From: Sphingomonas sp. SCN 67-18
GTDB lineage: Bacteria; Pseudomonadota; Alphaproteobacteria; Sphingomonadales; Sphingomonadaceae
Direction: 5' to 3'
Length of the DNA stretch: 64,000 bases
Assembly (NCBI RefSeq): GCF_001724715.1
Contig: NZ_MEFG01000013.1
Span: 1 to 64,000, forward strand
This document shows positions 1 to 64,000 of this stretch, piece by piece. Below the pieces are notes generated by a model. It saw only the letters and a list, made by a program, of their open reading frames with translations, did no database searches and was not told the origin of the DNA. The position numbers and the translations under genes are program-made. Position 1 is the first letter of the stretch. Each line of letters begins with the position of its first letter.

Positions 1-452
1 TCGCCGCCGCGCCGCACCTTGCGGGACAGGCGGTCAAGCTCCAGGTCCGCGCAGCGCAGCACCGCGTCCGGCGCGGCGGCGGCCGCCCCGCCCCGGCGGA
101 TCGCCAGATGCAGCCGCGCCAGCAGTTCCGCAAAGGCGAAGGGCTTGACCAGATAATCGTCCGACCCCGCCGTCAGCCCGCTCACCCTGTCGTCCACGGA
201 CCCCAGCGCTGAGAGCAGGATGACCGGGGTGGCGACATCGGCGGCCCGCAGCGCCTTCAGCACCGCCATGCCGTCCATGCCCGGCATCATCCGGTCCAAT
301 ATGATCGCGTCGTAAGCGCTGTCGGTGGCGAGGAACAAACCGTCCCGGCCATTGTCCGCCCGGTCGACCACGAAGCCCGCTTCCGCCAGCCCCCGGGCGA
401 TATAGTCCGCCGTCTTGGCATCGTCCTCGACCACCAATATCCGTCCACCCAT
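1..452 (-). CDS. OmpR-family response regulator, partial (C-terminus beyond left edge)
   Basis: The first 150 or so residues of a two-component response regulator. The receiver domain is complete: the N-terminal acidic pair sits in LVVEDD (residues 6-11), the phospho-accepting Asp lies in the LDRMMPGMDG segment near residue 52, and the conserved Lys is in DDYLVKPF. The start of the linker and winged-helix domain follows, and the window ends before the DNA-recognition helix. The layout fits the OmpR/CopR/CusR class that often controls metal or envelope genes. A sensor kinase would be expected next door, outside the window. Copper genes begin 4 kb away, so a role in metal response is possible but unproven. 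Confidence 0.9.
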   Translation of the reverse strand, partial: MGGRILVVEDDAKTADYIARGLAEAGFVVDRADNGRDGLFLATDSAYDAIILDRMMPGMDGMAVLKALRAADVATPVILLSALGSVDDRVSGLTAGSDDYLVKPFAFAELLARLHLAIRRGGAAAAAPDAVLRCADLELDRLSRKVRRGG

Positions 453-540
453 GGATTGCAGCCTCGCTGACGTCCCGACATGACCGATTGTTAACCCGCT
501 TTCCACGCGGCGGACAGCGCCCTGCGCCTATTCCCGCCGG

Positions 541-1293
541 ATGATGCCGCCAACCCCACGCCGCCGCCTGCTGCCCCACACCATCCGGGGGCGGGTTGCG
601 CTCGGCCTCGCGCTGCTCGCCGCGGCGCTTGCCCTGCTGCTGGCCTATGCCGGCTTTTTCGACCGCAACGAATTGAGGCTGTTCCCCACCGTCGGCACGG
701 AACGGGCGCAGGTGGGCGTGCTCTACGTGTCCGGCGACATGGGCCTGCGGTTCGGCATGGGGCCTTATGTGGCCAACGCCATCGCGCGGAGCGGCATTCC
801 CGTGGTCGGGCTTAGCTCGTCCACCGCCTTCGCCACCCACCGCAGCCGCGGCGAGCTGGAGGCGATTGTCGACAGGGCGGTCCGCGCGACTCTGGCCCGC
901 ACCGGCAAGCAGCGCCTGATCCTCGTCGGCCAGTCCTTTGGCGCGGACATATTGCAGACCGGGCTGGCGACCCTGCCGCAGCCGCTGCGCGCGCGGATCG
1001 CGGCGGTCGTGCTGGTGGTGCCGGGGCGGACCGTCTTCTTCCGCGCGGACCCGACCAGCATCGCCTATCGCGGCACGCCGGACAGCAATGGGCCGGATAC
1101 GGTGCGGACGATCGACTGGGCGCCGCTCACCTGCATCCAGGGCGCGCGCGAGAGCGACAGCCTGTGCCCCTGGGTCACCCAGCCCAATGCGCGCCGCATC
1201 GTGTTGCCGGGCGGCCATTTCCTGAACCACGACCAGGTGATCGCCACCGTGTTCCGCGCGATCCGCGCCGTCACCCCGATTCCGGGGGAATGA
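541..1293 (+). CDS. VirJ/AcvB-like serine hydrolase
   Basis: A 250-residue protein with a basic N-terminus, one membrane segment or uncleaved signal (about residues 18-40) and an alpha/beta-hydrolase core. The nucleophile elbow GQSFGAD places the catalytic Ser near residue 132, and GGHFLNHDQ near 223-231 supplies the likely catalytic His. This matches the VirJ domain family; in rhizobia and Agrobacterium the related AcvB hydrolyses lysyl-phosphatidylglycerol in the periplasm and is encoded with the lipid synthase. The same pairing is seen here, since MprF follows two genes on. The stop overlaps the start region of the DUF2147 gene. Substrate is inferred from family and context. Confidence 0.8.
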   Translation: MMPPTPRRRLLPHTIRGRVALGLALLAAALALLLAYAGFFDRNELRLFPTVGTERAQVGVLYVSGDMGLRFGMGPYVANAIARSGIPVVGLSSSTAFATHRSRGELEAIVDRAVRATLARTGKQRLILVGQSFGADILQTGLATLPQPLRARIAAVVLVVPGRTVFFRADPTSIAYRGTPDSNGPDTVRTIDWAPLTCIQGARESDSLCPWVTQPNARRIVLPGGHFLNHDQVIATVFRAIRAVTPIPGE

Positions 1294-1295
1294 CC

Positions 1296-1700
1296 ATGGC
1301 CCGCTGGCTGGTCGCCTGCATCGCAGCGTCGCTGTTCGCCGCGCCCGCCGCCGCCGTGCCGGATGCCGACCCGATCATCGGCATATGGCGGAACCCGCAC
1401 GGCACCATCGACGTACAGACAATGGCCTGCGCGCGCAGGCTTTGCGGCATCATCGTCCGCGCCAGCCCGCAGGCGGTGGCGGATGCACGGGAGAGCGGGG
1501 TGGACCGGCTGATCGGCCTGCAATTGCTGAACGATTATCGCCGCACCGCATCCGGCAACTGGGTAGGCCGCGTCTATGTGCCGGACATGGGGCGCAGCTT
1601 TTCTTCCCATATTGAGCTGACCGAGCCGAATGTGCTGCGCATTTCCGGCTGCCTGATCGGCGGGTTCTTCTGCAAGTCGCAGCTGTGGAAGCGGCTATGA
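1296..1700 (+). CDS. DUF2147 secreted protein
   Basis: A 134-residue protein with a typical signal peptide (hydrophobic stretch about residues 3-20, Ala-rich cleavage region before VPDAD). The mature part reads IIGIWRNPHGTIDVQ followed by CARRLCG, which is the DUF2147 pattern of a small periplasmic beta-structured protein, about the usual family length. The start at 1296 has a GGGGGA ribosome site six bases upstream; an ATG at 1290 overlapping the previous stop is the alternative. The stop overlaps the mprF start, so it is translated in one unit with the VirJ-like hydrolase and MprF. The function of DUF2147 is not established. Confidence 0.8.
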   Translation: MARWLVACIAASLFAAPAAAVPDADPIIGIWRNPHGTIDVQTMACARRLCGIIVRASPQAVADARESGVDRLIGLQLLNDYRRTASGNWVGRVYVPDMGRSFSSHIELTEPNVLRISGCLIGGFFCKSQLWKRL

Positions 1701-4258
1701 GCGCCGGGGCGGCATCGGCCGGGTGGCCGGAGAGGCTGCGCGCGCACCGCCGGTTGATCCTGATCGCGGCGGTGGCGCTGATCGCGCTGCTCGGCTTCGA
1801 GGCGTTGCGCACCGTGCTGGCCGAGGTGCGCTTCCGCGACGTGCGCGCGGCGCTGCACGCCGTGCCGCCATGGCGGATCGCCGCCGCCATCGGCTTCACC
1901 GCGCTCAGCTATCTGGCGCTGACCCTGTATGACAGCTTCGCCCTCCGCGCGATCGGGCGGCCGCTGCCATGGCGCACGGCGGCGCTGGGATCGTTCACCA
2001 GCTATACGCTCAGCCATAATCTCGGCCTTGCTCTGTTGACCGGCGGATCCGCGCGCTACCGCGTCTATACCGCCGCCGGGCTGGACGTGGCGGACGTCGC
2101 CCGTGTCAGCCTGATCGCCAGCGCGGCCTTCTGGGGCGGCGTGTTCACCGTCGCCGCCGTCGCGCTGATCGGCGCGAGCCAGCCGCTGGTCGTCGGCGCG
2201 TTCGCGCTGCCGCCGGGGGCGGAACGGATTGCCGGCATCGCCATATTGACCGCCATCGGCGCGCTGGCGGCGGCCCGCGCCAGGGGCGTGACGGAATTGC
2301 GCGCCGGGCGATTCTCGCTGCCGGTGCCCCCTCCCCGGCTGATGGCGGCGCAGATCGGAGTCGCCGCCATCGACCTGTTGGCCGCGTCCGCCGCGCTGTT
2401 CGTGCTGGTGCCCGGCCTTGGCGCCGCCGGGTTTGCGAGTTTTTTCCTGGCCTATGCGCTGGCGCTGATCGTCGCGCTGCTGGCGCATGTCCCCGGCGGC
2501 CTGGGTGTGTTCGAGGCGGTGATCCTGGCGCTTGCGCCCGGCGACCGGAGCACGGTGTTCGCCGCGCTGATCCTGTACCGGATGATCTATTATCTGGCCC
2601 CGCTATGCCTTGCCGCGCTGCTGCTGGGGTTGATCGAGGGCCGCCGCCTGCGCCGCCCCATCATCCGGGGCCTTTCGCTGGTCGACAAGGCGGGGCAGAC
2701 GCTGGCCCCGCCGCTCATCGCCCTGCTGGTCTTCGCAGGCGGGATGGTGCTGCTGATGTCCGGCGCGCTGCCGGCGGAACATGGCCGGCTGATCGACCTT
2801 GCGGACATCATCCCGCTGCCGTTCATCGAGGCGTCGCATTTCGCGGCCAGCCTGGTCGGCACCGCGCTGCTGCTGACCGCCCCGGCGCTGGCGGCGCGGC
2901 TGGAAAGCGGTTTCCAGACCGCGCGGATGCTGCTTGTCGGCGGCATCCTCTTTTCGCTGTTCAAGGGCTTCGATTATGAGGAGGCGGCGATCCTGACCGT
3001 GGTGGCGCTTGCGCTGCAATATTGCCGCCCGGCCTTTTACCGGCGCGCGCGGATCAACGCCGCGCTGCCGGACAGCGCGTGGCTGGTCGCCGCCATCGCC
3101 GCCATCGCGCTCAGCCTGTGGGCCGGTTTCTTCGCCTACAAGCATGTCCCCTATTCCGACGAGCTGTGGTGGCGTTTCGCCCTGCAGGGCAATGCCCCGC
3201 GCTTCCTGCGCGCCAGCCTGGGCGTCGGGATTGCGCTGGGCGCCTTCCTGTTCTGGCAATTGCTGTCGCGCGCGCCGTCCGCCGACGGGCTGGATCGGCT
3301 GCCGGACGATGTGGCGCGGCAGGCGCTGGCGGCCTGCAGCCGCAGCGACGCCATGCTGGCCTTCACCGGCGACAAGCAGTTTCTGGTTTCGCCCGCCGGC
3401 GACGCTTTCCTGATGTACCGGGTGCAGGGGCGCAGTTGGGTGGTGATGGGCGACCCCGTGGGGCCGCAGGAGGCGTGGTCCGAACTGGTGTGGGCGCTGC
3501 GTTCCGCCTGCGACACCGCCCATGGCCGGCTGTGCTTCTATCAGGTGAGCGAGGAGATGCTGCCGCTGCTCGTCGATCTTGGCCTGACCGCGATGAAATA
3601 TGGCGAGGAGGCGCTGGTGCCGCTCGACGCCTTTTCGCTGGACGGGCCGCGCGCCAAGCCGCTGCGCCATGCGCTGCGGCGCGCCGATGCCGCCGGTCTT
3701 AGCTTCCATGTCGTCCCCGCAGCCGAGGTGCCGGCGTTGATCCCGGCGCTGCGCGCGGTATCGGATGCGTGGCTGGCGGCAAAGGCGGGGCATGAAAAGC
3801 GGTTCAGCCTCGGCTGGTTCGACCCGGCCTATCTGGCCCGTTTCGATTGCGCGGTGGTGCGCCGGGGCGAGAGCATCGTCGCCTTCGCCAATCTGTGGCG
3901 CACCGAGGACCGGGCGGAAGCATCGGTGGACCTGATGCGCCATCTGCCCGGCGCCCCTTACGGCACGATGGACTATCTGTTCGTCCGCCTGATCCAGTGG
4001 GCGCGCGATCAGGGCTATGAACGGTTCAACCTTGGGCTTGCGCCGCTTTCCGGCATCCATGGCGGCCGCTTCGCGCCGCTATGGGCCAAGCTGGCCACGG
4101 CGGTGTTCAGCAATGGCGAGCGGCTATACGGCTTTGCGGGGCTGCGCGCGTTCAAGGCCAAGTTCGGCCCGGTCTGGGTTTCCCGCTATGTCGCAACCCC
4201 CAGCGGTCTGCCCACCGCGCGCGCGCTGATCGACCTGCGCGCGCTGGTCGGCAACTAG
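1697..4258 (+). CDS. mprF: Bifunctional phosphatidylglycerol aminoacyltransferase/flippase MprF
   Basis: An 853-residue membrane protein. The first 320 residues or so form a UPF0104-type flippase domain with many hydrophobic segments, further membrane segments continue to about residue 500, and the last 320 residues form the soluble DUF2156 synthase domain (RSWVVMGDPVGP, LGLAPLSGIHGG). This is the full two-domain MprF/LpiA architecture, which moves an amino acid, usually lysine, from aminoacyl-tRNA to phosphatidylglycerol and flips the lipid, lowering surface negative charge and raising resistance to cationic peptides and acid. The ATG at 1697 overlaps the preceding TGA. The stop codon is shared head-on with cueR through the tetranucleotide CTAG. 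Confidence 0.92.
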   Translation: MSAGAASAGWPERLRAHRRLILIAAVALIALLGFEALRTVLAEVRFRDVRAALHAVPPWRIAAAIGFTALSYLALTLYDSFALRAIGRPLPWRTAALGSFTSYTLSHNLGLALLTGGSARYRVYTAAGLDVADVARVSLIASAAFWGGVFTVAAVALIGASQPLVVGAFALPPGAERIAGIAILTAIGALAAARARGVTELRAGRFSLPVPPPRLMAAQIGVAAIDLLAASAALFVLVPGLGAAGFASFFLAYALALIVALLAHVPGGLGVFEAVILALAPGDRSTVFAALILYRMIYYLAPLCLAALLLGLIEGRRLRRPIIRGLSLVDKAGQTLAPPLIALLVFAGGMVLLMSGALPAEHGRLIDLADIIPLPFIEASHFAASLVGTALLLTAPALAARLESGFQTARMLLVGGILFSLFKGFDYEEAAILTVVALALQYCRPAFYRRARINAALPDSAWLVAAIAAIALSLWAGFFAYKHVPYSDELWWRFALQGNAPRFLRASLGVGIALGAFLFWQLLSRAPSADGLDRLPDDVARQALAACSRSDAMLAFTGDKQFLVSPAGDAFLMYRVQGRSWVVMGDPVGPQEAWSELVWALRSACDTAHGRLCFYQVSEEMLPLLVDLGLTAMKYGEEALVPLDAFSLDGPRAKPLRHALRRADAAGLSFHVVPAAEVPALIPALRAVSDAWLAAKAGHEKRFSLGWFDPAYLARFDCAVVRRGESIVAFANLWRTEDRAEASVDLMRHLPGAPYGTMDYLFVRLIQWARDQGYERFNLGLAPLSGIHGGRFAPLWAKLATAVFSNGERLYGFAGLRAFKAKFGPVWVSRYVATPSGLPTARALIDLRALVGN

Positions 4259-4653
4259 GCCGGATCGCCCCGCGCCAACCGGTCGATGATCGGGCAATCC
4301 GGGCGGGCGTCGCCATGGCAGCTTCTGGCCAGATCGCTCAGCGTGCGGCGCATTGCCTCCAGCGCCCGCGCCTTGCGGCCCAGTTCCGCCGCGCGGGCCA
4401 GCGCCAGCGCCTTCACCTCGGCGCTGGAGCGGTCCCGGTTGCTCCACAGCGACAGCAATTCGCGGATCTCGTCTATGGGAAAGCCGAGATCGCGCGCGTT
4501 GGCGATGAATTTCAGCCGCGCCACGTCATTATCGGCATAATCGCGGTAGCCGCTGCCGCGCCGCGCGGGAGACGGGATCAGGCCGATCGCCTCATAATGG
4601 CGGATCATGCGTTGCGACACGCCGGTCGCGGTGGCGGCATCGCCGATGTTCAC
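4255..4653 (-). CDS. cueR: Cu(I)-responsive MerR-family regulator CueR
   Basis: A 132-residue MerR-family protein. The winged helix at the N-terminus (GVSQRMIRHYEAIGLIP) is followed by a coiled-coil dimerisation helix and a metal loop with Cys112 and Cys120 separated by seven residues and followed by Pro-Ile. This is the CueR signature and even matches the residue numbers of the Escherichia coli protein. CueR binds Cu(I) and untwists promoters that have a 19-bp spacer. Its ATG overlaps the end of the copper ATPase gene by four bases, so it is the second gene of that operon and probably autoregulated from the promoter at 7007-7037. Confidence 0.93.
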   Translation of the reverse strand: MNIGDAATATGVSQRMIRHYEAIGLIPSPARRGSGYRDYADNDVARLKFIANARDLGFPIDEIRELLSLWSNRDRSSAEVKALALARAAELGRKARALEAMRRTLSDLARSCHGDARPDCPIIDRLARGDPA

Positions 4654-6983
4654 AGCCTTGTCCTCCCCAGCCGCAGGGCGTTGGCGACTACGGTGACGGA
4701 CGACAGCGCCATCGCCCCCCCTGCCACCATGGGCGACAGCAGCAGGCCGGTCACCGGATAAAGCACGCCCGCCGCCACCGGCACGCCGATGCCGTTGAAC
4801 AGGAATGAGAAGAACAGGTTCTGGCGGATGTTGCGCATCGTCGCCCGGGCCAGCCTGCGCGCCCTGACGAGGGCCGAGAGATCGCCATGCGTCAGCGTCA
4901 TCCCCGCGCTTTCCATCGCCACGTCGGTGCCGGTGCCCATGGCGATGCCGACATCCGCCGCCGCCAGCGCCGGGGCGTCGTTGATACCGTCTCCCGCCAT
5001 CGCCACCTTCGCGCCGCCCGCCTGCAGTTCTGCGACGATGCGCGCCTTGTCTTCCGGCCTCAGCCCGGCGCGGACATCATCGATGCCGCCCACCTTGTCC
5101 GCCACCGCCCGCGCCGTCGCCGCGCTGTCGCCGGTGAGCATGACGATGCGCATCCCGTCCTGCCGCAGGGCCGCGATTGCGCCGTGCGCGGAGTCGCGCA
5201 CGGGATCGGAAACCACCAGCAGCCCGGCAAGGGCGCCGTCCACCGCCACCAGCATGACGCCCGCGCCCTGCCGCCGGTGCGCGTCGCCCGCAGCGTCCAG
5301 CGCCTCGTCACGCACCCCGGCGCGGCGCATCAGCGCGGCATTGCCCACCGCCACCGCCGCGCCGCCGACCCGCCCGGTCAGGCCCATGCCGGTGACGGAT
5401 TCGAAACCCTCCACCGGCAGCCGGGCCAGTCCACGCGCCTCCGCGGCGTTCACCACGGCATGGGCGAGCGGGTGTTCCGACTGCGCCTCCAGCGCCGCTG
5501 CGCGCGCCAGTAGGCCGGCCTCATCCTGCCCTGGCGCGGCCTCGACCGCGATCAGCGCAGGCCGGCCCACGGTCAGCGTTCCGGTCTTGTCGATGACCAG
5601 CACATCGGCCTTGTCCAGCGCCTGCAGCGCCTCGGCATGTTTCACCAGCACACCCGAGCGCGCGCCGCGCCCGGTGCCGACCATGATCGACATCGGCGTC
5701 GCCAACCCCAGCGCACACGGGCAGGCGATGATGAGCACCGCAATCGCGTTCAGCAGGGCATGGCCGAAGCGCGGTTCCGGCCCGGCCATGCTCCATATCA
5801 GGAAAGTCGCCAGCGCGACCAGCACCACCAGCGGCACGAACCAGCCCGCCACCCGGTCCGCCACCGCCTGGATGGGCGCGCGGCTGCGCTGCGCCTCGGC
5901 GACCATGCGGACGATGCGCGCCAGCATGGTATCCGCGCCGACCGCACCGGCGGTCATCACGATGCTGCCGGTGCCGTTGATCGTCCCGCCGGTCACCGCC
6001 GCGCCGGCCTGTTTGGCGACCGGTGCGGGCTCGCCGGTGAGCATCGATTCGTCGATGGCGGTGCGGCCTTCGACGACCAGCCCGTCGACCGGAACCGCCT
6101 CGCCCGGGCGCACCCTCAGCCGGTCTCCCACCACGACATCGGCCAGCGCGATCTGCGTTTCCGCGCCGTCCGCGCCGATCCGCCAGCCGGTTTTGGGCGC
6201 AAGGTCCATCAGGGCGCGGATCGCCCGGCCGGTCGCGGCGCGGGCGCGCAATTCGAGCACCTGCCCGAGCAGCACCAGCGTCACCACCACCCCGGCCGCC
6301 TCATAATAGACCGGCACCGCCCCGCCATGGCCGGTGAAGGCGGGCGGGAACAGGCCGGGCGCAAGCGTTGCGACCAGGCTGTAGGCGAAGGCCGCGCCGA
6401 CACCGAGGGCGATCAGGGTGAACATATTGAGCCTGCGCGTGCGCAGCGACGTCCAGCCGCGCGCGAAGAAGGGCGCGCCCGCCCACAGCACGATCGGCGC
6501 GGTCAGGCCAAGCTGGACCCAGGGCGAAAGCGCGGCGGGCAGCAGGTGCAGCCCCAGCATATCCGCGCCCATCGATACGATCAGCAGCGGCACGCTGAGC
6601 AGCGCCGCCACCCACAGCCGCCGCGTGAAATCGACCAGTTCCGGGTTGGGGCCATCATCCAGCGAGGGCGCCTCGGGTTCCAGCGCCATGCCGCAGATCG
6701 GGCAGCTGCCATAACCGGGCTGGCGGATCTCCGGGTGCATCGGGCAGGTCCAGATGGCGTCCGGCGCGGCTTCAGGCTGCGGCCGGGGCGTGCCTTCATC
6801 ATAGCGGTCCGGATCTGCCAGATATCTGGTCCGGCAGCCCGCGCCGCAGAAATGGACCGCGCGGCCATGGTGGCTGGCATGGTGCGGCGTCTTTGCCGGG
6901 TCCACCGTCATGCCGCAGACCGGGTCGATGGCCATTGCCGGCGCCGCGCCGGAACAACAGGCGTGGGATGCGGCTTCATTCAC
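4650..6983 (-). CDS. Copper-translocating P1B-type ATPase
   Basis: A 777-residue heavy-metal P-type ATPase. Instead of HMA metal-binding domains, the N-terminus carries a YHS-like Cys motif (DPVCGMTV about residue 20, with CGAGC near 46) and a CPMHP...CPICGM heavy-metal-binding domain (80-99). The core is complete: TGE near 316, CPC in the transport helix at 421-423, DKTGT with the phosphorylated Asp at 465, SEHP near 502, TGD at 617 and GDGINDA at 664-670. About eight membrane segments are visible. The role is Cu(I) export from the cytoplasm. The gene is first in an operon with cueR and lies divergent to the periplasmic copA-copB pair. Confidence 0.93.
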   Translation of the reverse strand: MNEAASHACCSGAAPAMAIDPVCGMTVDPAKTPHHASHHGRAVHFCGAGCRTRYLADPDRYDEGTPRPQPEAAPDAIWTCPMHPEIRQPGYGSCPICGMALEPEAPSLDDGPNPELVDFTRRLWVAALLSVPLLIVSMGADMLGLHLLPAALSPWVQLGLTAPIVLWAGAPFFARGWTSLRTRRLNMFTLIALGVGAAFAYSLVATLAPGLFPPAFTGHGGAVPVYYEAAGVVVTLVLLGQVLELRARAATGRAIRALMDLAPKTGWRIGADGAETQIALADVVVGDRLRVRPGEAVPVDGLVVEGRTAIDESMLTGEPAPVAKQAGAAVTGGTINGTGSIVMTAGAVGADTMLARIVRMVAEAQRSRAPIQAVADRVAGWFVPLVVLVALATFLIWSMAGPEPRFGHALLNAIAVLIIACPCALGLATPMSIMVGTGRGARSGVLVKHAEALQALDKADVLVIDKTGTLTVGRPALIAVEAAPGQDEAGLLARAAALEAQSEHPLAHAVVNAAEARGLARLPVEGFESVTGMGLTGRVGGAAVAVGNAALMRRAGVRDEALDAAGDAHRRQGAGVMLVAVDGALAGLLVVSDPVRDSAHGAIAALRQDGMRIVMLTGDSAATARAVADKVGGIDDVRAGLRPEDKARIVAELQAGGAKVAMAGDGINDAPALAAADVGIAMGTGTDVAMESAGMTLTHGDLSALVRARRLARATMRNIRQNLFFSFLFNGIGVPVAAGVLYPVTGLLLSPMVAGGAMALSSVTVVANALRLGRTRL

Positions 6984-7006
6984 GGGGCAATCTCCTTGGC
7001 GGGGAC

Positions 7007-7037
7007 AGCCTAACGCCTGACATCATGTCAAGGTCAA
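7007..7037 (-). promoter_or_regulatory. MerR/CueR-type promoter of the copper ATPase-cueR operon
   Basis: Read on the minus strand there is a -35 box TTGACC (7037-7032), a 19-bp spacer and a -10 box TAGGCT (7012-7007). A perfect 13-bp dyad TGACATGATGTCA (7018-7030) lies inside the spacer. The overlong 19-bp spacer with a centred dyad is the hallmark of MerR-family activation. The -10 ends 23 bases upstream of the ATPase start, and CueR itself is encoded in this operon, so CueR is the natural regulator. Seen directly: the boxes, spacing and dyad. Inferred: the regulator. Confidence 0.75.
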
Positions 7038-7122
7038 ACGCAAAATTCCGCGCAACTGCTGCTTTGATTCCCGCCGCTTTTCCGCCATTCCCTGCTCCGT
7101 TTCGCAGATTATGAGGGTGCTG

Positions 7123-8823
7123 ATGGGGCGGCCGATCGACCGGCGGACGATGTTGAGCGCGGCTGCCCTGACCGGCGGCGGCATGGCGCTGCCCGGCCTG
7201 TTTCCCGTCTGGGCGCTGCCGGTATCGCCGGGCATTCCCACCCTCCCGGCGCTGTCCGGCACGGATATCGCGCTCAGCATCGGGCATCAGGCGGTGACCA
7301 TCGACGGCAGGCGGCATCATGCCATCGCGGTCAACGGCACCGTCCCCGGCCCGCTGATCCGCCTGCGCGAAGGCCAGCAGGTGCGGCTGAGAGTGGAAAA
7401 CCGGCTGGACGAGGACAGCTCGATCCACTGGCACGGGCTGCTGGTGCCGTTCCAGTTCGACGGCGTGCCCGGCATCAGCTTTCCCGGCATCGCGCCGCGA
7501 TCCACCTTCACCTACGAATTTCCGGTCATCCAGTCCGGCACCTACTGGTATCACAGCCATTCCGGCCTGCAGGAGCAGATCGGCCATTACGGCCCGCTGG
7601 TCATCGACCCCGCCGGGCCGGATCCCATCGTTGCCGAGCGCGAGCATGTCATCGTGCTGTCCGATTTCAGCCCGGTCCATCCCCACGCCATTTTCCGCAA
7701 GCTCAAGCAGCAGGGCGGCTATTTCAACCACAATCGCCAGACACTGGCCGGGCTGCTGGCGGGCAAGGACCAGCCGATGGGCGAACGGCTGGCCTGGGGC
7801 CGGATGCGGATGGACCCCACCGACATCGCCGACGTCACCGGCGCGCTCTACACCTATCTGGTCAACGGCCACGGCCCCGCCGACAACTGGACCGCGCTGT
7901 TTCGTCCCGGCGAGCGGGTACGGCTGAGGATCATCAACGCATCGGCGATGACCACTTTCAACGTCCGCATCCCCGGGCTGGCGATGCGCGTGGTGCAGGC
8001 CGACGGGCTGGCGGTGCGGCCGGTGACGGTGGACGAATTACAGATCGCCGTAGCCGAGACATATGACGTCGTCGTCACGCCGGACGAGACGCGCGCCTAC
8101 ACGCTGGTGGGCGAGGCGATGGACCGTTCCGGCATGGCGCGGGCGACGCTTGCCCCGCGCGCGGGCATGGCGGCGGACGTCCCGCCGCTCCGCCCCCGCC
8201 CGCTCGCGACGATGAAGGACATGGGCATGGGGGCTATGGGCCATGGCGCGATGAGCCATGGCGGCATGGACATGGGGATGCGCGCCCGGTCCAACGCACC
8301 GGGCGTGAAGCTGAACCCCGGCGTGCAGAGCATATCGCCCATGCCGGTGGACCGTAGCGGGGAGCCGGGACAGGGGCTGGAGGATGCCGGGCACCGGGTG
8401 CTCGTCTATCGCGATCTGGTGGCGCTGGAGCGCAACCCGGACACGCGCCCGCCGGGCCGCAGCATGGAGATCCACCTGACCGGCAACATGGAACGCTATA
8501 TGTGGGCGTTCGACGGGGTGAAGCTGAGCGAGGTCGCCGCCCCGATCCCCTTCCGCAAGGATGAGCGGGTGCGCATCACCCTGGTCAACGACACGATGAT
8601 GGGCCACCCCATCCACATTCACGGCCATTTCTTTGAGCTTGTCACCGGCCATGGCGACCATGCGCCGCGCAAGCACACCGTCAACGTCCAGCCGGGCGGC
8701 AAGGTGACGTTCGACATCACCGCCGACGCGCCGGGCGACTGGGCGTTCCATTGCCACCTGCTCTACCACATGCATGCGGGCATGATGCAGGTCATCACCG
8801 TGCGGCCGGGAGAGGCGGCATGA
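7123..8823 (+). CDS. copA: Copper-resistance multicopper oxidase CopA (Tat-exported)
   Basis: A 566-residue three-cupredoxin oxidase. The N-terminus has DRRTMLSAAALTG, a twin-arginine signal. The four copper-binding clusters are present in order: HWHG (about 102), YHSHSG (about 143), HPIHIHGHFF (about 495) and HCHLLYHMHAGM (about 543). A Met/His-rich insert (MKDMGMGAMGHGAMSHGG) precedes the third domain, as in PcoA/CopA proteins that oxidise Cu(I) in the periplasm. The start at 7123 is preferred because GAGGG lies five bases upstream; an in-frame ATG at 7111 has no ribosome site. The stop overlaps the copB start. Confidence 0.94.
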   Translation: MGRPIDRRTMLSAAALTGGGMALPGLFPVWALPVSPGIPTLPALSGTDIALSIGHQAVTIDGRRHHAIAVNGTVPGPLIRLREGQQVRLRVENRLDEDSSIHWHGLLVPFQFDGVPGISFPGIAPRSTFTYEFPVIQSGTYWYHSHSGLQEQIGHYGPLVIDPAGPDPIVAEREHVIVLSDFSPVHPHAIFRKLKQQGGYFNHNRQTLAGLLAGKDQPMGERLAWGRMRMDPTDIADVTGALYTYLVNGHGPADNWTALFRPGERVRLRIINASAMTTFNVRIPGLAMRVVQADGLAVRPVTVDELQIAVAETYDVVVTPDETRAYTLVGEAMDRSGMARATLAPRAGMAADVPPLRPRPLATMKDMGMGAMGHGAMSHGGMDMGMRARSNAPGVKLNPGVQSISPMPVDRSGEPGQGLEDAGHRVLVYRDLVALERNPDTRPPGRSMEIHLTGNMERYMWAFDGVKLSEVAAPIPFRKDERVRITLVNDTMMGHPIHIHGHFFELVTGHGDHAPRKHTVNVQPGGKVTFDITADAPGDWAFHCHLLYHMHAGMMQVITVRPGEAA

Positions 8824-9839
8824 CCCGCACCACCGCGCGCCGCCGCGCCGCGCTGATCGCCGCTGCGGCGCTGGGCTGCGCCGGGCCGGCGATGGCGATG
8901 CAGCATGAGCATCATATGGCCGCGCCTGCGCCAGCTTCCACACCTGCGCCTGCTTCCACGCCTGCGCCCCCGCCGTCGGCCGATCCCCATGCCGCGCACC
9001 GGATGCCCGCGCCCGTTCCCACGCCCTCGCCCTCGCCCTCACCCACGCCCACGCCGGCGGCCGATCCCCATGCCGGACACCGGATGTCCGCCCCTGCCCC
9101 GGCGACTCTGCCTGCGCCGCCTCCGCCGACCGATCATGCCGCCGACGCCATTCACGATCCCGCCGCCATGGCGCGGGCGCGCGCGCAGATGCGCCATCAC
9201 CATGGCGGCGGCCGCTTCTCGCTGGTCCAGATCGACCTGGCCGAATGGCAGGCCGGGCGCGGCGGCGACGGCTATCGCTGGGCGGCGGAGGGCTGGTTCG
9301 GCGGGGATATTCACCGGCTGGCGATCAAGACCGAAGGCGGCGGCGCGGTGAAAGGCGGCGACGCGCATGGCGAGGTGCAGGCGCTCTACAGCCGGGCGAT
9401 CGACCCCTATTGGAACCTGCAGGCCGGGGTGCGGCAGGATTTCCGTCCGGGCGGCGGGCGCAGCTATGCGACGCTGGGCGTGGAGGGCCTTGCCCCCTAT
9501 TGGTTCGAACTGGGCGGCGCGCTGTTCCTGTCGGACAAGGGCGATCTGCTGGGCCGCGTGGAAGCGGAGACCGATCAGCGGATCACCCGGCGGCTGATCC
9601 TGCAACCCAGGCTGGAGGCCGAACTCGCCGCCCGCGACAGGCCTGCCGAACGCACCGGCGCGGGCTTGTCGCGCGTCGAGCTGGGGCTGAGGCTGCGCTA
9701 CGAGATCCGCCGGGAGTTCGCGCCCTATATCGGCGTGTCGCACGACCGCGCCTTCGGGCAAACCGCCCGCTATGTCCGCGCGGACGGGGACAAGGCGGCA
9801 GCCACGCGCTTCGTGATGGGCATCCGCGCCTGGTTCTGA
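8820..9839 (+). CDS. copB: Copper-resistance outer-membrane protein CopB
   Basis: A 339-residue protein with a signal peptide ending near GPAMAM, a long low-complexity linker rich in Pro, Ala, Ser, His and Met (about residues 24-120), and a C-terminal beta-barrel part (SLVQIDLAEW onward) that matches the CopB/PcoB family. The linker contains two copies of an ADPHA-(A/G)-HRM unit, probable Cu sites. The family is thought to bind or export copper at the outer membrane together with CopA. The ATG overlaps the copA stop by four bases, so the two are co-translated. The linker is unusually repetitive at the DNA level. Confidence 0.9.
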   Translation: MTRTTARRRAALIAAAALGCAGPAMAMQHEHHMAAPAPASTPAPASTPAPPPSADPHAAHRMPAPVPTPSPSPSPTPTPAADPHAGHRMSAPAPATLPAPPPPTDHAADAIHDPAAMARARAQMRHHHGGGRFSLVQIDLAEWQAGRGGDGYRWAAEGWFGGDIHRLAIKTEGGGAVKGGDAHGEVQALYSRAIDPYWNLQAGVRQDFRPGGGRSYATLGVEGLAPYWFELGGALFLSDKGDLLGRVEAETDQRITRRLILQPRLEAELAARDRPAERTGAGLSRVELGLRLRYEIRREFAPYIGVSHDRAFGQTARYVRADGDKAAATRFVMGIRAWF

Positions 9840-10027
9840 GCCGGCGGACGGGCGCGGGAGAGCGCCGCCCGATCAATCGCTTATAGGGCGAATTGCGTGC
9901 GCGCGGGGGCTTTTACTATTCAGCGAGCCGTGTATCGTCGCGCCCGTGCCGCCCGCGCCCGGACGGCCATTCACCAAGACGGCCCGGCCGGGCCAACCAT
10001 CTGAGCAAGGGGCCGCTCGCAGCTGCC

Positions 10028-11263
10028 ATGACCAAATTCCTGATCGGCGCCGCCGGCATCCTCTTCATCCTGGCCGTCGCCTACGCGCTGTCGTCCAACC
10101 GCAAGGCGATCCGCCTGCGCGTGGTGGGCGCGGCCTTCGCGCTGCAGGTGAGCATCGCCGTGCTGGTGCTCTACGTGCCCGCCGGGCGCGCGACGATAAG
10201 CTGGCTGGCGGGCGGCGTATCCAACCTGCTGGGCTATTCCCGCGCCGGCACGGATTTCATCTTCGGTCCGCTGGCGACGGCGGAACAGGGCGGCAACAGC
10301 TTCGCCATCGCGGCGCTGCCGGTCATCATCTTCTTCGCCGCGCTGGTTTCCATCCTCTATTATCTGGGGATCATGCAGCTCGTCGTGAAATGGGTGGGCG
10401 GCGGGCTGCGCAAGGTGATCGGCATATCGAAGGTCGAATCGCTGTGCGCGGCGGCCAACATCTTCGTCGGGCAGAGCGAATCGCCGCTGGTCATCCGGCC
10501 CTATCTGGCCGGGCTGACCCCGGCCCAGCTGTTCACCGTGATGACATCCGGCATGGCGGGCGTGGCGGGCACCATATTGGCCGCCTATGCGGCGATGGGC
10601 ATCCGCATCGAATATCTGCTGGCCGCCAGCTTCATGGCTGCGCCCGGCGGCATATTGATGGCCAAGATCATGATGCCCGACAATCCCGAGGACAAGGAAG
10701 TCGACCCCATCGAATTCACCGACGCCATCCATGACGAGGAAAAGCCGGCCAACATCATCATGGCCGCCGCGCAGGGCGCGCAGGTGGGCGTGAAGCTGGC
10801 CGTGGCGGTGGGCGCGATGGTGCTGGCCTTCGTCGCGCTGGTGGCGCTGGCCAACGGCATATTGGGCGGCATCGGCGCATGGTTCGGCCATCCTGAACTC
10901 AGCTTCCAGCTGCTGCTCGGCTACATCTTCGCGCCGGTGATGGTGTTGCTGAACGTGCCGTGGAACGAGGCGCTGAGCGCGGGCGGGCTGTTTGGCGAGA
11001 AAGTGGTGCTGAACGAATTCGTCGCCTTCATCCATCTGGGCGAAACGCAGGCGGCGCTCAGCCCGCACACCATAGCCATCGTCACCTTCGCGCTGTGCGG
11101 TTTCGCCAATTTCAGCTCGATCGCCATCCAGATGGCGGTGACGGGCGGGCTTGCCCCCACCCAGCGGCCGACGATCGCCCGGCTGGGCGTGAAGGCGCTG
11201 ATCGCCGGGTCGCTCGCCAATCTGATGAGCGCGGCGCTGGCAGGCATCCTGCTCACGCCCTGA
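10028..11263 (+). CDS. NupC/CNT-family concentrative nucleoside transporter
   Basis: A 411-residue membrane protein with about ten hydrophobic segments. Family motifs are visible: GNSFAIAALPVIIFFAALVS, FVGQSESPLVIRPYL and the NEFVAF loop, which in CNT proteins form the sodium and nucleoside sites. It should import nucleosides using the proton or sodium gradient at the inner membrane. The 188 bases upstream, back to copB, hold no gene. The reading frame is open further upstream, but the protein begins naturally at the ATG before TKFLIGAAGILF. No enzyme of nucleoside metabolism is nearby. Confidence 0.92.
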   Translation: MTKFLIGAAGILFILAVAYALSSNRKAIRLRVVGAAFALQVSIAVLVLYVPAGRATISWLAGGVSNLLGYSRAGTDFIFGPLATAEQGGNSFAIAALPVIIFFAALVSILYYLGIMQLVVKWVGGGLRKVIGISKVESLCAAANIFVGQSESPLVIRPYLAGLTPAQLFTVMTSGMAGVAGTILAAYAAMGIRIEYLLAASFMAAPGGILMAKIMMPDNPEDKEVDPIEFTDAIHDEEKPANIIMAAAQGAQVGVKLAVAVGAMVLAFVALVALANGILGGIGAWFGHPELSFQLLLGYIFAPVMVLLNVPWNEALSAGGLFGEKVVLNEFVAFIHLGETQAALSPHTIAIVTFALCGFANFSSIAIQMAVTGGLAPTQRPTIARLGVKALIAGSLANLMSAALAGILLTP

Positions 11264-11273
11264 GCGGCCCGGT

Positions 11274-11504
11274 TCAGTCGTCGCGCGCGGCGCGCTTCAT
11301 TTCACGGCGGCGTTCCTTCGCCTCGCGCTTTTCCTGTTTGCGGAGTTCGCGGCCGCGATTGCGGTCCGCCTCCTCCTGGCTGGTGGTGAGCGCGTCCGCG
11401 CCCGCGCCGACCGCCTTGACGGGCAGGGTGACGACATCCACCGCCGTCCGCGCCAGGCATCCGCTCAACGCCAGCGCCGCCGCCAGCAGGACGATGATCC
11501 GCAT
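11274..11504 (-). CDS. Small lipoprotein of unknown function
   Basis: A 76-residue protein with a lipoprotein signal: a hydrophobic stretch followed by ALSGC, with the lipidated Cys near residue 15. After a short VDVVTLPVKAVGAGAD segment the C-terminal half is highly charged and helical (Arg/Lys/Glu rich). I chose the ATG at 11504 because it directly starts the signal peptide; an upstream in-frame ATG at 11546 would add 14 polar residues. It lies tail-to-tail with the nucleoside transporter, ten bases apart. I do not recognise a named function. Confidence 0.7.
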   Translation of the reverse strand: MRIIVLLAAALALSGCLARTAVDVVTLPVKAVGAGADALTTSQEEADRNRGRELRKQEKREAKERRREMKRAARDD

Positions 11505-11564
11505 GATACGCCACTCCGCCAGATCGAACGGCCGATCATAGCGCATCGGCGCGCCGGAGGGGCG

Positions 11565-12608
11565 TCAGAAATGAAACCCCACGGCGGCATTATAGGTCAC
11601 TTCGCCGCGTCGCGTGTCCAGCGACGCGCCCGCCTTCACCACCGGCGTATGCGGGCTGCGGAACGCCTTGGACAGGCCCAGCGCCACCGCGAAGGAATCG
11701 CCCCGGCCGCCAATGCCCGCGCCGACCATCCCTTCACCCGGGACGATGGACTGGGGCAGGCCGGCAATCGCGGCGGTGCTTGCCGCCATGGCGTTGAGAT
11801 CGCGCCGGATGGCCTTGCGGCTCTCCGCGATCGCCATGTCCGTATAGGCATTGGCCTGATTGAGCGTCACCGCCGCCACCTGATCGGTATAGGATTGCGC
11901 GCTGGCCAGCGTCTGCTGCGACGCCGCCGCCAGCTGCCCCATGGTCGCGGCGTCGTTGGCGGCAACGCCGTCCGCCACGCCGGTCAGCCGCCGGTCGCCG
12001 GCCGTGCCGGCGAAGGACACGGTATTTCCACCCGCGCCCGCGCCGATGGTGATGCCGCCTCCAGGCCCGACCGCGACCAGCCCGACGCCGCCGGAACCGC
12101 CCGCCGCCAGCGCGGCAAGGCCGGTTTCCGTGGCGGTCACCCGGCTGTCGAGGCTGACGAGCGCCGCCGCATCGACATCGAGCCGGGCGTTGATCGTGCC
12201 GATTGCGCTGCTGTTGCTGCCCACCTGTACGGCCAGCGCCGCCGTTGCCGCAGCATTGGAGCTGCCCTGCCCCTGCAGATTGGTGATGGCGGTATCGTGG
12301 CTGTCCACCCGCGCGTCTATCGCGGTGACGCGATTGTCGACGGCGGTGACCCGGTTGTCGACGGTGGTGACGCGGTTGTCGACCATGTTGATCGCCGTCG
12401 TGTTGTTGTTGACCAGCAGGTTCAGGCTGGCGATCGCGCTGGTGTTGACCGCGATGTCGCCCGTATTCACGGTCACCTGCGCGCCCAGATCGATGACCAG
12501 ATCGTTCAGCAGGTTGAGCGTGATCAGCTGGGCATGCGAAGGCGCCGCGCCGCCGATCATCGCCAGGGCCAGCGCCGCCCGACCTGCACTTATCACCTTG
12601 ATATCCAT
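11565..12608 (-). CDS. Short trimeric autotransporter adhesin (YadA-type anchor)
   Basis: A 347-residue secreted protein. A signal peptide ends near SHAQ. The middle is a coiled-coil stalk with left-handed repeats, including three consecutive VDNRVT(A/T) heptads, then a Gly-rich segment and a head/neck-like stretch (RRLTGVADGVAANDAATMGQL, a typical YadA neck). The last 70 residues (AGLPQSIVPGEGMVGAGIGG to the final FHF) match the YadA membrane anchor, ending in an aromatic residue as outer-membrane proteins do. It probably forms a trimeric surface fibre. It is far shorter than classical adhesins and lacks a large head. Confidence 0.8.
   Translation of the reverse strand: MDIKVISAGRAALALAMIGGAAPSHAQLITLNLLNDLVIDLGAQVTVNTGDIAVNTSAIASLNLLVNNNTTAINMVDNRVTTVDNRVTAVDNRVTAIDARVDSHDTAITNLQGQGSSNAAATAALAVQVGSNSSAIGTINARLDVDAAALVSLDSRVTATETGLAALAAGGSGGVGLVAVGPGGGITIGAGAGGNTVSFAGTAGDRRLTGVADGVAANDAATMGQLAAASQQTLASAQSYTDQVAAVTLNQANAYTDMAIAESRKAIRRDLNAMAASTAAIAGLPQSIVPGEGMVGAGIGGRGDSFAVALGLSKAFRSPHTPVVKAGASLDTRRGEVTYNAAVGFHF
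12325..12387. repeat. Three tandem 21-bp repeats in the autotransporter stalk
   Basis: Three consecutive 21-base units at 12325-12345, 12346-12366 and 12367-12387 share the core GTTGTCGAC or close variants. Each encodes one VDNRVTx heptad, so copy-number change would keep the frame and lengthen or shorten the coiled coil. Confidence 0.75.
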
Positions 12609-12795
12609 GGTTTCCGTCCCCCGAAATCACGTGGTCGCCTCAGCCTAGCGCCGCGCCGTTTCAGCGCCCTGAGCGGCCCCGCGCCGCGCCTTGCGCAAAT
12701 CGCGCACGGGCGGCCGCCCCGGCGCGCGCGGAAAAGCGCGATGATGAGGCAATCGTCACCCGCGCTTCATGCCGCCCGCGCGCAAATTCCGTGAC

Positions 12796-12825
12796 TTGCC
12801 AAATGCCTCGGTTGCGGCGCTAATG
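12796..12825 (+). promoter_or_regulatory. Probable promoter of the SDR gene
   Basis: TTGCCA (12796-12801) and CTAATG (12820-12825) are 18 bases apart, 24 bases before the SDR start. A GGGAGGA ribosome site follows at about 12836-12842. The match to the -10 consensus is moderate. Confidence 0.4.
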
Positions 12826-12848
12826 CCGCGAGGCAGGGAGGATGATCC

Positions 12849-13631
12849 ATGGATGAGGTAGCGGTGATCACCGGCGCGTCGGCCGGGCTTGGCGTGCATT
12901 TCGCCCATGCGCTGGCGGCGGAGGGGCACGCGGTGCTGCTGATCGCCCGGCGCGGCGACCGGCTGGACGCGCTGGCGGCGGAGATCCGCGCCCGGCATGG
13001 CGTGCGGGCGGAATCCTTCCCATTCGATCTTTCCCGGCGGGATGCGCCGGCAGCCGTCGTCGCCGCGCTGGCGGAACGGGGGATGACCGCAAATCTGCTG
13101 ATCAACAATGCCGGTTTCGGGGCCAGCGGCCCGTTCATCGACGTGCCTGTCGACCGGCAGCAGGAGATGATCGACCTCAACTGCACCACGCTGGTCGGCC
13201 TGTGCCATGCGCTGTTGCCGCCGATGATCGCGCGCGGGCGCGGCGGCATATTGAACGTCGCTTCCACCGCCGCCTTCCAGCCGGGGCCGTGGATGTCGAT
13301 CTATTTCGCCAGCAAGGCCTTCGTGCTCAGTTTCAGCGAGGCGCTGCACGAGGAAGTGAAGGCAAAGGGCGTGCGCGTGTCCGCGCTCTGCCCCGGCCCC
13401 ACCCGGTCCGAATTCGGGGTCGTCGCCGGCACGGGGGACACCCAGACCGGCACCCGCCGCGCCGCCGCGCCCGAAGGCGTGATCCGCGCCGGGATGGACG
13501 CGCTGAACGCGAACCGCGCGGTGAAGATCACGGGCTTCATGAACGGCGTGATGGCCCAGTCCATCCGCTTCCTGCCACGGGGCGTGGCGCGGCGGGCGGC
13601 GGGCGCGATGTTCAAGCGGCTGACCCGCTAG
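12849..13631 (+). CDS. SDR-family oxidoreductase
   Basis: A 260-residue short-chain dehydrogenase. The nucleotide-binding motif is VITGASAGLGVHFA (TGxxxGxG), followed by NNAGFG near residue 88 and the catalytic Tyr-Lys pair in YFASKAF, with the Ser in NVAST. The sequence LHEEVKAKGVRVSALCPGPTRSEF is typical of the DltE-like classical SDR subfamily, which lacks a clear substrate assignment. It stands alone, converging on the bkd operon with a 16-base gap. An NADP preference is suggested by the absence of an acidic residue after the second strand (ARRGDR), but this is inference. Confidence 0.85.
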   Translation: MDEVAVITGASAGLGVHFAHALAAEGHAVLLIARRGDRLDALAAEIRARHGVRAESFPFDLSRRDAPAAVVAALAERGMTANLLINNAGFGASGPFIDVPVDRQQEMIDLNCTTLVGLCHALLPPMIARGRGGILNVASTAAFQPGPWMSIYFASKAFVLSFSEALHEEVKAKGVRVSALCPGPTRSEFGVVAGTGDTQTGTRRAAAPEGVIRAGMDALNANRAVKITGFMNGVMAQSIRFLPRGVARRAAGAMFKRLTR

Positions 13632-13647
13632 GGGCCGGCGCGGCCGA

Positions 13648-14910
13648 TCAGTCGGCGAACAGCAGCACCGGCGTTTCCAGCAGCTTGCGGACCGCCTGGA
13701 CGTAGCTGGCGGCATCCCAGCCGTCGACGACCCGGTGATCGCAGGAGATGGAGAGGTTCATCAGCTTTGCCGCGACGATCTCTCCGTCGCGGATCACCGG
13801 CCGTTCGATCACCCGGTTGGGGCCGATGATCGCCACTTCCGGCCGGTTGATGACCGGCGTGGTCGCGATGCCGCCAAGCGGCCCCAGCGAGGTGACGGTC
13901 AGCGTCGAGCCGGACAGTTCCTCGCTTTTCGCCTTGCCGTTGCGCGCCGCGTCGGCCAGCCGGACGATCTCCGTCGCAAGCTGCCAGATGTTGCGGTCCT
14001 GCGCGTCGCGGATCACCGGCACCATCAGCCCAGCATCGGTCTGCGTCGCCATGCCCAGATGGACGCTGCCATGGCGCGTGACCACCCCGGCCTCGTCATC
14101 ATAGCGGGCGTTGATCATCGGATAATCCGGCAACGCCTTGCAGATGGCGACGATCAGCAGCGGCAGCAAGGTCAGCTTCGGGCGCTGGCCGCGATTGGCG
14201 TTCAGGTCCGCGCGCATCGCCTCCAGCGCGGTCACGTCGATTTCCTCGACATAGGTGAAGTGCGGGATGGCGCGCTTGGACGCCGCCATGTTCTCGGCGA
14301 TGCGGCGGCGCATGCCGATCACCTTCACCGCCTCGTCCGCGCGGCGGCCTGAACCGCCCGCCGGGCGATAGCCCTGGCCAGACCCGTAGGCGAGAAAGGC
14401 ATCCAGATCCGCATGGCGGATGCGGTCGCCCTGCGCCTTCACCTGGGCCAGATCGACCCCGAGATCCCGCGCGCGGGCGCGGACGGCGGGGGAAGCGAGC
14501 ACGGGGTGCGCGGCGGCGGGCATGGTGACGGGTGCGGCTTGCGGTTCGGCCTTGGGCGCCGGTTGCGGTTTGGGAACCGGTTCCGGTTCCGGCATGGGCT
14601 GGGCGACGGGTTCAGGCGACGGCTTTGGCGGCGGCGCGGCGGCGGCGGGCGCTTCCGTGGCGGCTTCGCCCTCCGTCTCGATCACTACCAGCGTCGACCC
14701 GATGGCGATCACGTCGCCCACCGCGCCGGCCAGTTCGACGATGGTGCCGGCCACCGGTGATTCCATCTCCACCGTCGCCTTGTCGGTCATCATGTCGGCG
14801 ATGCGGGCGTCTTCCTCCACGACATCGCCGATGCCGACATGCCAGGCGACGATCTCGGCCTCGGCAATGCCTTCGCCGATATCGGGCAGCCGATAGGTGA
14901 AACGTGCCAT
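13648..14910 (-). CDS. bkdB: Branched-chain 2-oxoacid dehydrogenase E2 (dihydrolipoamide acyltransferase)
   Basis: A 420-residue E2 core protein. One lipoyl domain is present at residues 1-78 with the lipoylated Lys44 in TDKATVEME. A Pro/Ala/Glu-rich linker follows, then the E3/E1-binding domain (about 137-176: VRARARDLGVDLAQVKAQG), a second linker and the catalytic acyltransferase domain, with the active-site motif HRVVDGWDA near 392. Downstream of E1 alpha and E1 beta, with only four bases between E1 beta and this gene, it completes the substrate-specific part of the complex. No E3 gene is in the window. The branched-chain assignment rests on the separate E1 alpha and beta and on family resemblance. 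Confidence 0.92.
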   Translation of the reverse strand: MARFTYRLPDIGEGIAEAEIVAWHVGIGDVVEEDARIADMMTDKATVEMESPVAGTIVELAGAVGDVIAIGSTLVVIETEGEAATEAPAAAAPPPKPSPEPVAQPMPEPEPVPKPQPAPKAEPQAAPVTMPAAAHPVLASPAVRARARDLGVDLAQVKAQGDRIRHADLDAFLAYGSGQGYRPAGGSGRRADEAVKVIGMRRRIAENMAASKRAIPHFTYVEEIDVTALEAMRADLNANRGQRPKLTLLPLLIVAICKALPDYPMINARYDDEAGVVTRHGSVHLGMATQTDAGLMVPVIRDAQDRNIWQLATEIVRLADAARNGKAKSEELSGSTLTVTSLGPLGGIATTPVINRPEVAIIGPNRVIERPVIRDGEIVAAKLMNLSISCDHRVVDGWDAASYVQAVRKLLETPVLLFAD

Positions 14911-14914
14911 GCGA

Positions 14915-17539
<2,625 letters not shown>

Positions 17540-18541
17540 CTAGCCGACCTGCTGGTCGATCGCGCCGAAGATGGAGCGATGCCTGTCATCCTCCGCCCAG
17601 ATGCGGACGCGGTCGCCCGCTTTCAGGAACGGCGTGGCGGGCTGGCCGGAGAGGATGGTTTCCACCGTGCGGACTTCCGCGAGGCAGCTATAGCCGACTC
17701 CGCCGGCCGCGACCGGCTTGCCCGGCCCGCCGTCCGCATCGCGGTTCGACACGGTGCCGGAGCCGATGATGGTGCCCGCGCGCAGGTTGCGGGTCTTTGC
17801 GGCGTGGGCGACCAGCGTGCCGAAATCGAAGGTCATGTCCTCGCCCGCTTCGGCCCGGCCGAAAGGCTGGCCGTTCAGGTCCACCATCAGCCGGCGGTGC
17901 AGTTTGCCGCCGCGCCACCATTCGCCAAGCGCGTCGGGGGTGACGAACACGGGGGAAAAGGCGCTGGCCGGCTTGGACTGGAAAAAGCCGAAGCCCTTGG
18001 CGAGTTCCCCCGGAATCAGGTTGCGCAGCGACACGTCGTTGGTGAGGCCGACCAGCCGGACGGCGGCCAGCGCCTCGTCGCGGCCCGCGCCCTGCCGCAC
18101 GTCGCCGGTGACGACCACCACTTCGCCCTCGAAATCGCAGCCCCAGCTTTCATCCGCCAGCGGGATCGCATCGCGCGCGCCGAGGAAATCGTCGGACCCG
18201 CCCTGATACATTAGCGGGTCTTCCCAGAAGCTGGCGGGCATGTCCGCCCCGCGCGCCTGACGGACCAGCGCGACATGGTTCACATAAGCGGAGCCATCCG
18301 CCCATTGATAGGCGCGCGGCAGCGGCGCCGCCGCCTCCCGCTCATGGAAGCGGCGCATGGGAATCACCTCATGCGCCAGATCGGTGGAAAGATTGTCCAG
18401 CCGGGGGGCCAGCTCGTCCCAATTGTCGAGCGCCGCCTGCAGCGTCGGCGCGATATGGCCGGCGTCCGCATACCAGGCGAGATCGTCCGACACCACGATC
18501 AGGCGGCCGTCGCGGCCCGATTTCAGGCTGGCGAGCTTCAT
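17540..18541 (-). CDS. Fumarylacetoacetate hydrolase family protein
   Basis: A 333-residue protein with an N-terminal cap region and a C-terminal FAH fold from about residue 75. The metal-binding acidic cluster appears in WGCDFEGEVVVV and LVGLTNDVSLRNL, and TFDFGTLVAHAAKTRNLRAGTIIGSGTVSN is the conserved C-terminal half. Family members cleave carbon-carbon bonds in 3-oxo or acylpyruvate compounds, such as fumarylacetoacetate in tyrosine and homogentisate breakdown. No other tyrosine-pathway gene is adjacent, so the exact substrate is open. The start codon overlaps the stop of a possible 41-codon ORF upstream. Confidence 0.85.
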   Translation of the reverse strand: MKLASLKSGRDGRLIVVSDDLAWYADAGHIAPTLQAALDNWDELAPRLDNLSTDLAHEVIPMRRFHEREAAAPLPRAYQWADGSAYVNHVALVRQARGADMPASFWEDPLMYQGGSDDFLGARDAIPLADESWGCDFEGEVVVVTGDVRQGAGRDEALAAVRLVGLTNDVSLRNLIPGELAKGFGFFQSKPASAFSPVFVTPDALGEWWRGGKLHRRLMVDLNGQPFGRAEAGEDMTFDFGTLVAHAAKTRNLRAGTIIGSGTVSNRDADGGPGKPVAAGGVGYSCLAEVRTVETILSGQPATPFLKAGDRVRIWAEDDRHRSIFGAIDQQVG

Positions 18542-18663
18542 GACAGCGCCTCCCAGCCCATGCCGCCCGGCGCGGTGCGGCCATGTTTGTGCAGCGCATC
18601 GTCCCGAAGCGCGGACGCGGTGAGCCTCAACGGCCGGAAACTGTCGATCATCAACGCCTTCAT
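18538..18663 (-). CDS. Possible 41-residue ORF upstream of the FAH-family gene
   Basis: A short frame beginning MKALMIDSFRPLRLTASALR whose TGA overlaps the ATG of the FAH-family gene (ATGA arrangement), as real co-translated genes here do. No domain is recognisable, and the ribosome site (GAAGGG) sits too close to the ATG. It may be a leader peptide, a small protein or chance. Confidence 0.22.
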   Translation of the reverse strand: MKALMIDSFRPLRLTASALRDDALHKHGRTAPGGMGWEALS

Positions 18664-18863
18664 CCCTTCAATCCCACTGGGCCAAAGCCTGGTCGCGGCG
18701 GCCGCGCCGGCATGTGCCCCGCACATCATTGTACGAACGAAACCACCCTAGCCCCATCGACCCGATCTTGTCGAAGGGCTTTGCCGCTACGGCGCGCGGG
18801 AAACTTGACGTGAACGGAAAGCACGGGTCAATGTGGGCCGGAACATCGCGAGAGAGGACGCCC
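18542..18863. other. Divergent intergenic region, FAH-family gene and acyl-CoA dehydrogenase
   Basis: 322 bases between divergent genes, holding the possible short ORF above and the promoters for both sides. A TTGACG box at about 18804 is the best -35 candidate for the rightward dehydrogenase gene, but its -10 partner is weak. Nothing else is seen. Confidence 0.4.
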
Positions 18864-20015
18864 ATGACGCTGCAAGTTGCCGGCCGCACCGCCTATACCG
18901 ACGAGCATGAGGCGTTTCGCGAAAGCGTCCGCGCCTTCCTGCAGAAAGAGGCGATTCCCCATGCCGCGCGCTGGGACGAGGCCGGCATCGTCGACAAGGA
19001 CATATGGGTGAAGGCGGGGGCTGTCGGGATGCTGAGCCCCACCGTGCCGGAGGAATATGGCGGGCTGGGCCTCGATTTCGGCTATAATGCCATCGTCGAC
19101 GAGGAAATATCCTATGCCGGCGTATCGCTGGGCTTCAGCCTGCAATCGGACATCGTCGTCAACTATCTGGTCGCCTATGGTTCGGAAGAACAGAAGCGCA
19201 AATGGCTGCCCGGCATGGTTTCCGGCGAGGTGGTCAGCGCCATCGCGATGACGGAACCGGGGACCGGATCCGACCTGCAGGGCATCCGCACCACCGCGAA
19301 GAAGGACGGCAACCATTATGTCCTGAACGGATCCAAGACCTATATCACCAACGGCCAGAATGCGGACCTGATCCTGGTGTGCGCCAAGACGGACACCGAG
19401 GTGCAGCCCGCGTGGAAGGGCGTTTCGATCATCCTCGTCGAGGCGGACCGCGAGGGGTTCAAGCGCGGCCGCAACCTCGACAAGATCGGCCAGGACGCGG
19501 CCGACACGTCCGAGCTGTTCTTCGAGGATGTGCGGGTGCCGATGACCAATTGCCTGGGCGAGGAAGGCAAGGGCTTCATCTACCTGATGAGCGAATTGCC
19601 GCAGGAGCGCCTGTCCATCGCGGTGGGGGCGCAGGCGTCCGCGCAACGCGCCTATGACGACACCGTCGCCTTCACCAAGGACCGCAAGGCATTCGGCAAG
19701 CCGGTGTTCGATTTCCAGAACACCCGCTTCACGCTGGCGGACCTGAAGACCAAGCTGCAGGTGGGCTGGGCGCACCTCGATTGGGCGTTGAACCGCCATT
19801 ATGAGAAGAAGCTGACTCCGGAGGAAGGCGCGGCCGCCAAGCTGTGGCATACCGAATTGCAGTGGGAAGTGATGGACAAATGCCTGCAACTGCACGGCGG
19901 CGCGGGTTATATGAACGAATATCCCATCGCCCGCATGTGGCGCGGCGCGCGCGTCACCCGCATCTTCGGCGGCACCAACGAGATCATGAAGGAACTGATC
20001 GGCCGTTCGCTCTAG
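18864..20015 (+). CDS. Acyl-CoA dehydrogenase (long-chain/isovaleryl-like)
   Basis: A 384-residue FAD-dependent acyl-CoA dehydrogenase of full length. FAD and substrate motifs are present: AIAMTEPGTGSDLQGI, TYITNGQNADLI, DRKAFGKPVFDFQ and the C-terminal HGGAGYMNEYPIARMWRGAR. The terminal motif is FGGTNEIMKELIGRSL, the form found in long-chain enzymes, where the catalytic base comes from another helix rather than from a YEGT Glu; at that helix position this protein appears to have Asp (YDDT). It should oxidise an acyl-CoA to the 2-enoyl-CoA. AGAGAGGA precedes the ATG, and the gene is transcribed alone. Confidence 0.9.
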   Translation: MTLQVAGRTAYTDEHEAFRESVRAFLQKEAIPHAARWDEAGIVDKDIWVKAGAVGMLSPTVPEEYGGLGLDFGYNAIVDEEISYAGVSLGFSLQSDIVVNYLVAYGSEEQKRKWLPGMVSGEVVSAIAMTEPGTGSDLQGIRTTAKKDGNHYVLNGSKTYITNGQNADLILVCAKTDTEVQPAWKGVSIILVEADREGFKRGRNLDKIGQDAADTSELFFEDVRVPMTNCLGEEGKGFIYLMSELPQERLSIAVGAQASAQRAYDDTVAFTKDRKAFGKPVFDFQNTRFTLADLKTKLQVGWAHLDWALNRHYEKKLTPEEGAAAKLWHTELQWEVMDKCLQLHGGAGYMNEYPIARMWRGARVTRIFGGTNEIMKELIGRSL

Positions 20016-20028
20016 GCCGGACCGCCGT

Positions 20029-20694
20029 TCACCAGCGGAAGCGCGCCCATTCCTCCAGCGGCGCGCGCCCGGTGCGCAGCGCGTTGGCCGGGACGGACGG
20101 GTCCTCATAACCGATGGCCATGCCGGAAAAGAGCATCCGGTCCGCGGGCGTGCCGAGGAAGCCGGTGATCGTATCCGGGTAGACTGCCCAGCATTCCTGC
20201 GGGCAGCAGGACAGGCCGGCGTCGACCAGCAGCAGCATCAGCGTTTGCAGATACATGCCGAGGTCTGACCATTGCGGCGGGCCCATTTGCCGGTCGACGG
20301 TGCAGAACAGCGCGGCGGGGGCGCCGAAAAACTGGAAATTGCGGGCGAACCATGCCCGCCGCGCCGCCTTGTCCTCTCGCGGGATGCCGATATGGGCGTA
20401 CATCTGCTCCCCCACCGCGAAGCGGCGATCGCGGTACGGCGCGGTCAGCGCGGGCGGGTAAATGGCATAGGCAGGCGTTTCCGCCGCCCCCGCCGCCAGC
20501 CTTTCGCGCATCACGGCCTTCAGCGCCGCGAGCGACTCGCCGCCGACAACATCGACATGCCAGGGCTGGACATTGCCGCCTGAAGGCGCGCGCGCCGCCT
20601 TTTCCACCAAGGCCCGCAGCAGGGCGGGATCGACCGGCCGGTCGAGAAATCCGCGAACAGAGCGCCGCGACGCTACGGCCTGGGCGACTTCCAT
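20029..20694 (-). CDS. Nitroreductase-family flavoprotein
   Basis: A 221-residue protein with the FMN-binding signature RRSVRGF at residues 10-16, the APSGGNVQPWHV segment and DLGMYLQTLMLLLVDAGLSCCPQ, all typical of NfnB-like nitroreductases. The C-terminus has the MLFSGMAIGYEDPS motif of the family. These homodimeric enzymes use NAD(P)H to reduce nitro groups, quinones or conjugated enones; within a catabolic region, enoate reduction is possible but only a guess. A GGAGGG ribosome site precedes the ATG. It converges on the dehydrogenase with a 13-base gap. Confidence 0.88.
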   Translation of the reverse strand: MEVAQAVASRRSVRGFLDRPVDPALLRALVEKAARAPSGGNVQPWHVDVVGGESLAALKAVMRERLAAGAAETPAYAIYPPALTAPYRDRRFAVGEQMYAHIGIPREDKAARRAWFARNFQFFGAPAALFCTVDRQMGPPQWSDLGMYLQTLMLLLVDAGLSCCPQECWAVYPDTITGFLGTPADRMLFSGMAIGYEDPSVPANALRTGRAPLEEWARFRW

Positions 20695-20781
20695 CTTTCA
20701 TTCCCTCCAGCCGGATCAGCCGTTTGCCGCCCACCCTTGCCGTGGCGCGCGCATTGCAGCAAGAGTGGCTCAAGTTGACCA

Positions 20782-20789
20782 TTACGTAA
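20782..20789. promoter_or_regulatory. TTACGTAA palindrome upstream of the thiolase gene
   Basis: A perfect 8-base palindrome within CCATTACGTAAACAGG lies just before the AGGAGG ribosome site of the thiolase operon. Its place fits a repressor operator. The controlling protein is unknown. Confidence 0.3.
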
Positions 20790-20802
20790 ACAGGAGGTGG
20801 CC

Positions 20803-21972
20803 ATGGCCGAAGCCTATATCGTCGAAGCCGTCCGCACCGCCGGGGGCAAGCGCGGAGGGCGGCTGGCCGGCTGGCACCCCGCCGACATGGCGGGCGAGGT
20901 GCTGAACGCGCTGGTCGACCGCACCGGCGTGGACCCGGCCGCGGTGGAGGACGTCATCATGGGCTGCGTCAGCCAGGGCGGAGAGCAGGCATTTCAGGTG
21001 GGCCGGGGCGCGGTGCTCGCGTCCAGGCTGCCCGAGAGCGTGCCCGCCGTCACCATCGACCGGCAGTGCGGATCGTCGCAGCAGGCGATGCAGTTCGCGG
21101 CGCAGGCGGTGATGAGCGGGACGCAGGACATCGTCATCGCGGCGGGCGTGGAATCGATGACCCGGGTGCCGATGGGCTCCACCGGCGTGCTGTTCGCGCA
21201 GGCCGGGCTGGGCAAGGCCAAGAGCCCGCGCCAGGAGGCGCGCTACCCCGGCGTGCAGTTCAGCCAGTTCATGGGCGCGGAGATGATCGCCCGCAAATAC
21301 GGCTTTTCCCGCGACCAGCTCGACGCCTTCGCGCTGGAGAGCCACCGGCGGGCGGCGGCTGCCACCGAGGCCGGGGCGTTCCGTGACGAGATCGTCGCGC
21401 TGGACGTTGAGACCGCCGACGGCCTGGTGCGCCACGACACGGACGAGGGCATCCGCTTCGACGCGACGCTGGAGGGCATCGGATCGGTCAAGCTGCTTTC
21501 CGAGGGCGGGGTGATTTCCGCCGCCAACGCCAGCCAGATCTGCGACGGCGCATCGGGCGTGATGATCGTCAGCGAACGCGCGCTGAAAAGCCATGGGCTG
21601 ACCCCGATGGCGCGCATCCACAACCTGACCGTCACCGGCGGCGATCCGGTGGTGATGCTGGAAGAGCCGCTGTTCGCCACCGACCGCGCCCTGCGGCGCG
21701 CGGGCATGACGATCGCCGACATCGACCTTTACGAGGTGAACGAGGCTTTCGCCCCGGTGCCCCTCGCCTGGCTGAAGCATGTCGGCGGCGATCCGGCCAA
21801 GATCAACGTCCATGGCGGCGCGATCGCGCTCGGCCATCCGCTGGGCGCGAGCGGCACCAAGCTGATGGCGACGCTGGTCAATGCGCTGAAGCGGCAGGGC
21901 AAGCGTTACGGCCTGCAAACCATGTGCGAGGGCGGCGGCCTTGCCAACGTCACCATCATCGAACGGCTTTAA
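20803..21972 (+). CDS. Acetyl-CoA acetyltransferase (thiolase family)
   Basis: A 389-residue thiolase. The acyl-accepting Cys lies in TIDRQCGSSQQA near residue 88, the catalytic His in NVHGGAIALGHPLGASG, and the second Cys in CEGGGLANV near the C-terminus, so all three catalytic residues are present. It should cleave a 3-oxoacyl-CoA to acetyl-CoA and a shortened acyl-CoA, or run in reverse. A perfect AGGAGG ribosome site fixes the ATG at 20803; a GTG at 20797 lies within it. It is first in an operon with an SDR (15 bases later) and a hotdog thioesterase. Confidence 0.92.
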   Translation: MAEAYIVEAVRTAGGKRGGRLAGWHPADMAGEVLNALVDRTGVDPAAVEDVIMGCVSQGGEQAFQVGRGAVLASRLPESVPAVTIDRQCGSSQQAMQFAAQAVMSGTQDIVIAAGVESMTRVPMGSTGVLFAQAGLGKAKSPRQEARYPGVQFSQFMGAEMIARKYGFSRDQLDAFALESHRRAAAATEAGAFRDEIVALDVETADGLVRHDTDEGIRFDATLEGIGSVKLLSEGGVISAANASQICDGASGVMIVSERALKSHGLTPMARIHNLTVTGGDPVVMLEEPLFATDRALRRAGMTIADIDLYEVNEAFAPVPLAWLKHVGGDPAKINVHGGAIALGHPLGASGTKLMATLVNALKRQGKRYGLQTMCEGGGLANVTIIERL

Positions 21973-21987
21973 GGACAGGACAGACCC

Positions 21988-22770
21988 ATGAAACTCGATT
22001 CATCCATTTCGGCCGTCGTCACCGGCGGCGCATCCGGCCTTGGCGCGGCGACCGCCCGCGCGCTGGCCGCCAGGGGCGTGAAAGTGGCGATCTTCGACCT
22101 TCAGGCCGGCAAGGGCGAGGCGCTGGCGGCGGAGATTGGCGGACTGTTCTGCGAAGTGAACGTGACGTCCGACGAAAGCGTGGACGCGGGCTTCGCCAAG
22201 GCGCGCGCCGCCCATAGGCAGGAGCGCGTGCTGGTCAACTGCGCGGGCACCGGCAACGCCATCAAGACGGCCAGCCGATCAAAGGAAGACGGGTCGATCA
22301 AGCATTTCCCGCTCGATGCGTTCAATTTCATCATCCAGATCAACCTGATCGGCACCTTCCGCATGATCGCCAAATCGGCGGCGGGGATGATGACGCTGGA
22401 GCCGCTGGAAGACGGCGAGCGCGGCGCCATCGTCAACACCGCGTCGGTGGCGGCGGAGGACGGGCAGATCGGCCAGGCCGCCTATTCCGCATCCAAGGGC
22501 GGCGTGGTGGGGATGACCCTGCCGATCGCGCGCGACCTGATGGGCGAAGGGATTCGCGTCAACACCATCCTGCCCGGCATCTTCGATACGCCGCTGCTCG
22601 CCGGCCTGCCGGAAAAGGTGCGCGAGGCGCTGGCCGCGTCCGTGCCCTTCCCGAAAAAGCTGGGCAACCCGGCCGAATATGCGCATCTTGCCATGACAAT
22701 GATCGAGAATGGCTATTTCAACGGCGAGGACGTCCGGCTGGACGGCGCCATCCGCATGGCGCCGCGCTGA
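21988..22770 (+). CDS. SDR-family 3-hydroxyacyl-CoA dehydrogenase (HSD17B10-like)
   Basis: A 260-residue SDR with VVTGGASGLGAATARALA at the N-terminus, a conserved Asp (IFDLQ) after the second strand indicating NAD, NCAGTGNA, a Ser in TASVAAEDGQIGQ and Tyr-Lys in YSASKGG. The insert around SRSKEDGSIKHFPLDAFNFIIQINLIGTF and the DTPLLAGLPEKVREALAASVPFPKKLGNPAEYA segment are typical of type II 3-hydroxyacyl-CoA dehydrogenases, which oxidise 3-hydroxyacyl-CoA to the 3-oxo form. Directly downstream of the thiolase, it supplies that enzyme's substrate. Confidence 0.9.
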   Translation: MKLDSSISAVVTGGASGLGAATARALAARGVKVAIFDLQAGKGEALAAEIGGLFCEVNVTSDESVDAGFAKARAAHRQERVLVNCAGTGNAIKTASRSKEDGSIKHFPLDAFNFIIQINLIGTFRMIAKSAAGMMTLEPLEDGERGAIVNTASVAAEDGQIGQAAYSASKGGVVGMTLPIARDLMGEGIRVNTILPGIFDTPLLAGLPEKVREALAASVPFPKKLGNPAEYAHLAMTMIENGYFNGEDVRLDGAIRMAPR

Positions 22771-22771
22771 C

Positions 22772-23203
22772 ATGGCGCGACCCGAACCATGGCGGCTGGC
22801 GCTGGAAAGCTATCCGTTCAGCGAGGCGTCCCAGACCCGTTTCCAGGACCTCGACCCCATGGGGCACATCAACAATGTCGCCATGGCGGGGTTGTTCGAG
22901 AACGGCCGGGTGCGGTTCAACCGCACGCTCATCACCCATAAGCGGGACGACCAGCGCTGGCTGATCGCGGCGGTGGCGATCAATTATCTGGAAGAATGCT
23001 ATTTCCCGGCGGACGTCACCATCGCCAGCGGCATCGGCGATGTGGGCAACCGGTCATGGACCATATTGTCCGCCGCTTTTCAGGGCGGGCATTGCGTGGC
23101 GACGTGCGACACCACGCTGGTGCTCACCGGCCCCGCGTCCAGCCGGACGATCACTGACGAATTCCGCGCGGCGCTGCACGCGCACGGCGTGAAACGAGGC
23201 TGA
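22772..23203 (+). CDS. Acyl-CoA thioesterase, 4HBT-like hotdog fold
   Basis: A 143-residue single hotdog domain. The N-terminal SQTRFQDLDPMGHINNVAMAGLFENGRVRF segment is the 4-hydroxybenzoyl-CoA thioesterase signature, with the active-site Asp in QDLD. The ATG at 22772 follows the SDR stop by one base, so the gene belongs to the thiolase-SDR operon. It probably releases free CoA from acyl-CoA intermediates. A strong terminator follows at 23275. Confidence 0.85.
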   Translation: MARPEPWRLALESYPFSEASQTRFQDLDPMGHINNVAMAGLFENGRVRFNRTLITHKRDDQRWLIAAVAINYLEECYFPADVTIASGIGDVGNRSWTILSAAFQGGHCVATCDTTLVLTGPASSRTITDEFRAALHAHGVKRG

Positions 23204-23274
23204 TCTGCGGCATTGTGCCGCGCATCACAGATTATTCATGCTCGCCCGCTAGAACGACTCGCGCGAACCGGACT

Positions 23275-23308
23275 GAACGGCGTCCCCCAGGGGCGCCGTT
23301 CTTTTTTT
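23275..23308 (+). terminator. Rho-independent terminator of the thiolase operon
   Basis: GAACGGCG (23275-23282) pairs with CGCCGTTC (23294-23301), with further C/G pairing inside, and is followed by seven T. It ends exactly at the stop codon of the converging PEP-CTERM gene. Confidence 0.9.
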
Positions 23309-24237
23309 CAGGCGTGGGCGATGCCCGCGCGACGGCGGCGGCGGCGGACCAGCAGCCCGACCAGCCCGAAGCCCAGGATCATCATCAGCCAGCTCGCCGG
23401 TTCCGGCACCGCCATGGCGGACGGCACATGGCTGAAGCTGTTGCCGCGCACCGTGGCGCCCGCGCTCTCGAACGCCTTGCTGACCACGCTGCCGAACACC
23501 GACCCGCCTTCCAGCGAGACGATGGCGTTGGGCGCGAGGATGGACCCCTGCCAGTTGATGCCGTTGGACTGCACGCGCGTCGCGTCGACGAAGTTGAACA
23601 GCACGGAATCGACCGTGAAGTTGCCCAGGTTGAAATTGACGTGGTCCGACACCGAACCGAAGATGTTGATGACCGCGATGTCGCCGGCCTTGCCGACGAA
23701 ATTCAGCTGGTGGAGCGAATCGAACTCCTTGCCGGTCATCGCGAACACGTTCAGCCCCGCCGTGGTGGCGGTGAGCACGCCGGTGCCCCACTGGCTGGTG
23801 AACAGGCCGTTCGTCTCCATGCCCTTGAACAGCGCCGAAGTGCTGGCGGCGGCCGCGTTCATCGCGTCGAAGGCCAGCCCCTTGCCCTGATAGGTGGTGC
23901 CGTTGGGCGTGGCGATGGGGTTGTAGCGCGGGTTCTTGTTCGCCCCGCCATACACCACGTCGCCATAGGAAAGCGTGCTGTTGGCATAGTTCAGATCACC
24001 CAGCACGATCAGGCCCGGCGTGCCGCCATCCGCCTTCGTCAGCCTGGTGCCGATCCGGTCCGCATTGGCGTTGACATTGCCGCCGACGGCGACCTTGCCA
24101 TAGATTTCATTGCCCCCGCGGGTGGAATAATCCCCGCTGGTCTGCACCGAATAATCGGTCAGCTTTTCAGAAGCGTGCGCCGGAAAGGCGAGACTGAGCG
24201 CAAGAAGCGCGGCGGCGGCGGAAGCGATACGCGGCAT
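23308..24237 (-). CDS. Choice-of-anchor A family protein with PEP-CTERM sorting signal
   Basis: A 309-residue exported protein. A signal peptide ends near PAHAS. The central part, from NEIYGKVAVGGNVNANADRIG through LIVLGDLNYANSTLSYGDVVYGG to WQGSILAPNAIVSLEGGSVFGSV, is the choice-of-anchor A domain, a repetitive beta-structured surface module. The C-terminus is a sorting signal: VPEPASWLMMILGFGLVG, then a hydrophobic helix and an Arg cluster. In sphingomonads this PEPxxW signal is cut by an exosortase-type system. The protein is probably delivered to the surface or an extracellular matrix. Confidence 0.88.
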   Translation of the reverse strand: MPRIASAAAALLALSLAFPAHASEKLTDYSVQTSGDYSTRGGNEIYGKVAVGGNVNANADRIGTRLTKADGGTPGLIVLGDLNYANSTLSYGDVVYGGANKNPRYNPIATPNGTTYQGKGLAFDAMNAAAASTSALFKGMETNGLFTSQWGTGVLTATTAGLNVFAMTGKEFDSLHQLNFVGKAGDIAVINIFGSVSDHVNFNLGNFTVDSVLFNFVDATRVQSNGINWQGSILAPNAIVSLEGGSVFGSVVSKAFESAGATVRGNSFSHVPSAMAVPEPASWLMMILGFGLVGLLVRRRRRRAGIAHA

Positions 24238-24341
24238 GAGCGAATATCCGATACAAGGACAATGACGCGCACATAGTAGCGCACCAGCTGTAAGTCACTG
24301 GTTAATGATCGTAACCGCCGCCGTTTACCGTCTTTTTCGTT

Positions 24342-25124
24342 TCAATCCCGAAAGGATGGCGCGCGCTTCTCCATATTGGCCATAACCGCCTCTATCTGGT
24401 TCGGCTGGCGCAGCACGGCGGCCTGCTCGGCGCTTTCGGCGAGCAGTATGGCGTTCTGGTCGAGATCGGCGGCGCCGTTGTAGAGCCGCTTGGCGGCGCG
24501 CACCGCATCGGGGCTTTTCGATGCGATCTCGCGCGCCAGCGCCAGCGCCTCGCCATGCGGATCGACCGACAGGCGCGTGGCGAAGCCGTAGCCGAGCGCA
24601 GCGCCGCCATCGAACTGGCGTCCGCTATAGGTCAATTCACGCACCACATCGTCGCGGGCGAGGCCGCGCATCAGCGCGACGCCGGACATGTCCGGCACCA
24701 GCCCCCAGCGGATCTCCATGATCGACAGGCGGGTGTCGGGCGCGGTGATGCGGATGTCGGCGCCCAGCATGATCTGGAAGCCGCCGCCAAAGGCGACGCC
24801 GTGCACCGCCGCGACCACCGGCACCGGCAGTTCGCGCCAGCCCAGCGCGACATGCTGGTAGAGATTGGCGACGCCGTGGCTGCGCGCCATCAGGTCCGTC
24901 CCCTCGCCCACCGTGGCGAAACTGGCCATGTCCAGCCCGGCGCAAAACGCCCGCCCCTCGCCCGACAGCACCACCGCGCGCAGCCCGGCCATGCCGCGCA
25001 GCGCGGCCAGCGCGCCCTCTATGCCCGCGATCATCGCCGGATCCAGCGCGTTCATCTTGTCGGGCCGGTTCAGCCGCACATCGGCGATCCCGTCTTCGAA
25101 GCGGATCGTCACACGGTCATTCAT
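24342..25124 (-). CDS. Crotonase-family protein with one catalytic Glu replaced
   Basis: A 260-residue enoyl-CoA hydratase/isomerase-fold protein. The oxyanion-hole segment GRAFCAGLDM and the GVAFGGGFQIMLGADIRIT segment are clear. Hydratases need two Glu residues; the one expected in the GGG-x-E position is Gln here (GGGFQ), while the other appears kept in SIMEIRWGLVPD. The enzyme may therefore be an isomerase, hydrolase or other crotonase rather than a hydratase. The ATG at 25124 has a GAGTGGA ribosome site; an ATG at 25139 is in frame. It lies 24 bases past the acyl-CoA ligase and is probably co-transcribed. Confidence 0.85.
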   Translation of the reverse strand: MNDRVTIRFEDGIADVRLNRPDKMNALDPAMIAGIEGALAALRGMAGLRAVVLSGEGRAFCAGLDMASFATVGEGTDLMARSHGVANLYQHVALGWRELPVPVVAAVHGVAFGGGFQIMLGADIRITAPDTRLSIMEIRWGLVPDMSGVALMRGLARDDVVRELTYSGRQFDGGAALGYGFATRLSVDPHGEALALAREIASKSPDAVRAAKRLYNGAADLDQNAILLAESAEQAAVLRQPNQIEAVMANMEKRAPSFRD

Positions 25125-25148
25125 TCCACTCGCTCCCATTGCGCGCCA

Positions 25149-26681
25149 TTACACGATCGTCGTTTCGCCCTTGCCCCAATAGCGGTCGCGCAGCAGCCGC
25201 TTGTAGAGCTTGCCGGTGGCGTGGCGCGGCAGTTGCGCGACGAAATCGATCCGCCGGGGCAGCTTTACCGCGGACAGGCCGGCGCGGCAGAAGGCGCTGA
25301 TCTCCGCCGCCAGCGCATCGCCCGCATCGGCCATGGCGACGGGCTGGACCACCGCCACCACCTGTTCCCCCATCTCGTCATGCGGCGCGCCGATGACGGC
25401 CACGTCGGCGACGGCGGGATGGGTGATGATGAGATTCTCTATCTCCTGCGGATAGATGTTCACGCCGCCGGAGATGATCATGAAGCTTTTGCGGTCGGTG
25501 AGGTAGAGATAACCCTCAGCGTCCATCCGCCCGACATCGCCCAGCGTCGTCCAGCCGTGGCGGTTGCGGCTCTCCGCCGTCTTGGCCGGATCGTTATGAT
25601 ATTGGAACTGGCCGGGGCTTTCGAAATAGACCAGCCCTTCCGCGCCGGGCGGTAGCTCATCGCCCGCCTCGTCGCAGATATGCGCGATGCCGTGGACGGC
25701 GCGGCCTACCGATCCTTCATGCGCCAGCCAGTCAGCCGAATTGATCGCGGTCAGGCCGTTGCCTTCCGATCCCGCATAATATTCGAAGATTACCGGCCCC
25801 CACCATGCGATCATCGCGCGCTTCACCGGCACCGGGCAGGGCGCGGCGGCGTGGATCGCCACCTTGAGCGAGGACAGATCATGCGCCGCGCGGGCGTCTT
25901 CAGGCAGCTTCAGCATGCGGACGAAATGGGTGGGCACCCACTGGCTGTGCGTCACCCGGTGGCGCGCGATGGCGGCCAGTGCGGCCTCTGGGTCGAAATG
26001 GGTCATGATGACCACCGTTCCACCCAGCCGCTGGGCGGTCATCGTCCAGCGCAGGGGGGCGGCGTGATAGAGCGGGGCCGGCGACAGATAGATGCTGTCC
26101 GGCCCGAAACCGTAGAGCATCTGCGCCAGCACGGTCAGCCCGTTGGGCGCGTCTATGACCGGCGGATCGGGCAGCGCGAGGCGGATGCCCTTGGGCCGCC
26201 CGGTAGTGCCGGAGGAATAGAGCATGTCCGTGCCCGCGCTCTCATCGGCAATCGGGCTGCTCGGCAGGGCGGCGGCTTCATCCGTCCAGGACCGGAAGGG
26301 CGCGGCCGCGGGGCCGAGCGTGTAGCGGGCCACCGGGGCGCAAAGCGCGCCCGCCACGCCCGCCAGCGCCGGGCAGGTGACCAGCATCCGCGCGCCGCTG
26401 TCCGCCAGGATATAGTCCACCTCCGCCGCCGTCAGTTTCGACGAGACGCAGACGAAATACAGCCCGGCGCGTTGCGCTCCCCAGGCGATCTCCAGAAATT
26501 GCGGGCTGTTCTCCATGAACAGCGCCACCGTGTCGCCAGCCTTCAGCCCGGCCGCGCGAAACAGGTGGGCGGCGCGGTTGGACGCGGCGTCCAGCTGGGC
26601 ATAGCTGACCGTCTCGCCCGTTTCCGCGACGATGATCGCCGCTTTGTCCGGGGTCGTCCGCGCGTGATGGCTGGGGTGCAT
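25149..26681 (-). CDS. Acyl-CoA synthetase (AMP-dependent ligase)
   Basis: A 510-residue member of the ANL adenylating superfamily. The P-loop is YSSGTTGRPKGI, the second motif is FEYYAGSEGNG, the hinge Asp and motif are GDVGRMDAEGYLYLTDRKSFMIISGG, and the C-terminal catalytic Lys is in HATGKLYKR. It should activate a carboxylic acid to its CoA thioester with ATP. The start at MHPSHHARTTPDKAA (26681) gives the usual length; an open extension to 26810 would run into the divergent promoter. The crotonase follows on the same strand and the hotdog pair is divergent. Confidence 0.9.
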   Translation of the reverse strand: MHPSHHARTTPDKAAIIVAETGETVSYAQLDAASNRAAHLFRAAGLKAGDTVALFMENSPQFLEIAWGAQRAGLYFVCVSSKLTAAEVDYILADSGARMLVTCPALAGVAGALCAPVARYTLGPAAAPFRSWTDEAAALPSSPIADESAGTDMLYSSGTTGRPKGIRLALPDPPVIDAPNGLTVLAQMLYGFGPDSIYLSPAPLYHAAPLRWTMTAQRLGGTVVIMTHFDPEAALAAIARHRVTHSQWVPTHFVRMLKLPEDARAAHDLSSLKVAIHAAAPCPVPVKRAMIAWWGPVIFEYYAGSEGNGLTAINSADWLAHEGSVGRAVHGIAHICDEAGDELPPGAEGLVYFESPGQFQYHNDPAKTAESRNRHGWTTLGDVGRMDAEGYLYLTDRKSFMIISGGVNIYPQEIENLIITHPAVADVAVIGAPHDEMGEQVVAVVQPVAMADAGDALAAEISAFCRAGLSAVKLPRRIDFVAQLPRHATGKLYKRLLRDRYWGKGETTIV

Positions 26682-26758
26682 GGCCGCTCCACTCCCGGTT
26701 TTATTCTGCAACCGATAGCGCGGGCGGACCCACGCCGACAAGCCGCCTCGCCCGATGC

Positions 26759-26788
26759 TTGACCCGGCGCGGCGCGGCCACCTAGAGC
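26759..26788 (+). promoter_or_regulatory. Promoter of a probable leaderless transcript (hotdog pair)
   Basis: TTGACC (26759-26764), an 18-base spacer and TAGAGC (26783-26788) lie so that only six bases separate the -10 box from the ATG at 26795. The expected transcription start coincides with the A of the ATG, and no ribosome site is present. Confidence 0.6.
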
Positions 26789-26794
26789 GGCGGC

Positions 26795-27235
26795 ATGGAT
26801 GACGACGCATCCGGGTTCGACCCCCGCCGCTTTGTGAGCGCGATGACGCGCGCGGGCCATAACGGCGCGCTGGGCATCCGCTATGTCGCGCATGGCGAGG
26901 ACTGGGCGGAGCTGGCGCTGGATTACGACCCGCGCATGATCGGCGACCCGGCGAGCGGCGTCATCGCCTCCGGCCCGATCCTGACGTTGATGGACATGGC
27001 GACCAGCATGGGCATCTGGATCCGCTCCAGGCGGTTCCGCGCGCAGGCGACGCTTGACCTGCGCGTTGACTATCTTCGCCCGGCCACGCCGGAACGCACC
27101 GTGATCGGCCGGGGGCAATGCTACCGCATCACCCGGTCGGTCGCGTTCATCCGCGGACAGGCGCATGACGGCAACCCGGACGATCCGATCGCCCATGTCG
27201 CCGGCACCTATATGTTCATAGACACGGGCCAATGA
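26795..27235 (+). CDS. PaaI-type hotdog thioesterase (first of a pair)
   Basis: A 146-residue single hotdog domain of the PaaI/YbgC class. The segment GVIASGPILTLMDMATSMGIW carries the conserved helix that normally includes an acidic residue near GG(A/P); here it is SGPILTLMD. The TLDLRVDYLRPAT strand is typical. The probable role is hydrolysis of an acyl-CoA ester during the catabolism encoded around it. The stop overlaps the next ATG by four bases, and the partner is also a hotdog protein, suggesting a heteromeric enzyme. Confidence 0.85.
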   Translation: MDDDASGFDPRRFVSAMTRAGHNGALGIRYVAHGEDWAELALDYDPRMIGDPASGVIASGPILTLMDMATSMGIWIRSRRFRAQATLDLRVDYLRPATPERTVIGRGQCYRITRSVAFIRGQAHDGNPDDPIAHVAGTYMFIDTGQ

Positions 27236-27615
27236 TCGCCCTGCCCCCCTATGCCGACTTGCTGGGCCTGCGTATCGACGGCGCGGACGATGGCGCGCCG
27301 GTGCTGCTGATGCCCTTTCATGACGATGTGATCGGGCGGCCCGGATTCCTGCACGGCGGCGCGATCGGCGGGCTGCTGGAGATGGCCGCCATCGCCGCGC
27401 TGCAATGCGCCTTTTCCGATGGAGACCGGCCGCGCATCAAGCCGATCACGGTGACGGTGGACTATATGCGCGGCGGCCGCGACCATGACACCCGCGCGGT
27501 GGGTGCGATCACGCGGCTGGGCAACCGCATCGCCAATATCGAGGCGACCGCCTGGCAGGACGACCGCGCCCGCCCCATCGCCGTCGCGCGGATGAACATC
27601 CTGCTGGTGCGCTGA
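27232..27615 (+). CDS. PaaI-type hotdog thioesterase (second of a pair)
   Basis: A 127-residue hotdog domain with the complete PaaI helix FLHGGAIGGLLEMAAIAAL, including HGG and the acidic residue used in catalysis, followed by PITVTVDYMRGG. Its ATG lies inside the end of the previous gene (ATGA overlap). The tandem arrangement of two different hotdog domains recalls heteromeric thioesterases and dehydratases, though each could act alone. No terminator is obvious before the converging SDR. Confidence 0.85.
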   Translation: MIALPPYADLLGLRIDGADDGAPVLLMPFHDDVIGRPGFLHGGAIGGLLEMAAIAALQCAFSDGDRPRIKPITVTVDYMRGGRDHDTRAVGAITRLGNRIANIEATAWQDDRARPIAVARMNILLVR

Positions 27616-27650
27616 GGCTCGTCGCGGTGCGGGGTCGCGCCGCCACATGA

Positions 27651-28439
27651 CTATGCGTCGATGCTGACGCCGACATGCGCGTGGACCAGGCCGCCGTCCA
27701 CCGTGATGGTGTCGCCGATCACATAATCGCCCGCCCGCGACGCCAGGTAGATGGCCGCCGCCGCCATGTCTTCCTCAGCGCCGATCCGCCCGGCGGGAAT
27801 CGCCTTGGCGACCGCATCGCCATGGTCGCGCGCCGCGCGGTTCATGTCCGACGCAAAGGCGCCGGGGGCGATGGCGGTGACGTTGATATGATCGCGCACC
27901 AGCCGCGCCGCCAGCCGCTTGGTGAGGTAGATGAGCGCGGATTTGGACGCGTGATAGCTATATGTATCCCACGGGTTCAGCCGCATCCCGTCTATCGAGG
28001 CGATGTTGATCACCTTGGCGGGGCGGCCGGCGCTGCCCGCCGCCTTCAGCTGGCCGTGCAGCGCCTGCAGCAGGAAGAAGGGCGATTTCAGGTTGAGGTC
28101 CATCACCTTGTCCCAGCCTTTTTCCGGAAACACCTCGAACGGCTCGCCCCACGCGACGCCGGCATTGTTGACGAGGATGTCCAGCGCGGGCTCCCGCTCC
28201 GCATAGGCGGCGGCGAGCGCCCGGCACCCGGCCACGGTCGACACGTCCTGCGGCAGGGCGATGCAGTTCGGCCCGAGTTCCTTCGCCGTGGCGAAGCAGG
28301 CATCGGCCTTGCGTGACGAGATATAGACCTTCGCGCCCTGGGCGACGAAGCCGGCGGCGATCCATTTGCCGATATTCTTCGACCCGCCGGTGACGAGCGC
28401 GGTGCGCCCTTCGAGCGAGAACAGCTTGCTGGTATCCAT
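27651..28439 (-). CDS. SDR-family oxidoreductase
   Basis: A 262-residue classical SDR: LVTGGSKNIGKWIAAGF (TGxxxxIG variant), NNAGVAWGEPF, Ser in NIASIDGMRLN and Tyr-Lys in YSYHASKSA. The C-terminus YVIGDTITVDGGLVHAH is the standard SDR end. An Arg after the second strand (ISSRKADAC) suggests NADP. The sequence resembles the RhlG/gluconate-dehydrogenase-like group that reduces 3-oxoacyl compounds, but the substrate is not certain. GGAGA precedes the ATG. It lies 21 bases past the acyl-CoA dehydrogenase gene in the same direction, so the two form an operon. Confidence 0.88.
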   Translation of the reverse strand: MDTSKLFSLEGRTALVTGGSKNIGKWIAAGFVAQGAKVYISSRKADACFATAKELGPNCIALPQDVSTVAGCRALAAAYAEREPALDILVNNAGVAWGEPFEVFPEKGWDKVMDLNLKSPFFLLQALHGQLKAAGSAGRPAKVINIASIDGMRLNPWDTYSYHASKSALIYLTKRLAARLVRDHINVTAIAPGAFASDMNRAARDHGDAVAKAIPAGRIGAEEDMAAAAIYLASRAGDYVIGDTITVDGGLVHAHVGVSIDA

Positions 28440-28460
28440 GATCGTCTCCGTTGCCGGGCG

Positions 28461-29603
28461 TCAGCCGCCCTGTTTGATGGTTTCGCGCGCGATGATGAGC
28501 TGCTGGATCTGGCTTGTCCCTTCATAGATGCGGAACAGCCGCACGTCGCGGTAGAGCCGTTCGATGCCGTAATCCGCGATATAGCCAGCCCCGCCGAATA
28601 TCTGCACCGCCCGGTCGGCGACGCGGCCCACCATCTCGCTGGCGAAATATTTGGCGGCGGCCGCCTCCAGCGTGATCGGATCACCCGCATCCTTGCGCCG
28701 GGCCGCGTCGAGCATCAGCGCCTGCGCGGCCATGGCCTCCGTCTTGGAATCCGCGATCATCGCCTGGATGAGCTGGAAAGCGGAAATCGGCTGGCCGAAC
28801 TGCACCCGCCCGCCGGCATAGGCGACGCAATCGGCGATCAGCCGTCCGGCGACGCCGACGCAGACCGCCGCGATGTGCAGCCGCCCCCGGTCAAGCACCC
28901 GCATCGCCACCTTGAACCCCTCGCCCTCCGCGCCGAGCATGTTGGCGGCGGGCACCGGCACGTCGTCCAGCACCACATCCGCCACCTTGGCGCCTTTCTG
29001 GCCCATCTTGCGTTCCGGTTCGCCGATGCTGACCCCCGGCAGGTCGGCCGGCATCAGAAAGGCGGAGACGCCGCGCGCGCCCTCGCCGCCGGTGCGCGCC
29101 ATCACCGTGAACAGCGAGGCGCGGTCCGCATTGGTGATGAAGCGTTTCGTGCCCGTCAGCCGATAGACGTCGCCGTCGCGCACCGCGCGGGTTTTCACCG
29201 CGCCGCTGTCCGACCCCACATCCGGCTCGGTCAGCGCAAAGCTGGTGACGATCTCTCCGCTGGCGATGCGCGGCAGCCATTCGGCCTTTTGCGCGGGGGT
29301 GCCCGCCATCACCAGCCCCTGGCTGCCGATGCCGACATTGGTGCCGAAGGCGGAGCGAAAGGCGGGCGTGGTGCGGCCCAGCTCCATCGCCACGCGGCAT
29401 TCCTCCTCCATGGTGAGGCCGATGCCGCCATATTCCGGGTCGATCGACAGGCCGAACAGGCCCATCGCCCGCATTTCGGCGATCACCGCGTCCGGCACCG
29501 AATCGTCGGCCTCCACCTGCGCCTCCAGCGGGCGCAGCCTTTCCGTTACGTAACGGCGGATGGTGGTGATCAACGCATCGAAAGTTTCGCTGTCCAAAGC
29601 CAT
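28461..29603 (-). CDS. Acyl-CoA dehydrogenase (short/medium-chain type)
   Basis: A 380-residue FAD enzyme with all family motifs: FALTEPDVGSDSGAV, KRFITNADRASLF, FGQPISAFQLIQAMIAD and GGAGYIADYGIERLYRDVRLFRIYEGTSQIQ. The catalytic Glu is the one in IYEGT, as in medium-chain dehydrogenases, so the enzyme should be active. It oxidises an acyl-CoA of unknown chain. It is the first gene of an operon with the SDR downstream. A 14-base palindrome CCGTTACGTAACGG lies within its first codons (29543-29556). Confidence 0.92.
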   Translation of the reverse strand: MALDSETFDALITTIRRYVTERLRPLEAQVEADDSVPDAVIAEMRAMGLFGLSIDPEYGGIGLTMEEECRVAMELGRTTPAFRSAFGTNVGIGSQGLVMAGTPAQKAEWLPRIASGEIVTSFALTEPDVGSDSGAVKTRAVRDGDVYRLTGTKRFITNADRASLFTVMARTGGEGARGVSAFLMPADLPGVSIGEPERKMGQKGAKVADVVLDDVPVPAANMLGAEGEGFKVAMRVLDRGRLHIAAVCVGVAGRLIADCVAYAGGRVQFGQPISAFQLIQAMIADSKTEAMAAQALMLDAARRKDAGDPITLEAAAAKYFASEMVGRVADRAVQIFGGAGYIADYGIERLYRDVRLFRIYEGTSQIQQLIIARETIKQGG

Positions 29604-29781
29604 GGTTCGTCCCGCGATTTTCCTTTGATTGACGCCGCATCGGCGGTGCCGTCAAGAGCCGCCGCCCGCGCGATTCGCGGCCATGGGGCGATGCGGCACG
29701 GGTTCCGTAGCGGCGCGCGCACCGCCGTTGACCGAAGCCCGGAGCGCCATAGACTGGCGGCAAGCGACAGGAGAGACGAGG

Positions 29782-30612
29782 ATGCGGTTCGACGGCAAGA
29801 CGGCAGTGGTGACGGGCGGCGCATCCGGCATCGGCAAGGCCACGGCGCTGCGCTTCGCGAGCGAGGGCGCGCGCGTGTTCATCGGCGATATCGACGAGGC
29901 GGGCGGCGCGGCGCTGGCCGATGCGTCCGGCGGGGCGATCAGCTTCCTGCGCACCGACGTGACTTCGGAAACGAACATCAAGGCGCTGCTCGCCGCCGCA
30001 GACGCGGATTCGGGCGTCGACATCCTGTTCAACAATGCGGGCGCCGGCGGCGCGCGCGAGACGATCGACGAGATCAGCGCCGAGGCGTGGGACGCCACCA
30101 TGGCGCTGCTGCTGCGCTCCGTTGCGCTGGGCATCCGCCATGCCGCACCGTTGATGGCGAAGCGCGGCGGCGGTGCCATCGTCAACACGGCTTCCGTCGC
30201 CGCAACGCAGACCGGGGCCGCGCCCACCGCCTATTCGGTGGCGAAGGCGGGCGTGCTGCACCTGACCAAGCTCGCCGCGGCGGACCTCGCCAAATCGCGC
30301 ATCCGGGTGAACGCGGTCTGCCCCGGCTTCATCACCACCAACATCTTCACCTCCGCCGTGGGACTGGAAGGCGAGAAGAAGGCGATGGCGGACCAGATGA
30401 TCGCCGCGCTGGCCGCCACCACCCAGCCGGTCGCCCGCGCCGGGAAAGGCGAGGACATTGCCGCCGCCGTCGCCTTTCTGGCGAGCGAGGACGCGTCCTT
30501 CATCACCGGCACCCATATATTGGTGGACGGCGGGATGCAGATCGGCCCCAAGCATAGCTGGGACCCGCAGACGCCGGGCCTGTTCGAGGCGCTGGGCGCG
30601 CTGGCGCAATAG
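29782..30612 (+). CDS. SDR-family oxidoreductase
   Basis: A 276-residue SDR: VVTGGASGIGKATALRFA, an Asp after the second strand (IGDIDEAGG) pointing to NAD, NNAGAGG, Ser in NTASVAATQTG and Tyr-Lys in YSVAKAG, ending with ITGTHILVDGGMQIGP. The extra 25 residues at the C-terminus after the usual DGG motif are modestly unusual. It is followed nine bases later by a GPH-family transporter, so the pair probably handles one imported compound. A GGAG-type ribosome site (GGAGAGACGAGG) precedes the ATG. Confidence 0.88.
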   Translation: MRFDGKTAVVTGGASGIGKATALRFASEGARVFIGDIDEAGGAALADASGGAISFLRTDVTSETNIKALLAAADADSGVDILFNNAGAGGARETIDEISAEAWDATMALLLRSVALGIRHAAPLMAKRGGGAIVNTASVAATQTGAAPTAYSVAKAGVLHLTKLAAADLAKSRIRVNAVCPGFITTNIFTSAVGLEGEKKAMADQMIAALAATTQPVARAGKGEDIAAAVAFLASEDASFITGTHILVDGGMQIGPKHSWDPQTPGLFEALGALAQ

Positions 30613-30621
30613 GCGCGCCGG

Positions 30622-32049
30622 ATGACGGCCATTCCGCTCCGCACCAAGCTGGCCTACGGCTTCGGCGCGGTCGCCTATGGCATCAAGGACAACGGTTTTT
30701 CCGTCTTCCTGCTGCTGTTCTACAATCAGGTGATCGGCCTGCCCGCCGACCAGGTGGGGCTGGCGATCATGATCGCGCTGCTCGTCGATGCGCTGATCGA
30801 CCCGGTGGTCGGGCATCTTTCGGACCAGACGCACAGCCGATGGGGCCGCCGCCACCCGTGGCTCTATGCCTCCGCCATCCCCATCGCGCTGGTGTGGATC
30901 GCGCTGTGGAACCCGCCGGCCGCCAGCCAGGGCGCGGTCTTCGCCTGGCTGATCGTCGTCTCCATCCTCGTGCGCGCGGTGCTTTCCTGCTACGAAGTGC
31001 CGTCACTAGCGCTCGCGCCCGAAATCACCCGCGATTATCATGAGCGCACGCTGGTGCTGCGCTACCGCTTCCTGTTCGGCTGGGCGGGCGGGCTGTTGAT
31101 GCTGGTCCTCGCCTTCGGAGTGCTGCTGACGCCGGGGCCGGGCTATCCGGTGGGGCAGCTCAACCCGGCGGGCTATCATCGCTTCGCCGCCGTGGGCGCG
31201 GTGCTGATGCTGGTGGCGGTGCTGATCTCCGCCATCGGCACCCACCGGCTGCTCGCCCGCCTGCCCGCCAGCGCGCCGGAACGGCTGCCGCTGGGCGCCA
31301 CATTCCGCGCGATCGGCCACACCCTCGCCAACCGGCCGTTCCTCATTTTGATGGCGGCCGGCATCTTCGCCTATGCCAATCAGGGCATCACCTTCGCCCT
31401 CGCCAATTACCTGCTGCTCTATGTCTGGGAATTTCCCAAGGCGGCGTTCGTCATATACGCGATCACCCTGTTCGGCGGCGTGGTGATCGCCTTTCTCTGC
31501 GTTCCCGCGCTTTCGCGCCTGTTGGGCAAGAAGGATGCCGCCGCGCTGTGCGCCGTGCTGGCGATGGTGCTGGGCACGCTGCCCTACTGGCTGCGCGTCG
31601 CCGGGCTGTTCCCGGCCAACGGCACGCCGCTGGCGATGCCGCTGTTCCTGCTGCTGGTCGGCCTTTCCACCGGCGCGGGCGTGTGCGTGATGATCCTCAC
31701 CACGTCGATGATGGCGGACGTGACCGAGGCATCGGAGGCGCGCACCGGCAAGCGCAATGAGGGGCTGTTCTTCGCCGGTTATTTCTTCATGCAGAAATGC
31801 GTGACCGGCATCGGCATCTTCCTGTCCGGATCGCTGCTGGCGTGGATCGGCTTTCCCGCGGACGCGCAGCCCGGCGGCGTGGCGACGGAGGTGATTCACC
31901 GGCTGGCGCTGTCCTTCGCGGCGCTCACCCTGCTGTTCGGGCTGGTCGGCGCATGGTGCTACACCCGTTTCCCCTTTGGTCGCGAAGACCATGAACGGCG
32001 ATTGCGCCAGCTTGCCGTAACGGCGGCGGCGGAAGAACGGGAAATATGA
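30622..32049 (+). CDS. MFS transporter, glycoside-pentoside-hexuronide (GPH) cation symporter type
   Basis: A 475-residue membrane protein with about twelve hydrophobic segments. The opening LAYGFGAVAYGIKDNGFSVFLLLFYNQVIGL and the loop DPVVGHLSDQTHSRWGRRHPW are the GPH/MelB signatures. Members usually symport sugars, but many in sphingomonad catabolic clusters have unknown substrates. It follows the SDR by nine bases and precedes the ACAD10/11-type operon, so its substrate may be an acid or hydroxy compound degraded by the neighbours; that is inference. Confidence 0.88.
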   Translation: MTAIPLRTKLAYGFGAVAYGIKDNGFSVFLLLFYNQVIGLPADQVGLAIMIALLVDALIDPVVGHLSDQTHSRWGRRHPWLYASAIPIALVWIALWNPPAASQGAVFAWLIVVSILVRAVLSCYEVPSLALAPEITRDYHERTLVLRYRFLFGWAGGLLMLVLAFGVLLTPGPGYPVGQLNPAGYHRFAAVGAVLMLVAVLISAIGTHRLLARLPASAPERLPLGATFRAIGHTLANRPFLILMAAGIFAYANQGITFALANYLLLYVWEFPKAAFVIYAITLFGGVVIAFLCVPALSRLLGKKDAAALCAVLAMVLGTLPYWLRVAGLFPANGTPLAMPLFLLLVGLSTGAGVCVMILTTSMMADVTEASEARTGKRNEGLFFAGYFFMQKCVTGIGIFLSGSLLAWIGFPADAQPGGVATEVIHRLALSFAALTLLFGLVGAWCYTRFPFGREDHERRLRQLAVTAAAEEREI

Positions 32050-32125
32050 GGAATTCCGCGCGTTCCGGGCTGGAATTTCGCCCCGCCGCCTGACACAATC
32101 GGCCCCATAGACGGAGTCTCGCACC

Positions 32126-33403
32126 ATGGATTTCAACCCCACCGAACGGCAGAGCTACTGGCGCGACCGCGTGCGCGCCTTCATCGAGGCGGAGGTTCGG
32201 CCGGGCATGGACGCCTACCGCGCCCAGCAGGCGGAGGGCGGGCGCTGGAAAGTGCTGCCGGTGATCGAGCAGCTGAAGGCGAAGGCGAAGGCGGCGGGCA
32301 TCTGGAACCTGTTCATGCCCCCTTCCTCCGGCCACGCGCCGGTGGATGACAGCTTCGCCTTCGACGGCCCCGGCCTGACCAACCTGGAATATGCGCTCTG
32401 CGCCGAGGAGATGGGGCGGATCGAATGGGCGTCGGAGGTGTTCAACTGCGCCGCGCCGGACACCGGCAACATGGAGGTGCTGCACCGCTACGGCACCCGC
32501 GCGCAGAAGGACCGCTGGCTGAAGCCGCTGATGGAGGGGGAGATCCGTTCCGCCTTCCTGATGACCGAGCCAGCCGTCGCCTCGTCCGACGCGACCAACA
32601 TCGAGACGCGGATCGAGCGGGACGGCGACGATTATGTCGTCAACGGCCGCAAATGGTGGTCTTCCGGCGCGGGCGACCCGCGCTGCGCCGTCACCATATT
32701 GATGGGCAAGACGGATTTCGGCGCGCAGCGCCACGCCCAGCAATCGATGATCCTGGTGCCCATGGACGCGCCGGGCATCACCGTGCTCCGCCACCTGCCG
32801 GTATTCGGTTATGACGACGCGCCGCACGGCCATATGGAGATCGAGCTGAAGGACGTGCGCGTGCCCGCCGATGCCATATTGCTGGGCGAAGGGCGCGGTT
32901 TCGAGATCGCGCAGGGGCGGCTGGGGCCGGGCCGCATCCACCATTGCATGCGCACCATCGGCGCGGCGGAGGAGGCGCTCGCCAAGATGAGCCGGCGGCT
33001 GCTGTCCCGCGTCGCCTTCGGCAAGGCCATCGCCGAACATAGCGTTTGGGAACAGCGCGTAGCCGAGGCGCGGATCGACATTGAGATGACCCGGCTGCTC
33101 TGCCTCAAGGCCGCCGACATGATGGACAAGGCGGGCAACAAGGCCGCGCAGGCCGAGATCGCGATGATCAAGGTCGCCGCGCCGCGCATGGCGCTGAGGA
33201 TCATCGACGACGCCATCCAGGCGCATGGCGGCGCCGGGGTGAGCGAGGATTTCGGGCTGGCCAAGGCCTATGCCGGCATCCGCACCCTGCGGCTGGCGGA
33301 CGGGCCGGACGAGGTGCACAACCGCGCCGTCGCGCGGATCGAGTTCGGCAAGTATGGCGGGCGCGACGCGATTGCCGCCGCACGGGCCGCGTCCGGGCGG
33401 TGA
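32126..33403 (+). CDS. ACAD10/11-like acyl-CoA dehydrogenase
   Basis: A 425-residue acyl-CoA dehydrogenase homologue. It is longer than ordinary members and ends with [20 protein letters not shown], the motif of the ACAD10/ACAD11 and LvaC branch, where the usual YEGT catalytic Glu is absent. FAD-related segments are [27 protein letters not shown] and [20 protein letters not shown]. Known members act on phosphorylated 4-hydroxyacyl-CoA made by an APH-fold kinase, and such a kinase is encoded two genes downstream. It is the first gene of a five-gene operon; the stop overlaps the GTG start of the alcohol dehydrogenase. Confidence 0.88.
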
Positions 33404-34482
33404 AGGCCGCCATCCTCTCCCGGCCCGGCGATCCCCTCACCATCGAGGATGTCCGGATTGCCGACCCCGCCCCGCGCGAGGTGCTGATCCGCACGGCGGC
33501 CGTTGGCGTCTGCCGGTCCGACCTGCATTTCGTCGACGGGGCCTATCCCCACCCGATGCCGACCATTCCGGGGCATGAAGCCGCCGGCATCGTCGAGGCG
33601 GTGGGCAGCGAAGTGACCATGGTGAAGCCGGGCGATGCCGTCGTCACCTGCCTCAGCGCCTTTTGCGGCCAGTGCGAACAATGCGTTACCGGCCATCTTT
33701 CGCTCTGCACCGACGCCGGGCTGAAACGCGCCAGGGGCCAGCCGCCGCGCCTGATGCTGGGCGATACGCCCGTCCACCAGATGCTGAACCTCAGCGCCTA
33801 TGCGGAACAGATGCTGGTCCACGAACATGCCTGCGTCGCCATCGATCCGGCGATGCCGCTGGACCGCGCCTGCGTGATCGGCTGCGCGGTGACGACGGGC
33901 GCTGGCGCGATCTTCCATGCCGCCGCCATCTCGCCGGGCGAAAATGTGGCGGTGGTCGGCTGCGGCGGCATCGGGCTGGCGGCGGTCAATGCCGCGCGGA
34001 TCGCCGGGGCGGGGCGGATCGTGGCGATAGACCCGGTGCCGGAGAAGCGCGCGCTCGCGCTGAAGCTGGGCGCGACGGACGTTATCGACGCCGCATCCGA
34101 AACGGCGGCGGCGGAGGTGGTGGAACTGACCCGGGGCGGCGTCCACCACGCCATCGAGGCGGTGGGGCGGCCGGCATCGGGCGATCTCGCCGTGGCGACG
34201 CTGAGGCGCGGCGGCACAGCGACCATATTGGGCATGATGCCGCTGGACCATAAGGTGGGGCTGTCCGCGCTCGACCTGCTTGCCAGCAAGAAGCTGCAGG
34301 GCGCGCTGATGGGCGGCAACCGCTTCCCGGTGGACATTCCCCGGCTGGTCGATTTTTACATGCGCGGCCTGCTGGACCTGAACAGCATCATCGCCGAGCG
34401 GATTCCGCTGGAACGGATCAACGATGCGTTCGCGGCGCTGCGCAAGGGCGATTCCACCCGGTCCGTGGTGACATTCGCATGA
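33400..34482 (+). CDS. Zinc-dependent alcohol dehydrogenase
   Basis: A 360-residue medium-chain dehydrogenase. Catalytic-zinc ligands appear in [15 protein letters not shown] and IGCAVTTG, and the structural zinc cluster in [15 protein letters not shown]. The NAD-binding motif is [12 protein letters not shown], followed by an acidic residue (AIDPV), so NAD is expected. It resembles the class III/aryl-alcohol group. The start is GTG, overlapping the preceding TGA, and its own TGA overlaps the kinase ATG, so it is translationally coupled on both sides. It may oxidise an alcohol substrate into the pathway. Confidence 0.9.
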
Positions 34483-35549
34483 CCATCGACGCCCAATCCA
34501 CCATGGTCGGCACCACCGAGGTGCCGGAGAAGGACCGGCTGGACGAGGCGCGGCTGACCGCATGGATGGCGGCCAATGTGGCGGGCTTCGCCGGGCCGAT
34601 CCGCCTGTCCAAGTTCAAGGGCGGCCAATCCAACCCCACCTATCGCATCGACACGCCGGGCGCGGCCTATGTGCTGCGCCGCAAGCCCTTTGGCCCGCTG
34701 CTGCCGTCCGCCCATGCCGTGGACCGCGAATATCGGGTGATCGCGGCGCTGCACCCCACCGGATTTCCCGTCGCCCGGCCCTATGGGCTGTGCACGGACG
34801 AAGGCGTGATCGGATCGATGTTCTACGTCATGGGCCTGGCGGAGGGCCGCAACCTCTGGGACGGATCGCTGCCCGGCTTCGCGCCCGCCGAGCGGCGCGG
34901 CATCTATGAGGCGATGATCGACACCATGGCGGCGCTCCACGCCGTCGATCCGGCGGCGGTCGGCCTTGGCGATTACGGCAAGCCCGGCAATTATTTCGAG
35001 CGGCAGGTGGCGCGCTGGACCAAGCAATATCGCGCGGCTGAAACGGAGACGATCCCTGAGGTGGACCGGCTGATCGACTGGCTGCCGCGCACCCTGCCCC
35101 CGCAGGACCGCAGCACCATTGTCCACGGCGATTACCGCATCGACAACCTGATCTTTTCGGCGGACGCGCCAAAAGTGGCGGCGGTGCTCGACTGGGAGCT
35201 TTCCACGCTCGGCGATCCGCTGGCCGATTTCTCGTATCTGCTGATGAACTGGGTGACGCAGCCGGAGGGCCGATCCGGCATTGCCGGGCTTGACCTGGAC
35301 GCGCTGGGCATCCCCACGCTGGACGCGGCGGTGGCGCGTTATTGCGCCGCGACCGGGCGGAGCGGGCTGCCGGACCTCAACTGGTATTTCAGCTATAATC
35401 TGTTCCGGCTGACCGGCATCGTCCAGGGCATCAAGAAACGGGTGATCGACGGCACCGCATCGAGCGCGCAGGCGGCGGCGATGGCGGAACGGGTGCCGCA
35501 TCTGGCGGCAGCGAGCTGGCGCTTCGCGGTGCTGGCGGGCGCGGAATAG
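34479..35549 (+). CDS. APH-fold phosphotransferase (ACAD10/11, LvaA-like kinase)
   Basis: A 356-residue aminoglycoside-phosphotransferase-fold kinase. The nucleotide loop is [12 protein letters not shown], the invariant Lys-type residue sits in YVLRRKP, the catalytic loop is [12 protein letters not shown] and the metal-binding motif is [15 protein letters not shown]. This is the variant fused to, or paired with, ACAD10/11-type dehydrogenases in animals and bacteria, where it phosphorylates the 4-hydroxyl of 4-hydroxyacyl-CoA. It lies in one operon with such a dehydrogenase. Antibiotic modification is unlikely in this setting. Confidence 0.88.
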
Positions 35550-35563
35550 GAAGGCGGAACGAT

Positions 35564-36361
35564 ATGAGGCTGGACGGCAAGAGCGCGATCGTCACCGGGG
35601 CGGGATCCGGCATCGGCCAGGCGACGGCGCTGCGTTTCGCGGCGGAAGGCGCGCGGCTGGTGATCGGGGACATCAGCGCGGGCGTGGACGAAACGGCGGC
35701 GATGATCACGGAGGCCGGCGGCACCGCCCATGCGATGCGGATCGACGCGGGCAGCGAGGAGGATGTGCAGGCGCTGGTCGGCGCGGCGGTGGCGCGGCAC
35801 GGCGGGCTGGACGTCGCCTATGCCAATGCCGGCGTTTCCGGCGGGCTGACCGGCATTTTCGACCATAGCGTGGCGGAATGGGAGGCGATCCTCAGGACCA
35901 ACCTGATCGGCCCCTTCCTCGTCATCAAACATGCAGCGCCGGAAATGATGAAGCGCGGCAAGGGGTCGATCATCTGCACCGCCAGCGTCGCGGGGCTGCG
36001 CTCAGGCGCGGGGTGCCCGGCCTATTCCGCGTCGAAGGCGGGCGTCATCAATCTGGTGATGACGGCGGCGCAGCAGCTTTCGGCCACAAATGTGCGCGTC
36101 AACGCCATCTGCCCCGGGCTGATCCAGACCGGCATGACCCAGCGCGCCTTCGACTATGCGGCGGAAAAGGGCGTCACTGACCGCATCGGCCGCCTCAACC
36201 CGCTGCGCCGCGCCGGCCAGCCGGACGAGATCGCCAACATGGCGCTGTTCCTGGCGTCCGACGAAGCCAGCTATGTCAACGGCCAGGCCATCGCCGTCGA
36301 TGGCGGCCTCTCTTCATCTCACCCGGTCACGCGACAGGAAACCGGCAAGACCGCCGCCTGA
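35564..36361 (+). CDS. SDR-family oxidoreductase
   Basis: A 265-residue [21 protein letters not shown], Asp after the second strand (IGDISAG), a catalytic Ser in [11 protein letters not shown] and Tyr-Lys in YSASKAG, ending [18 protein letters not shown]. The usual NNAG is read as YANAGVSGG. It is fourth in the operon, 14 bases after the kinase and 28 before the FadB-like gene. A role as NAD-dependent hydroxyacyl-CoA dehydrogenase of the pathway is plausible; the FadB-like protein has its own dehydrogenase domain, so the SDR may act on a different hydroxyl position. Confidence 0.88.
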
Positions 36362-36389
36362 CGCGCCCCACCATCCCGAAAGGACCGCA

Positions 36390-38414
36390 ATGTCTGTCAT
36401 CACCACCGAACGCCATGGCGACGTGCTCGTCATCATCTCCAACAACCCGCCGGTCAACGCGCTGGGCGCGGCGGTGCGCCAGGGGCTGGACGCGGGAATC
36501 AAGGAGGCGCTGGCCGACGACGCGGTGAAGGCGGTGGTCATCCGCTGCGACGGGCGCACCTTCTTCGCGGGCGCGGACATCACTGAATTCACCAAGCCGC
36601 CGGTGCCGCCGATGCTGCCGGAGGTGGTGAACACCATCGAAGCCTGCACCAAGCCGGTCGTCGCCGCCATCCACGGCACCGCGCTGGGCGGCGGGCTGGA
36701 GACGGCGCTCGGCTGTCATTACCGCATCGCCGTGCCGTCGGCGAAGCTGGGCGTGCCGGAAGTGAAGCTGGGCCTGCTGCCGGGCGCGGGCGGCACGCAG
36801 CGGCTGCCGCGCATCGCGGGCATCGAGGCGGCGGTGGAGATGTGCGCCACCGGCACGCCCATTCCCGCCGCAAGGGCGCTGGCGATCGGCCTGGTCGACC
36901 GGCTGGCCGGCGAGGACAGCCTGGCGGACGAGGCCATCGCCTTCGCCCGCGAGATGATCGCCAGCGGCCCGCGCCCCTCGCGCGCGCAGCCGGTGAAGGG
37001 CGATCCCGCCGCGATCCCCGCCTTTGCGGAGGCGAACGCCCGCCGCTTCAAGGGGTTTGACGCGCCCGCCGCCAACATCGCCTGCGTCGAGGCGGCGACG
37101 CGGCTGCCCTTCGACGAAGGCATCGCCTTCGAGCAGCAGGAATTCATGAAGCTGATGTTCGGCGCGCAATCCGCCGCCCAGCGCCACATTTTCTTCGCAG
37201 AGCGACAGGCCGGCAAGATCGACGGCATCGGCGACGATGTGAAGCCACGGCCGATCCGCAAGGTCGGCATGATCGGCGCCGGCACCATGGGCGGCGGCAT
37301 TTCGATGAATTTCCTTTCCGCCGGCATTCCCGTCACCATCGTCGAGCAGGAGCAGGCGGCGCTTGACCGTGGCGTGGGCGTGATCCGCAAGAATTACGAG
37401 GCCACCGCCGCCAAGGGCCGGTTGAAGCCGGAGCAGGTGGAAGCGGCCATGGGCCTGCTCACCCCGACGCTGAAGCTGGAGGACCTCGCCGATTGCGACC
37501 TCGTCATCGAGGCGATCTTCGAGAACATGGACGTGAAGAAGGATGTCTTTTCCCGGCTGGACAAGATCGCCAAGCCGGGCGCGATCCTTGCGTCCAACAC
37601 CAGCTATCTGAACATAGACGAGATCGCCGCCGTCACCGGCCGGGCGCAGGACGTGCTGGGGATGCACTTCTTTTCCCCTGCCAACGTCATGAAGCTGCTG
37701 GAGGTGGTGCGCGGCGCAAAGACCGCGCCGGACGTGCTGCTGACCGCGATGGGCGTGGCCAAGACGATCGGCAAGGTCGCGGTGGTCGCCGGCGTGTGCG
37801 ACGGCTTTATCGGCAACCGCATGCTGATGCCCCGGCAGGTGGAGGCGATGAAGCTGCTGATGGAAGGCGCCACGCCCGCCCAGGTGGACAAGGTGCACAC
37901 CGATTTCGGCATGCCGATGGGCCCGTTCCAGATGAGCGACCTGGCCGGCGTGGATATTGGCTGGCACCGGGACCCGACGCGGATCGAGAATGTCCGCGAC
38001 GCGCTGTGCGCGGTCGGCCGCTGGGGGCAGAAGACCGGCAAGGGCTTTTACGATTATGACGACAAGCGCCGCCCCAGCCCGTCCGCCGAGGTGCAGGCGA
38101 TCATCGAGGATTTCGCGGCCAAGACAGGCGCTGTGAAACGCGCGATCAGCGACGAGGAGATCGTCGAGCGCACGCTCTACCCGATGGTCAACGAAGGCGC
38201 GCTGATCCTGGCCGAAGGCATGGCCCAGCGTGCGTCCGACATCGATGTGGTATGGGTCTATGGCTATGGCTGGCCGGTCTATCGCGGCGGCCCGATGTTC
38301 TGGGCGGACCTGGAGGGCAGCGACAAGATCGTCGCCGGGCTGGAAAAGCACGGCTTCAAGGTTGCGCCGCTGCTGAAGGAAAAGGCGGAGACGAAGGGCC
38401 GTTTCAACCGCTGA
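36390..38414 (+). CDS. FadB-like enoyl-CoA hydratase/3-hydroxyacyl-CoA dehydrogenase
   Basis: A 674-residue multifunctional beta-oxidation enzyme. The N-terminal crotonase domain (1-190) keeps both catalytic Glu residues ([14 protein letters not shown] and [19 protein letters not shown]). The dehydrogenase part starts near residue 290 with [15 protein letters not shown], has [11 protein letters not shown] and the catalytic His in [17 protein letters not shown], and ends with two helical dimerisation domains. It converts 2-enoyl-CoA to 3-oxoacyl-CoA with NAD. AAAGGA lies upstream of the ATG. It ends the operon; its 3' end overlaps the converging MOSC gene by 11 bases. Confidence 0.93.
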
Positions 38415-39051
38415 ACGCGGCGGCCCTTTTCCGCCAGGTGACGGAAAGCTGCGGCAGGGCGGCGAGCGCGCGGGCCAGTGCCGGCTCCCGCTTCGCCGTG
38501 CCGCCGATCAACAGGCGAAAGACGAGGTCGACCGGCCATTGCGGCAAGGGTCGGTCGACCATCTCCAGCCGGTCGCCCGCCGCCACCAGCCCATTCTCGA
38601 TCACCCGGTAATACCAGCCGCTATAGGCCGTCTTCACCACCGTTGCCGGCACGCTCTCTATGCCGAAACGGCGGCCGAGCTTCCAGCAGGGCTGGCGCGC
38701 CTGGCTGACCTCCACCAGCGCGGTGCCCAGCCGCAGCCTGTCACCGATGCACAGCCCCGCCTCCACCAGCCCGGTGGTGGTGATGTTCTCACCAAACGCG
38801 CCCGGCCCGTTCAGCAGCGAATCCGGGCCAAGCCGCGCACGCCAGAAGGCGTAATGATCGCGCGGATAATGGTGGATCGCCTTGTCCACCCCGCCATGGT
38901 GGACGAGATCCGCCTGCTCGTCCCCCTCTATCCCCATCGGGCCGACGCGCAGCGGCCGGTCCACCGGCGTCTTGCCGATTGCGCTCGGCTCGCCATCCAC
39001 GCCGAACGGGACGGCGCGTCCGGTGAGCAGCGCGTCGATCGTCCAGATCAC
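38404..39051 (-). CDS. MOSC-domain protein (YiiM-like)
   Basis: A 215-residue protein with a MOSC domain: the N-terminal [21 protein letters not shown], the middle [24 protein letters not shown] and the conserved Cys in [18 protein letters not shown] proteins handle molybdenum-cofactor-bound sulfur; YiiM-like members reduce N-hydroxylated compounds. The start is GTG overlapping the TGA of the MarR gene (GTGA), with nothing better upstream. It is the second gene of a MarR-MOSC operon, suggesting regulated detoxification or sulfur transfer. Confidence 0.85.
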
Positions 39052-39593
39052 GCCGCTTCCTGCTCCATGCAGATCGCCTCGGCATCGCCGTCGTCCAGCG
39101 GCACGTCCAGCAGTGCGCAGCGATGCGCGCCGCCCTGGCCGGGGCGGAAATGGCGGCAATCCCGGCACTGGCCGAAGGCGCGCTGGCCGCGCCGGGCAAG
39201 GTGCCCGGTCAACATGCGGCGGACCAGCGGCTCCAGCGCCCGCCGCTCCTGTGCCGACAATCCATCCAGCATGGCGGCGGCAACACCGGATGGCGCCGCA
39301 TCCAGCAGCGCCCGGCCCCGCGCGGTCAGCGCCAGCCGCACCAGCCGCCTGTCCTCTGCGTCGTCCGCGCGCGTCACCAGCCCCTTACGCTCCAGCGCGG
39401 CGATGGTCTGCGACACGGTGCCCTTGGTCTGGCCCAGCCATGCGGTCAGCCCGCCGGGGGTGCGCGAGAAGCGGTTGGCCGCCGCCAGATAGCGAAGCGC
39501 CTGCCACTGCACGGGTTTCAGCCCGTCGCTATGCCCTTCCCCCGCGATCAGGCGGGCGGCGCGGGTCATCATCTCGGTCAGCCGGTCGGTCAT
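39048..39593 (-). CDS. MarR-family regulator with C-terminal cysteine cluster
   Basis: A 181-residue protein. Residues 20-110 or so form a MarR winged helix (VQWQALRYLA, LGQTKGTVSQTIAALERKGLVTR, DDRRLVRLALTARG). The last 45 residues hold CRDC, then HRC and finally ICMEQ, four Cys with a His nearby, a likely zinc or redox-sensing or iron-sulfur site. The gene is divergent from a thioredoxin-like gene and is followed by the MOSC gene with a GTGA overlap. Inverted repeats in the divergent region suggest autorepression. Appears leaderless: the probable -10 box ends six bases before the ATG. Confidence 0.88.
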   Translation of the reverse strand: MTDRLTEMMTRAARLIAGEGHSDGLKPVQWQALRYLAAANRFSRTPGGLTAWLGQTKGTVSQTIAALERKGLVTRADDAEDRRLVRLALTARGRALLDAAPSGVAAAMLDGLSAQERRALEPLVRRMLTGHLARRGQRAFGQCRDCRHFRPGQGGAHRCALLDVPLDDGDAEAICMEQEAA

Positions 39594-39597
39594 GACA

Positions 39598-39660
39598 TTT
39601 TAGTATCGACTAAAAACCATTTGCTCAAGCCCGCCGTTGCTGGCATCGATAATGTATCGA
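39598..39660. promoter_or_regulatory. Divergent operator region, MarR and thioredoxin-like genes
   Basis: Two inverted repeats: TTTTAGT-ATCG-ACTAAAA at 39598-39615 and TCGATA-ATG-TATCGA at 39646-39660. The first overlaps the probable minus-strand -10 box TACTAA (39605-39600), which pairs with a -35 box CTTGAG (39629-39624) at an 18-base spacer. Such dyads over a MarR promoter are the usual sites of autorepression. Confidence 0.55.
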
Positions 39661-39700
39661 GTCGCTACTTATCGCGGCCGAGCAAGAAGGAGCAACGACC

Positions 39701-39937
39701 ATGGCCGACAAAGCCATTTTCTATCATGCCGGATGCACCGTCTGCGTGGACGCGGAACAGGCCGTGGCGGCCGCCATCGACCCCGCCCGCTATCAGGTGG
39801 AGATCGTCCATCTGGGCGAACAGCCCAGGCGCGTGGCGGAGGCGGAAGCGGCGGGCGTCAAGTCCGTGCCGGCCATCGTGATGGGCGGCCAGCCCTATCA
39901 CATCAATTTCGGCGCATCGATTGACGTGCTGAAATAA
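39701..39937 (+). CDS. Small thioredoxin/glutaredoxin-like protein
   Basis: A 78-residue thioredoxin-fold protein with the redox motif GCTVC (Cys near residues 12 and 15) and the cis-proline segment SVPAIVMGGQPYHINFG. The length matches glutaredoxin-like proteins rather than full thioredoxins. It is transcribed divergently from the MarR-MOSC operon and is probably controlled by the same operator. An AAGGAG ribosome site precedes the ATG, and a perfect terminator hairpin follows. The partner thiol substrate is unknown. Confidence 0.88.
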   Translation: MADKAIFYHAGCTVCVDAEQAVAAAIDPARYQVEIVHLGEQPRRVAEAEAAGVKSVPAIVMGGQPYHINFGASIDVLK

Positions 39938-39944
39938 GCACGTC

Positions 39945-39989
39945 GCCCCGGCGGCCATCACCCACCAACAGGCCGCCGGGGCACTTTTA
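39945..39989 (+). terminator. Rho-independent terminator of the thioredoxin-like gene
   Basis: A perfect 12-bp inverted repeat, GCCCCGGCGGCC (39945-39956) and GGCCGCCGGGGC (39971-39982), is followed by ACTTTTAT. It sits between converging genes and overlaps the end of the SH3-like lipoprotein gene. Confidence 0.9.
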
Positions 39990-40481
39990 TCCCACCAGCC
40001 GCACGAAGGCGCTCGAAACCCAGCCGGATCGGCAGGGGCCGGCATAATTGCCCCGGTCCACCCCGACGCGGGAGACGCCGCAGGCAGGATCAAGCGCCCG
40101 CGCCTCGCTATACACCACGCCCAGCCATTTCTGGTCGAGCGAGCGGGTGCAGACATAGAGCGAATCGCCGTTCGCCAGCTGGTCCACCGTCTTGCCGCTT
40201 TCAAACGGCGCATCGCGCACCGGCAGCGCCGCGCCTTCGTCCAGCTTCGTCACCTGTCCGGTCGATCCGCAGGCCGGGAAGCGGTCCCCCGCCTCGCCCA
40301 CCCGCACCGGCTGGGCGCTGGCGCCATAGCGGGGCATCTCCTCCCCCTGCGTCGCGTGGGTCGCGTCGCTTTTCGCCATGTCGGCCAGTTCATCGTCGAT
40401 GCTGGCGCCGCGCGAGCAGGCGGCAAGGACGGTCAGGCAAGCCAGAACGGCGGTCCGGCGATGTCTCGATAGATTCAGCAT
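39987..40481 (-). CDS. SH3-like domain lipoprotein
   Basis: A 164-residue protein. The signal ends in the lipobox LAAC (Cys near residue 22). The mature part begins with a polar stretch and then a probable bacterial SH3-like fold (LPVRDAPFESGKTVDQLANGDSLYVCTRSLDQKWLGVVY), ending GWVSSAFVRLVG, the typical last strand. Several Cys may form disulfides. Such lipoproteins bind cell-wall or protein partners; the function is unknown. A TAGATT box six bases before the ATG suggests another leaderless mRNA. Confidence 0.78.
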   Translation of the reverse strand: MLNLSRHRRTAVLACLTVLAACSRGASIDDELADMAKSDATHATQGEEMPRYGASAQPVRVGEAGDRFPACGSTGQVTKLDEGAALPVRDAPFESGKTVDQLANGDSLYVCTRSLDQKWLGVVYSEARALDPACGVSRVGVDRGNYAGPCRSGWVSSAFVRLVG

Positions 40482-40570
40482 GGCGGCAATCTATGCATGC
40501 CGCCCGGATTTAGCGAGAGGGTTCACCGCCGCGCCGCATCGCGCTAGCATCCCGCCATCTTCCCCCATCG

Positions 40571-42514
40571 ATGGTGATCCCCGTGCCCGTGAACGCTCTT
40601 TCCCTTTCAAAGCTTTGTCTTGCCGCATCCGTGCTGGCGCTGGCCGCCTGCGCGCCATCTTCCGGCGACAAGGCGGCGGAGCAGGCCGATGCCGCACCCA
40701 TGGTCGCCCCGGTGCTGCTCACCCCGGAGGCGCGCGACGCGCACAGCTATGCCCAGCCCGCCATCGCCCGCGTCACCCATGTCTCGCTCGACCTGACGAC
40801 CGATTTCCGGCAGCGGCGGATGAGCGGCAAGGCAGTGCTGGACGTCGCCGCCGCGCCGGGCGCGAAGGAGATCGTGCTGGACAGCAAGGGGCTGGAGATT
40901 TCCGCCGTCACCGACCCCGCCGGCAAGGCGCTGCAATGGGCGCTGGGCAAGGCCGATCCCATCCACGGCGCGCCGCTTACCGTGGCGCTGGACGGCGCGA
41001 AGCAGATCGTCATCAGCTATGCGACCGGGCCGGACGCCGCCGCGCTGCAATGGCTGAACCCGGACCAGACCGCCGGCAAGAAACAGCCCTTCCTGTTCAG
41101 CCAGGGCCAGGCGATCCTCAACCGCACATGGATCCCCACCCAGGACAGCCCCGGCATCCGGCAAAGCTGGGACGCCACCATCACCGCGCCCGCCGCGCTG
41201 ACCGTGGTGATGAGCGCGGAGATGCTGACGCCCAAGGGCGAAGCGGGGCCGGACGGCACCCGCCGCTGGCGGTTCCGCATGGACAAGCCGGTTGCCCCCT
41301 ATCTGATCGCCATCGCGATCGGCGACCTTGCCTTCAAGCCGATCAGCGAACGCACCGGCGTGTGGGCGGAAACCGCGACCATCGACAAGAGCGCCAATGA
41401 ATTCGTCGATCTGGAGAAAATGGTCGCGGCGGCGGAGGGGCTCTACGGCCCCTATCGCTGGGGCCGGTACGATCTGCTGATCCTGCCGCCCTCCTTCCCC
41501 TTTGGCGGCATGGAAAATCCACGCCTCACCTTTGCCACGCCCACCGTGATCGCGGGCGACCGATCGCTGGTCAGCCTTGTCGCGCACGAGCTGGCGCACA
41601 GCTGGTCGGGCAATCTCGTCACCAACGCCACCTGGGACGATTTCTGGCTGAACGAGGGCTTCACCGTCTATTTCGAGAACCGGATCATGGAGGCACTTTA
41701 TGGCAAGGACATCGCCGCCATGCTGGCCGATCTGGGCTGGAGCGACATGCAGGGCGCGATCAAGGACGCCGGCGGGCTGAACGCCCCCGACACCCGGCTG
41801 CACCTGGACCTTGCCGGGCGCGACCCCGATGCGGGGATGACCGACATCGCCTATGAGAAGGGCGCGGTCTTCCTGCGCACCATCGAGCAGGCGGTGGGCC
41901 GCGAGGCATGGGATGCATATCTGCGCGGCTATTTCGACCGCCACGCTTTCCAGCCGCAGACCACCGCCGGTTTCCTTGCCGACCTGCGCCAGAACCTGCT
42001 GAAGGGCGACAAGGCGCTGGAGGCGAAGATCGGCGTCGAGCAATGGGTTTACCAGCCGGGCATTCCCGCCAATGCCGTCCACATCACTTCGCCCCGCTTC
42101 GCCGCGGTGGACGCGCAGGCGGCGGCCTTTGCCGGGGGCGGCGCGGCTTCGGCCATCCCGGCCGGCGGCTGGACGACGCAGGAAAAGGTGCGCTTCCTGA
42201 ACAGCCTGCCGCGCAAGCTGGCGTCCGCGCAACTGGCGGACCTCGACAGGACGATGGGCCTTTCCGCCACCGGCAACAGCGAGGTGCGCTTCGCCTGGCT
42301 GATGCTGGCGGTCGCCAACCATCATGACGCGGCGCTGCCGTCTCTGGAACAGTTCCTCACGACGCAGGGGCGGCGCAAGTTCATCGCCCCGCTGTTCAAG
42401 GCGCTGATGACCGAAGGCGCATGGGGCCAGCCGATCGCCCGGCGGATCTACGCCCGGGCGCGGCCGCTCTATCATTCGGTGACGGTCGGCACGGTGGACG
42501 ATACGGTGAAATAA
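40571..42514 (+). CDS. M1-family aminopeptidase (leukotriene A4 hydrolase-like), lipoprotein
   Basis: A 647-residue secreted metallopeptidase. The signal peptide carries a lipobox LAAC with Cys27. The exopeptidase motif FGGMENP lies at 311-317, the zinc site HELAH at 339-343 and the third ligand Glu in NEGF near 362, so the active site is complete. The following ALYGKDIAAMLADL region and the helical C-terminal domain match the LTA4H subfamily. It should trim peptides at the outer or inner membrane. Transcribed alone. The start is the first ATG before the signal; the ribosome site is weak. Confidence 0.92.
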   Translation: MVIPVPVNALSLSKLCLAASVLALAACAPSSGDKAAEQADAAPMVAPVLLTPEARDAHSYAQPAIARVTHVSLDLTTDFRQRRMSGKAVLDVAAAPGAKEIVLDSKGLEISAVTDPAGKALQWALGKADPIHGAPLTVALDGAKQIVISYATGPDAAALQWLNPDQTAGKKQPFLFSQGQAILNRTWIPTQDSPGIRQSWDATITAPAALTVVMSAEMLTPKGEAGPDGTRRWRFRMDKPVAPYLIAIAIGDLAFKPISERTGVWAETATIDKSANEFVDLEKMVAAAEGLYGPYRWGRYDLLILPPSFPFGGMENPRLTFATPTVIAGDRSLVSLVAHELAHSWSGNLVTNATWDDFWLNEGFTVYFENRIMEALYGKDIAAMLADLGWSDMQGAIKDAGGLNAPDTRLHLDLAGRDPDAGMTDIAYEKGAVFLRTIEQAVGREAWDAYLRGYFDRHAFQPQTTAGFLADLRQNLLKGDKALEAKIGVEQWVYQPGIPANAVHITSPRFAAVDAQAAAFAGGGAASAIPAGGWTTQEKVRFLNSLPRKLASAQLADLDRTMGLSATGNSEVRFAWLMLAVANHHDAALPSLEQFLTTQGRRKFIAPLFKALMTEGAWGQPIARRIYARARPLYHSVTVGTVDDTVK

Positions 42515-42574
42515 GGCCCGCCGGGCAGGCCGGCACCACTCGTCGCACGACTCATCCGGTTCGCCGCGAAGGGC

Positions 42575-42595
42575 GGGATTCGTTAACCGAATCCC
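42575..42595. repeat. 8-bp inverted repeat upstream of the CHAP gene
   Basis: GGGATTCG-TTAAC-CGAATCCC is a perfect inverted repeat in the 141 bases between the M1 peptidase and the CHAP gene. It could be a terminator without T-tract or an operator. Confidence 0.45.
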
Positions 42596-42655
42596 CTTCC
42601 CCGCGCCGCCATGCGCCCTCTAGCAAAGATGCCGGAGCGCAGGGGGATTCGCCGC

Positions 42656-43189
42656 ATGTCATTGGGACGCAAGATCGTTTTCGGCCTGTCCCTGCTTGCC
42701 GCCTTCGCAATCGCCCCGGCCGCCGCGTCCGCCCAATATTGGCAGTGCGCGCCCTTTGCCCGGCAGATTTCGGGCATCGCGTTGTACGGCAACGCCGCCG
42801 GCTGGTGGGACCAGGCCGAGGGCCGCTACGACCGCGGCCACACGCCGCAGCTGGGCGCGGTGCTGGTGCTGAAGGCGCACAAGTCCATGCGCGTCGGCCA
42901 TGTCGCCATGGTCAGCCAGATTGTTTCGGACCGGGAGATCAAGGTCACCCACGCCAACTGGTCGCTGATCAACGGCGCGCGCGGGCAGGTGGAGCGCGAC
43001 GTGACCGTTGTCGACACCTCGGCCGCCGGTGACTGGAGCGAGGTGCGCGTGTGGTATGCGCCGTCGAACGGGCTTGGCCTGACCAGCTATCCCGCCGCCG
43101 GATTCATCTATCCCTCGCGCGACGACGCGGCGGCCCCCATGCAGATGGCGAGCCTGGAAACCGCCGCGATCGCCTACGCCGCCAACTGA
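42656..43189 (+). CDS. Secreted CHAP-domain protein
   Basis: A 177-residue protein. A signal peptide ends near ASAQ. The CHAP amidase/endopeptidase triad is visible: Cys31 in WQCAPFARQISG, His82 in RVGHVAMVSQI and Asn101 in HANW. Such small sphingomonad CHAP proteins probably cut peptidoglycan peptides in the periplasm or outside. GGGGGATT precedes the ATG. The stop directly abuts the stop of the converging Gly/Tyr-rich gene with no gap. Confidence 0.85.
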   Translation: MSLGRKIVFGLSLLAAFAIAPAAASAQYWQCAPFARQISGIALYGNAAGWWDQAEGRYDRGHTPQLGAVLVLKAHKSMRVGHVAMVSQIVSDREIKVTHANWSLINGARGQVERDVTVVDTSAAGDWSEVRVWYAPSNGLGLTSYPAAGFIYPSRDDAAAPMQMASLETAAIAYAAN

Positions 43190-43555
43190 TCAGTCGCAGT
43201 AGCGGACCCGCACCCAGCGATATTCATAATCGTCCCACACCCGTTCGGTGTAGCAGCGCGGCCGGTAATTGCGGCGCGGCGGGGGCGCATAATCATAGCC
43301 CCGGTCATAATAATAGCCGCCGCGATTGTTCGACGCCATCGCCGCGCCCAGCGCCAGGCCCAGCGCGCCCGCGCTCAGCGCCAGCCCGGTGCGCGATCCC
43401 CGGCCCCGGTAATGCCGGTCGTAATGGCCGCCATAATGGCCGCCGCCATTCCACCCCGGCCGCCCGTAACGCTGGGCCTCCGCCGGTGTCATCGCGACCG
43501 TCATGGCCGCGCAGGCGACAAGTGATCCCATCGCCTTTCCAACAGTCATCTTCAT
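43190..43555 (-). CDS. Gly/Tyr/Arg-rich secreted protein
   Basis: A 121-residue protein with a signal peptide (MTVGKAMGSLVACAAMTVAM, cleaved near PAEAQ). The mature part is rich in Gly, Tyr, His and Arg (GGGHYGGHYDRHYRGRG), then has a hydrophobic Ala/Gly/Leu segment (LALSAGALGLALGAAMAS) that could span a membrane, and a Tyr/Arg-rich tail with two Cys. It resembles glycine-zipper-type small envelope proteins of Proteobacteria with no defined function. GGAGA precedes the ATG at 43555. Confidence 0.75.
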   Translation of the reverse strand: MKMTVGKAMGSLVACAAMTVAMTPAEAQRYGRPGWNGGGHYGGHYDRHYRGRGSRTGLALSAGALGLALGAAMASNNRGGYYYDRGYDYAPPPRRNYRPRCYTERVWDDYEYRWVRVRYCD

Positions 43556-43680
43556 GGTTCGTCTCCGTCCGTTACCCCCGAACGAGAGTCGGCGGACGGG
43601 GTTCCGCCGCCGATCTCGACGCGGACCATGGGACGGGACGGCTGAACGGGTGCGGAACCCCATGTTAACCCGCTGTTCAA

Positions 43681-43707
43681 ACGGGGAGACCGGCACGGCC
43701 TCCCCGT
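43681..43707 (-). terminator. Probable terminator after the discoidin-like PEP-CTERM gene
   Basis: ACGGGGAG (43681-43688) and CTCCCCGT (43700-43707) form an 8-bp stem starting 14 bases past the stop on the minus strand. The following T-tract is short (TTTGAAC), so efficiency is uncertain. Confidence 0.5.
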
Positions 43708-43720
43708 CGAATGCTGAACG

Positions 43721-44389
43721 TCAGGCGGCAACGGTTCGCGCGGTGCGGCGGGTGCGGCGCATCGCCCCGCCGACCAGGCCGAAGCCGCCGATCATCATCG
43801 CCCAGGCGGCGGGTTCCGGAACCGCGTTGAACCGCACTTCCGACAGGCCGGCCGAATAGGTGGTGTAGATGGTGCCGGTGGCATAGTTGTTGAGGATGTC
43901 GATCTGCACGAACCGCGCCTCGACCCCGTTCAGACCGAAAATCTGCGCGGCGGCCGGCGTGCCTTCGCCGCGCGCCATGGTGCCGGTGAACACTTCTGTG
44001 AACGCCACGCCGTCCAGCGAGGTGAGGATGCGGAAATCCTTCACGCCCCGGTCTATGGTGTTGATGACGCCGGGGATCAGCCGACCGTCGGCATAGTTGA
44101 ACTGCCAGATGTCGGCGCTGGCGAGCTTGTAGGCGGCACCCAGATCGAAGGTCAGCAGGCCCTGCTGCGCGCCCGGCCCCTGTTCCGTCATCCACATATT
44201 GCCGAAATAGCTGTCATGCAGATCGCCGGTCATGCCGCTGCCGTTGATCAGATTTTCCACCTTGTAGAAGCCGCCATGGGCCTGGGTGCTGGAGGCGACG
44301 ACCGACACCGGCGTGATCTGCGCGGCCTGGGCAGGCATGGCGACCGCAGCCGCCGCAAGACTGGCGGCGACGCAAAAGGACTTAAGCAT
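43721..44389 (-). CDS. Discoidin-like PEPxxWA-CTERM protein
   Basis: A 222-residue exported protein. After a signal peptide (cleavage near AQAAQ), residues 30-190 look like an F5/8 type C (galactose-binding-like) beta-sandwich: LTFDLGAAYKLASADIWQF, VKDFRILTSLDG and RFVQIDILNNY. The C-terminus has the perfect sphingomonad sorting signal VPEPAAWAMMIGGFGLVG followed by an Arg cluster. It probably binds a carbohydrate at the surface. It is the second such protein in the window. AGGGG lies upstream of the ATG. Confidence 0.88.
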   Translation of the reverse strand: MLKSFCVAASLAAAAVAMPAQAAQITPVSVVASSTQAHGGFYKVENLINGSGMTGDLHDSYFGNMWMTEQGPGAQQGLLTFDLGAAYKLASADIWQFNYADGRLIPGVINTIDRGVKDFRILTSLDGVAFTEVFTGTMARGEGTPAAAQIFGLNGVEARFVQIDILNNYATGTIYTTYSAGLSEVRFNAVPEPAAWAMMIGGFGLVGGAMRRTRRTARTVAA

Positions 44390-44554
44390 TGCAACATACC
44401 CCTGGATATTTGGACGATGCCCGGGGCGTGTTGGTTAACGCCCGGACAACCATCCTCTCCCACCGGGGGCTGACATTTTCGTGACGGCGGCCGTCACCCG
44501 CCTGTCACCATGGGCCGCCATGGCCGCCGATTCGCCTGTCCCGAAACGGGACGA

Positions 44555-46387
44555 TCAGGCCGCCTTGGCGCGCGATGCCTTCTTGCGCTCATGCGGATCG
44601 AGATGGCGCTTGCGCAGGCGGATGGACTTGGGCGTCACCTCCACCAGCTCGTCATCGTCGATATAGGCGATGGCCTGCTCCAAAGTCAGCCGGCGGGGCG
44701 GGGTGAGGCGGATCGCGTCGTCCTTGCCGCCGCTGGCGCGGAAATTGGTCAGCTGCTTGGCCTTCATCGGATTGACCTCAAGGTCGTCCGTCTTGGCGTT
44801 CTCGCCGACGATCATGCCTTCGTAGAGCGGCTCGCCCGGCTCGACCATCAGGATGCCGCGCTCCTCGAGCGATCCCAGCGCATAGGCATTGGCCTCGCCA
44901 TTGCCGTTGGAGATCAGCACGCCGTTCTTGCGGCCGTCGATATTGCCCTTGTGGGGACCATATTTCTCGAACAGCCGGTTCATGATGCCGGTGCCGCGCG
45001 TGTCGGACAGGAATTCGCCATGATAGCCGATCAGCCCGCGCGACGGGGCGGAGAAGGTGATCCGCGTCTTGCCGCCGCCCGAAGGCCGCATGTCGGTCAG
45101 CTCCGCCTTGCGGATCGACATCTTCTCGACGACCGTTCCCGAATATTCGTCGTCGACGTCGATCACCACGGTTTCATAAGGCTCGGTGCGCTGGCCGCCT
45201 TCCTCGCGAAACAGCACGCGCGGGCGGCTGATGCCCAGTTCAAAGCCTTCGCGCCGCATCGTCTCGATCAGCACGCCCAGCTGAAGCTCGCCGCGCCCCG
45301 CCACCTCGAAACTGTCGCGGTCGGCGGCTTCCGTCACCTTGATCGCGACATTGCTTTCCGCCTCGCGGAACAGCCGGTCACGGATCATGCGGCTCGTCAC
45401 CTTGCTGCCCTCGCGCCCGGCCATCGGGCTGTCGTTGACGGCAAAGCGCATCGACAGCGTCGGCGGGTCGATCGGCTGGGCGTGCAGCGGTTCGGTCACG
45501 CCCGGATCGGCAATGGTGTTGGCGACGGTCGCGGTGGTCAGCCCGGCGATGGAGATGATGTCCCCGGCGCTCGCCTCGTCCACCGGCACCCGCTCAAGCC
45601 CCCGGAAGGCGAGCAGTTTCGACGCGCGGCCGGTTTCGACGACATTGCCGTCGCCGTCCAGCGCGTGCACCGGCTGGTTCAGCTTGACGGTTCCGGAAAA
45701 GACCAGGCCGGTCAGGATGCGGCCGAGGAAATTGTCGCGGTCCAGCAGCGTCACCAGGAATTTGAACGGCCCGTCCGGGTCCGCCTTGGGCGCCGGGACA
45801 TGGTTGACGATGGTGCGGAACAGCGGTTCCAGCGTGCCTTCGCGCACTTCGGCATTGTCGCCGGCATAGCCGTTGCGGCCGGACGCGAACAGCACGGGGA
45901 AATCCAGCTGCTCGTCATTGGCCTCCAGCGAGACGAACAGGTCGAACACCTCGTCCAGCACTTCCTGCGCGCGAGCGTCCTGCCGGTCGATCTTGTTGAC
46001 GACGACGATGGGGCGCAGCCCCAGCGCCAGCGCCTTGCCGGTGACGAACTTGGTCTGCGGCATCGCGCCCTCGGCGGAATCGACGAGCAGGATCACGCCG
46101 TCCACCATGGAGAGGATGCGCTCCACCTCGCCGCCGAAATCGGCGTGGCCGGGCGTGTCGACGATGTTGATCCGGGTCTTGCCGCCCGCCGGGTCGGCCC
46201 ATTCCACCGACGTGCACTTGGCGAGGATGGTGATGCCGCGCTCGCGCTCCAGATCGTTCGAATCCATCGCGCGCTCCTCGACGCGCTGATTGTCGCGATA
46301 GGTGCCGGACTGGCGGAAAAGCTGGTCGACCAGCGTGGTTTTGCCATGATCGACGTGCGCGATGATGGCGACGTTGCGAAGACTCAT
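44555..46387 (-). CDS. typA: Ribosome-associated GTPase TypA/BipA
   Basis: A 610-residue translational GTPase. G1 is AHVDHGKT at 10-17, the switch region has ERERGITI, G3 is DTPGHADF and G4 is NKIDR. EF-G-like domains II, III and V and the TypA-specific C-terminal domain (about 490-600) follow. It binds the 70S ribosome and helps growth under stress and cold. I take the ATG at 46387 before [16 protein letters not shown], which has AGGAAC upstream; the frame stays open 24 codons more. A small hairpin, GTCCCG-AAA-CGGGAC (44538-44552), follows the stop. Confidence 0.96.
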
Positions 46388-46480
46388 TGATGTTCCTGGA
46401 TACGGGCGGGATGCCGTTTGCGCGCGCCTTAGCGGAATTGTTGCGTTGCGGAAAGTCATGAAGTGACACGGCGGCGCGGC

Positions 46481-46510
46481 TTGCCCCCGCCCCCGCGATC
46501 CGCCTAGGAC
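46481..46510 (+). promoter_or_regulatory. Promoter of a probable leaderless transcript (SBF-like transporter)
   Basis: TTGCCC (46481-46486), an 18-base spacer and TAGGAC (46505-46510) stand six bases before the ATG at 46517, the same geometry as at 26759. No ribosome site is present. Confidence 0.6.
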
Positions 46511-46516
46511 GCCACC

Positions 46517-47485
46517 ATGCTGCGCCGCCTGATTCCAGACAGCTTCATCCTGATGCTGATCGCCACGGTGATCGTCGCCAGCCTGCTGCCCGCAAACGGC
46601 GTCGCGCTGAGCATCGTCGGCTTCATCTCGACGGCGGCGATCATGCTGCTATTCTTCCTGCACGGCGTGCGGATCAGCCCGGACGCGGTGGCGCAGGGGT
46701 TTCGCCATTGGCGGCTGCAACTGGCGATCTTCGCCTTCTGCTATGGCGCGATGCCGATGGCGGGACTGGGCATGGCCTCGCTCGCCAGGCCGCTGGTCGG
46801 CCCCGGGCTGGCGCTGGGCCTGCTTTATCTATGCGTGCTGCCCACCACCGTGCAGTCGTCTATCGCCTATGCATCGCTGGCGCGCGGCAATGTGGCGGCG
46901 TCGGTCATCGCATCGGCGGCGTCGAACATTGCGGGCGTGGTGATGGCGCCGGCGCTGTTCGCGCTGCTGGCCAGCGCGCAGGGCGGCGAAACCGGCTTCG
47001 GCGGCATCGGCCGGATCATGCTCATCCTGCTGCTGCCCTTCGTGCTGGGCCAGTTGAGCCGCCGCTGGCTGGCCCCCTGGGCGGAGCGCAACCGGCGGAT
47101 CGTGGGCTTCATGGACCGGCTGACCATCGTCATCGCGGTCTATGTCGCGTTCAGCGAGGCGGTGACCGGCGGTATCTGGAGCCGGGTGAGCGGCGCACAG
47201 CTGGCCATGCTGCTGGGCGTGGTGACGGCTTTGCTGGCCTGCGCCTTCGCGGCGGCATGGGGGCTGGGCGGCGCCATGCGCCTCTCCCGCGCCGACCGGG
47301 CGACATTGCTGTTTTCCGGCGCGCACAAAAGCCTGGCGACCGGCGCGCCGATGGCCCGCATCCTCTTTCCCGGCCCGGAAGCCGGGGCGATCCTGCTGCC
47401 GCTGCTGCTCTACCACCAGCTTCAACTGATGCTGTCCGCCGTCGTCGCCGCCCGCATCGCCCGCGACGACGCCGCAGCGGACTGA
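46517..47485 (+). CDS. Bile acid:sodium symporter (SBF)-like transporter
   Basis: A 322-residue membrane protein with about nine or ten hydrophobic segments of the SBF-like family (YfeH type). Motifs visible are FLHGVRISPD in the first loop, CVLPTTVQSSIAYASLARGN and SAASNIAGVVMAPALFAL in the discontinuous helix region, and FSGAHKSLATGAPMA in the second repeat. Substrates of this subfamily are largely unknown, so transport of bile acids is not implied. It is transcribed alone, probably from a leaderless mRNA. Confidence 0.88.
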   Translation: MLRRLIPDSFILMLIATVIVASLLPANGVALSIVGFISTAAIMLLFFLHGVRISPDAVAQGFRHWRLQLAIFAFCYGAMPMAGLGMASLARPLVGPGLALGLLYLCVLPTTVQSSIAYASLARGNVAASVIASAASNIAGVVMAPALFALLASAQGGETGFGGIGRIMLILLLPFVLGQLSRRWLAPWAERNRRIVGFMDRLTIVIAVYVAFSEAVTGGIWSRVSGAQLAMLLGVVTALLACAFAAAWGLGGAMRLSRADRATLLFSGAHKSLATGAPMARILFPGPEAGAILLPLLLYHQLQLMLSAVVAARIARDDAAAD

Positions 47486-47593
47486 GCGATCCGCCCGCCC
47501 CCATCCGACCGACGGCCCACCGGCTTCGGCGAAACGCGCTTGAACCCCTTGGCATTCACCGCCATCTTGTCCCGGCAAGGGGCAGGAGTAATC

Positions 47594-48799
47594 ATGGCAA
47601 GCACCACCACAGAGGTCGCCGAAACCGATCTGATCCTCACCGCCCCTGATCCGGTGGCCGTCGTTGCGCCGGAAAAGGCGGCCGGGCTGGTCCCGCTGCA
47701 GGACGAGCAGCGCACGGAACTGGACAAGCGGGTCGACGGCTTTGTCGAGGATCTGATCGCCCAGGACGTCAATTCGCCGGAATTCGGCAAGCGCGTCGAT
47801 TCGATCACCGCGCTGGGCCAGAAGGAAATCCGCGCCGCCGCCGGGGAATCGAACCGCTTCCTCGACCGGCCGGTCCGCGCGATGGACCAGGAATCGGGCG
47901 TCGGCGCCGATCTGGCCGAACTGCGTCGCACCATAGAGGATCTCGACCCCTCCACCCGGGGCGACCTGATGTCGAAGCGCAAGCTGTTCGGCATCATCCC
48001 TTTCGGTTCGAAGCTGCGCAATTATTTCGACGGCTATAAATCCGCCCAGGGGCATATCTCGTCCATCCTCACCCGGCTCGCTTCCGGCAAGGACGAGCTG
48101 CTGATGGACAATGCCGCCATCTCGGTGGAGCGGCAGAAACTGTGGGCGGCGATGGGCCGGCTGGAACAGATGATCCACATGTCCAAGGTGTTGGACGCCC
48201 GGCTGGAGGACAAGGCGAACGAGCTGGACGCCACCGACCCCGCCAAGGCCAAGGCGATCCGCGAGACGGCGCTGTTCTACGTCCGCCAGCGGACCCAGGA
48301 CCTGCTGACCCAGATGGCGGTCAGCGTGCAGGGCTATCTGGCGCTCGATCTGGTCAAGAAGAACAATGTGGAACTGGTGAAGGGCGTCGACCGCGCCTCC
48401 ACCACCACCGTCTCGGCGCTGCGCACGGCGGTGACGGTGGCGCAGGCGCTGACCAACCAGAAGCTGGTGCTGCAGCAGATCACCGCGCTCAACACCACCA
48501 CGGCGGGCATCATCGACGGCACCGGCAAGATGCTGAAGACGCAGACCGCCGAGATCCACCAGCAGGCGGCATCGTCCACAATCCCCATCGAGACGCTGCA
48601 GCGCGCCTTCCAGAACATCTACGACACGATGGATTCGATCGACGCATTCAAGCTGAAGGCGCTGGATTCGATGAAGGCGACGGTCAACACCCTGTCCACC
48701 GAGGTCGAGAAATCGAGGGGCTATATCGCCCGCGCGGAAGGCGCGGCGCAGGGCGGAGACGGCGGGGAAACGTCGCTGCTGACCGCGCTGGACAATTGA
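47594..48799 (+). CDS. TelA-family toxic anion resistance protein
   Basis: A 401-residue, mainly helical cytoplasmic protein. From LDKRVDGFVEDLIAQDV through FGIIPFGSKLRNYFDGYKSAQ and LEDKANELD to ALDLVKKNNVELVKGVDRASTTTVSALRTAV and TTTAGIIDGTGKMLK it follows the TelA/KlaA pattern. The family is linked to tellurite resistance, phage inhibition and antimicrobial tolerance, but its mechanism is unclear. AGGAG precedes the ATG. It begins a three-gene run with an XpaC-like membrane protein and an unknown protein. Confidence 0.9.
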   Translation: MASTTTEVAETDLILTAPDPVAVVAPEKAAGLVPLQDEQRTELDKRVDGFVEDLIAQDVNSPEFGKRVDSITALGQKEIRAAAGESNRFLDRPVRAMDQESGVGADLAELRRTIEDLDPSTRGDLMSKRKLFGIIPFGSKLRNYFDGYKSAQGHISSILTRLASGKDELLMDNAAISVERQKLWAAMGRLEQMIHMSKVLDARLEDKANELDATDPAKAKAIRETALFYVRQRTQDLLTQMAVSVQGYLALDLVKKNNVELVKGVDRASTTTVSALRTAVTVAQALTNQKLVLQQITALNTTTAGIIDGTGKMLKTQTAEIHQQAASSTIPIETLQRAFQNIYDTMDSIDAFKLKALDSMKATVNTLSTEVEKSRGYIARAEGAAQGGDGGETSLLTALDN

Positions 48800-48803
48800 T
48801 GCC

Positions 48804-49511
48804 ATGCCCAGCAGCGACGAGGTGATGCGCCGGGCGGAGGAAGTTCTCCACCGCCATTCCGACCGCAACCGCAGCCTTTCCGCGCGCGGCCGCGCCCGCC
48901 GCAACGAGGCGATCCTCGCAAAATTGAAGCGGATCGCCGGGGCGGACCTGGCCATATTGATCGCCGCCATCGTCATCGGCTGGTTCATGCCGCTGGGCGG
49001 CGACGGGGTGATGATGGTCGTCGCCGCGCTGATCGCCGCAACGCTGCTGCTCGCCATTTTCCCGCGCACCCCGGAGGTGACGCGGGAGAAGATCGCGGAG
49101 ACGGACATCAAGGCGCTGCCGCTGAAGACCGAACAGTGGCTTGAGCGGCAACGCCCCGCCTTGCCCACCCCGGCGATCAGGCTGGTCGACGATATCGGCG
49201 TGCGGCTGGAGGCGCTGGCCCCGCAGCTGCAAACGCTCGACCCGCGCGAGCCGGCGGCCGCGGAGGTGCGCCGGCTGATCGGCGAGGAACTGCCCGAACT
49301 GGTTTCGGGCTATCAGCGCGTCCCGCAAAGCCTGCGCCGCGAGGAGCGCGCCGGGATGAGCCCGGACCGGCAACTGGTCGAAGGGCTGGCGGTGGTGGAA
49401 AGCGAGCTCGCCCGCATGACCGAGCAGCTGGCGGCGGGCGACCTCGACAAGCTGGCCACCCAGGGCAAATATCTGGAACTCAAATATCGCGGCGACGACG
49501 GGCTGGACTGA
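48804..49511 (+). CDS. XpaC-like membrane protein
   Basis: A 235-residue protein. A charged N-terminus (1-46) is followed by two membrane segments (about 47-66 and 69-88) and a helical C-terminal part of about 145 residues. This layout and the place four bases after TelA match the XpaC-type partner usually encoded with TelA. A coiled-coil-like stretch runs from about 180 to 230. Function unknown; it probably anchors the TelA partner at the membrane. The ATG lies in ATGCCATGC with a weak upstream ribosome site, so translation may be coupled. Confidence 0.7.
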   Translation: MPSSDEVMRRAEEVLHRHSDRNRSLSARGRARRNEAILAKLKRIAGADLAILIAAIVIGWFMPLGGDGVMMVVAALIAATLLLAIFPRTPEVTREKIAETDIKALPLKTEQWLERQRPALPTPAIRLVDDIGVRLEALAPQLQTLDPREPAAAEVRRLIGEELPELVSGYQRVPQSLRREERAGMSPDRQLVEGLAVVESELARMTEQLAAGDLDKLATQGKYLELKYRGDDGLD

Positions 49512-49544
49512 CCGTCCGTCCCGCCCGGCCCTGGGGAGCAGTTC

Positions 49545-50150
49545 ATGGCGCGCATCCTCTCCCAACGCTTCACCGATCCGCGTACCGGGCACGTCTATCA
49601 GGTCGCGCTCGATTTCGACCGGATCGCCGCGCTGCGTGAAAATCTGTCGATCGGGATCAGCGCGGTCCGCCTGCCCACCGACGACGCGCCCGGCATGGAA
49701 CTGGCGGCGACGCTCAACGTCGATCTGGCGCAGGGCGTCATCGAGATCGAGATAGACGGCGAGGTTGCGGGCCGGATCAGCCTCAACCATGGCGATTTCG
49801 CCGCGCGCGAACTGGACGATAGCGGCGACGCGCCGGATTATGCCGAAGACGTCTGGCACCGGCTGAAGGACTATCTGATGTCCGACCATGAGGGCGGGCC
49901 GGATGCGCTGATCGAAGGGGCGATCCAGTCCCTGCCCGTGCCCGATCCGGTGCTCGGCTGCCTGCTGAAGGCGGGGTTGAGCACCACCATCGGCCAGGCG
50001 ATCCGCTGCCATTTCGAGATCCGCGAGCGCGAGACGCTCGCCCGCCGCGCCCGCGCGCTCGCCCGCTGCCTTGCCGCCAATAGCGGGACGATGATCGGCC
50101 GTATCATCCGCCGGACGATACGCTGCGCGCTGTTTGCCGGGCTGGGCTAG
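49545..50150 (+). CDS. Uncharacterised protein downstream of TelA/XpaC-like genes
   Basis: A 201-residue protein I do not recognise. The first 80 residues look beta-rich (YQVALDFDRIAALR, GMELAATLNVDLAQGVIEIEIDGEVAGRISL), the middle is acidic and helical, and the last 50 residues are strongly basic (RRARALARCLAANSGTMIGRIIRRTIRC) with a hydrophobic end. A GGGGAG ribosome site precedes the ATG, 33 bases after the XpaC-like gene, so it is the third gene of that run. The stop codon is shared head-on with the following thioesterase gene in CTAG. Confidence 0.65.
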   Translation: MARILSQRFTDPRTGHVYQVALDFDRIAALRENLSIGISAVRLPTDDAPGMELAATLNVDLAQGVIEIEIDGEVAGRISLNHGDFAARELDDSGDAPDYAEDVWHRLKDYLMSDHEGGPDALIEGAIQSLPVPDPVLGCLLKAGLSTTIGQAIRCHFEIRERETLARRARALARCLAANSGTMIGRIIRRTIRCALFAGLG

Positions 50151-50932
50151 GCGTAGATCGCCACGGTCTGCCGGCTGATGAGTACCGGGGCAGCGCTTTC
50201 GTGCCACAGCGTCATGGTCTGCGCGGAATAGCCTTCCCCGGCCGTCTCCGCGATGCTGTGCATCAAATACCAGTCCCCGCCCGGCGGCGTCGCGCTGGAC
50301 AGGAACTCGACCGACCATGTCATCGAGCTGATCGGCGCGAATGCCGTAAACTGCGTCATCACCGCCGGCGGCAGGGCGTCCCCCAGCGCGACGAGCGTGG
50401 CCGGGCCGGAAGGCGGCGCAGCGTCCCGCAACCGCAGCCACACCAGACATTCCGGCCGGGCCGATCCGCTGGTCGGCCAGCCGCCGCCGGCCAGCCGCGC
50501 GTCGAATTGCCGCGAAAAGGTGGGCCCGCGCCCGCCGGCGAAGAAATCCGGCAGGCCTTCCGGCCCCGGAACGTCCGGCATCGGCAGGCGCGTGAATATA
50601 TGGGCGGAGTCGCGAGCAGCGCCATGGCAGAGCGTTGCCTGGGTGGCCGCGCCGCTCTCCCCGATAGTCGCGACGCTGACAAAGGCGCTGGATTTGCCCC
50701 GGCGCAACAGGCCGGGCGTGATCGTCAGCGGGCCGGTGGACGGCCCGACGAACGCGATCTGCGCGGACCTGAGCGGTGGAAGGTCGGGAAAGGCGCGCGT
50801 ACCCGCCTCCACCGCCAGCGCCGCGGACAGGCCGCCATAGAGCGTCTGCCCCTGCCGCCACTCGTCGCCCGGCGTGACGTGGAAAGCGCCGTCCCGCGCC
50901 TCCATGGCCGCCAATAGATCGGAATAAGCCAC
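50147..50932 (-). CDS. TesB-like acyl-CoA thioesterase (double hotdog)
   Basis: A 261-residue double-hotdog protein of the 4HBT_3/TesB-like class: YGGLSAALAVEAGTRAFPDLPPLRSAQIAFVGPSTGPLTI in the first half and ISSMTWSVEFLSSATPPGGDWYLMHSIAETAGEGYSAQTMTLW in the second. It should hydrolyse acyl-CoA. There is no ATG near the natural start; I use GTG at 50932 with GGGGA six bases upstream (GTG at 50935 is equal). An ATG at 50986 is in frame but would add 18 non-conserved residues. It converges with the TelA operon. Confidence 0.8.
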   Translation of the reverse strand: MAYSDLLAAMEARDGAFHVTPGDEWRQGQTLYGGLSAALAVEAGTRAFPDLPPLRSAQIAFVGPSTGPLTITPGLLRRGKSSAFVSVATIGESGAATQATLCHGAARDSAHIFTRLPMPDVPGPEGLPDFFAGGRGPTFSRQFDARLAGGGWPTSGSARPECLVWLRLRDAAPPSGPATLVALGDALPPAVMTQFTAFAPISSMTWSVEFLSSATPPGGDWYLMHSIAETAGEGYSAQTMTLWHESAAPVLISRQTVAIYA

Positions 50933-51092
50933 CACACGTCCCCGATTGTTCCTGCCGCTGGATAGCGCAGCGGCGCGCGGGGGCAAGCCGGGGCGTACCG
51001 CCCGGACGTAGAGACCCGCCGCGAAGCCGAGGCCGCGCGACGGGTCAATTTTCCTCCCCAGGAAACTCGTTTCGGTCAGCGCGCCGCGCGCA

Positions 51093-52688
51093 TCACGCGG
51101 CGAACTGGTTCATCGTATTGTGGACGCCGCCGGCCTTCAGGGCCGCTTCCCCGGCGAAATATTCCTTATGATCGTCGCCAATGTCGGAACCGGACATGTT
51201 CTGGTGCTTCACGCAGGCGATGCCCTGGCGGATTTCCTGCCGCTGCACGTTGAGCACATAGCCCAGCATGCCTTGCTCGCCGAAATAATCGCGCGCCAGA
51301 TTGTCCGTGCTGAGCGCCGCCGTGTGATAGGTGGGCAGCGTGATCAGGTGGTGGAAAATCCCCGCCCGCTTCGACGCGTCGGCCTGGAAGGTGCGGATGC
51401 GCTCATCCGCCTCGATGGCCAGTTCCGTGCCGTCATAATCGACGCTCATCAGCCGGGCCCGGTCATATGCGGACACGTCCTTGCCGGCGGCGGCCCAGGC
51501 ATCATAGGCCTGCTGGCGGAAATTCAGCGTCCAGTTGAAGGACGGCGAATTATTATAGACCAGCTTGGCGTTGGGCACGACCGCGCGGATGCGGTCGACC
51601 ATGCCGGCGATCTGTTCGATATGCGGCTTTTCCGTCTCGATCCACAGCAGGTCGGCACCGTGCTGGAGCGAGGTGATGCAATCCAGCACGCAGCGGTCCT
51701 CCCCGGTTCCGGGGCGGAACTGGAACAGGTTGCTGGGCAGGCGCTTCGGCCGCATCAGCTTGCCGTCGCGGTTGATGACGACATCGCCATTGGCGGCGTT
51801 TTCAGCCGTGATCTCCTCGCAATCGAGGAAGCCGTTATACTGGTCGCCAAGGTCGCCCGGCTGGCGGCTGATCGCGATCTGCTTGGTCAGCCCCGCGCCC
51901 AGCGAGTCCGTGCGGGTGACGATGATGCCGTCGTCGACGCCCAGCTCAAGGAAGGCGTAGCGGCAGGCGCGGACCTTCGCCAGAAAGTCGTCGTGCGGCA
52001 CGGTGACCTTGCCGTCCTGATGGCCGCACTGCTTTTCGTCGGACACCTGGTTCTCGATCTGCAGCGCGCAGGCGCCGGCCTCGACCATCTTCTTGGCGAG
52101 CAGATAGGTCGCCTCCGCATTGCCGAAGCCGGCGTCGATATCGGCGATGATCGGCACGACATGGGTCTGGAAATTGTCGACCGTAGCCAGCAGCTGCTTT
52201 TCCTTCAGCTGGTCGCCGGCCGCGCGGGCGGCGTCGATCTCGCGGAACAGGCCGCTCAGCTCGCGCGCATCGGCCTGCCGCAGGAAGGTGTAGAGTTCCT
52301 CGATCAGCGCCGGGACCACCGTCTTCTCGTGCATCGACTGGTCCGGCAGCGGCCCGAATTCGGAACGCAGCGCCGCGACCATCCAGCCCGAAAGATAGAG
52401 GTAGCGCCCCTGGGTGGAGCCGAAATGCTTCTTGACCGAGATCATCTTCTGCTGGCCGATGAAGCCGTGCCAGCAGCCCAGCGACTGGGTGTAATTGGCC
52501 GGATCCGCATCATAGGCGGCCATGTCGCGGCGCATGATGGCCGCGGTGTAGCGGGCGATGTCCAGCCCGGTGCGGAAGCGGTTCTGCGCGCGCATCCGGG
52601 CGACGGCTTCCGCGTCGATGCCGTCCCACCGGCCCTGAAAGCCTTCGATCAGCCGGCGATTCTGGGTGATTTCGTCCTGGTAGGTCAT
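51093..52688 (-). CDS. aceA: Isocitrate lyase
   Basis: A 531-residue isocitrate lyase of the longer bacterial class. The active-site Cys221 lies in DEKQCGHQDGK (KKCGH in most), preceded by IADIDAGFGNAEATYLLAKKMVEAGA, the metal and glyoxylate site, and followed by ARTD-like TRTDSLGAG and LLWIETEKPH. It cleaves isocitrate to glyoxylate and succinate in the glyoxylate bypass, essential for growth on acetate or fatty acids, which fits the acyl-CoA catabolism elsewhere in the window. GAGGT precedes the ATG. No malate synthase is in the window. Confidence 0.95.
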   Translation of the reverse strand: MTYQDEITQNRRLIEGFQGRWDGIDAEAVARMRAQNRFRTGLDIARYTAAIMRRDMAAYDADPANYTQSLGCWHGFIGQQKMISVKKHFGSTQGRYLYLSGWMVAALRSEFGPLPDQSMHEKTVVPALIEELYTFLRQADARELSGLFREIDAARAAGDQLKEKQLLATVDNFQTHVVPIIADIDAGFGNAEATYLLAKKMVEAGACALQIENQVSDEKQCGHQDGKVTVPHDDFLAKVRACRYAFLELGVDDGIIVTRTDSLGAGLTKQIAISRQPGDLGDQYNGFLDCEEITAENAANGDVVINRDGKLMRPKRLPSNLFQFRPGTGEDRCVLDCITSLQHGADLLWIETEKPHIEQIAGMVDRIRAVVPNAKLVYNNSPSFNWTLNFRQQAYDAWAAAGKDVSAYDRARLMSVDYDGTELAIEADERIRTFQADASKRAGIFHHLITLPTYHTAALSTDNLARDYFGEQGMLGYVLNVQRQEIRQGIACVKHQNMSGSDIGDDHKEYFAGEAALKAGGVHNTMNQFAA

Positions 52689-52711
52689 GGCACTGCACCT
52701 CAATCTCGATG

Positions 52712-52819
52712 AATTTGTAATTTTTCTACATCGAGAAGCGCGCAATCCCAGCAGGATTCGGCGGATTATCTGGTCACAGCGTCACGGATCGCTGTCATGA
52801 ACCAGTAAATTTGTAAATT
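52712..52819. promoter_or_regulatory. aceA upstream region with repeated AATTTGTAA boxes
   Basis: The AT-rich upstream region of aceA carries AATTTGTAATTT at 52712-52723 and AATTTGTAAATT at 52808-52819, sharing AATTTGTAA in the same orientation 96 bases apart. The first lies 24 bases before the start. They are likely operators for an acetate/fatty-acid regulator; no regulator gene is adjacent. Confidence 0.5.
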
Positions 52820-52876
52820 ATTGACAACTTCAAGGCGAGGCGGCGACCTGCCCCATCAGGCCGCCGCACCCGCGAT

Positions 52877-53413
52877 TTAACGGATCACCGCGCAGGCGAC
52901 GCGCGCGCCGGCCCCGCCGATCGGCTGGGTGAAATGATCGTCGGCATTGGCGTGGATGACCAGCGCCGATCCGTCCGCATCGAGCAGGTTGGCCCGGGTG
53001 GATTCAGACCCCAGCTTCACCAGCGCGGTAAAGGTCTCCGCCTTGGCGGTGCCGTCCGCGCCGACGAAGAAGTTGGTCAGCTCGCCGAAATCCGGGCCGT
53101 CCGGGTTCAGCAGGCCGTGCGGCTTCTTGTCCATCGCATGGTTGATATGCGCGCCCGATTTCTGGAACCCCTCATCAGAGCAATCGGCCACGGCATGGAA
53201 GTGCATGGCGTGCCAGCCGGGGGTGAGCCCGGAAACCTCCACGCGCACCAGCACGCCGGTGGGGCCGTCCGACAGTTCCACGCTGCCGATCTTCCCGCCG
53301 CCGCTCTTCACGATATCGGCGGTGATCGCCGACAATGTCGGCGCGCCCACCTGGGCATAGCCAGCCGGGGCAACAAAAGCGGCAAACGCTGCCGCGAGCC
53401 ACAATTTCCTCAT
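52877..53413 (-). CDS. sodC: SodC-like Cu/Zn superoxide dismutase with altered zinc site
   Basis: A 178-residue periplasmic protein with a signal peptide (MRKLWLAAAFAAFVAPAGYAQ). The copper ligands are present: His71 and His73 in MHFH, His89 in GAHIN and His154 in VIHANADD; Cys78 and Cys174 can form the disulfide and Arg171 is the active-site Arg. Of the zinc ligands, His99 is kept but the HxGD motif is PDFGEL here, giving Asp108 and Glu111 where His and Asp are expected. The ATG at 53413 has GGGAGA seven bases upstream. Superoxide removal is likely but metal content uncertain. Confidence 0.85.
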   Translation of the reverse strand: MRKLWLAAAFAAFVAPAGYAQVGAPTLSAITADIVKSGGGKIGSVELSDGPTGVLVRVEVSGLTPGWHAMHFHAVADCSDEGFQKSGAHINHAMDKKPHGLLNPDGPDFGELTNFFVGADGTAKAETFTALVKLGSESTRANLLDADGSALVIHANADDHFTQPIGGAGARVACAVIR

Positions 53414-53839
53414 TCGAACCATCTCCCTCTCGACGGAATGCCCCACAACAGCCGGATGCCGGGCAGACGCCCCTTTTGCAATCTCATTCGCAAAAGGATT
53501 CGCAATAAGCCCACCCTCCACGAAGATTGCCGGGCGTCCGCCCTGCGGACTCCGCACAAGCCGGACCGGCGGAACCGCAGCGACACTCTGCCGCTTGCGT
53601 GGCGGCGCATTTTGATGTTATGAAATTGACATTGAGTAGTTGAAGTTCTTCATACTTCATTCGCGAGCGGTCCATGAATAGACGGATATCCTTGCTTTCA
53701 TGCTCCAACCGGGCAGCGCCCGAATCATCCATCCGAGTCGTTCGCTCCGGCGCATCGTTCGCAAATGTAACAATCGTGAATGAACCGATCCGCCGCGCCC
53801 AGGCCGGATCGAGCCTGATCTGCAGCTGAAGGACCGACG
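53414..53839. other. Divergent intergenic region, sodC and TPR-sulfotransferase
   Basis: 426 bases without a convincing gene, distinctly AT-richer in the centre. It holds a good rightward promoter with an inverted repeat (listed separately), followed by about 175 bases of leader before the sulfotransferase gene. The leftward sodC promoter must also lie here but I could not fix it. Confidence 0.45.
53626..53659 (+). promoter_or_regulatory. Promoter with overlapping inverted repeat upstream of the TPR-sulfotransferase
   Basis: A consensus -35 box TTGACA (53626-53631) is followed 19 bases later by CATACT (53651-53656). The inverted repeat TGAAGT-N7-ACTTCA (53641-53659) overlaps the -10 region and is a candidate operator. 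Confidence 0.45.
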
Positions 53840-55648
53840 ATGATAGAGTCCTGCATCCGCCCTGCGCCCGACACACCCGTGCCAGCCCACCCCGCCTACC
53901 ACGCGTTGCTGGCGGACGCGCGCGCGCGGCTCGATGCCGATCCGGAGGCGGCGCTGGAGATGACGCGCAGGGCCGGGGCGCACCCGCCGCTTGCGGCACG
54001 GGCGCATCGGCTGGCCGCGCACGCCCTACGCCGCCTTGACCGGGAGGAGGAGGCGCAGGCGGAATCGTTCGCGGCGGTCGCCGCCGCCGTCCACGACGAG
54101 ACGATGATCCGCGCGGCGGGCGCGCTTGCCGACAATGATCTGCCGACCGCGGAGCGGCTGTTGAAAGGGCAATTGCGGGCCGACCCCAGCGACGTCGCGG
54201 CCATGCGGATGCTGGCCGAACTTGCCGGGCGGCTGGGCCGTTACCGGGATGCGGAGACATTGTTGCGGCGCGCCGTCGCGCTGGCCCCCGACTTCCTTGC
54301 CGCGCGCTCCAACCTGGCGATGGTGCTTCACAAGACCGCGCGCGCGGCGGAAGCCATCGCCGAGCTGGACGAGATCGCCCGCATCGACCCCGCCGACATG
54401 GCCAGCGCCAATCTGCGCGCCGCCGCGCTGGGCCGGATCGGCGAATATGACGAGGCGCTTTGCCTTTATGAGCAGGTGCTGGGGCGCTGGGGCGATCACC
54501 CGCGCATCTGGATGTCCTATGCCCATATGCTGAAGACGGTCGGCCGCCGGGACGAGTCCGTCGCCGCCTATCGCCGCGCGCTGGCGCTGCAGCCGGGGCT
54601 GGGCGAGGCATGGTGGAGCCTCGCCAATTTGAAGACCGTCCGCTTCGGCGCCGACGACGTGGCGGCGATGGCCGCGGCGCTGGAGGACGCCCGCCTGACG
54701 GAGGAAGACCGCTTCCACCTGCATTTCGCGCTGGGCAAGGCGCATGACGATGCGGGCCGGGCGGACACCGCTTTCACCCATTATGCGGAGGGCAATCGCC
54801 AGCGGCGCGCCCTGATCGATTATGACCCGGACGATACGCACGCGCAGGTGGAACGCAGCCGGGCGCTGTTCACCCCTGCCCTGCTGAGCCGCTTTGCCGA
54901 CGCCGGCTGCCATGCAGCCGATCCGATCTTCATCGTCGGCATGCCCCGGGCGGGATCGACGCTGATCGAGCAGATCCTGGCCAGCCATTCCGCGATCGAG
55001 GGCACGATGGAGTTGCCCGACCTGCCGATGCTGGAAGCGCGGGCCAAGGCGGACCATGGCGGACTGGCCAACATCCCGCCTGCCGCCGCCCGCGCGATGG
55101 GCGAGGATTATCTCGCCCGCACCCGCGTCCACCGCAAAAGCGGCAAGCCCTTCTTCATCGACAAGCTGCCCAACAACTGGATGCATGTCGGCTTCATCCG
55201 CATGATCCTGCCCCGCGCGCGCATCATCGACGCGCGGCGGCATCCGCTCGATTGCTGCTTTTCCAATTTCCGGCAGCATTATGCGCGCGGCCAGGGCTTT
55301 TCCTACGCGCTGGGCGATATCGCCCGTTACTATGGCGACTATGTCGCGCTGATGGACCATTTCGACCGGGCCGCACCGGGGCTGGTCCACCGCGTCATCC
55401 ACGAACGGCTGATCGACGATGTCGAGGGCGAGGTCCGCCGCCTGCTCGCCTTCATCGGCGTCGATTTCGAAGCCGCCTGCCTTGCCTTCCACAGCAACCG
55501 CCGCGCCGTCCAGACCGCAAGTTCAGAACAGGTTCGCCGCCCGATCAACCGTGACGGCGTCGGACAATGGCAGCGTTATTCCGAATATCTTCAGCCGATA
55601 AAAGATGAACTAAGCCGGATCATCGAAGAATATCCCTACAAAACATAA
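53840..55648 (+). CDS. TPR-repeat sulfotransferase
   Basis: A 602-residue protein. Residues 60-340 contain at least six TPR-like helical pairs (for example RYRDAETLLRRAVALAPDF, GEYDEALCLYEQVLG, RRDESVAAYRRALALQPG). The C-terminal part is a sulfotransferase domain with the 5'-phosphosulfate loop FIVGMPRAGSTLIEQIL near 366 and the 3'-phosphate motif IDARRHPLDCCFSNF near 472. It should use PAPS to sulfate a protein or carbohydrate. In sphingomonads such genes commonly sit before a TonB receptor, as here (58 bases). AAGGAC precedes the ATG. Confidence 0.9.
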   Translation: MIESCIRPAPDTPVPAHPAYHALLADARARLDADPEAALEMTRRAGAHPPLAARAHRLAAHALRRLDREEEAQAESFAAVAAAVHDETMIRAAGALADNDLPTAERLLKGQLRADPSDVAAMRMLAELAGRLGRYRDAETLLRRAVALAPDFLAARSNLAMVLHKTARAAEAIAELDEIARIDPADMASANLRAAALGRIGEYDEALCLYEQVLGRWGDHPRIWMSYAHMLKTVGRRDESVAAYRRALALQPGLGEAWWSLANLKTVRFGADDVAAMAAALEDARLTEEDRFHLHFALGKAHDDAGRADTAFTHYAEGNRQRRALIDYDPDDTHAQVERSRALFTPALLSRFADAGCHAADPIFIVGMPRAGSTLIEQILASHSAIEGTMELPDLPMLEARAKADHGGLANIPPAAARAMGEDYLARTRVHRKSGKPFFIDKLPNNWMHVGFIRMILPRARIIDARRHPLDCCFSNFRQHYARGQGFSYALGDIARYYGDYVALMDHFDRAAPGLVHRVIHERLIDDVEGEVRRLLAFIGVDFEAACLAFHSNRRAVQTASSEQVRRPINRDGVGQWQRYSEYLQPIKDELSRIIEEYPYKT

Positions 55649-55706
55649 CAAAAATTACTGATCGTTACGCAAATAATATTCAACACCGAATAATTCGGGA
55701 GGTTAT

Positions 55707-58091
55707 ATGAGAGGGTCCAATCCATTCGCGCGCCGCATCGTCACGGCGATGCTTGCGACAACCATCCTGTCCACGTCCGCGACCGCGCTGGCGCAGGACA
55801 GCACTGCCAGGGCCGACGACGCGGACATCATCGTCACCGCGCAGAAGCGCGAGCAGAACCTTCAGGACGTGCCGATCAGCGTCCAGGCGCTCGGCGAAAT
55901 CCGCCTGCAGAATGCGCAGGTATCCAGTTTCGACGATTATCAGAAGCTGCTGCCCAGCGTCAGTTCGCAATCCTATGGGCCGGGCCAGGCGCAGATCGTG
56001 TTTCGCGGCGTCACCAGCGGCAGCGACGGGTTGCAGACGGGATCCCTGCCCACCAGCAGCCTGTATGTCGACGACATCCCGGTGACGACGATCTTCGGGT
56101 CGGTCGACTTCCACGTCTACGATATCGCCCGGGTGGAGGCGCTGTCCGGCCCGCAGGGCACGCTGTTCGGCGCCAGTTCGTTGTCCGGCACGCTCAGGAT
56201 CATCACCAACAAGCCCGACACGTCGAGCTTTTCAGGCGCGGTCGATGCGCAGGTAAACAAGTTCGGCAAGGGCGATTTTGGCGGCACGCTGGAAGGCTAT
56301 GTCAACCTACCGCTTTCATCGTTCACCGCATTGCGCGTGGTGGGATTCTACCAGAAGGAAGGCGGCTATATCGACAATATTCCCGGCACCCGCACCTTCA
56401 CGCTGGACGATGCCGACCCCGATACCAACATGACCGTCGACAATCATACGCTGGTGAAGAAGGACTATAACGACGCGCTGACCTATGGCGGCCGCGTCGC
56501 GCTTGGCATCGATCTGGACGAAGACTGGACGATCACGCCGCAGCTCATCTACCAACGTCAACTCACCCATGGCGGCTTCCTGTACGATCCGCGCAAGGGC
56601 GACCTGAACGTCACCGATTACCGGCCCTCGCGCAATTTGGACCGCTGGTACCAATCCGCGCTCACCATCGAAGGCAAGATCAGCAACTGGGACCTGGTTT
56701 ATTCGGGCGGGTATTTCGAGCGGCAGGTCGATAACACGGTCGATTATTCTTATTATACCGTGGCTTATGACACCTATGGATATTACGCTAATTACTACCC
56801 GGACGGGAACGGCGGCTTCCTCGACCCGCAACAAACTTATTATGGCGTCAGCAACTACACCAAGCAGACGCACGAACTGCGCATCTCGTCACCGTCTGAA
56901 AACCGATTTCGGCTGACCGCCGGACTGTTCTACCAGCGCCAGACCGACAATATCCGCACCAATTACAACATTCCCGGCATCGGCAGCATCCCCACGCCCT
57001 TATGGGCGACGCCGTTTCCCGCCAGCACGGGCGATCCGGATTCGATCTTCATGACCCGGGTGTTTCGGGTGGACAAGGACTATGCCCTCTTCGCGCAGGG
57101 CGAATATGACATCCTGCCCAACCTGACGCTGTCGGCCGGCATACGCGGGTTCCGGGCGAAGAATTCGATCGTCGGCTTTTCCGGCATCGCCACCGGCAGC
57201 GCGATCGACGCCTGCGTCCGCCCCTCCCCCACGCCCGACATGCTGTGCATAAACATCGACAAGAACACCAAGCAGGACAGCACCACCTACAAGCTCAACC
57301 TGAGCTGGAAGGCGACGCCGGACCTGATGCTCTACGCCACCTTGTCGAGCGGGTTCCGCCCCGGCGGCAACAACCGGCGACCACAGGTAGACCCGTTCAA
57401 GGCGGACAAGCTGTATAATCAGGAAGTCGGCTGGAAAGCCGGTTTCGGCCGCTTCACCTTCAATGGCGCTGCTTTCTACCAGAAATGGAAGGACATGCAG
57501 TTCGGGCTGGTGCCGCTCAACAACAACGGCATCACCAACATCTACAATGCGGGCGAAGCGCATATCTATGGCATGGAAAGCGACCTCGCCTATCGCAACG
57601 GCGGGTTCAGCCTGGTCGGCGCCATCGCCTATATCAACGCGCGGCTGGCGAGCAATTTCTGCCAGATCGACCCGGACACGCAGAATGTCGTCTGCGTGCC
57701 GGGCATACCCGCAGCCGCGCCAAAGGGCACGCGGCTACCCGTCCAGCCGCGGGTGAAGGGCAATCTGACCGCACGGTATGAATTCCCGGTCGCGGCGGAC
57801 AACAAGGCCTTCGTCCAAGGCTCCATGTTCTTCCAGGACGGCACCCGATCCTTCCTCACCGACGCCGATTTCGCGGCGATCGGATCGACCAAGGGGTTCA
57901 TGACCTTCGATCTTTCGGCCGGCACCCACATCGGCGACTGGAAGGTGGAGGCATTTATCGAGAATCTGTTCGACCGGCGCGGCCAGTTGAGCCTCAACAC
58001 CTATTGCGCGACCACATTTTGCGGCCCGTACCACCGAATCTACCCCACCAGGCCGCAATTTTTCGGGCTGAAGATCGGCACCGAATTCTAA
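55707..58091 (+). CDS. TonB-dependent receptor
   Basis: A 794-residue outer-membrane receptor. A signal peptide (cleaved near ALAQ) is followed by a TonB-box-like DIIVTAQKRE, the plug domain (QNLQDVPISVQALGEIRLQNAQVSSF, VEALSGPQGTLFGASSLSGTLRI) and a 22-strand barrel ending with FFGLKIGTEF, whose last residue is aromatic. It imports a substrate too large for porins with energy from TonB. The gene is coupled to the TPR-sulfotransferase just upstream, which may modify its substrate or a partner. GGAGG precedes the ATG; a strong terminator follows. Confidence 0.93.
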   Translation: MRGSNPFARRIVTAMLATTILSTSATALAQDSTARADDADIIVTAQKREQNLQDVPISVQALGEIRLQNAQVSSFDDYQKLLPSVSSQSYGPGQAQIVFRGVTSGSDGLQTGSLPTSSLYVDDIPVTTIFGSVDFHVYDIARVEALSGPQGTLFGASSLSGTLRIITNKPDTSSFSGAVDAQVNKFGKGDFGGTLEGYVNLPLSSFTALRVVGFYQKEGGYIDNIPGTRTFTLDDADPDTNMTVDNHTLVKKDYNDALTYGGRVALGIDLDEDWTITPQLIYQRQLTHGGFLYDPRKGDLNVTDYRPSRNLDRWYQSALTIEGKISNWDLVYSGGYFERQVDNTVDYSYYTVAYDTYGYYANYYPDGNGGFLDPQQTYYGVSNYTKQTHELRISSPSENRFRLTAGLFYQRQTDNIRTNYNIPGIGSIPTPLWATPFPASTGDPDSIFMTRVFRVDKDYALFAQGEYDILPNLTLSAGIRGFRAKNSIVGFSGIATGSAIDACVRPSPTPDMLCINIDKNTKQDSTTYKLNLSWKATPDLMLYATLSSGFRPGGNNRRPQVDPFKADKLYNQEVGWKAGFGRFTFNGAAFYQKWKDMQFGLVPLNNNGITNIYNAGEAHIYGMESDLAYRNGGFSLVGAIAYINARLASNFCQIDPDTQNVVCVPGIPAAAPKGTRLPVQPRVKGNLTARYEFPVAADNKAFVQGSMFFQDGTRSFLTDADFAAIGSTKGFMTFDLSAGTHIGDWKVEAFIENLFDRRGQLSLNTYCATTFCGPYHRIYPTRPQFFGLKIGTEF

Positions 58092-58094
58092 GCC

Positions 58095-58145
58095 TGCGCG
58101 GCGCCCCCTCCCCGCCCACCGGGGCGGAGGGCGCCGCGCATTTTT
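58095..58145 (+). terminator. Rho-independent terminator of the TonB receptor gene
   Basis: TGCGCGGCGCC (58095-58105) pairs with GGCGCCGCGCA (58130-58140), further GC pairing continues inside the loop, and five T follow. It lies four bases after the stop codon. Confidence 0.9.
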
Positions 58146-58152
58146 CGGCGGA

Positions 58153-59157
58153 TCAGGCGGCCGCCAGCACCAGCGCGTCCTGCCCCACGGTGCAGCCGAG
58201 CGCGTCCCTGACATCGTTCGCCACCATCGCCCACCCGTCGCGTACCCGCGCGTCGCTGCGGGTGCAGCGGAAATCCGCGCGCTCGCCTGTCGCAATAAGG
58301 TGACGCTCGCCCTCGCCATCGCCCGCGCCCAGCGCAACGTTCAGCGCATTGGCCACGCTCCTGATCCGCGCCGTCTCGCACAGCATGGTCGGGCCGGCGT
58401 CGAAGACGTCGATATAATCGCCGCAGGCAAAGCCTTCCTCCTCCAGCATCACGAAGGCGGCACGGCCGTCCTCATGGGGACGGCTGATCGCCATCTGCGC
58501 GGCGGGCGGCAGCGTTTCCACATAGAGCGGGTGCCGGCCGGCCAGTTCCTCGACGAACGCCAGGTCCGACACGCCGGCAAGGCGCACCACCTCGTCGAAT
58601 TCCATCGGGAAGAAATGGCGGCCCACCCCTTCCCAGAAAGGCGAATTGCCGGCTTCGTCCTGATAACCGCGCAGCTCCGCCAGCACCCGCGCCGCAAACA
58701 GGCCGCGGTGGCGGGCGATGAAGAGATAGCGGCTGCGCGCCAGCAACTTGCCCGCGCCCCTGCCGCGCGCGGCCGGATCGAGCAGCAGCCCGCCGACTTC
58801 GCTGGTCCCCGCCAGCGCGTTGACCAGCGTGAGCAGCCGGTGGGTGACGCATTGCCCGGTCGATCGGGATTCGCAGGTCATCTCGCTCAGCCGATAGCTG
58901 TAGAAAGGCCGTGCCATCCCGACGCGCGGCCACAGCGCGGCCAGGCCGAGCAACCGCCCCTCGCTTTCCAGCACCAGCCGCACCTGCTGCTCGCCCATAT
59001 CGGCGATCTCCCCCGCCAGCGTCCGCTCGCTGATGTCGATCCGCCGGGCGAGCGCGTCGCGGTCCGGCGGCAGGTTGGTCAGTCCCTTGCCGCCGGTCGC
59101 GGCCAGCCTGTACATTTCATCGACATCCCGCGCGGATGCGGGCCTGACTATCATCAT
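58153..59157 (-). CDS. astA: Arginine N-succinyltransferase AstA
   Basis: A 334-residue GNAT-like protein. The family pattern is clear throughout: IVRPASARDVDEMYRLAATGGKGLTNLPPDR at the start, RPFYSYRLSEMTCESRSTGQ, LLLDPAARGRGAGKLLARSRYLFIA with the acetyl/succinyl-CoA loop, and RHPLYVETLP plus EEEGFACGDYIDVFDAGPTM in the C-terminal half. It transfers succinate from succinyl-CoA to arginine, the first step of the AST arginine pathway. The ATG at 59157 has GGAG six bases upstream. No other ast gene is nearby; it stands between a receptor and a sugar regulator. Confidence 0.93.
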   Translation of the reverse strand: MMIVRPASARDVDEMYRLAATGGKGLTNLPPDRDALARRIDISERTLAGEIADMGEQQVRLVLESEGRLLGLAALWPRVGMARPFYSYRLSEMTCESRSTGQCVTHRLLTLVNALAGTSEVGGLLLDPAARGRGAGKLLARSRYLFIARHRGLFAARVLAELRGYQDEAGNSPFWEGVGRHFFPMEFDEVVRLAGVSDLAFVEELAGRHPLYVETLPPAAQMAISRPHEDGRAAFVMLEEEGFACGDYIDVFDAGPTMLCETARIRSVANALNVALGAGDGEGERHLIATGERADFRCTRSDARVRDGWAMVANDVRDALGCTVGQDALVLAAA

Positions 59158-59322
59158 GGGTCGCTCCATCCCGGCCGGCGGACGCGAAACGCCATCGGCG
59201 GGCCGGAATATTCGGACGCCCGGCCTGCCCTTTGCGAAACGGCAGGTCCGGCATTCAAAACTGTTGAGGAAAATGCACCGACACGGTTTGCGCAGCGCGG
59301 AACGGAAGGCGGGCGATGCGGC

Positions 59323-60201
59323 TCAGGATGTGTTGGCCCGGCTCCGCCCGGTCCTGACGAAGCCGGTGAAATCGTCGTAGAGCCGCCCCACTTCGTCCAG
59401 CCGGCGCTCGACATTGCGGCCGCCGCTTTCCCCGACGATATCGTTGATCAGCAGGTTGACGAGCGCTACCATCGGCACCGGGGAATGCCAGAACAGAGCG
59501 CCGTCGCTGTCCGCGGTCAACACATGCGATGTCAGGCGCGGCGCCCAGTCGCACAATGTGTCGGTCATCACCACCAGCGGCAGTCCGGCCTGATGCGCGC
59601 GCTCGGCGAGCAGGCGGGACTGGCGCGAATAGCGGCGGATGTCGACGATGATCAGGCACCGGCCCGTGGGATCGTCCAGCAGCAGATCGGCGAAATGGCC
59701 GGAAGCCCCGTCGATCAACTCCACGCCCGGCCGCACATATTGCAGATTGTGCGCCAGCAGCGCCGCAATGCCCCGCTCCGTCTGGAACCCCGCAATCTGC
59801 AGCCGCTGGGCGCCGGCGATCAGCGACACCGTGTCGCGCCACGCCTTGTTCTGCGACCGCTCATAGACCGCGACCATCAGCTCGATCTCACGCTCCAGCG
59901 TCTTGCGGCGCTTGTCGCTGTCGTTGAAATCGGTCAGAAACTCCTCGAACGCCTCGCCCTGCAGCCAGGGGAGGTTGGCGGAGACGCGCATCTGTTCCTT
60001 CAGGTCGCGGAAATGCCTGAAGCCGAGCTTTCGGCAAAACCGCCCGACTGTTACTGCGCTGACGTCAAGCCGGGACGCAATCGACGCGCCGGTTTCGAAC
60101 GGGATCAATTCACGATTGTTGAGCAGGAACAAGGCAATCTGCCGTTCCGCGGCCGTATAGGCCTCCATCTCCGCTTCAAGACGCTCGAAAAAATCCGCCA
60201 T
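59323..60201 (-). CDS. RpiR/MurR-family transcriptional regulator
   Basis: A 292-residue regulator with an N-terminal helix-turn-helix of the RpiR type (AERQIALFLLNNRELIPFETGASIASRLDVSAVTVGRFCRKLGFRHFRDLKEQM) and a C-terminal SIS sugar-phosphate-binding domain from about 120 (RLQIAGFQTERGIAALLAHNLQYV, CLIIVDIRRYSRQSRLLAERAHQAG). Such proteins sense phosphorylated sugars. It sits upstream of the OprB-type porin operon in opposite-side order (same strand, 86 bases after the porin stop), and probably controls the sugar locus to its right. GAGGG precedes the ATG. Confidence 0.92.
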   Translation of the reverse strand: MADFFERLEAEMEAYTAAERQIALFLLNNRELIPFETGASIASRLDVSAVTVGRFCRKLGFRHFRDLKEQMRVSANLPWLQGEAFEEFLTDFNDSDKRRKTLEREIELMVAVYERSQNKAWRDTVSLIAGAQRLQIAGFQTERGIAALLAHNLQYVRPGVELIDGASGHFADLLLDDPTGRCLIIVDIRRYSRQSRLLAERAHQAGLPLVVMTDTLCDWAPRLTSHVLTADSDGALFWHSPVPMVALVNLLINDIVGESGGRNVERRLDEVGRLYDDFTGFVRTGRSRANTS

Positions 60202-60230
60202 CCGGCCCTCAGGGTCACATCAGATCGGAT

Positions 60231-60260
60231 AGTTTATAAATCTAACATACCAAAAGGCAA
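60231..60260 (-). promoter_or_regulatory. Probable promoter of the RpiR-type regulator gene
   Basis: On the minus strand TTGCCT (60260-60255), an 18-base spacer and TAAACT (60236-60231) lie 29 bases before the start codon. The spacer is AT-rich and may hold the operator. Confidence 0.5.
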
Positions 60261-60287
60261 GTGACAGAAAGGCGCGCAGGGCGGCTC

Positions 60288-61781
60288 CTAACGGCGGCGC
60301 TGGATCGACGGCAGGCCCAGCATGTCGCCGAGCGAAGCCGACACCTGCACGCCCAGCATCGAGGCATGCCGGTTGGACGCGACCACCGGCCGGAAGCCGA
60401 TCTGATCCGGCCGGGCGACATATTGGGCGAACGGCCTGATCTGAATGCCCGGCGCCGCCGCGATGCTGTAATTCACCTCAAACAGCATCATGCTGCGCGG
60501 TATCGGCCCGGTCTGGCCGGTCTTGGTCAGCGAAGCCTGATAATCGTCCCTGACCCGGCGGTGGAGCACGTTCCTGAACGCCATCACGCCAAAGCTGTCA
60601 TTCGGCCGCGCGGCGAACGGCCCGGTAGCGACCATGCCGACCAGCGTGTGGAACTTGGTTTGCTCTATGCCGTGCACGCCCCACAGCGCCGCGCCGAACA
60701 GGTGGACGCCCCGGCGCGACGATTCATCGGGCCGCCACACCATCTGCTGCGCCTGGACATAGACGGACGAGCGCCCCTTATGCTGCGCCCGCTGGCCGCC
60801 GGCCAGGGTGAAGGACTGGCCGTCCCGGTTATAATAGGGGTCGTCATAGGGGCTGCTGTCGTAGAAAGCGCCGATGTTGACGGCGCGCGGGCGGCGGTCA
60901 TTGGCGAAGCTGGTGCGATAGCCGATTTCCAGCGGCACGAAGACGCCGATCGAATCCTTGAAGCTCCAGCCGCCGTTCCAGGGGAAGCCCGGCTTGCGGT
61001 AGATCACCGTATTCACGTCGCTGATGCCGAAGCGGACATAGGTTTCCGGCGTTGGCTTCACGGTGGCACGCGCCGTCCATGACGCGAGCGGCCAGAAGCC
61101 CGCATTGCTGTTGCGCGCCCAGGCGAAGGGCGAAATATGGCCGCAAATGCCCGCCGAAAAGCTGCAATAGAGATCGGACGTGGCATATTCCGTCGCGGAC
61201 GGCGCGCGCCCGGCGAGCAGCCTCAACCGGTCGTCCAGCATGCTGACGTCGACGCTCAGTTCCGCCAGCCGGGTCGTCTCCACAGGGCCGGCGATCGCCA
61301 GACCGGCGAAATTGCTGCCATGGAACGCGCGGTTGTTCTTCACGCCATAGCGTTTGACCACCGTGGCGTGCACCAGGACATTGTCGAGGCCCAGCAGCGG
61401 CTCAAGATCGAGATTGGTGCCCAGCGTATGCTGGAACACGCCATATTCGCCCTTTTTCAGCCCGCCCGAGGCAATGGTGGCGCCGCTGAACGTCGATATG
61501 GAGCTGAGGTATATGCCCCGGTCCTTGAGGCTCTGGCCAAGATCGCGGCCAACGCCGGTCAGGTTGAATGCGTAGCCGTCAGACGGCGGCACGGGCGGGG
61601 CCGCTGCGGGCGTCGCCCGGCCATCGCCCTGCGCGGCCGGCTCCAGCGGCTCCGCCGCGACGTCCGCCAGTGGGACGAGGGCCGTGACAGCAAGGGCGAG
61701 AGGCGTCCCGCGCCGGGACCGGCGTCGCGGCGACAATCGGGCTGCAGCACCACCGCAGTCATTGCGCCATCCAGCCAGCAT
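60288..61781 (-). CDS. OprB-family carbohydrate porin
   Basis: A 497-residue outer-membrane protein of the carbohydrate-selective porin family. After an unusual Arg-rich N-terminus and signal (ending near VAAEP) and a Pro/Ala linker, the barrel begins near GYAFNLTGVGRDLGQSLKDRGIYLSS. Further OprB features include VEIGYRTSF-like strands, QMVWRPDESSRRGVHLFGA and the end FEVNYSIAAAPGIQIRPFAQYVARPDQIG. It should admit mono- or disaccharides passively. AGAGGA lies five bases before the ATG. It is the second gene after the DUF1080 gene, on the same strand but separated by two hairpins. Confidence 0.88.
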   Translation of the reverse strand: MLAGWRNDCGGAAARLSPRRRSRRGTPLALAVTALVPLADVAAEPLEPAAQGDGRATPAAAPPVPPSDGYAFNLTGVGRDLGQSLKDRGIYLSSISTFSGATIASGGLKKGEYGVFQHTLGTNLDLEPLLGLDNVLVHATVVKRYGVKNNRAFHGSNFAGLAIAGPVETTRLAELSVDVSMLDDRLRLLAGRAPSATEYATSDLYCSFSAGICGHISPFAWARNSNAGFWPLASWTARATVKPTPETYVRFGISDVNTVIYRKPGFPWNGGWSFKDSIGVFVPLEIGYRTSFANDRRPRAVNIGAFYDSSPYDDPYYNRDGQSFTLAGGQRAQHKGRSSVYVQAQQMVWRPDESSRRGVHLFGAALWGVHGIEQTKFHTLVGMVATGPFAARPNDSFGVMAFRNVLHRRVRDDYQASLTKTGQTGPIPRSMMLFEVNYSIAAAPGIQIRPFAQYVARPDQIGFRPVVASNRHASMLGVQVSASLGDMLGLPSIQRRR

Positions 61782-61822
61782 GGGGATCCTCTCATTTTCA
61801 TATGTCCGGGGCGTGCAGCAGG

Positions 61823-61890
61823 ACAGGCAGCGATGCGCCGAGCGATCGCTGCCTGTGCCCGCAAGGAATCACCGGCCCCGTGCGGGCCGG
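61823..61890 (-). terminator. Two hairpins between the DUF1080 and porin genes
   Basis: ACAGGCAGCGAT (61823-61834) pairs perfectly with ATCGCTGCCTGT (61845-61856), and CCGGCCC (61872-61878) with GGGCCGG (61884-61890). Neither is followed by a T-tract. They may reduce read-through or protect the mRNA between two genes of one unit. Confidence 0.45.
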
Positions 61891-61906
61891 CGGAAGTCGT
61901 CCTGGA

Positions 61907-62809
61907 TCAGCAGGCGCCCTGCCAATCGGAGGGGGTCAGCTCGCCGCTCGTCCGGCAGCCGACATCGTCCAGCCCTGCCCGCACGGAATCCTTGTAGGTC
62001 TGCACGGGCGCCGGCGCGGCGGAGCGCGTCGACTTGAAACCGGCCGTGAAATTCGGCTCGGACTTCAGCGGCTTGATGTAGATGTCCTTATACTGGACCA
62101 TCATTGGCGGGCCGCTATGCGCCTGCAGGCCCAGCAGGCCGGTGGACGGGGCCAGCGGATCCTTGTCCAGCGCGTCGAAGGCCAACAGGCCGTTGAGCGA
62201 AGAGACGATGCGGTTGCCATAGGCGATCACCACCACCTCGTTCCATTCCGGATTGGCGCGGACGGAGGCCATCAGGTCGTCACGGGAATTGACCATTTCC
62301 TTGACGGTGCGGACGATGCGGGCGGTGCCGCCGCCGGTGGCCGTGCGGCGCGTCAATTCCACCTTCTGCCCCAGCAGCGCGATTTCCTGGCGGTCGGTCA
62401 GTTCGGCATAGAGCATGCCGTAACGTTCCGGCTTCACCGTCGCCGGAACGACGTTCGCCTGATAACCGGCCAGCGCATAATGGCCGTCGGCGATGCCGCT
62501 GCGGAACTGGAAGCCCGAATTGCCTTCCGGCGTCAGCCAGCGATATTTGTAGCGAAGCTCGAAATTCGCATAGGGCTTGTCGTAAATCAGGTAGGTGTTG
62601 AACGGCAGCCGCGTTTCCGACCCGCCGGAGATCGCGCCGTCGCGAACCGACCAGATGGTCGTATCGCCGCGCCATCCCTTCAGCGTCTTGCCGTCGAACA
62701 GCGATGTGAAGCCCTTGGGCGCGGACTGCGCGTGGATGACCGCGGGCGCGGCGAGCAGCGCTGCCAGACTCAAACTGGCGCTTACGCGAAAGACGTTCAG
62801 GGCCTTCAT
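61907..62809 (-). CDS. DUF1080 family secreted 3-keto-glycoside hydrolase-like protein
   Basis: A 300-residue exported protein. A signal peptide ends near IHAQ. The jelly-roll domain begins FTSLFDGKTLKGWRGDTTIWSVRDGAISGG, the classical DUF1080 (3-keto-disaccharide hydrolase) opening, and continues with YANFELRYKYRWLTPEGNSGFQFRSG, GYQANVV and TGLLGLQAHSGPPMMVQYKDIYIKPL. Family members cleave 3-keto-glycosides in the periplasm. A GGAGAG ribosome site supports the ATG at 62809. It lies between a TonB receptor and an OprB-type porin, which fits uptake and hydrolysis of a glycoside. Confidence 0.88.
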   Translation of the reverse strand: MKALNVFRVSASLSLAALLAAPAVIHAQSAPKGFTSLFDGKTLKGWRGDTTIWSVRDGAISGGSETRLPFNTYLIYDKPYANFELRYKYRWLTPEGNSGFQFRSGIADGHYALAGYQANVVPATVKPERYGMLYAELTDRQEIALLGQKVELTRRTATGGGTARIVRTVKEMVNSRDDLMASVRANPEWNEVVVIAYGNRIVSSLNGLLAFDALDKDPLAPSTGLLGLQAHSGPPMMVQYKDIYIKPLKSEPNFTAGFKSTRSAAPAPVQTYKDSVRAGLDDVGCRTSGELTPSDWQGAC

Positions 62810-62975
62810 CACACTCTCCTCTGATTTGAGACTATCTCCAGGACTTCCTGGAAATCCGGAGCGTGGAGTCCGATCCCGGAATTCGCCGAACAACCCTGGG
62901 TCAATTCAAGAAAGCGGCCGCCCGATATTCCGGATCGGCCATTTCACCCGGACGGCATATCTCCGTCCGCTGAAT

Positions 62976-63062
62976 AAAAATGGACCCGCGCCCGATGCCG
63001 AAACCCTCTCGGATCGGGCGCGAGGCCGAAGCCGCGACCGGGGATGCCCCACCGGTCGCGGC
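62976..63062 (-). terminator. Tandem terminator hairpins after the TonB receptor gene
   Basis: The first hairpin, GCCGCGACCGG (63031-63041) with CCGGTCGCGGC (63052-63062), starts 12 bases past the stop. The second, CGCGCCCGAT (62987-62996) with ATCGGGCGCG (63013-63022), has inner pairing and is followed on the minus strand by a T-tract (five T at 62980-62976). The remaining 166 bases to the DUF1080 start should hold that gene's own promoter. Confidence 0.8.
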
Positions 63063-63074
63063 CCCTGTGCCGGC

Positions 63075-64000
63075 TTAGAACTTCACGCGGGCGCCGACCG
63101 TGATCAGGCGGCCCATCGGGAAGTGCAGCAGGTTGTCGAAGCCCGAACCATAGGCCTGGCCGTTCGAGTTGTTCTCGAAGGGCGGGTAGGCGTCGAACAG
63201 GTTGTCGACAGTCAGGAACGTCTCGATGTTGCCGGCGAAGACGTTCTTCCAGTCGTAGCTCATGTTCAGGTCAACCGTGGTGTAACCCTTCACCTTGTCG
63301 CCGCCGCTCTGCGGGATGCCGTTCTGCGACACGACCGGGTTGAGCGCGGAGTTGCCCCAGTAGGTATATTTGCCGGTGTGGTTGGCGGTCAGGCCAGCCG
63401 AGAAATCACCCACATCGATACCCAGTTCGGCGCGGCCGTCGAACTTGTTGGCCGGGAAGGTGCCGTTGAAGCGGTGCTTGCCGAGCACGCTGAACACGGG
63501 CTCGCCCGGCGCAGCATATTGGTCCATCCGCGTCTTCAGCGTGCCGTTCACGCCCATGCGGATCGAACCCCAGTCAAACCGTATCCGGTGGCGAACATCG
63601 AAATCGATGCCTTCGAAGGCAACGTTGTAGATGTTCTGGTTACGGGCGTCGTTCGAGAAGTAGACCGGCCCTGCGTTAAGCGGGGAGATCGCCCGCAACC
63701 CGTTGCGGAACGCCGCGATTTCGGCATCCGTCGCACCGCTCGGGTAGATGGTGAGCAGGTTCTTGAACGTCGGCGAGTTCACCACGATGCCGATCGGCGG
63801 CGCACCGACCGCCTTTTCCAGCGTGGTGTGCCAGAAGGTCAGGCTGGCCGTGAAACCGGGCAGGAAGGTGGGGGTGAAGTCCGCACCGATCGCCCAGGTC
63901 TTGCCCTTCGACGGCTTCACATTCGGGTTCGCACCCTCGATGCGCATGCCGTTGATGCCGCCCGTGCCGAGCAGACAGGTCACCTGGCCGACCGTGTTAC
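63075..64000 (-). CDS. TonB-dependent receptor, partial (N-terminus beyond right edge)
   Basis: The last 308 residues of a TonB-dependent receptor; the frame is open through the right edge. The visible part is barrel strands: KTWAIGADFTPTFLPGFTASLTFWHTTLEKAV, GSIRMGVNGTLKTRMDQY, GRAELGIDVGDFSAGLTANHTGKYTYWG and the C-terminal MGRLITVGARVKF ending in Phe, as required for outer-membrane insertion. The style is that of large sphingomonad carbohydrate receptors with FDVRHRI-like repeats. With the DUF1080 and porin genes downstream it suggests glycoside uptake. Signal, plug and TonB box are not visible. Confidence 0.9.
   Translation of the reverse strand, partial: NTVGQVTCLLGTGGINGMRIEGANPNVKPSKGKTWAIGADFTPTFLPGFTASLTFWHTTLEKAVGAPPIGIVVNSPTFKNLLTIYPSGATDAEIAAFRNGLRAISPLNAGPVYFSNDARNQNIYNVAFEGIDFDVRHRIRFDWGSIRMGVNGTLKTRMDQYAAPGEPVFSVLGKHRFNGTFPANKFDGRAELGIDVGDFSAGLTANHTGKYTYWGNSALNPVVSQNGIPQSGGDKVKGYTTVDLNMSYDWKNVFAGNIETFLTVDNLFDAYPPFENNSNGQAYGSGFDNLLHFPMGRLITVGARVKF

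Follow-up and report, generated by a model that had tools for sequence, protein, structure and literature searches.

Animals and Pseudomonas use kinases and dehydrogenases of the ACAD10/11 type to degrade fatty acids that carry a hydroxyl group at carbon 4. In mammalian ACAD10 and ACAD11, whose functions were assigned in papers from 2024 and 2025, the kinase and dehydrogenase domains are fused; the bacterial papers that we found concern levulinate. The lva operon of Pseudomonas putida (lvaABCDEFG) and its counterpart in P. citronellolis comprise, according to the portions of the publications consulted, a kinase, an ACAD10/11-type dehydrogenase, an SDR and a CoA ligase nearby, in the order lvaA (kinase), lvaB, lvaC (dehydrogenase), lvaD and lvaE. 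Stand-alone kinase and dehydrogenase orthologues of LvaA and LvaC from Burkholderia pseudomallei were shown biochemically to replace ACAD10 domains in vitro (PMC11342911, consulted in part), and we assume that they are close to the proteins described here. The window that we analysed, the whole stretch of 64,000 nucleotides from Sphingomonas sp. SCN 67-18, encodes the same two domains as ACAD10 and ACAD11 with the same diagnostic residues, whereas the genes are separate, with an alcohol dehydrogenase gene between them and other catabolic enzymes in the operon.

Results

Layout and extent of the operon

The five-gene run from 32126 to 38414 that the earlier note had claimed is borne out by the open reading frame list, where all five frames are found, and by Pfam profile matches to Acyl-CoA_dh, ADH, APH (192 bits), SDR and ECH plus 3HCDH across the five genes. 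Its start at 32126 has to be revised, as two genes on the same strand, encoding an SDR and a GPH-type transporter, precede it and the operon, judged from the sequence, probably starts at 29782. The gap between SDR and transporter genes is 9 nt and that between transporter and dehydrogenase genes 76 nt, while the alcohol dehydrogenase gene overlaps the dehydrogenase gene and the kinase gene by 4 nt each. Genes for a CoA ligase and an enoyl-CoA hydratase family protein, both on the minus strand and absent from the earlier note, lie upstream. A promoter scan returned 1 against a shuffle mean of 1.1 and a terminator scan 4 against 4.6, without excess in either. The features are as follows:

20797–21972, plus strand: thiolase, candidate last step of the cycle, membership unsure
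24342–25124, minus strand: enoyl-CoA hydratase/isomerase family protein, in 2 of 80 related loci
25149–26681, minus strand: AMP-binding acyl-CoA ligase, candidate activating enzyme, in 2 of 80 related loci
26795–27235, plus strand: hotdog (4HBT) thioesterase family protein
27232–27615, plus strand: hotdog (4HBT) thioesterase family protein
27651–28439, minus strand: SDR (SDR_a), conserved divergent neighbour
28461–29603, minus strand: ordinary acyl-CoA dehydrogenase (ACAD_b), divergent, used as control
29782–30612, plus strand: SDR (SDR_b), probable first gene of the operon
30622–32049, plus strand: GPH/MelB-like MFS_2 symporter, candidate uptake protein
32126–33403, plus strand: ACAD10/11-type (LvaC-type) dehydrogenase
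33400–34482, plus strand: Zn-dependent alcohol dehydrogenase (Pfam ADH)
34479–35549, plus strand: APH-fold kinase of the ACAD11/3dxp group, proposed 4-hydroxyacyl-CoA kinase
35564–36361, plus strand: SDR (SDR_c), candidate LvaD-like 4-oxo/4-hydroxyacyl-CoA reductase
36390–38414, plus strand: FadB-like enoyl-CoA hydratase/3-hydroxyacyl-CoA dehydrogenase, proposed for the next beta-oxidation steps

For the FadB-like gene, the listed frame begins at 36156 and the codon-usage caller sets the coding start at 36390. Membership of the thiolase is unsure because it lies more than 10 kb from the dehydrogenase, beyond the 10-kb flanks taken for related loci.

Family and residues of the dehydrogenase and the kinase

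By bit score and tree, the dehydrogenase sides with ACAD11 and away from ordinary acyl-CoA dehydrogenases. Its score against ACAD11 (8v3u) is 445 bits, and no acyl-CoA dehydrogenase in the PDB outside the ACAD11 group gives more than 139 bits; identity to the ACAD11 domain (8v3u/8v3v) is 58.0% over 381 columns, compared with 23–30% for four other dehydrogenases. Residues R265, H273, R276 and D392 correspond to R626, H634, R637 and D753 of mouse ACAD11, and the HCMR motif spans H273-C274-M275-R276. Equivalents of all four residues are present in 98 of 98 ACAD10/11-type reading frames (the window protein and 97 others picked by similarity to it), whereas four control acyl-CoA dehydrogenases differ at all four positions. 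In the part of PMC12440821 consulted, mutants connect the four positions with how the enzyme turns over its phosphorylated intermediate, a 4-phosphoacyl-CoA.

The kinase carries the motifs HGDYRIDN and LDWE and scores 413 bits against 3dxp (54.8% identity) and 249 bits against the kinase domain of ACAD11 (38.8% identity). In a quick tree that takes in ACAD11 and 3dxp, the kinase clusters with both. Catalytic D218 and N223 and the CoA-site residue R175, the equivalent of R176, are all present, and these three positions are kept in 84 of 84 kinases. Relatives of the window proteins with solved structures exist at 55–58% identity.

Co-occurrence of kinase and dehydrogenase

Among 249 genomes of the phylum, 67 encode both proteins, 2 the kinase only, none the dehydrogenase only and 180 neither; among 59 genomes of relatives, 42 encode both, 2 the dehydrogenase alone, none the kinase alone and 15 neither, all counts that take no account of shared ancestry. 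The ordinary dehydrogenase ACAD_b served as control in the set of relatives, where its presence is discordant with that of the kinase in 11 of 59 genomes, compared with 2 of 59 for the ACAD10/11-type dehydrogenase. ACAD_b also tracks the ACAD10/11-type dehydrogenase in this set (43 of its 51 genomes, p = 1.3e-4).

The two genes are frequently but not always neighbours: of 83 kinase genes in the phylum set, 49 have an ACAD10/11-type dehydrogenase gene at a distance of up to 6 kb and 34 do not. In genomes of another class, five regions (L126–L130) contain the dehydrogenase but no kinase, which lies elsewhere in these genomes, and at one full-length locus (L108) no kinase is detectable. One further region (L143), in which the codon-usage caller, trained on the high-GC window, found almost no genes, does not enter the counts of neighbourhoods and residues.

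A conserved cluster with an additional dehydrogenase pair

The operon core is kept in 80 related loci, and the order dehydrogenase, alcohol dehydrogenase, kinase in 55 of 59 full-length ones. An adjacent pair of acyl-CoA dehydrogenase genes accompanies the core in 58 of these 59; the earlier note missed the pair because in this genome it lies on another contig. Further conserved partners are two or more SDRs and a GPH transporter, joined in some loci by an esterase. Of 12 kinase loci picked by hand from outside the order, 10 have an SDR close to the kinase, and another genome of the same class has a compact arrangement of dehydrogenase, kinase and SDR followed by an AMP-binding ligase (L140). 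The alcohol dehydrogenase is present in 16 of 42 kinase-bearing relatives, with less than 50% identity in two of the 16, and given this variable presence its role may be peripheral.

The alpha-like member of the pair (from L037) scores 160 and 149 bits against Tcur3481/Tcur3483 (6wy8/6wy9) and 4x28, with the next best match at 99, while the beta-like member is not clearly of the steroid-type heteromeric kind. A steroid role, a heterotetrameric assembly and the name ChsE4–ChsE5 are associated with these enzymes. The likeness to heteromeric steroid-type dehydrogenases concerns the alpha-like neighbour of the module in relatives, neither the module itself nor a gene of the window. The cluster suggests that the kinase–dehydrogenase module partners with two dehydrogenases akin to the heteromeric enzymes of steroid type. 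Co-occurrence of the pair with the ACAD10/11-type dehydrogenase in relatives adds little to this, since the ordinary dehydrogenase control co-occurs as well.

Comparison with lva, made on published descriptions of the operon, upholds the earlier statement that order and partners differ: here, the dehydrogenase comes first, and the alcohol dehydrogenase stands between it and the kinase, a departure from the published lva order. Unlike lva, the window unit contains a FadB-like gene and a GPH transporter, and no small gene lies between kinase and dehydrogenase. SDRs are present in the operon and the CoA ligase is on the other strand; they are candidate counterparts of LvaD and LvaE, respectively. 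The cluster is a new variant, while the reaction itself is already known.

Discussion

From its sequence, the operon very probably constitutes a catabolic unit that feeds 4-hydroxyacyl-CoAs into beta-oxidation. The ACAD10/11- or LvaA/LvaC-like route at its centre, which the earlier note had put forward, is well supported by family placement, diagnostic residues and near-perfect co-occurrence. A carboxylic acid, perhaps imported by the GPH-type transporter, would be converted to its CoA ester by a ligase, possibly that at 25149–26681. The SDRs and the Zn-dependent alcohol dehydrogenase would then set the oxidation state or stereochemistry of carbon 4, as LvaD does on levulinyl-CoA; the alcohol dehydrogenase may oxidize an alcohol precursor or interconvert 4-hydroxy and 4-oxo forms. 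By homology and residues, the kinase is predicted to phosphorylate the 4-hydroxyl group with ATP and the dehydrogenase to strip the phosphate by an FAD 'rebound', yielding a 2-enoyl-CoA that the FadB-like enzyme would hydrate and oxidize before a thiolase cleaves the product.

That the substrate may be new had been argued from the lack of an adjacent LvaB or levulinyl-CoA synthetase, and this part of the earlier proposal is weaker than claimed. Absence of LvaB carries little weight, since the levulinate cluster of P. citronellolis yielded no lvaB homologue (PMC6692424, consulted in part) and an orthologue from B. pseudomallei could substitute for the ACAD10 kinase domain in vitro; moreover, a CoA ligase that may or may not accept levulinate is encoded 3.1 kb upstream of where the operon probably starts. 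The conserved heteromeric-type dehydrogenase pair offers a better reason. We tentatively consider a Sphingomonadales pathway dedicated to a 4-hydroxy or 4-oxo acid, or the gamma-lactone of such an acid, with a skeleton that is bulky, branched or contains a ring and is of terpenoid, sterol-derived or similar origin. The esterase of some members would open the lactone, SDR and alcohol dehydrogenase would set or invert carbon 4, kinase and ACAD10/11-type enzyme would pass the functional group on to beta-oxidation, and the remaining bulky chain would fall to the heteromeric-type pair. If so, the role of the module would reach past levulinate and fatty acids to the catabolism of natural products. 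Steroid degradation as such was rejected as an explanation: the paper on bile-salt clusters of Caenibius tardaugens (PMC12882949) gave no link, since neither 'phosphotransferase' nor 'kinase' occurs in the portion of its main text consulted.

Kinase, dehydrogenase, SDR and CoA ligase also make up the lva set as described in the consulted parts of PMC6692424 and PMC9399607, and a nearby ligase together with the compact version at L140 would suit an lva equivalent for levulinate, 4-hydroxyvalerate or gamma-valerolactone, with SDR and ligase in the places of LvaD and LvaE. We regard such a small substrate as rather doubtful, because dehydrogenase pair, SDRs, GPH transporter and, in some loci, esterases are more than a C5 acid should need, and no more than 2 of 80 related loci include the ligase. 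It is unlikely, too, that the operon serves to clear 4-hydroxy acids formed by lipid peroxidation or left by beta-oxidation of fatty acids with a hydroxyl group on an even-numbered carbon. Such origins are discussed in the part of PMC12440821 consulted, and the presence of the dehydrogenase in 44 of 59 relatives has a breadth suited to a general clean-up role, but transporter, alcohol dehydrogenase and SDRs in one operon resemble catabolism of an external compound.

The APH fold, and the partial annotation of plasmid-borne kinase relatives as aminoglycoside phosphotransferases, would agree with an antibiotic or small-molecule phosphotransferase placed incidentally beside an ordinary acyl-CoA dehydrogenase. 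This is extremely improbable: the best score against curated resistance families is 24.7 bits for APH(3') with a cut-off of 205 (Mph(A), 19.3 against 550), the dehydrogenase has residues found only in ACAD10/11, and the kinase is present in all 67 genomes of the phylum set that encode the dehydrogenase.

Under the favoured reading of a 4-hydroxyacyl-CoA unit, the cluster would represent a bacterial route that joins separate relatives of the two ACAD10/11 domains to a fixed, unassigned set of partners in many sphingomonad genera. In this setting, simple knock-outs can test where 4-hydroxy acids come from in nature and how wide their range is. In the literature searched, we found no description of a kinase–dehydrogenase module partnered with a heteromeric-type pair.

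APH-fold genes occur at four places in the genome itself, one of them the window kinase, which alone passes E 1e-40. The genes at C29 and C43 were considered as a second module and set aside, as they lie in what look, judged by eye from the sequence, to be housekeeping contexts. C15 is the weakest of these APH-fold places.

Organization of the operon

The earlier note had placed five genes in one operon at 32126–38414, and all five were recovered there with matches to the expected Pfam domains. Its start probably lies further upstream: because a short-chain dehydrogenase/reductase (SDR) and a transporter precede the operon on the same strand, with gaps of only 9 and 76 nt, the transcription unit likely spans seven genes (29782–38414).

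27651–28439 (−), SDR_a, divergent from the operon, paired with ACAD_b
28461–29603 (−), ACAD_b, an ordinary acyl-CoA dehydrogenase, divergent; 178 nt between it and the operon
29782–30612 (+), SDR_b, upstream; gap of 9 nt to the transporter
30622–32049 (+), GPH-type transporter, upstream; gap of 76 nt to the dehydrogenase
32126–33403 (+), ACAD10/11-type dehydrogenase
33400–34482 (+), Zn alcohol dehydrogenase (ADH); overlap GTGA with the dehydrogenase
34479–35549 (+), APH-fold kinase; overlap ATGA with the ADH
35564–36361 (+), SDR_c
ending at 38414, FadB-like gene

Beyond SDR_a and ACAD_b, further upstream, come genes for a CoA ligase, a protein of the enoyl-CoA hydratase family, two thioesterases and then a thiolase; the earlier note names none of them. 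Two PEP-CTERM proteins are encoded at 23308–24237 (−) and 43721–44389 (−); their additional domains are ice-binding-like adhesive (PF20597) in one case and F5/8 type C in the other case.

Family assignment and active-site residues

Compared with PDB sequences, the dehydrogenase scored 445 bits against ACAD11 (8v3u), 445 against 4hr3 and 439 against 2wbi, the best match outside this group reaching 139. Its identity was 58.0% to ACAD11 over 381 columns and 23–30% to four control dehydrogenases, two ordinary ones of the window and two heteromeric-type ones of the related locus L037. PMC12440821 reports that D753 of mouse ACAD11 is the catalytic base and that, in modelling, R626, H634 and R637 touch the 4-phospho group. 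In the same study, dehydrogenase activity suffered most from nonconservative changes at R626, H634 and R637, and the phospho-intermediate accumulated. R265, H273, R276 and D392 of the window dehydrogenase are the equivalents of R626, H634, R637 and D753 (PDB chain counts for the ACAD11 dehydrogenase run one below the published numbers). All 98 aligned ACAD10/11-type ORFs carry them, a uniformity to be expected because the 97 ORFs besides the window's own, drawn from 100 loci (none from L141, L142 or L143), were selected at >300 bits by similarity to the window protein. All four controls differ at all four positions, and it is this contrast, not the uniformity within the family, that is informative.

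For the kinase, bit scores were 413 with 3dxp, 249 with the ACAD11 kinase and 197 with 9o56, and it reached the cut-off of no curated resistance family. D218, N223 and R175, which correspond to D220, N225 and R176, occur in 84/84 kinases, and an Arg beside the αC Glu in 83, the remaining row having a gap; this Arg, R86 in PMC12440821 and 83 by chain count, was equated by description only.

In a quick kinase tree (33 rows), ACAD11, 3dxp and the window kinase form one group, and 9o56 with five kinases of families f30, f37, f48 and f64 a second, both on long branches. Both groups come from genomes carrying ACAD10/11-type dehydrogenases; the sole name for 9o56 in the PDB output is aminoglycoside phosphotransferase. 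In the dehydrogenase tree (41 rows), the partners of the five second-group kinases (L126, L127, L132, L136 and L138) share an eight-member branch with 4hr3 (SH-aLRT 98). The two trees agree only broadly, because locus L135 combines a first-group kinase with a dehydrogenase beside the 4hr3 branch (support 86). Long branches leave exact placements unsure.

Co-occurrence of kinase and dehydrogenase

Among 59 related genomes, the dehydrogenase was found in 44 (E ≤ 1e-100) and the kinase in 42 (E ≤ 1e-40): 42 carry both, 15 neither, none the kinase only and two the dehydrogenase only, namely G046 (800 contigs) and G058 (85% complete). Mismatch with the kinase thus amounts to 2/59 for the dehydrogenase versus 11/59 for the ordinary ACAD_b (E ≤ 1e-70), a control applied to this set only. 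Across 249 genomes of the phylum, with the top 7 or 8 candidates scored per genome, the dehydrogenase was present in 67 (E ≤ 1e-90) and the kinase in 69 (E ≤ 1e-30), with both in 67, the kinase only in two (G070 and G283) and neither in 180; Fisher p-values for this set ignore shared ancestry. Here 49/83 kinase genes lie ≤6 kb from such a dehydrogenase, and the two genes are therefore often apart yet kept within one genome. Kinase relatives (E ≤ 1e-30) also turn up on plasmids (243 records, among them 64 from Pseudosulfitobacter and 31 from Rhodococcus), and the kinase function may thus travel.

A conserved sphingomonad cluster with a dehydrogenase pair

The neighbourhood survey used the best 80 of 592 related loci, which makes it a non-random sample; the titles of 74 carry a sphingomonad taxon, those of the other six just Proteobacteria, Pseudomonadota or Alphaproteobacteria. 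These loci were searched first with 11 proteins from the window's neighbourhood of the operon and then with seven proteins of loci L063 and L037 and eight of the window. Table counts refer to the 59 loci >21 kb among these 80, at identity cut-offs of 40–75% set by us.

Genes near the module in 59 loci (>21 kb, among the best 80 of 592)
Dehydrogenase–ADH–kinase order: 55
Dehydrogenase pair (two further dehydrogenase genes side by side), opposite strand: 58 (54 with the pair upstream, ≤6 kb from the module)
SDR_a: 54
Transporter: 52
SDR_b: 32
SDR_c: 22
Further SDR: 20
Serine esterase (PF00144): 17
FadB-like: 16
ACAD_b: 3
Window's ligase: 2

In Blastomonas marina (L059, 3643–8260), a local rearrangement has put kinase and ADH on the other strand, beyond the dehydrogenase pair. 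In L037, an aldo/keto reductase (14260–15207) sits between SDR_c and the esterase, a place for which no such gene is listed in most of the best 80 of 592 loci; it might also serve the pathway as a carbonyl reductase.

The alpha-like member of the pair in L037 scored 160 bits against Tcur3483, 149 against 4x28 and 99 against the next PDB entry; for that in L063 the scores were 142, 131 and 91. Scores of the beta-like member leave its type ambiguous, with 131 bits for both 4kto and 6wy8_A and 130 for the next entry. The PDB output labels 6wy8/6wy9 only as Tcur3481 and Tcur3483. As background, these two form a heterotetramer with a steroid role, and 4x28 is ChsE4–ChsE5. The window and L039 lack the pair. 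Elsewhere in the window's genome, on contig C27 from 113163 to ~116700 (9143–12709 of locus L123, G000:C27:104000–122000), an esterase (57%), an alpha-like (75%) and a beta-like gene (65%) stand in a row, the first two each read in two frames through decay or assembly error.

All 20 genomes of the phylum set with the alpha-like gene (E ≤ 1e-130) carry kinase and dehydrogenase, and in G250, of another class, the gene adjoins the module and three SDRs (L137). Of the 31 relatives that carry the alpha-like gene, 30 have the dehydrogenase (the exception, G022, is 67% complete), and 14 genomes have the dehydrogenase without the alpha-like gene. Because ACAD_b, the control, is likewise associated with the dehydrogenase in relatives (p = 1.3e-4), linkage is stronger evidence than co-occurrence for pair and module: among the kinase places listed, the alpha-like gene lies ≤8 kb from the module in at least 19 of the 31 carriers. 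No description of the sphingomonad cluster with this pair came up in literature searches, which covered open-licence full texts; the kinase–dehydrogenase pair itself is of a known type, for which PMC6692424 cites Rand et al.

Proposed chemistry and substrate

According to PMC11342911 and PMC12440821, the kinase forms 4-phosphoacyl-CoA, ACAD10 yielding roughly four times as much product from R as from S. The dehydrogenase then forms 2-trans-enoyl-CoA and needs no external electron acceptor; the likeliest course is an oxidation followed by loss of phosphate, after which the electrons are returned. The next steps from 2-trans-enoyl-CoA would, in the window, fall to the FadB-like enzyme, and we infer that an SDR and the ADH could convert S to R via a 4-oxo compound. 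Given the heteromeric-type pair and the esterase, a bulky or lactone substrate is favoured; simple 4-hydroxy acids would fit equally if kinase and dehydrogenase were taken alone.

Kinase loci outside the order Sphingomonadales

Of 20 hand-picked regions from other genomes, 12 have a kinase ORF, all from outside the order Sphingomonadales, and 10 of these 12 have an SDR within ~3 kb of the kinase (blastp to the query set; L133 and L134 do not). The levulinate cluster of P. citronellolis, as described in PMC6692424, lacks lvaB but includes a histidine phosphatase together with an SDR that shares 67% identity with LvaD. Kinase, dehydrogenase and SDR therefore recur together, and the window fits this pattern. 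A scan of ten proteins placed a histidine phosphatase near kinase or dehydrogenase in at least four regions:

L132, 3660–4367
L136, 7795–8484
L138, 3668–4357
L137, 6575–7252

The 4-phospho intermediate might be the substrate of this phosphatase, a role that PMC6692424 suggests for P. citronellolis. In two genomes of family f36, a Crp-family regulator lies directly 5′ of kinase and dehydrogenase (L133, 3173–3892; L134, 3296–4000).
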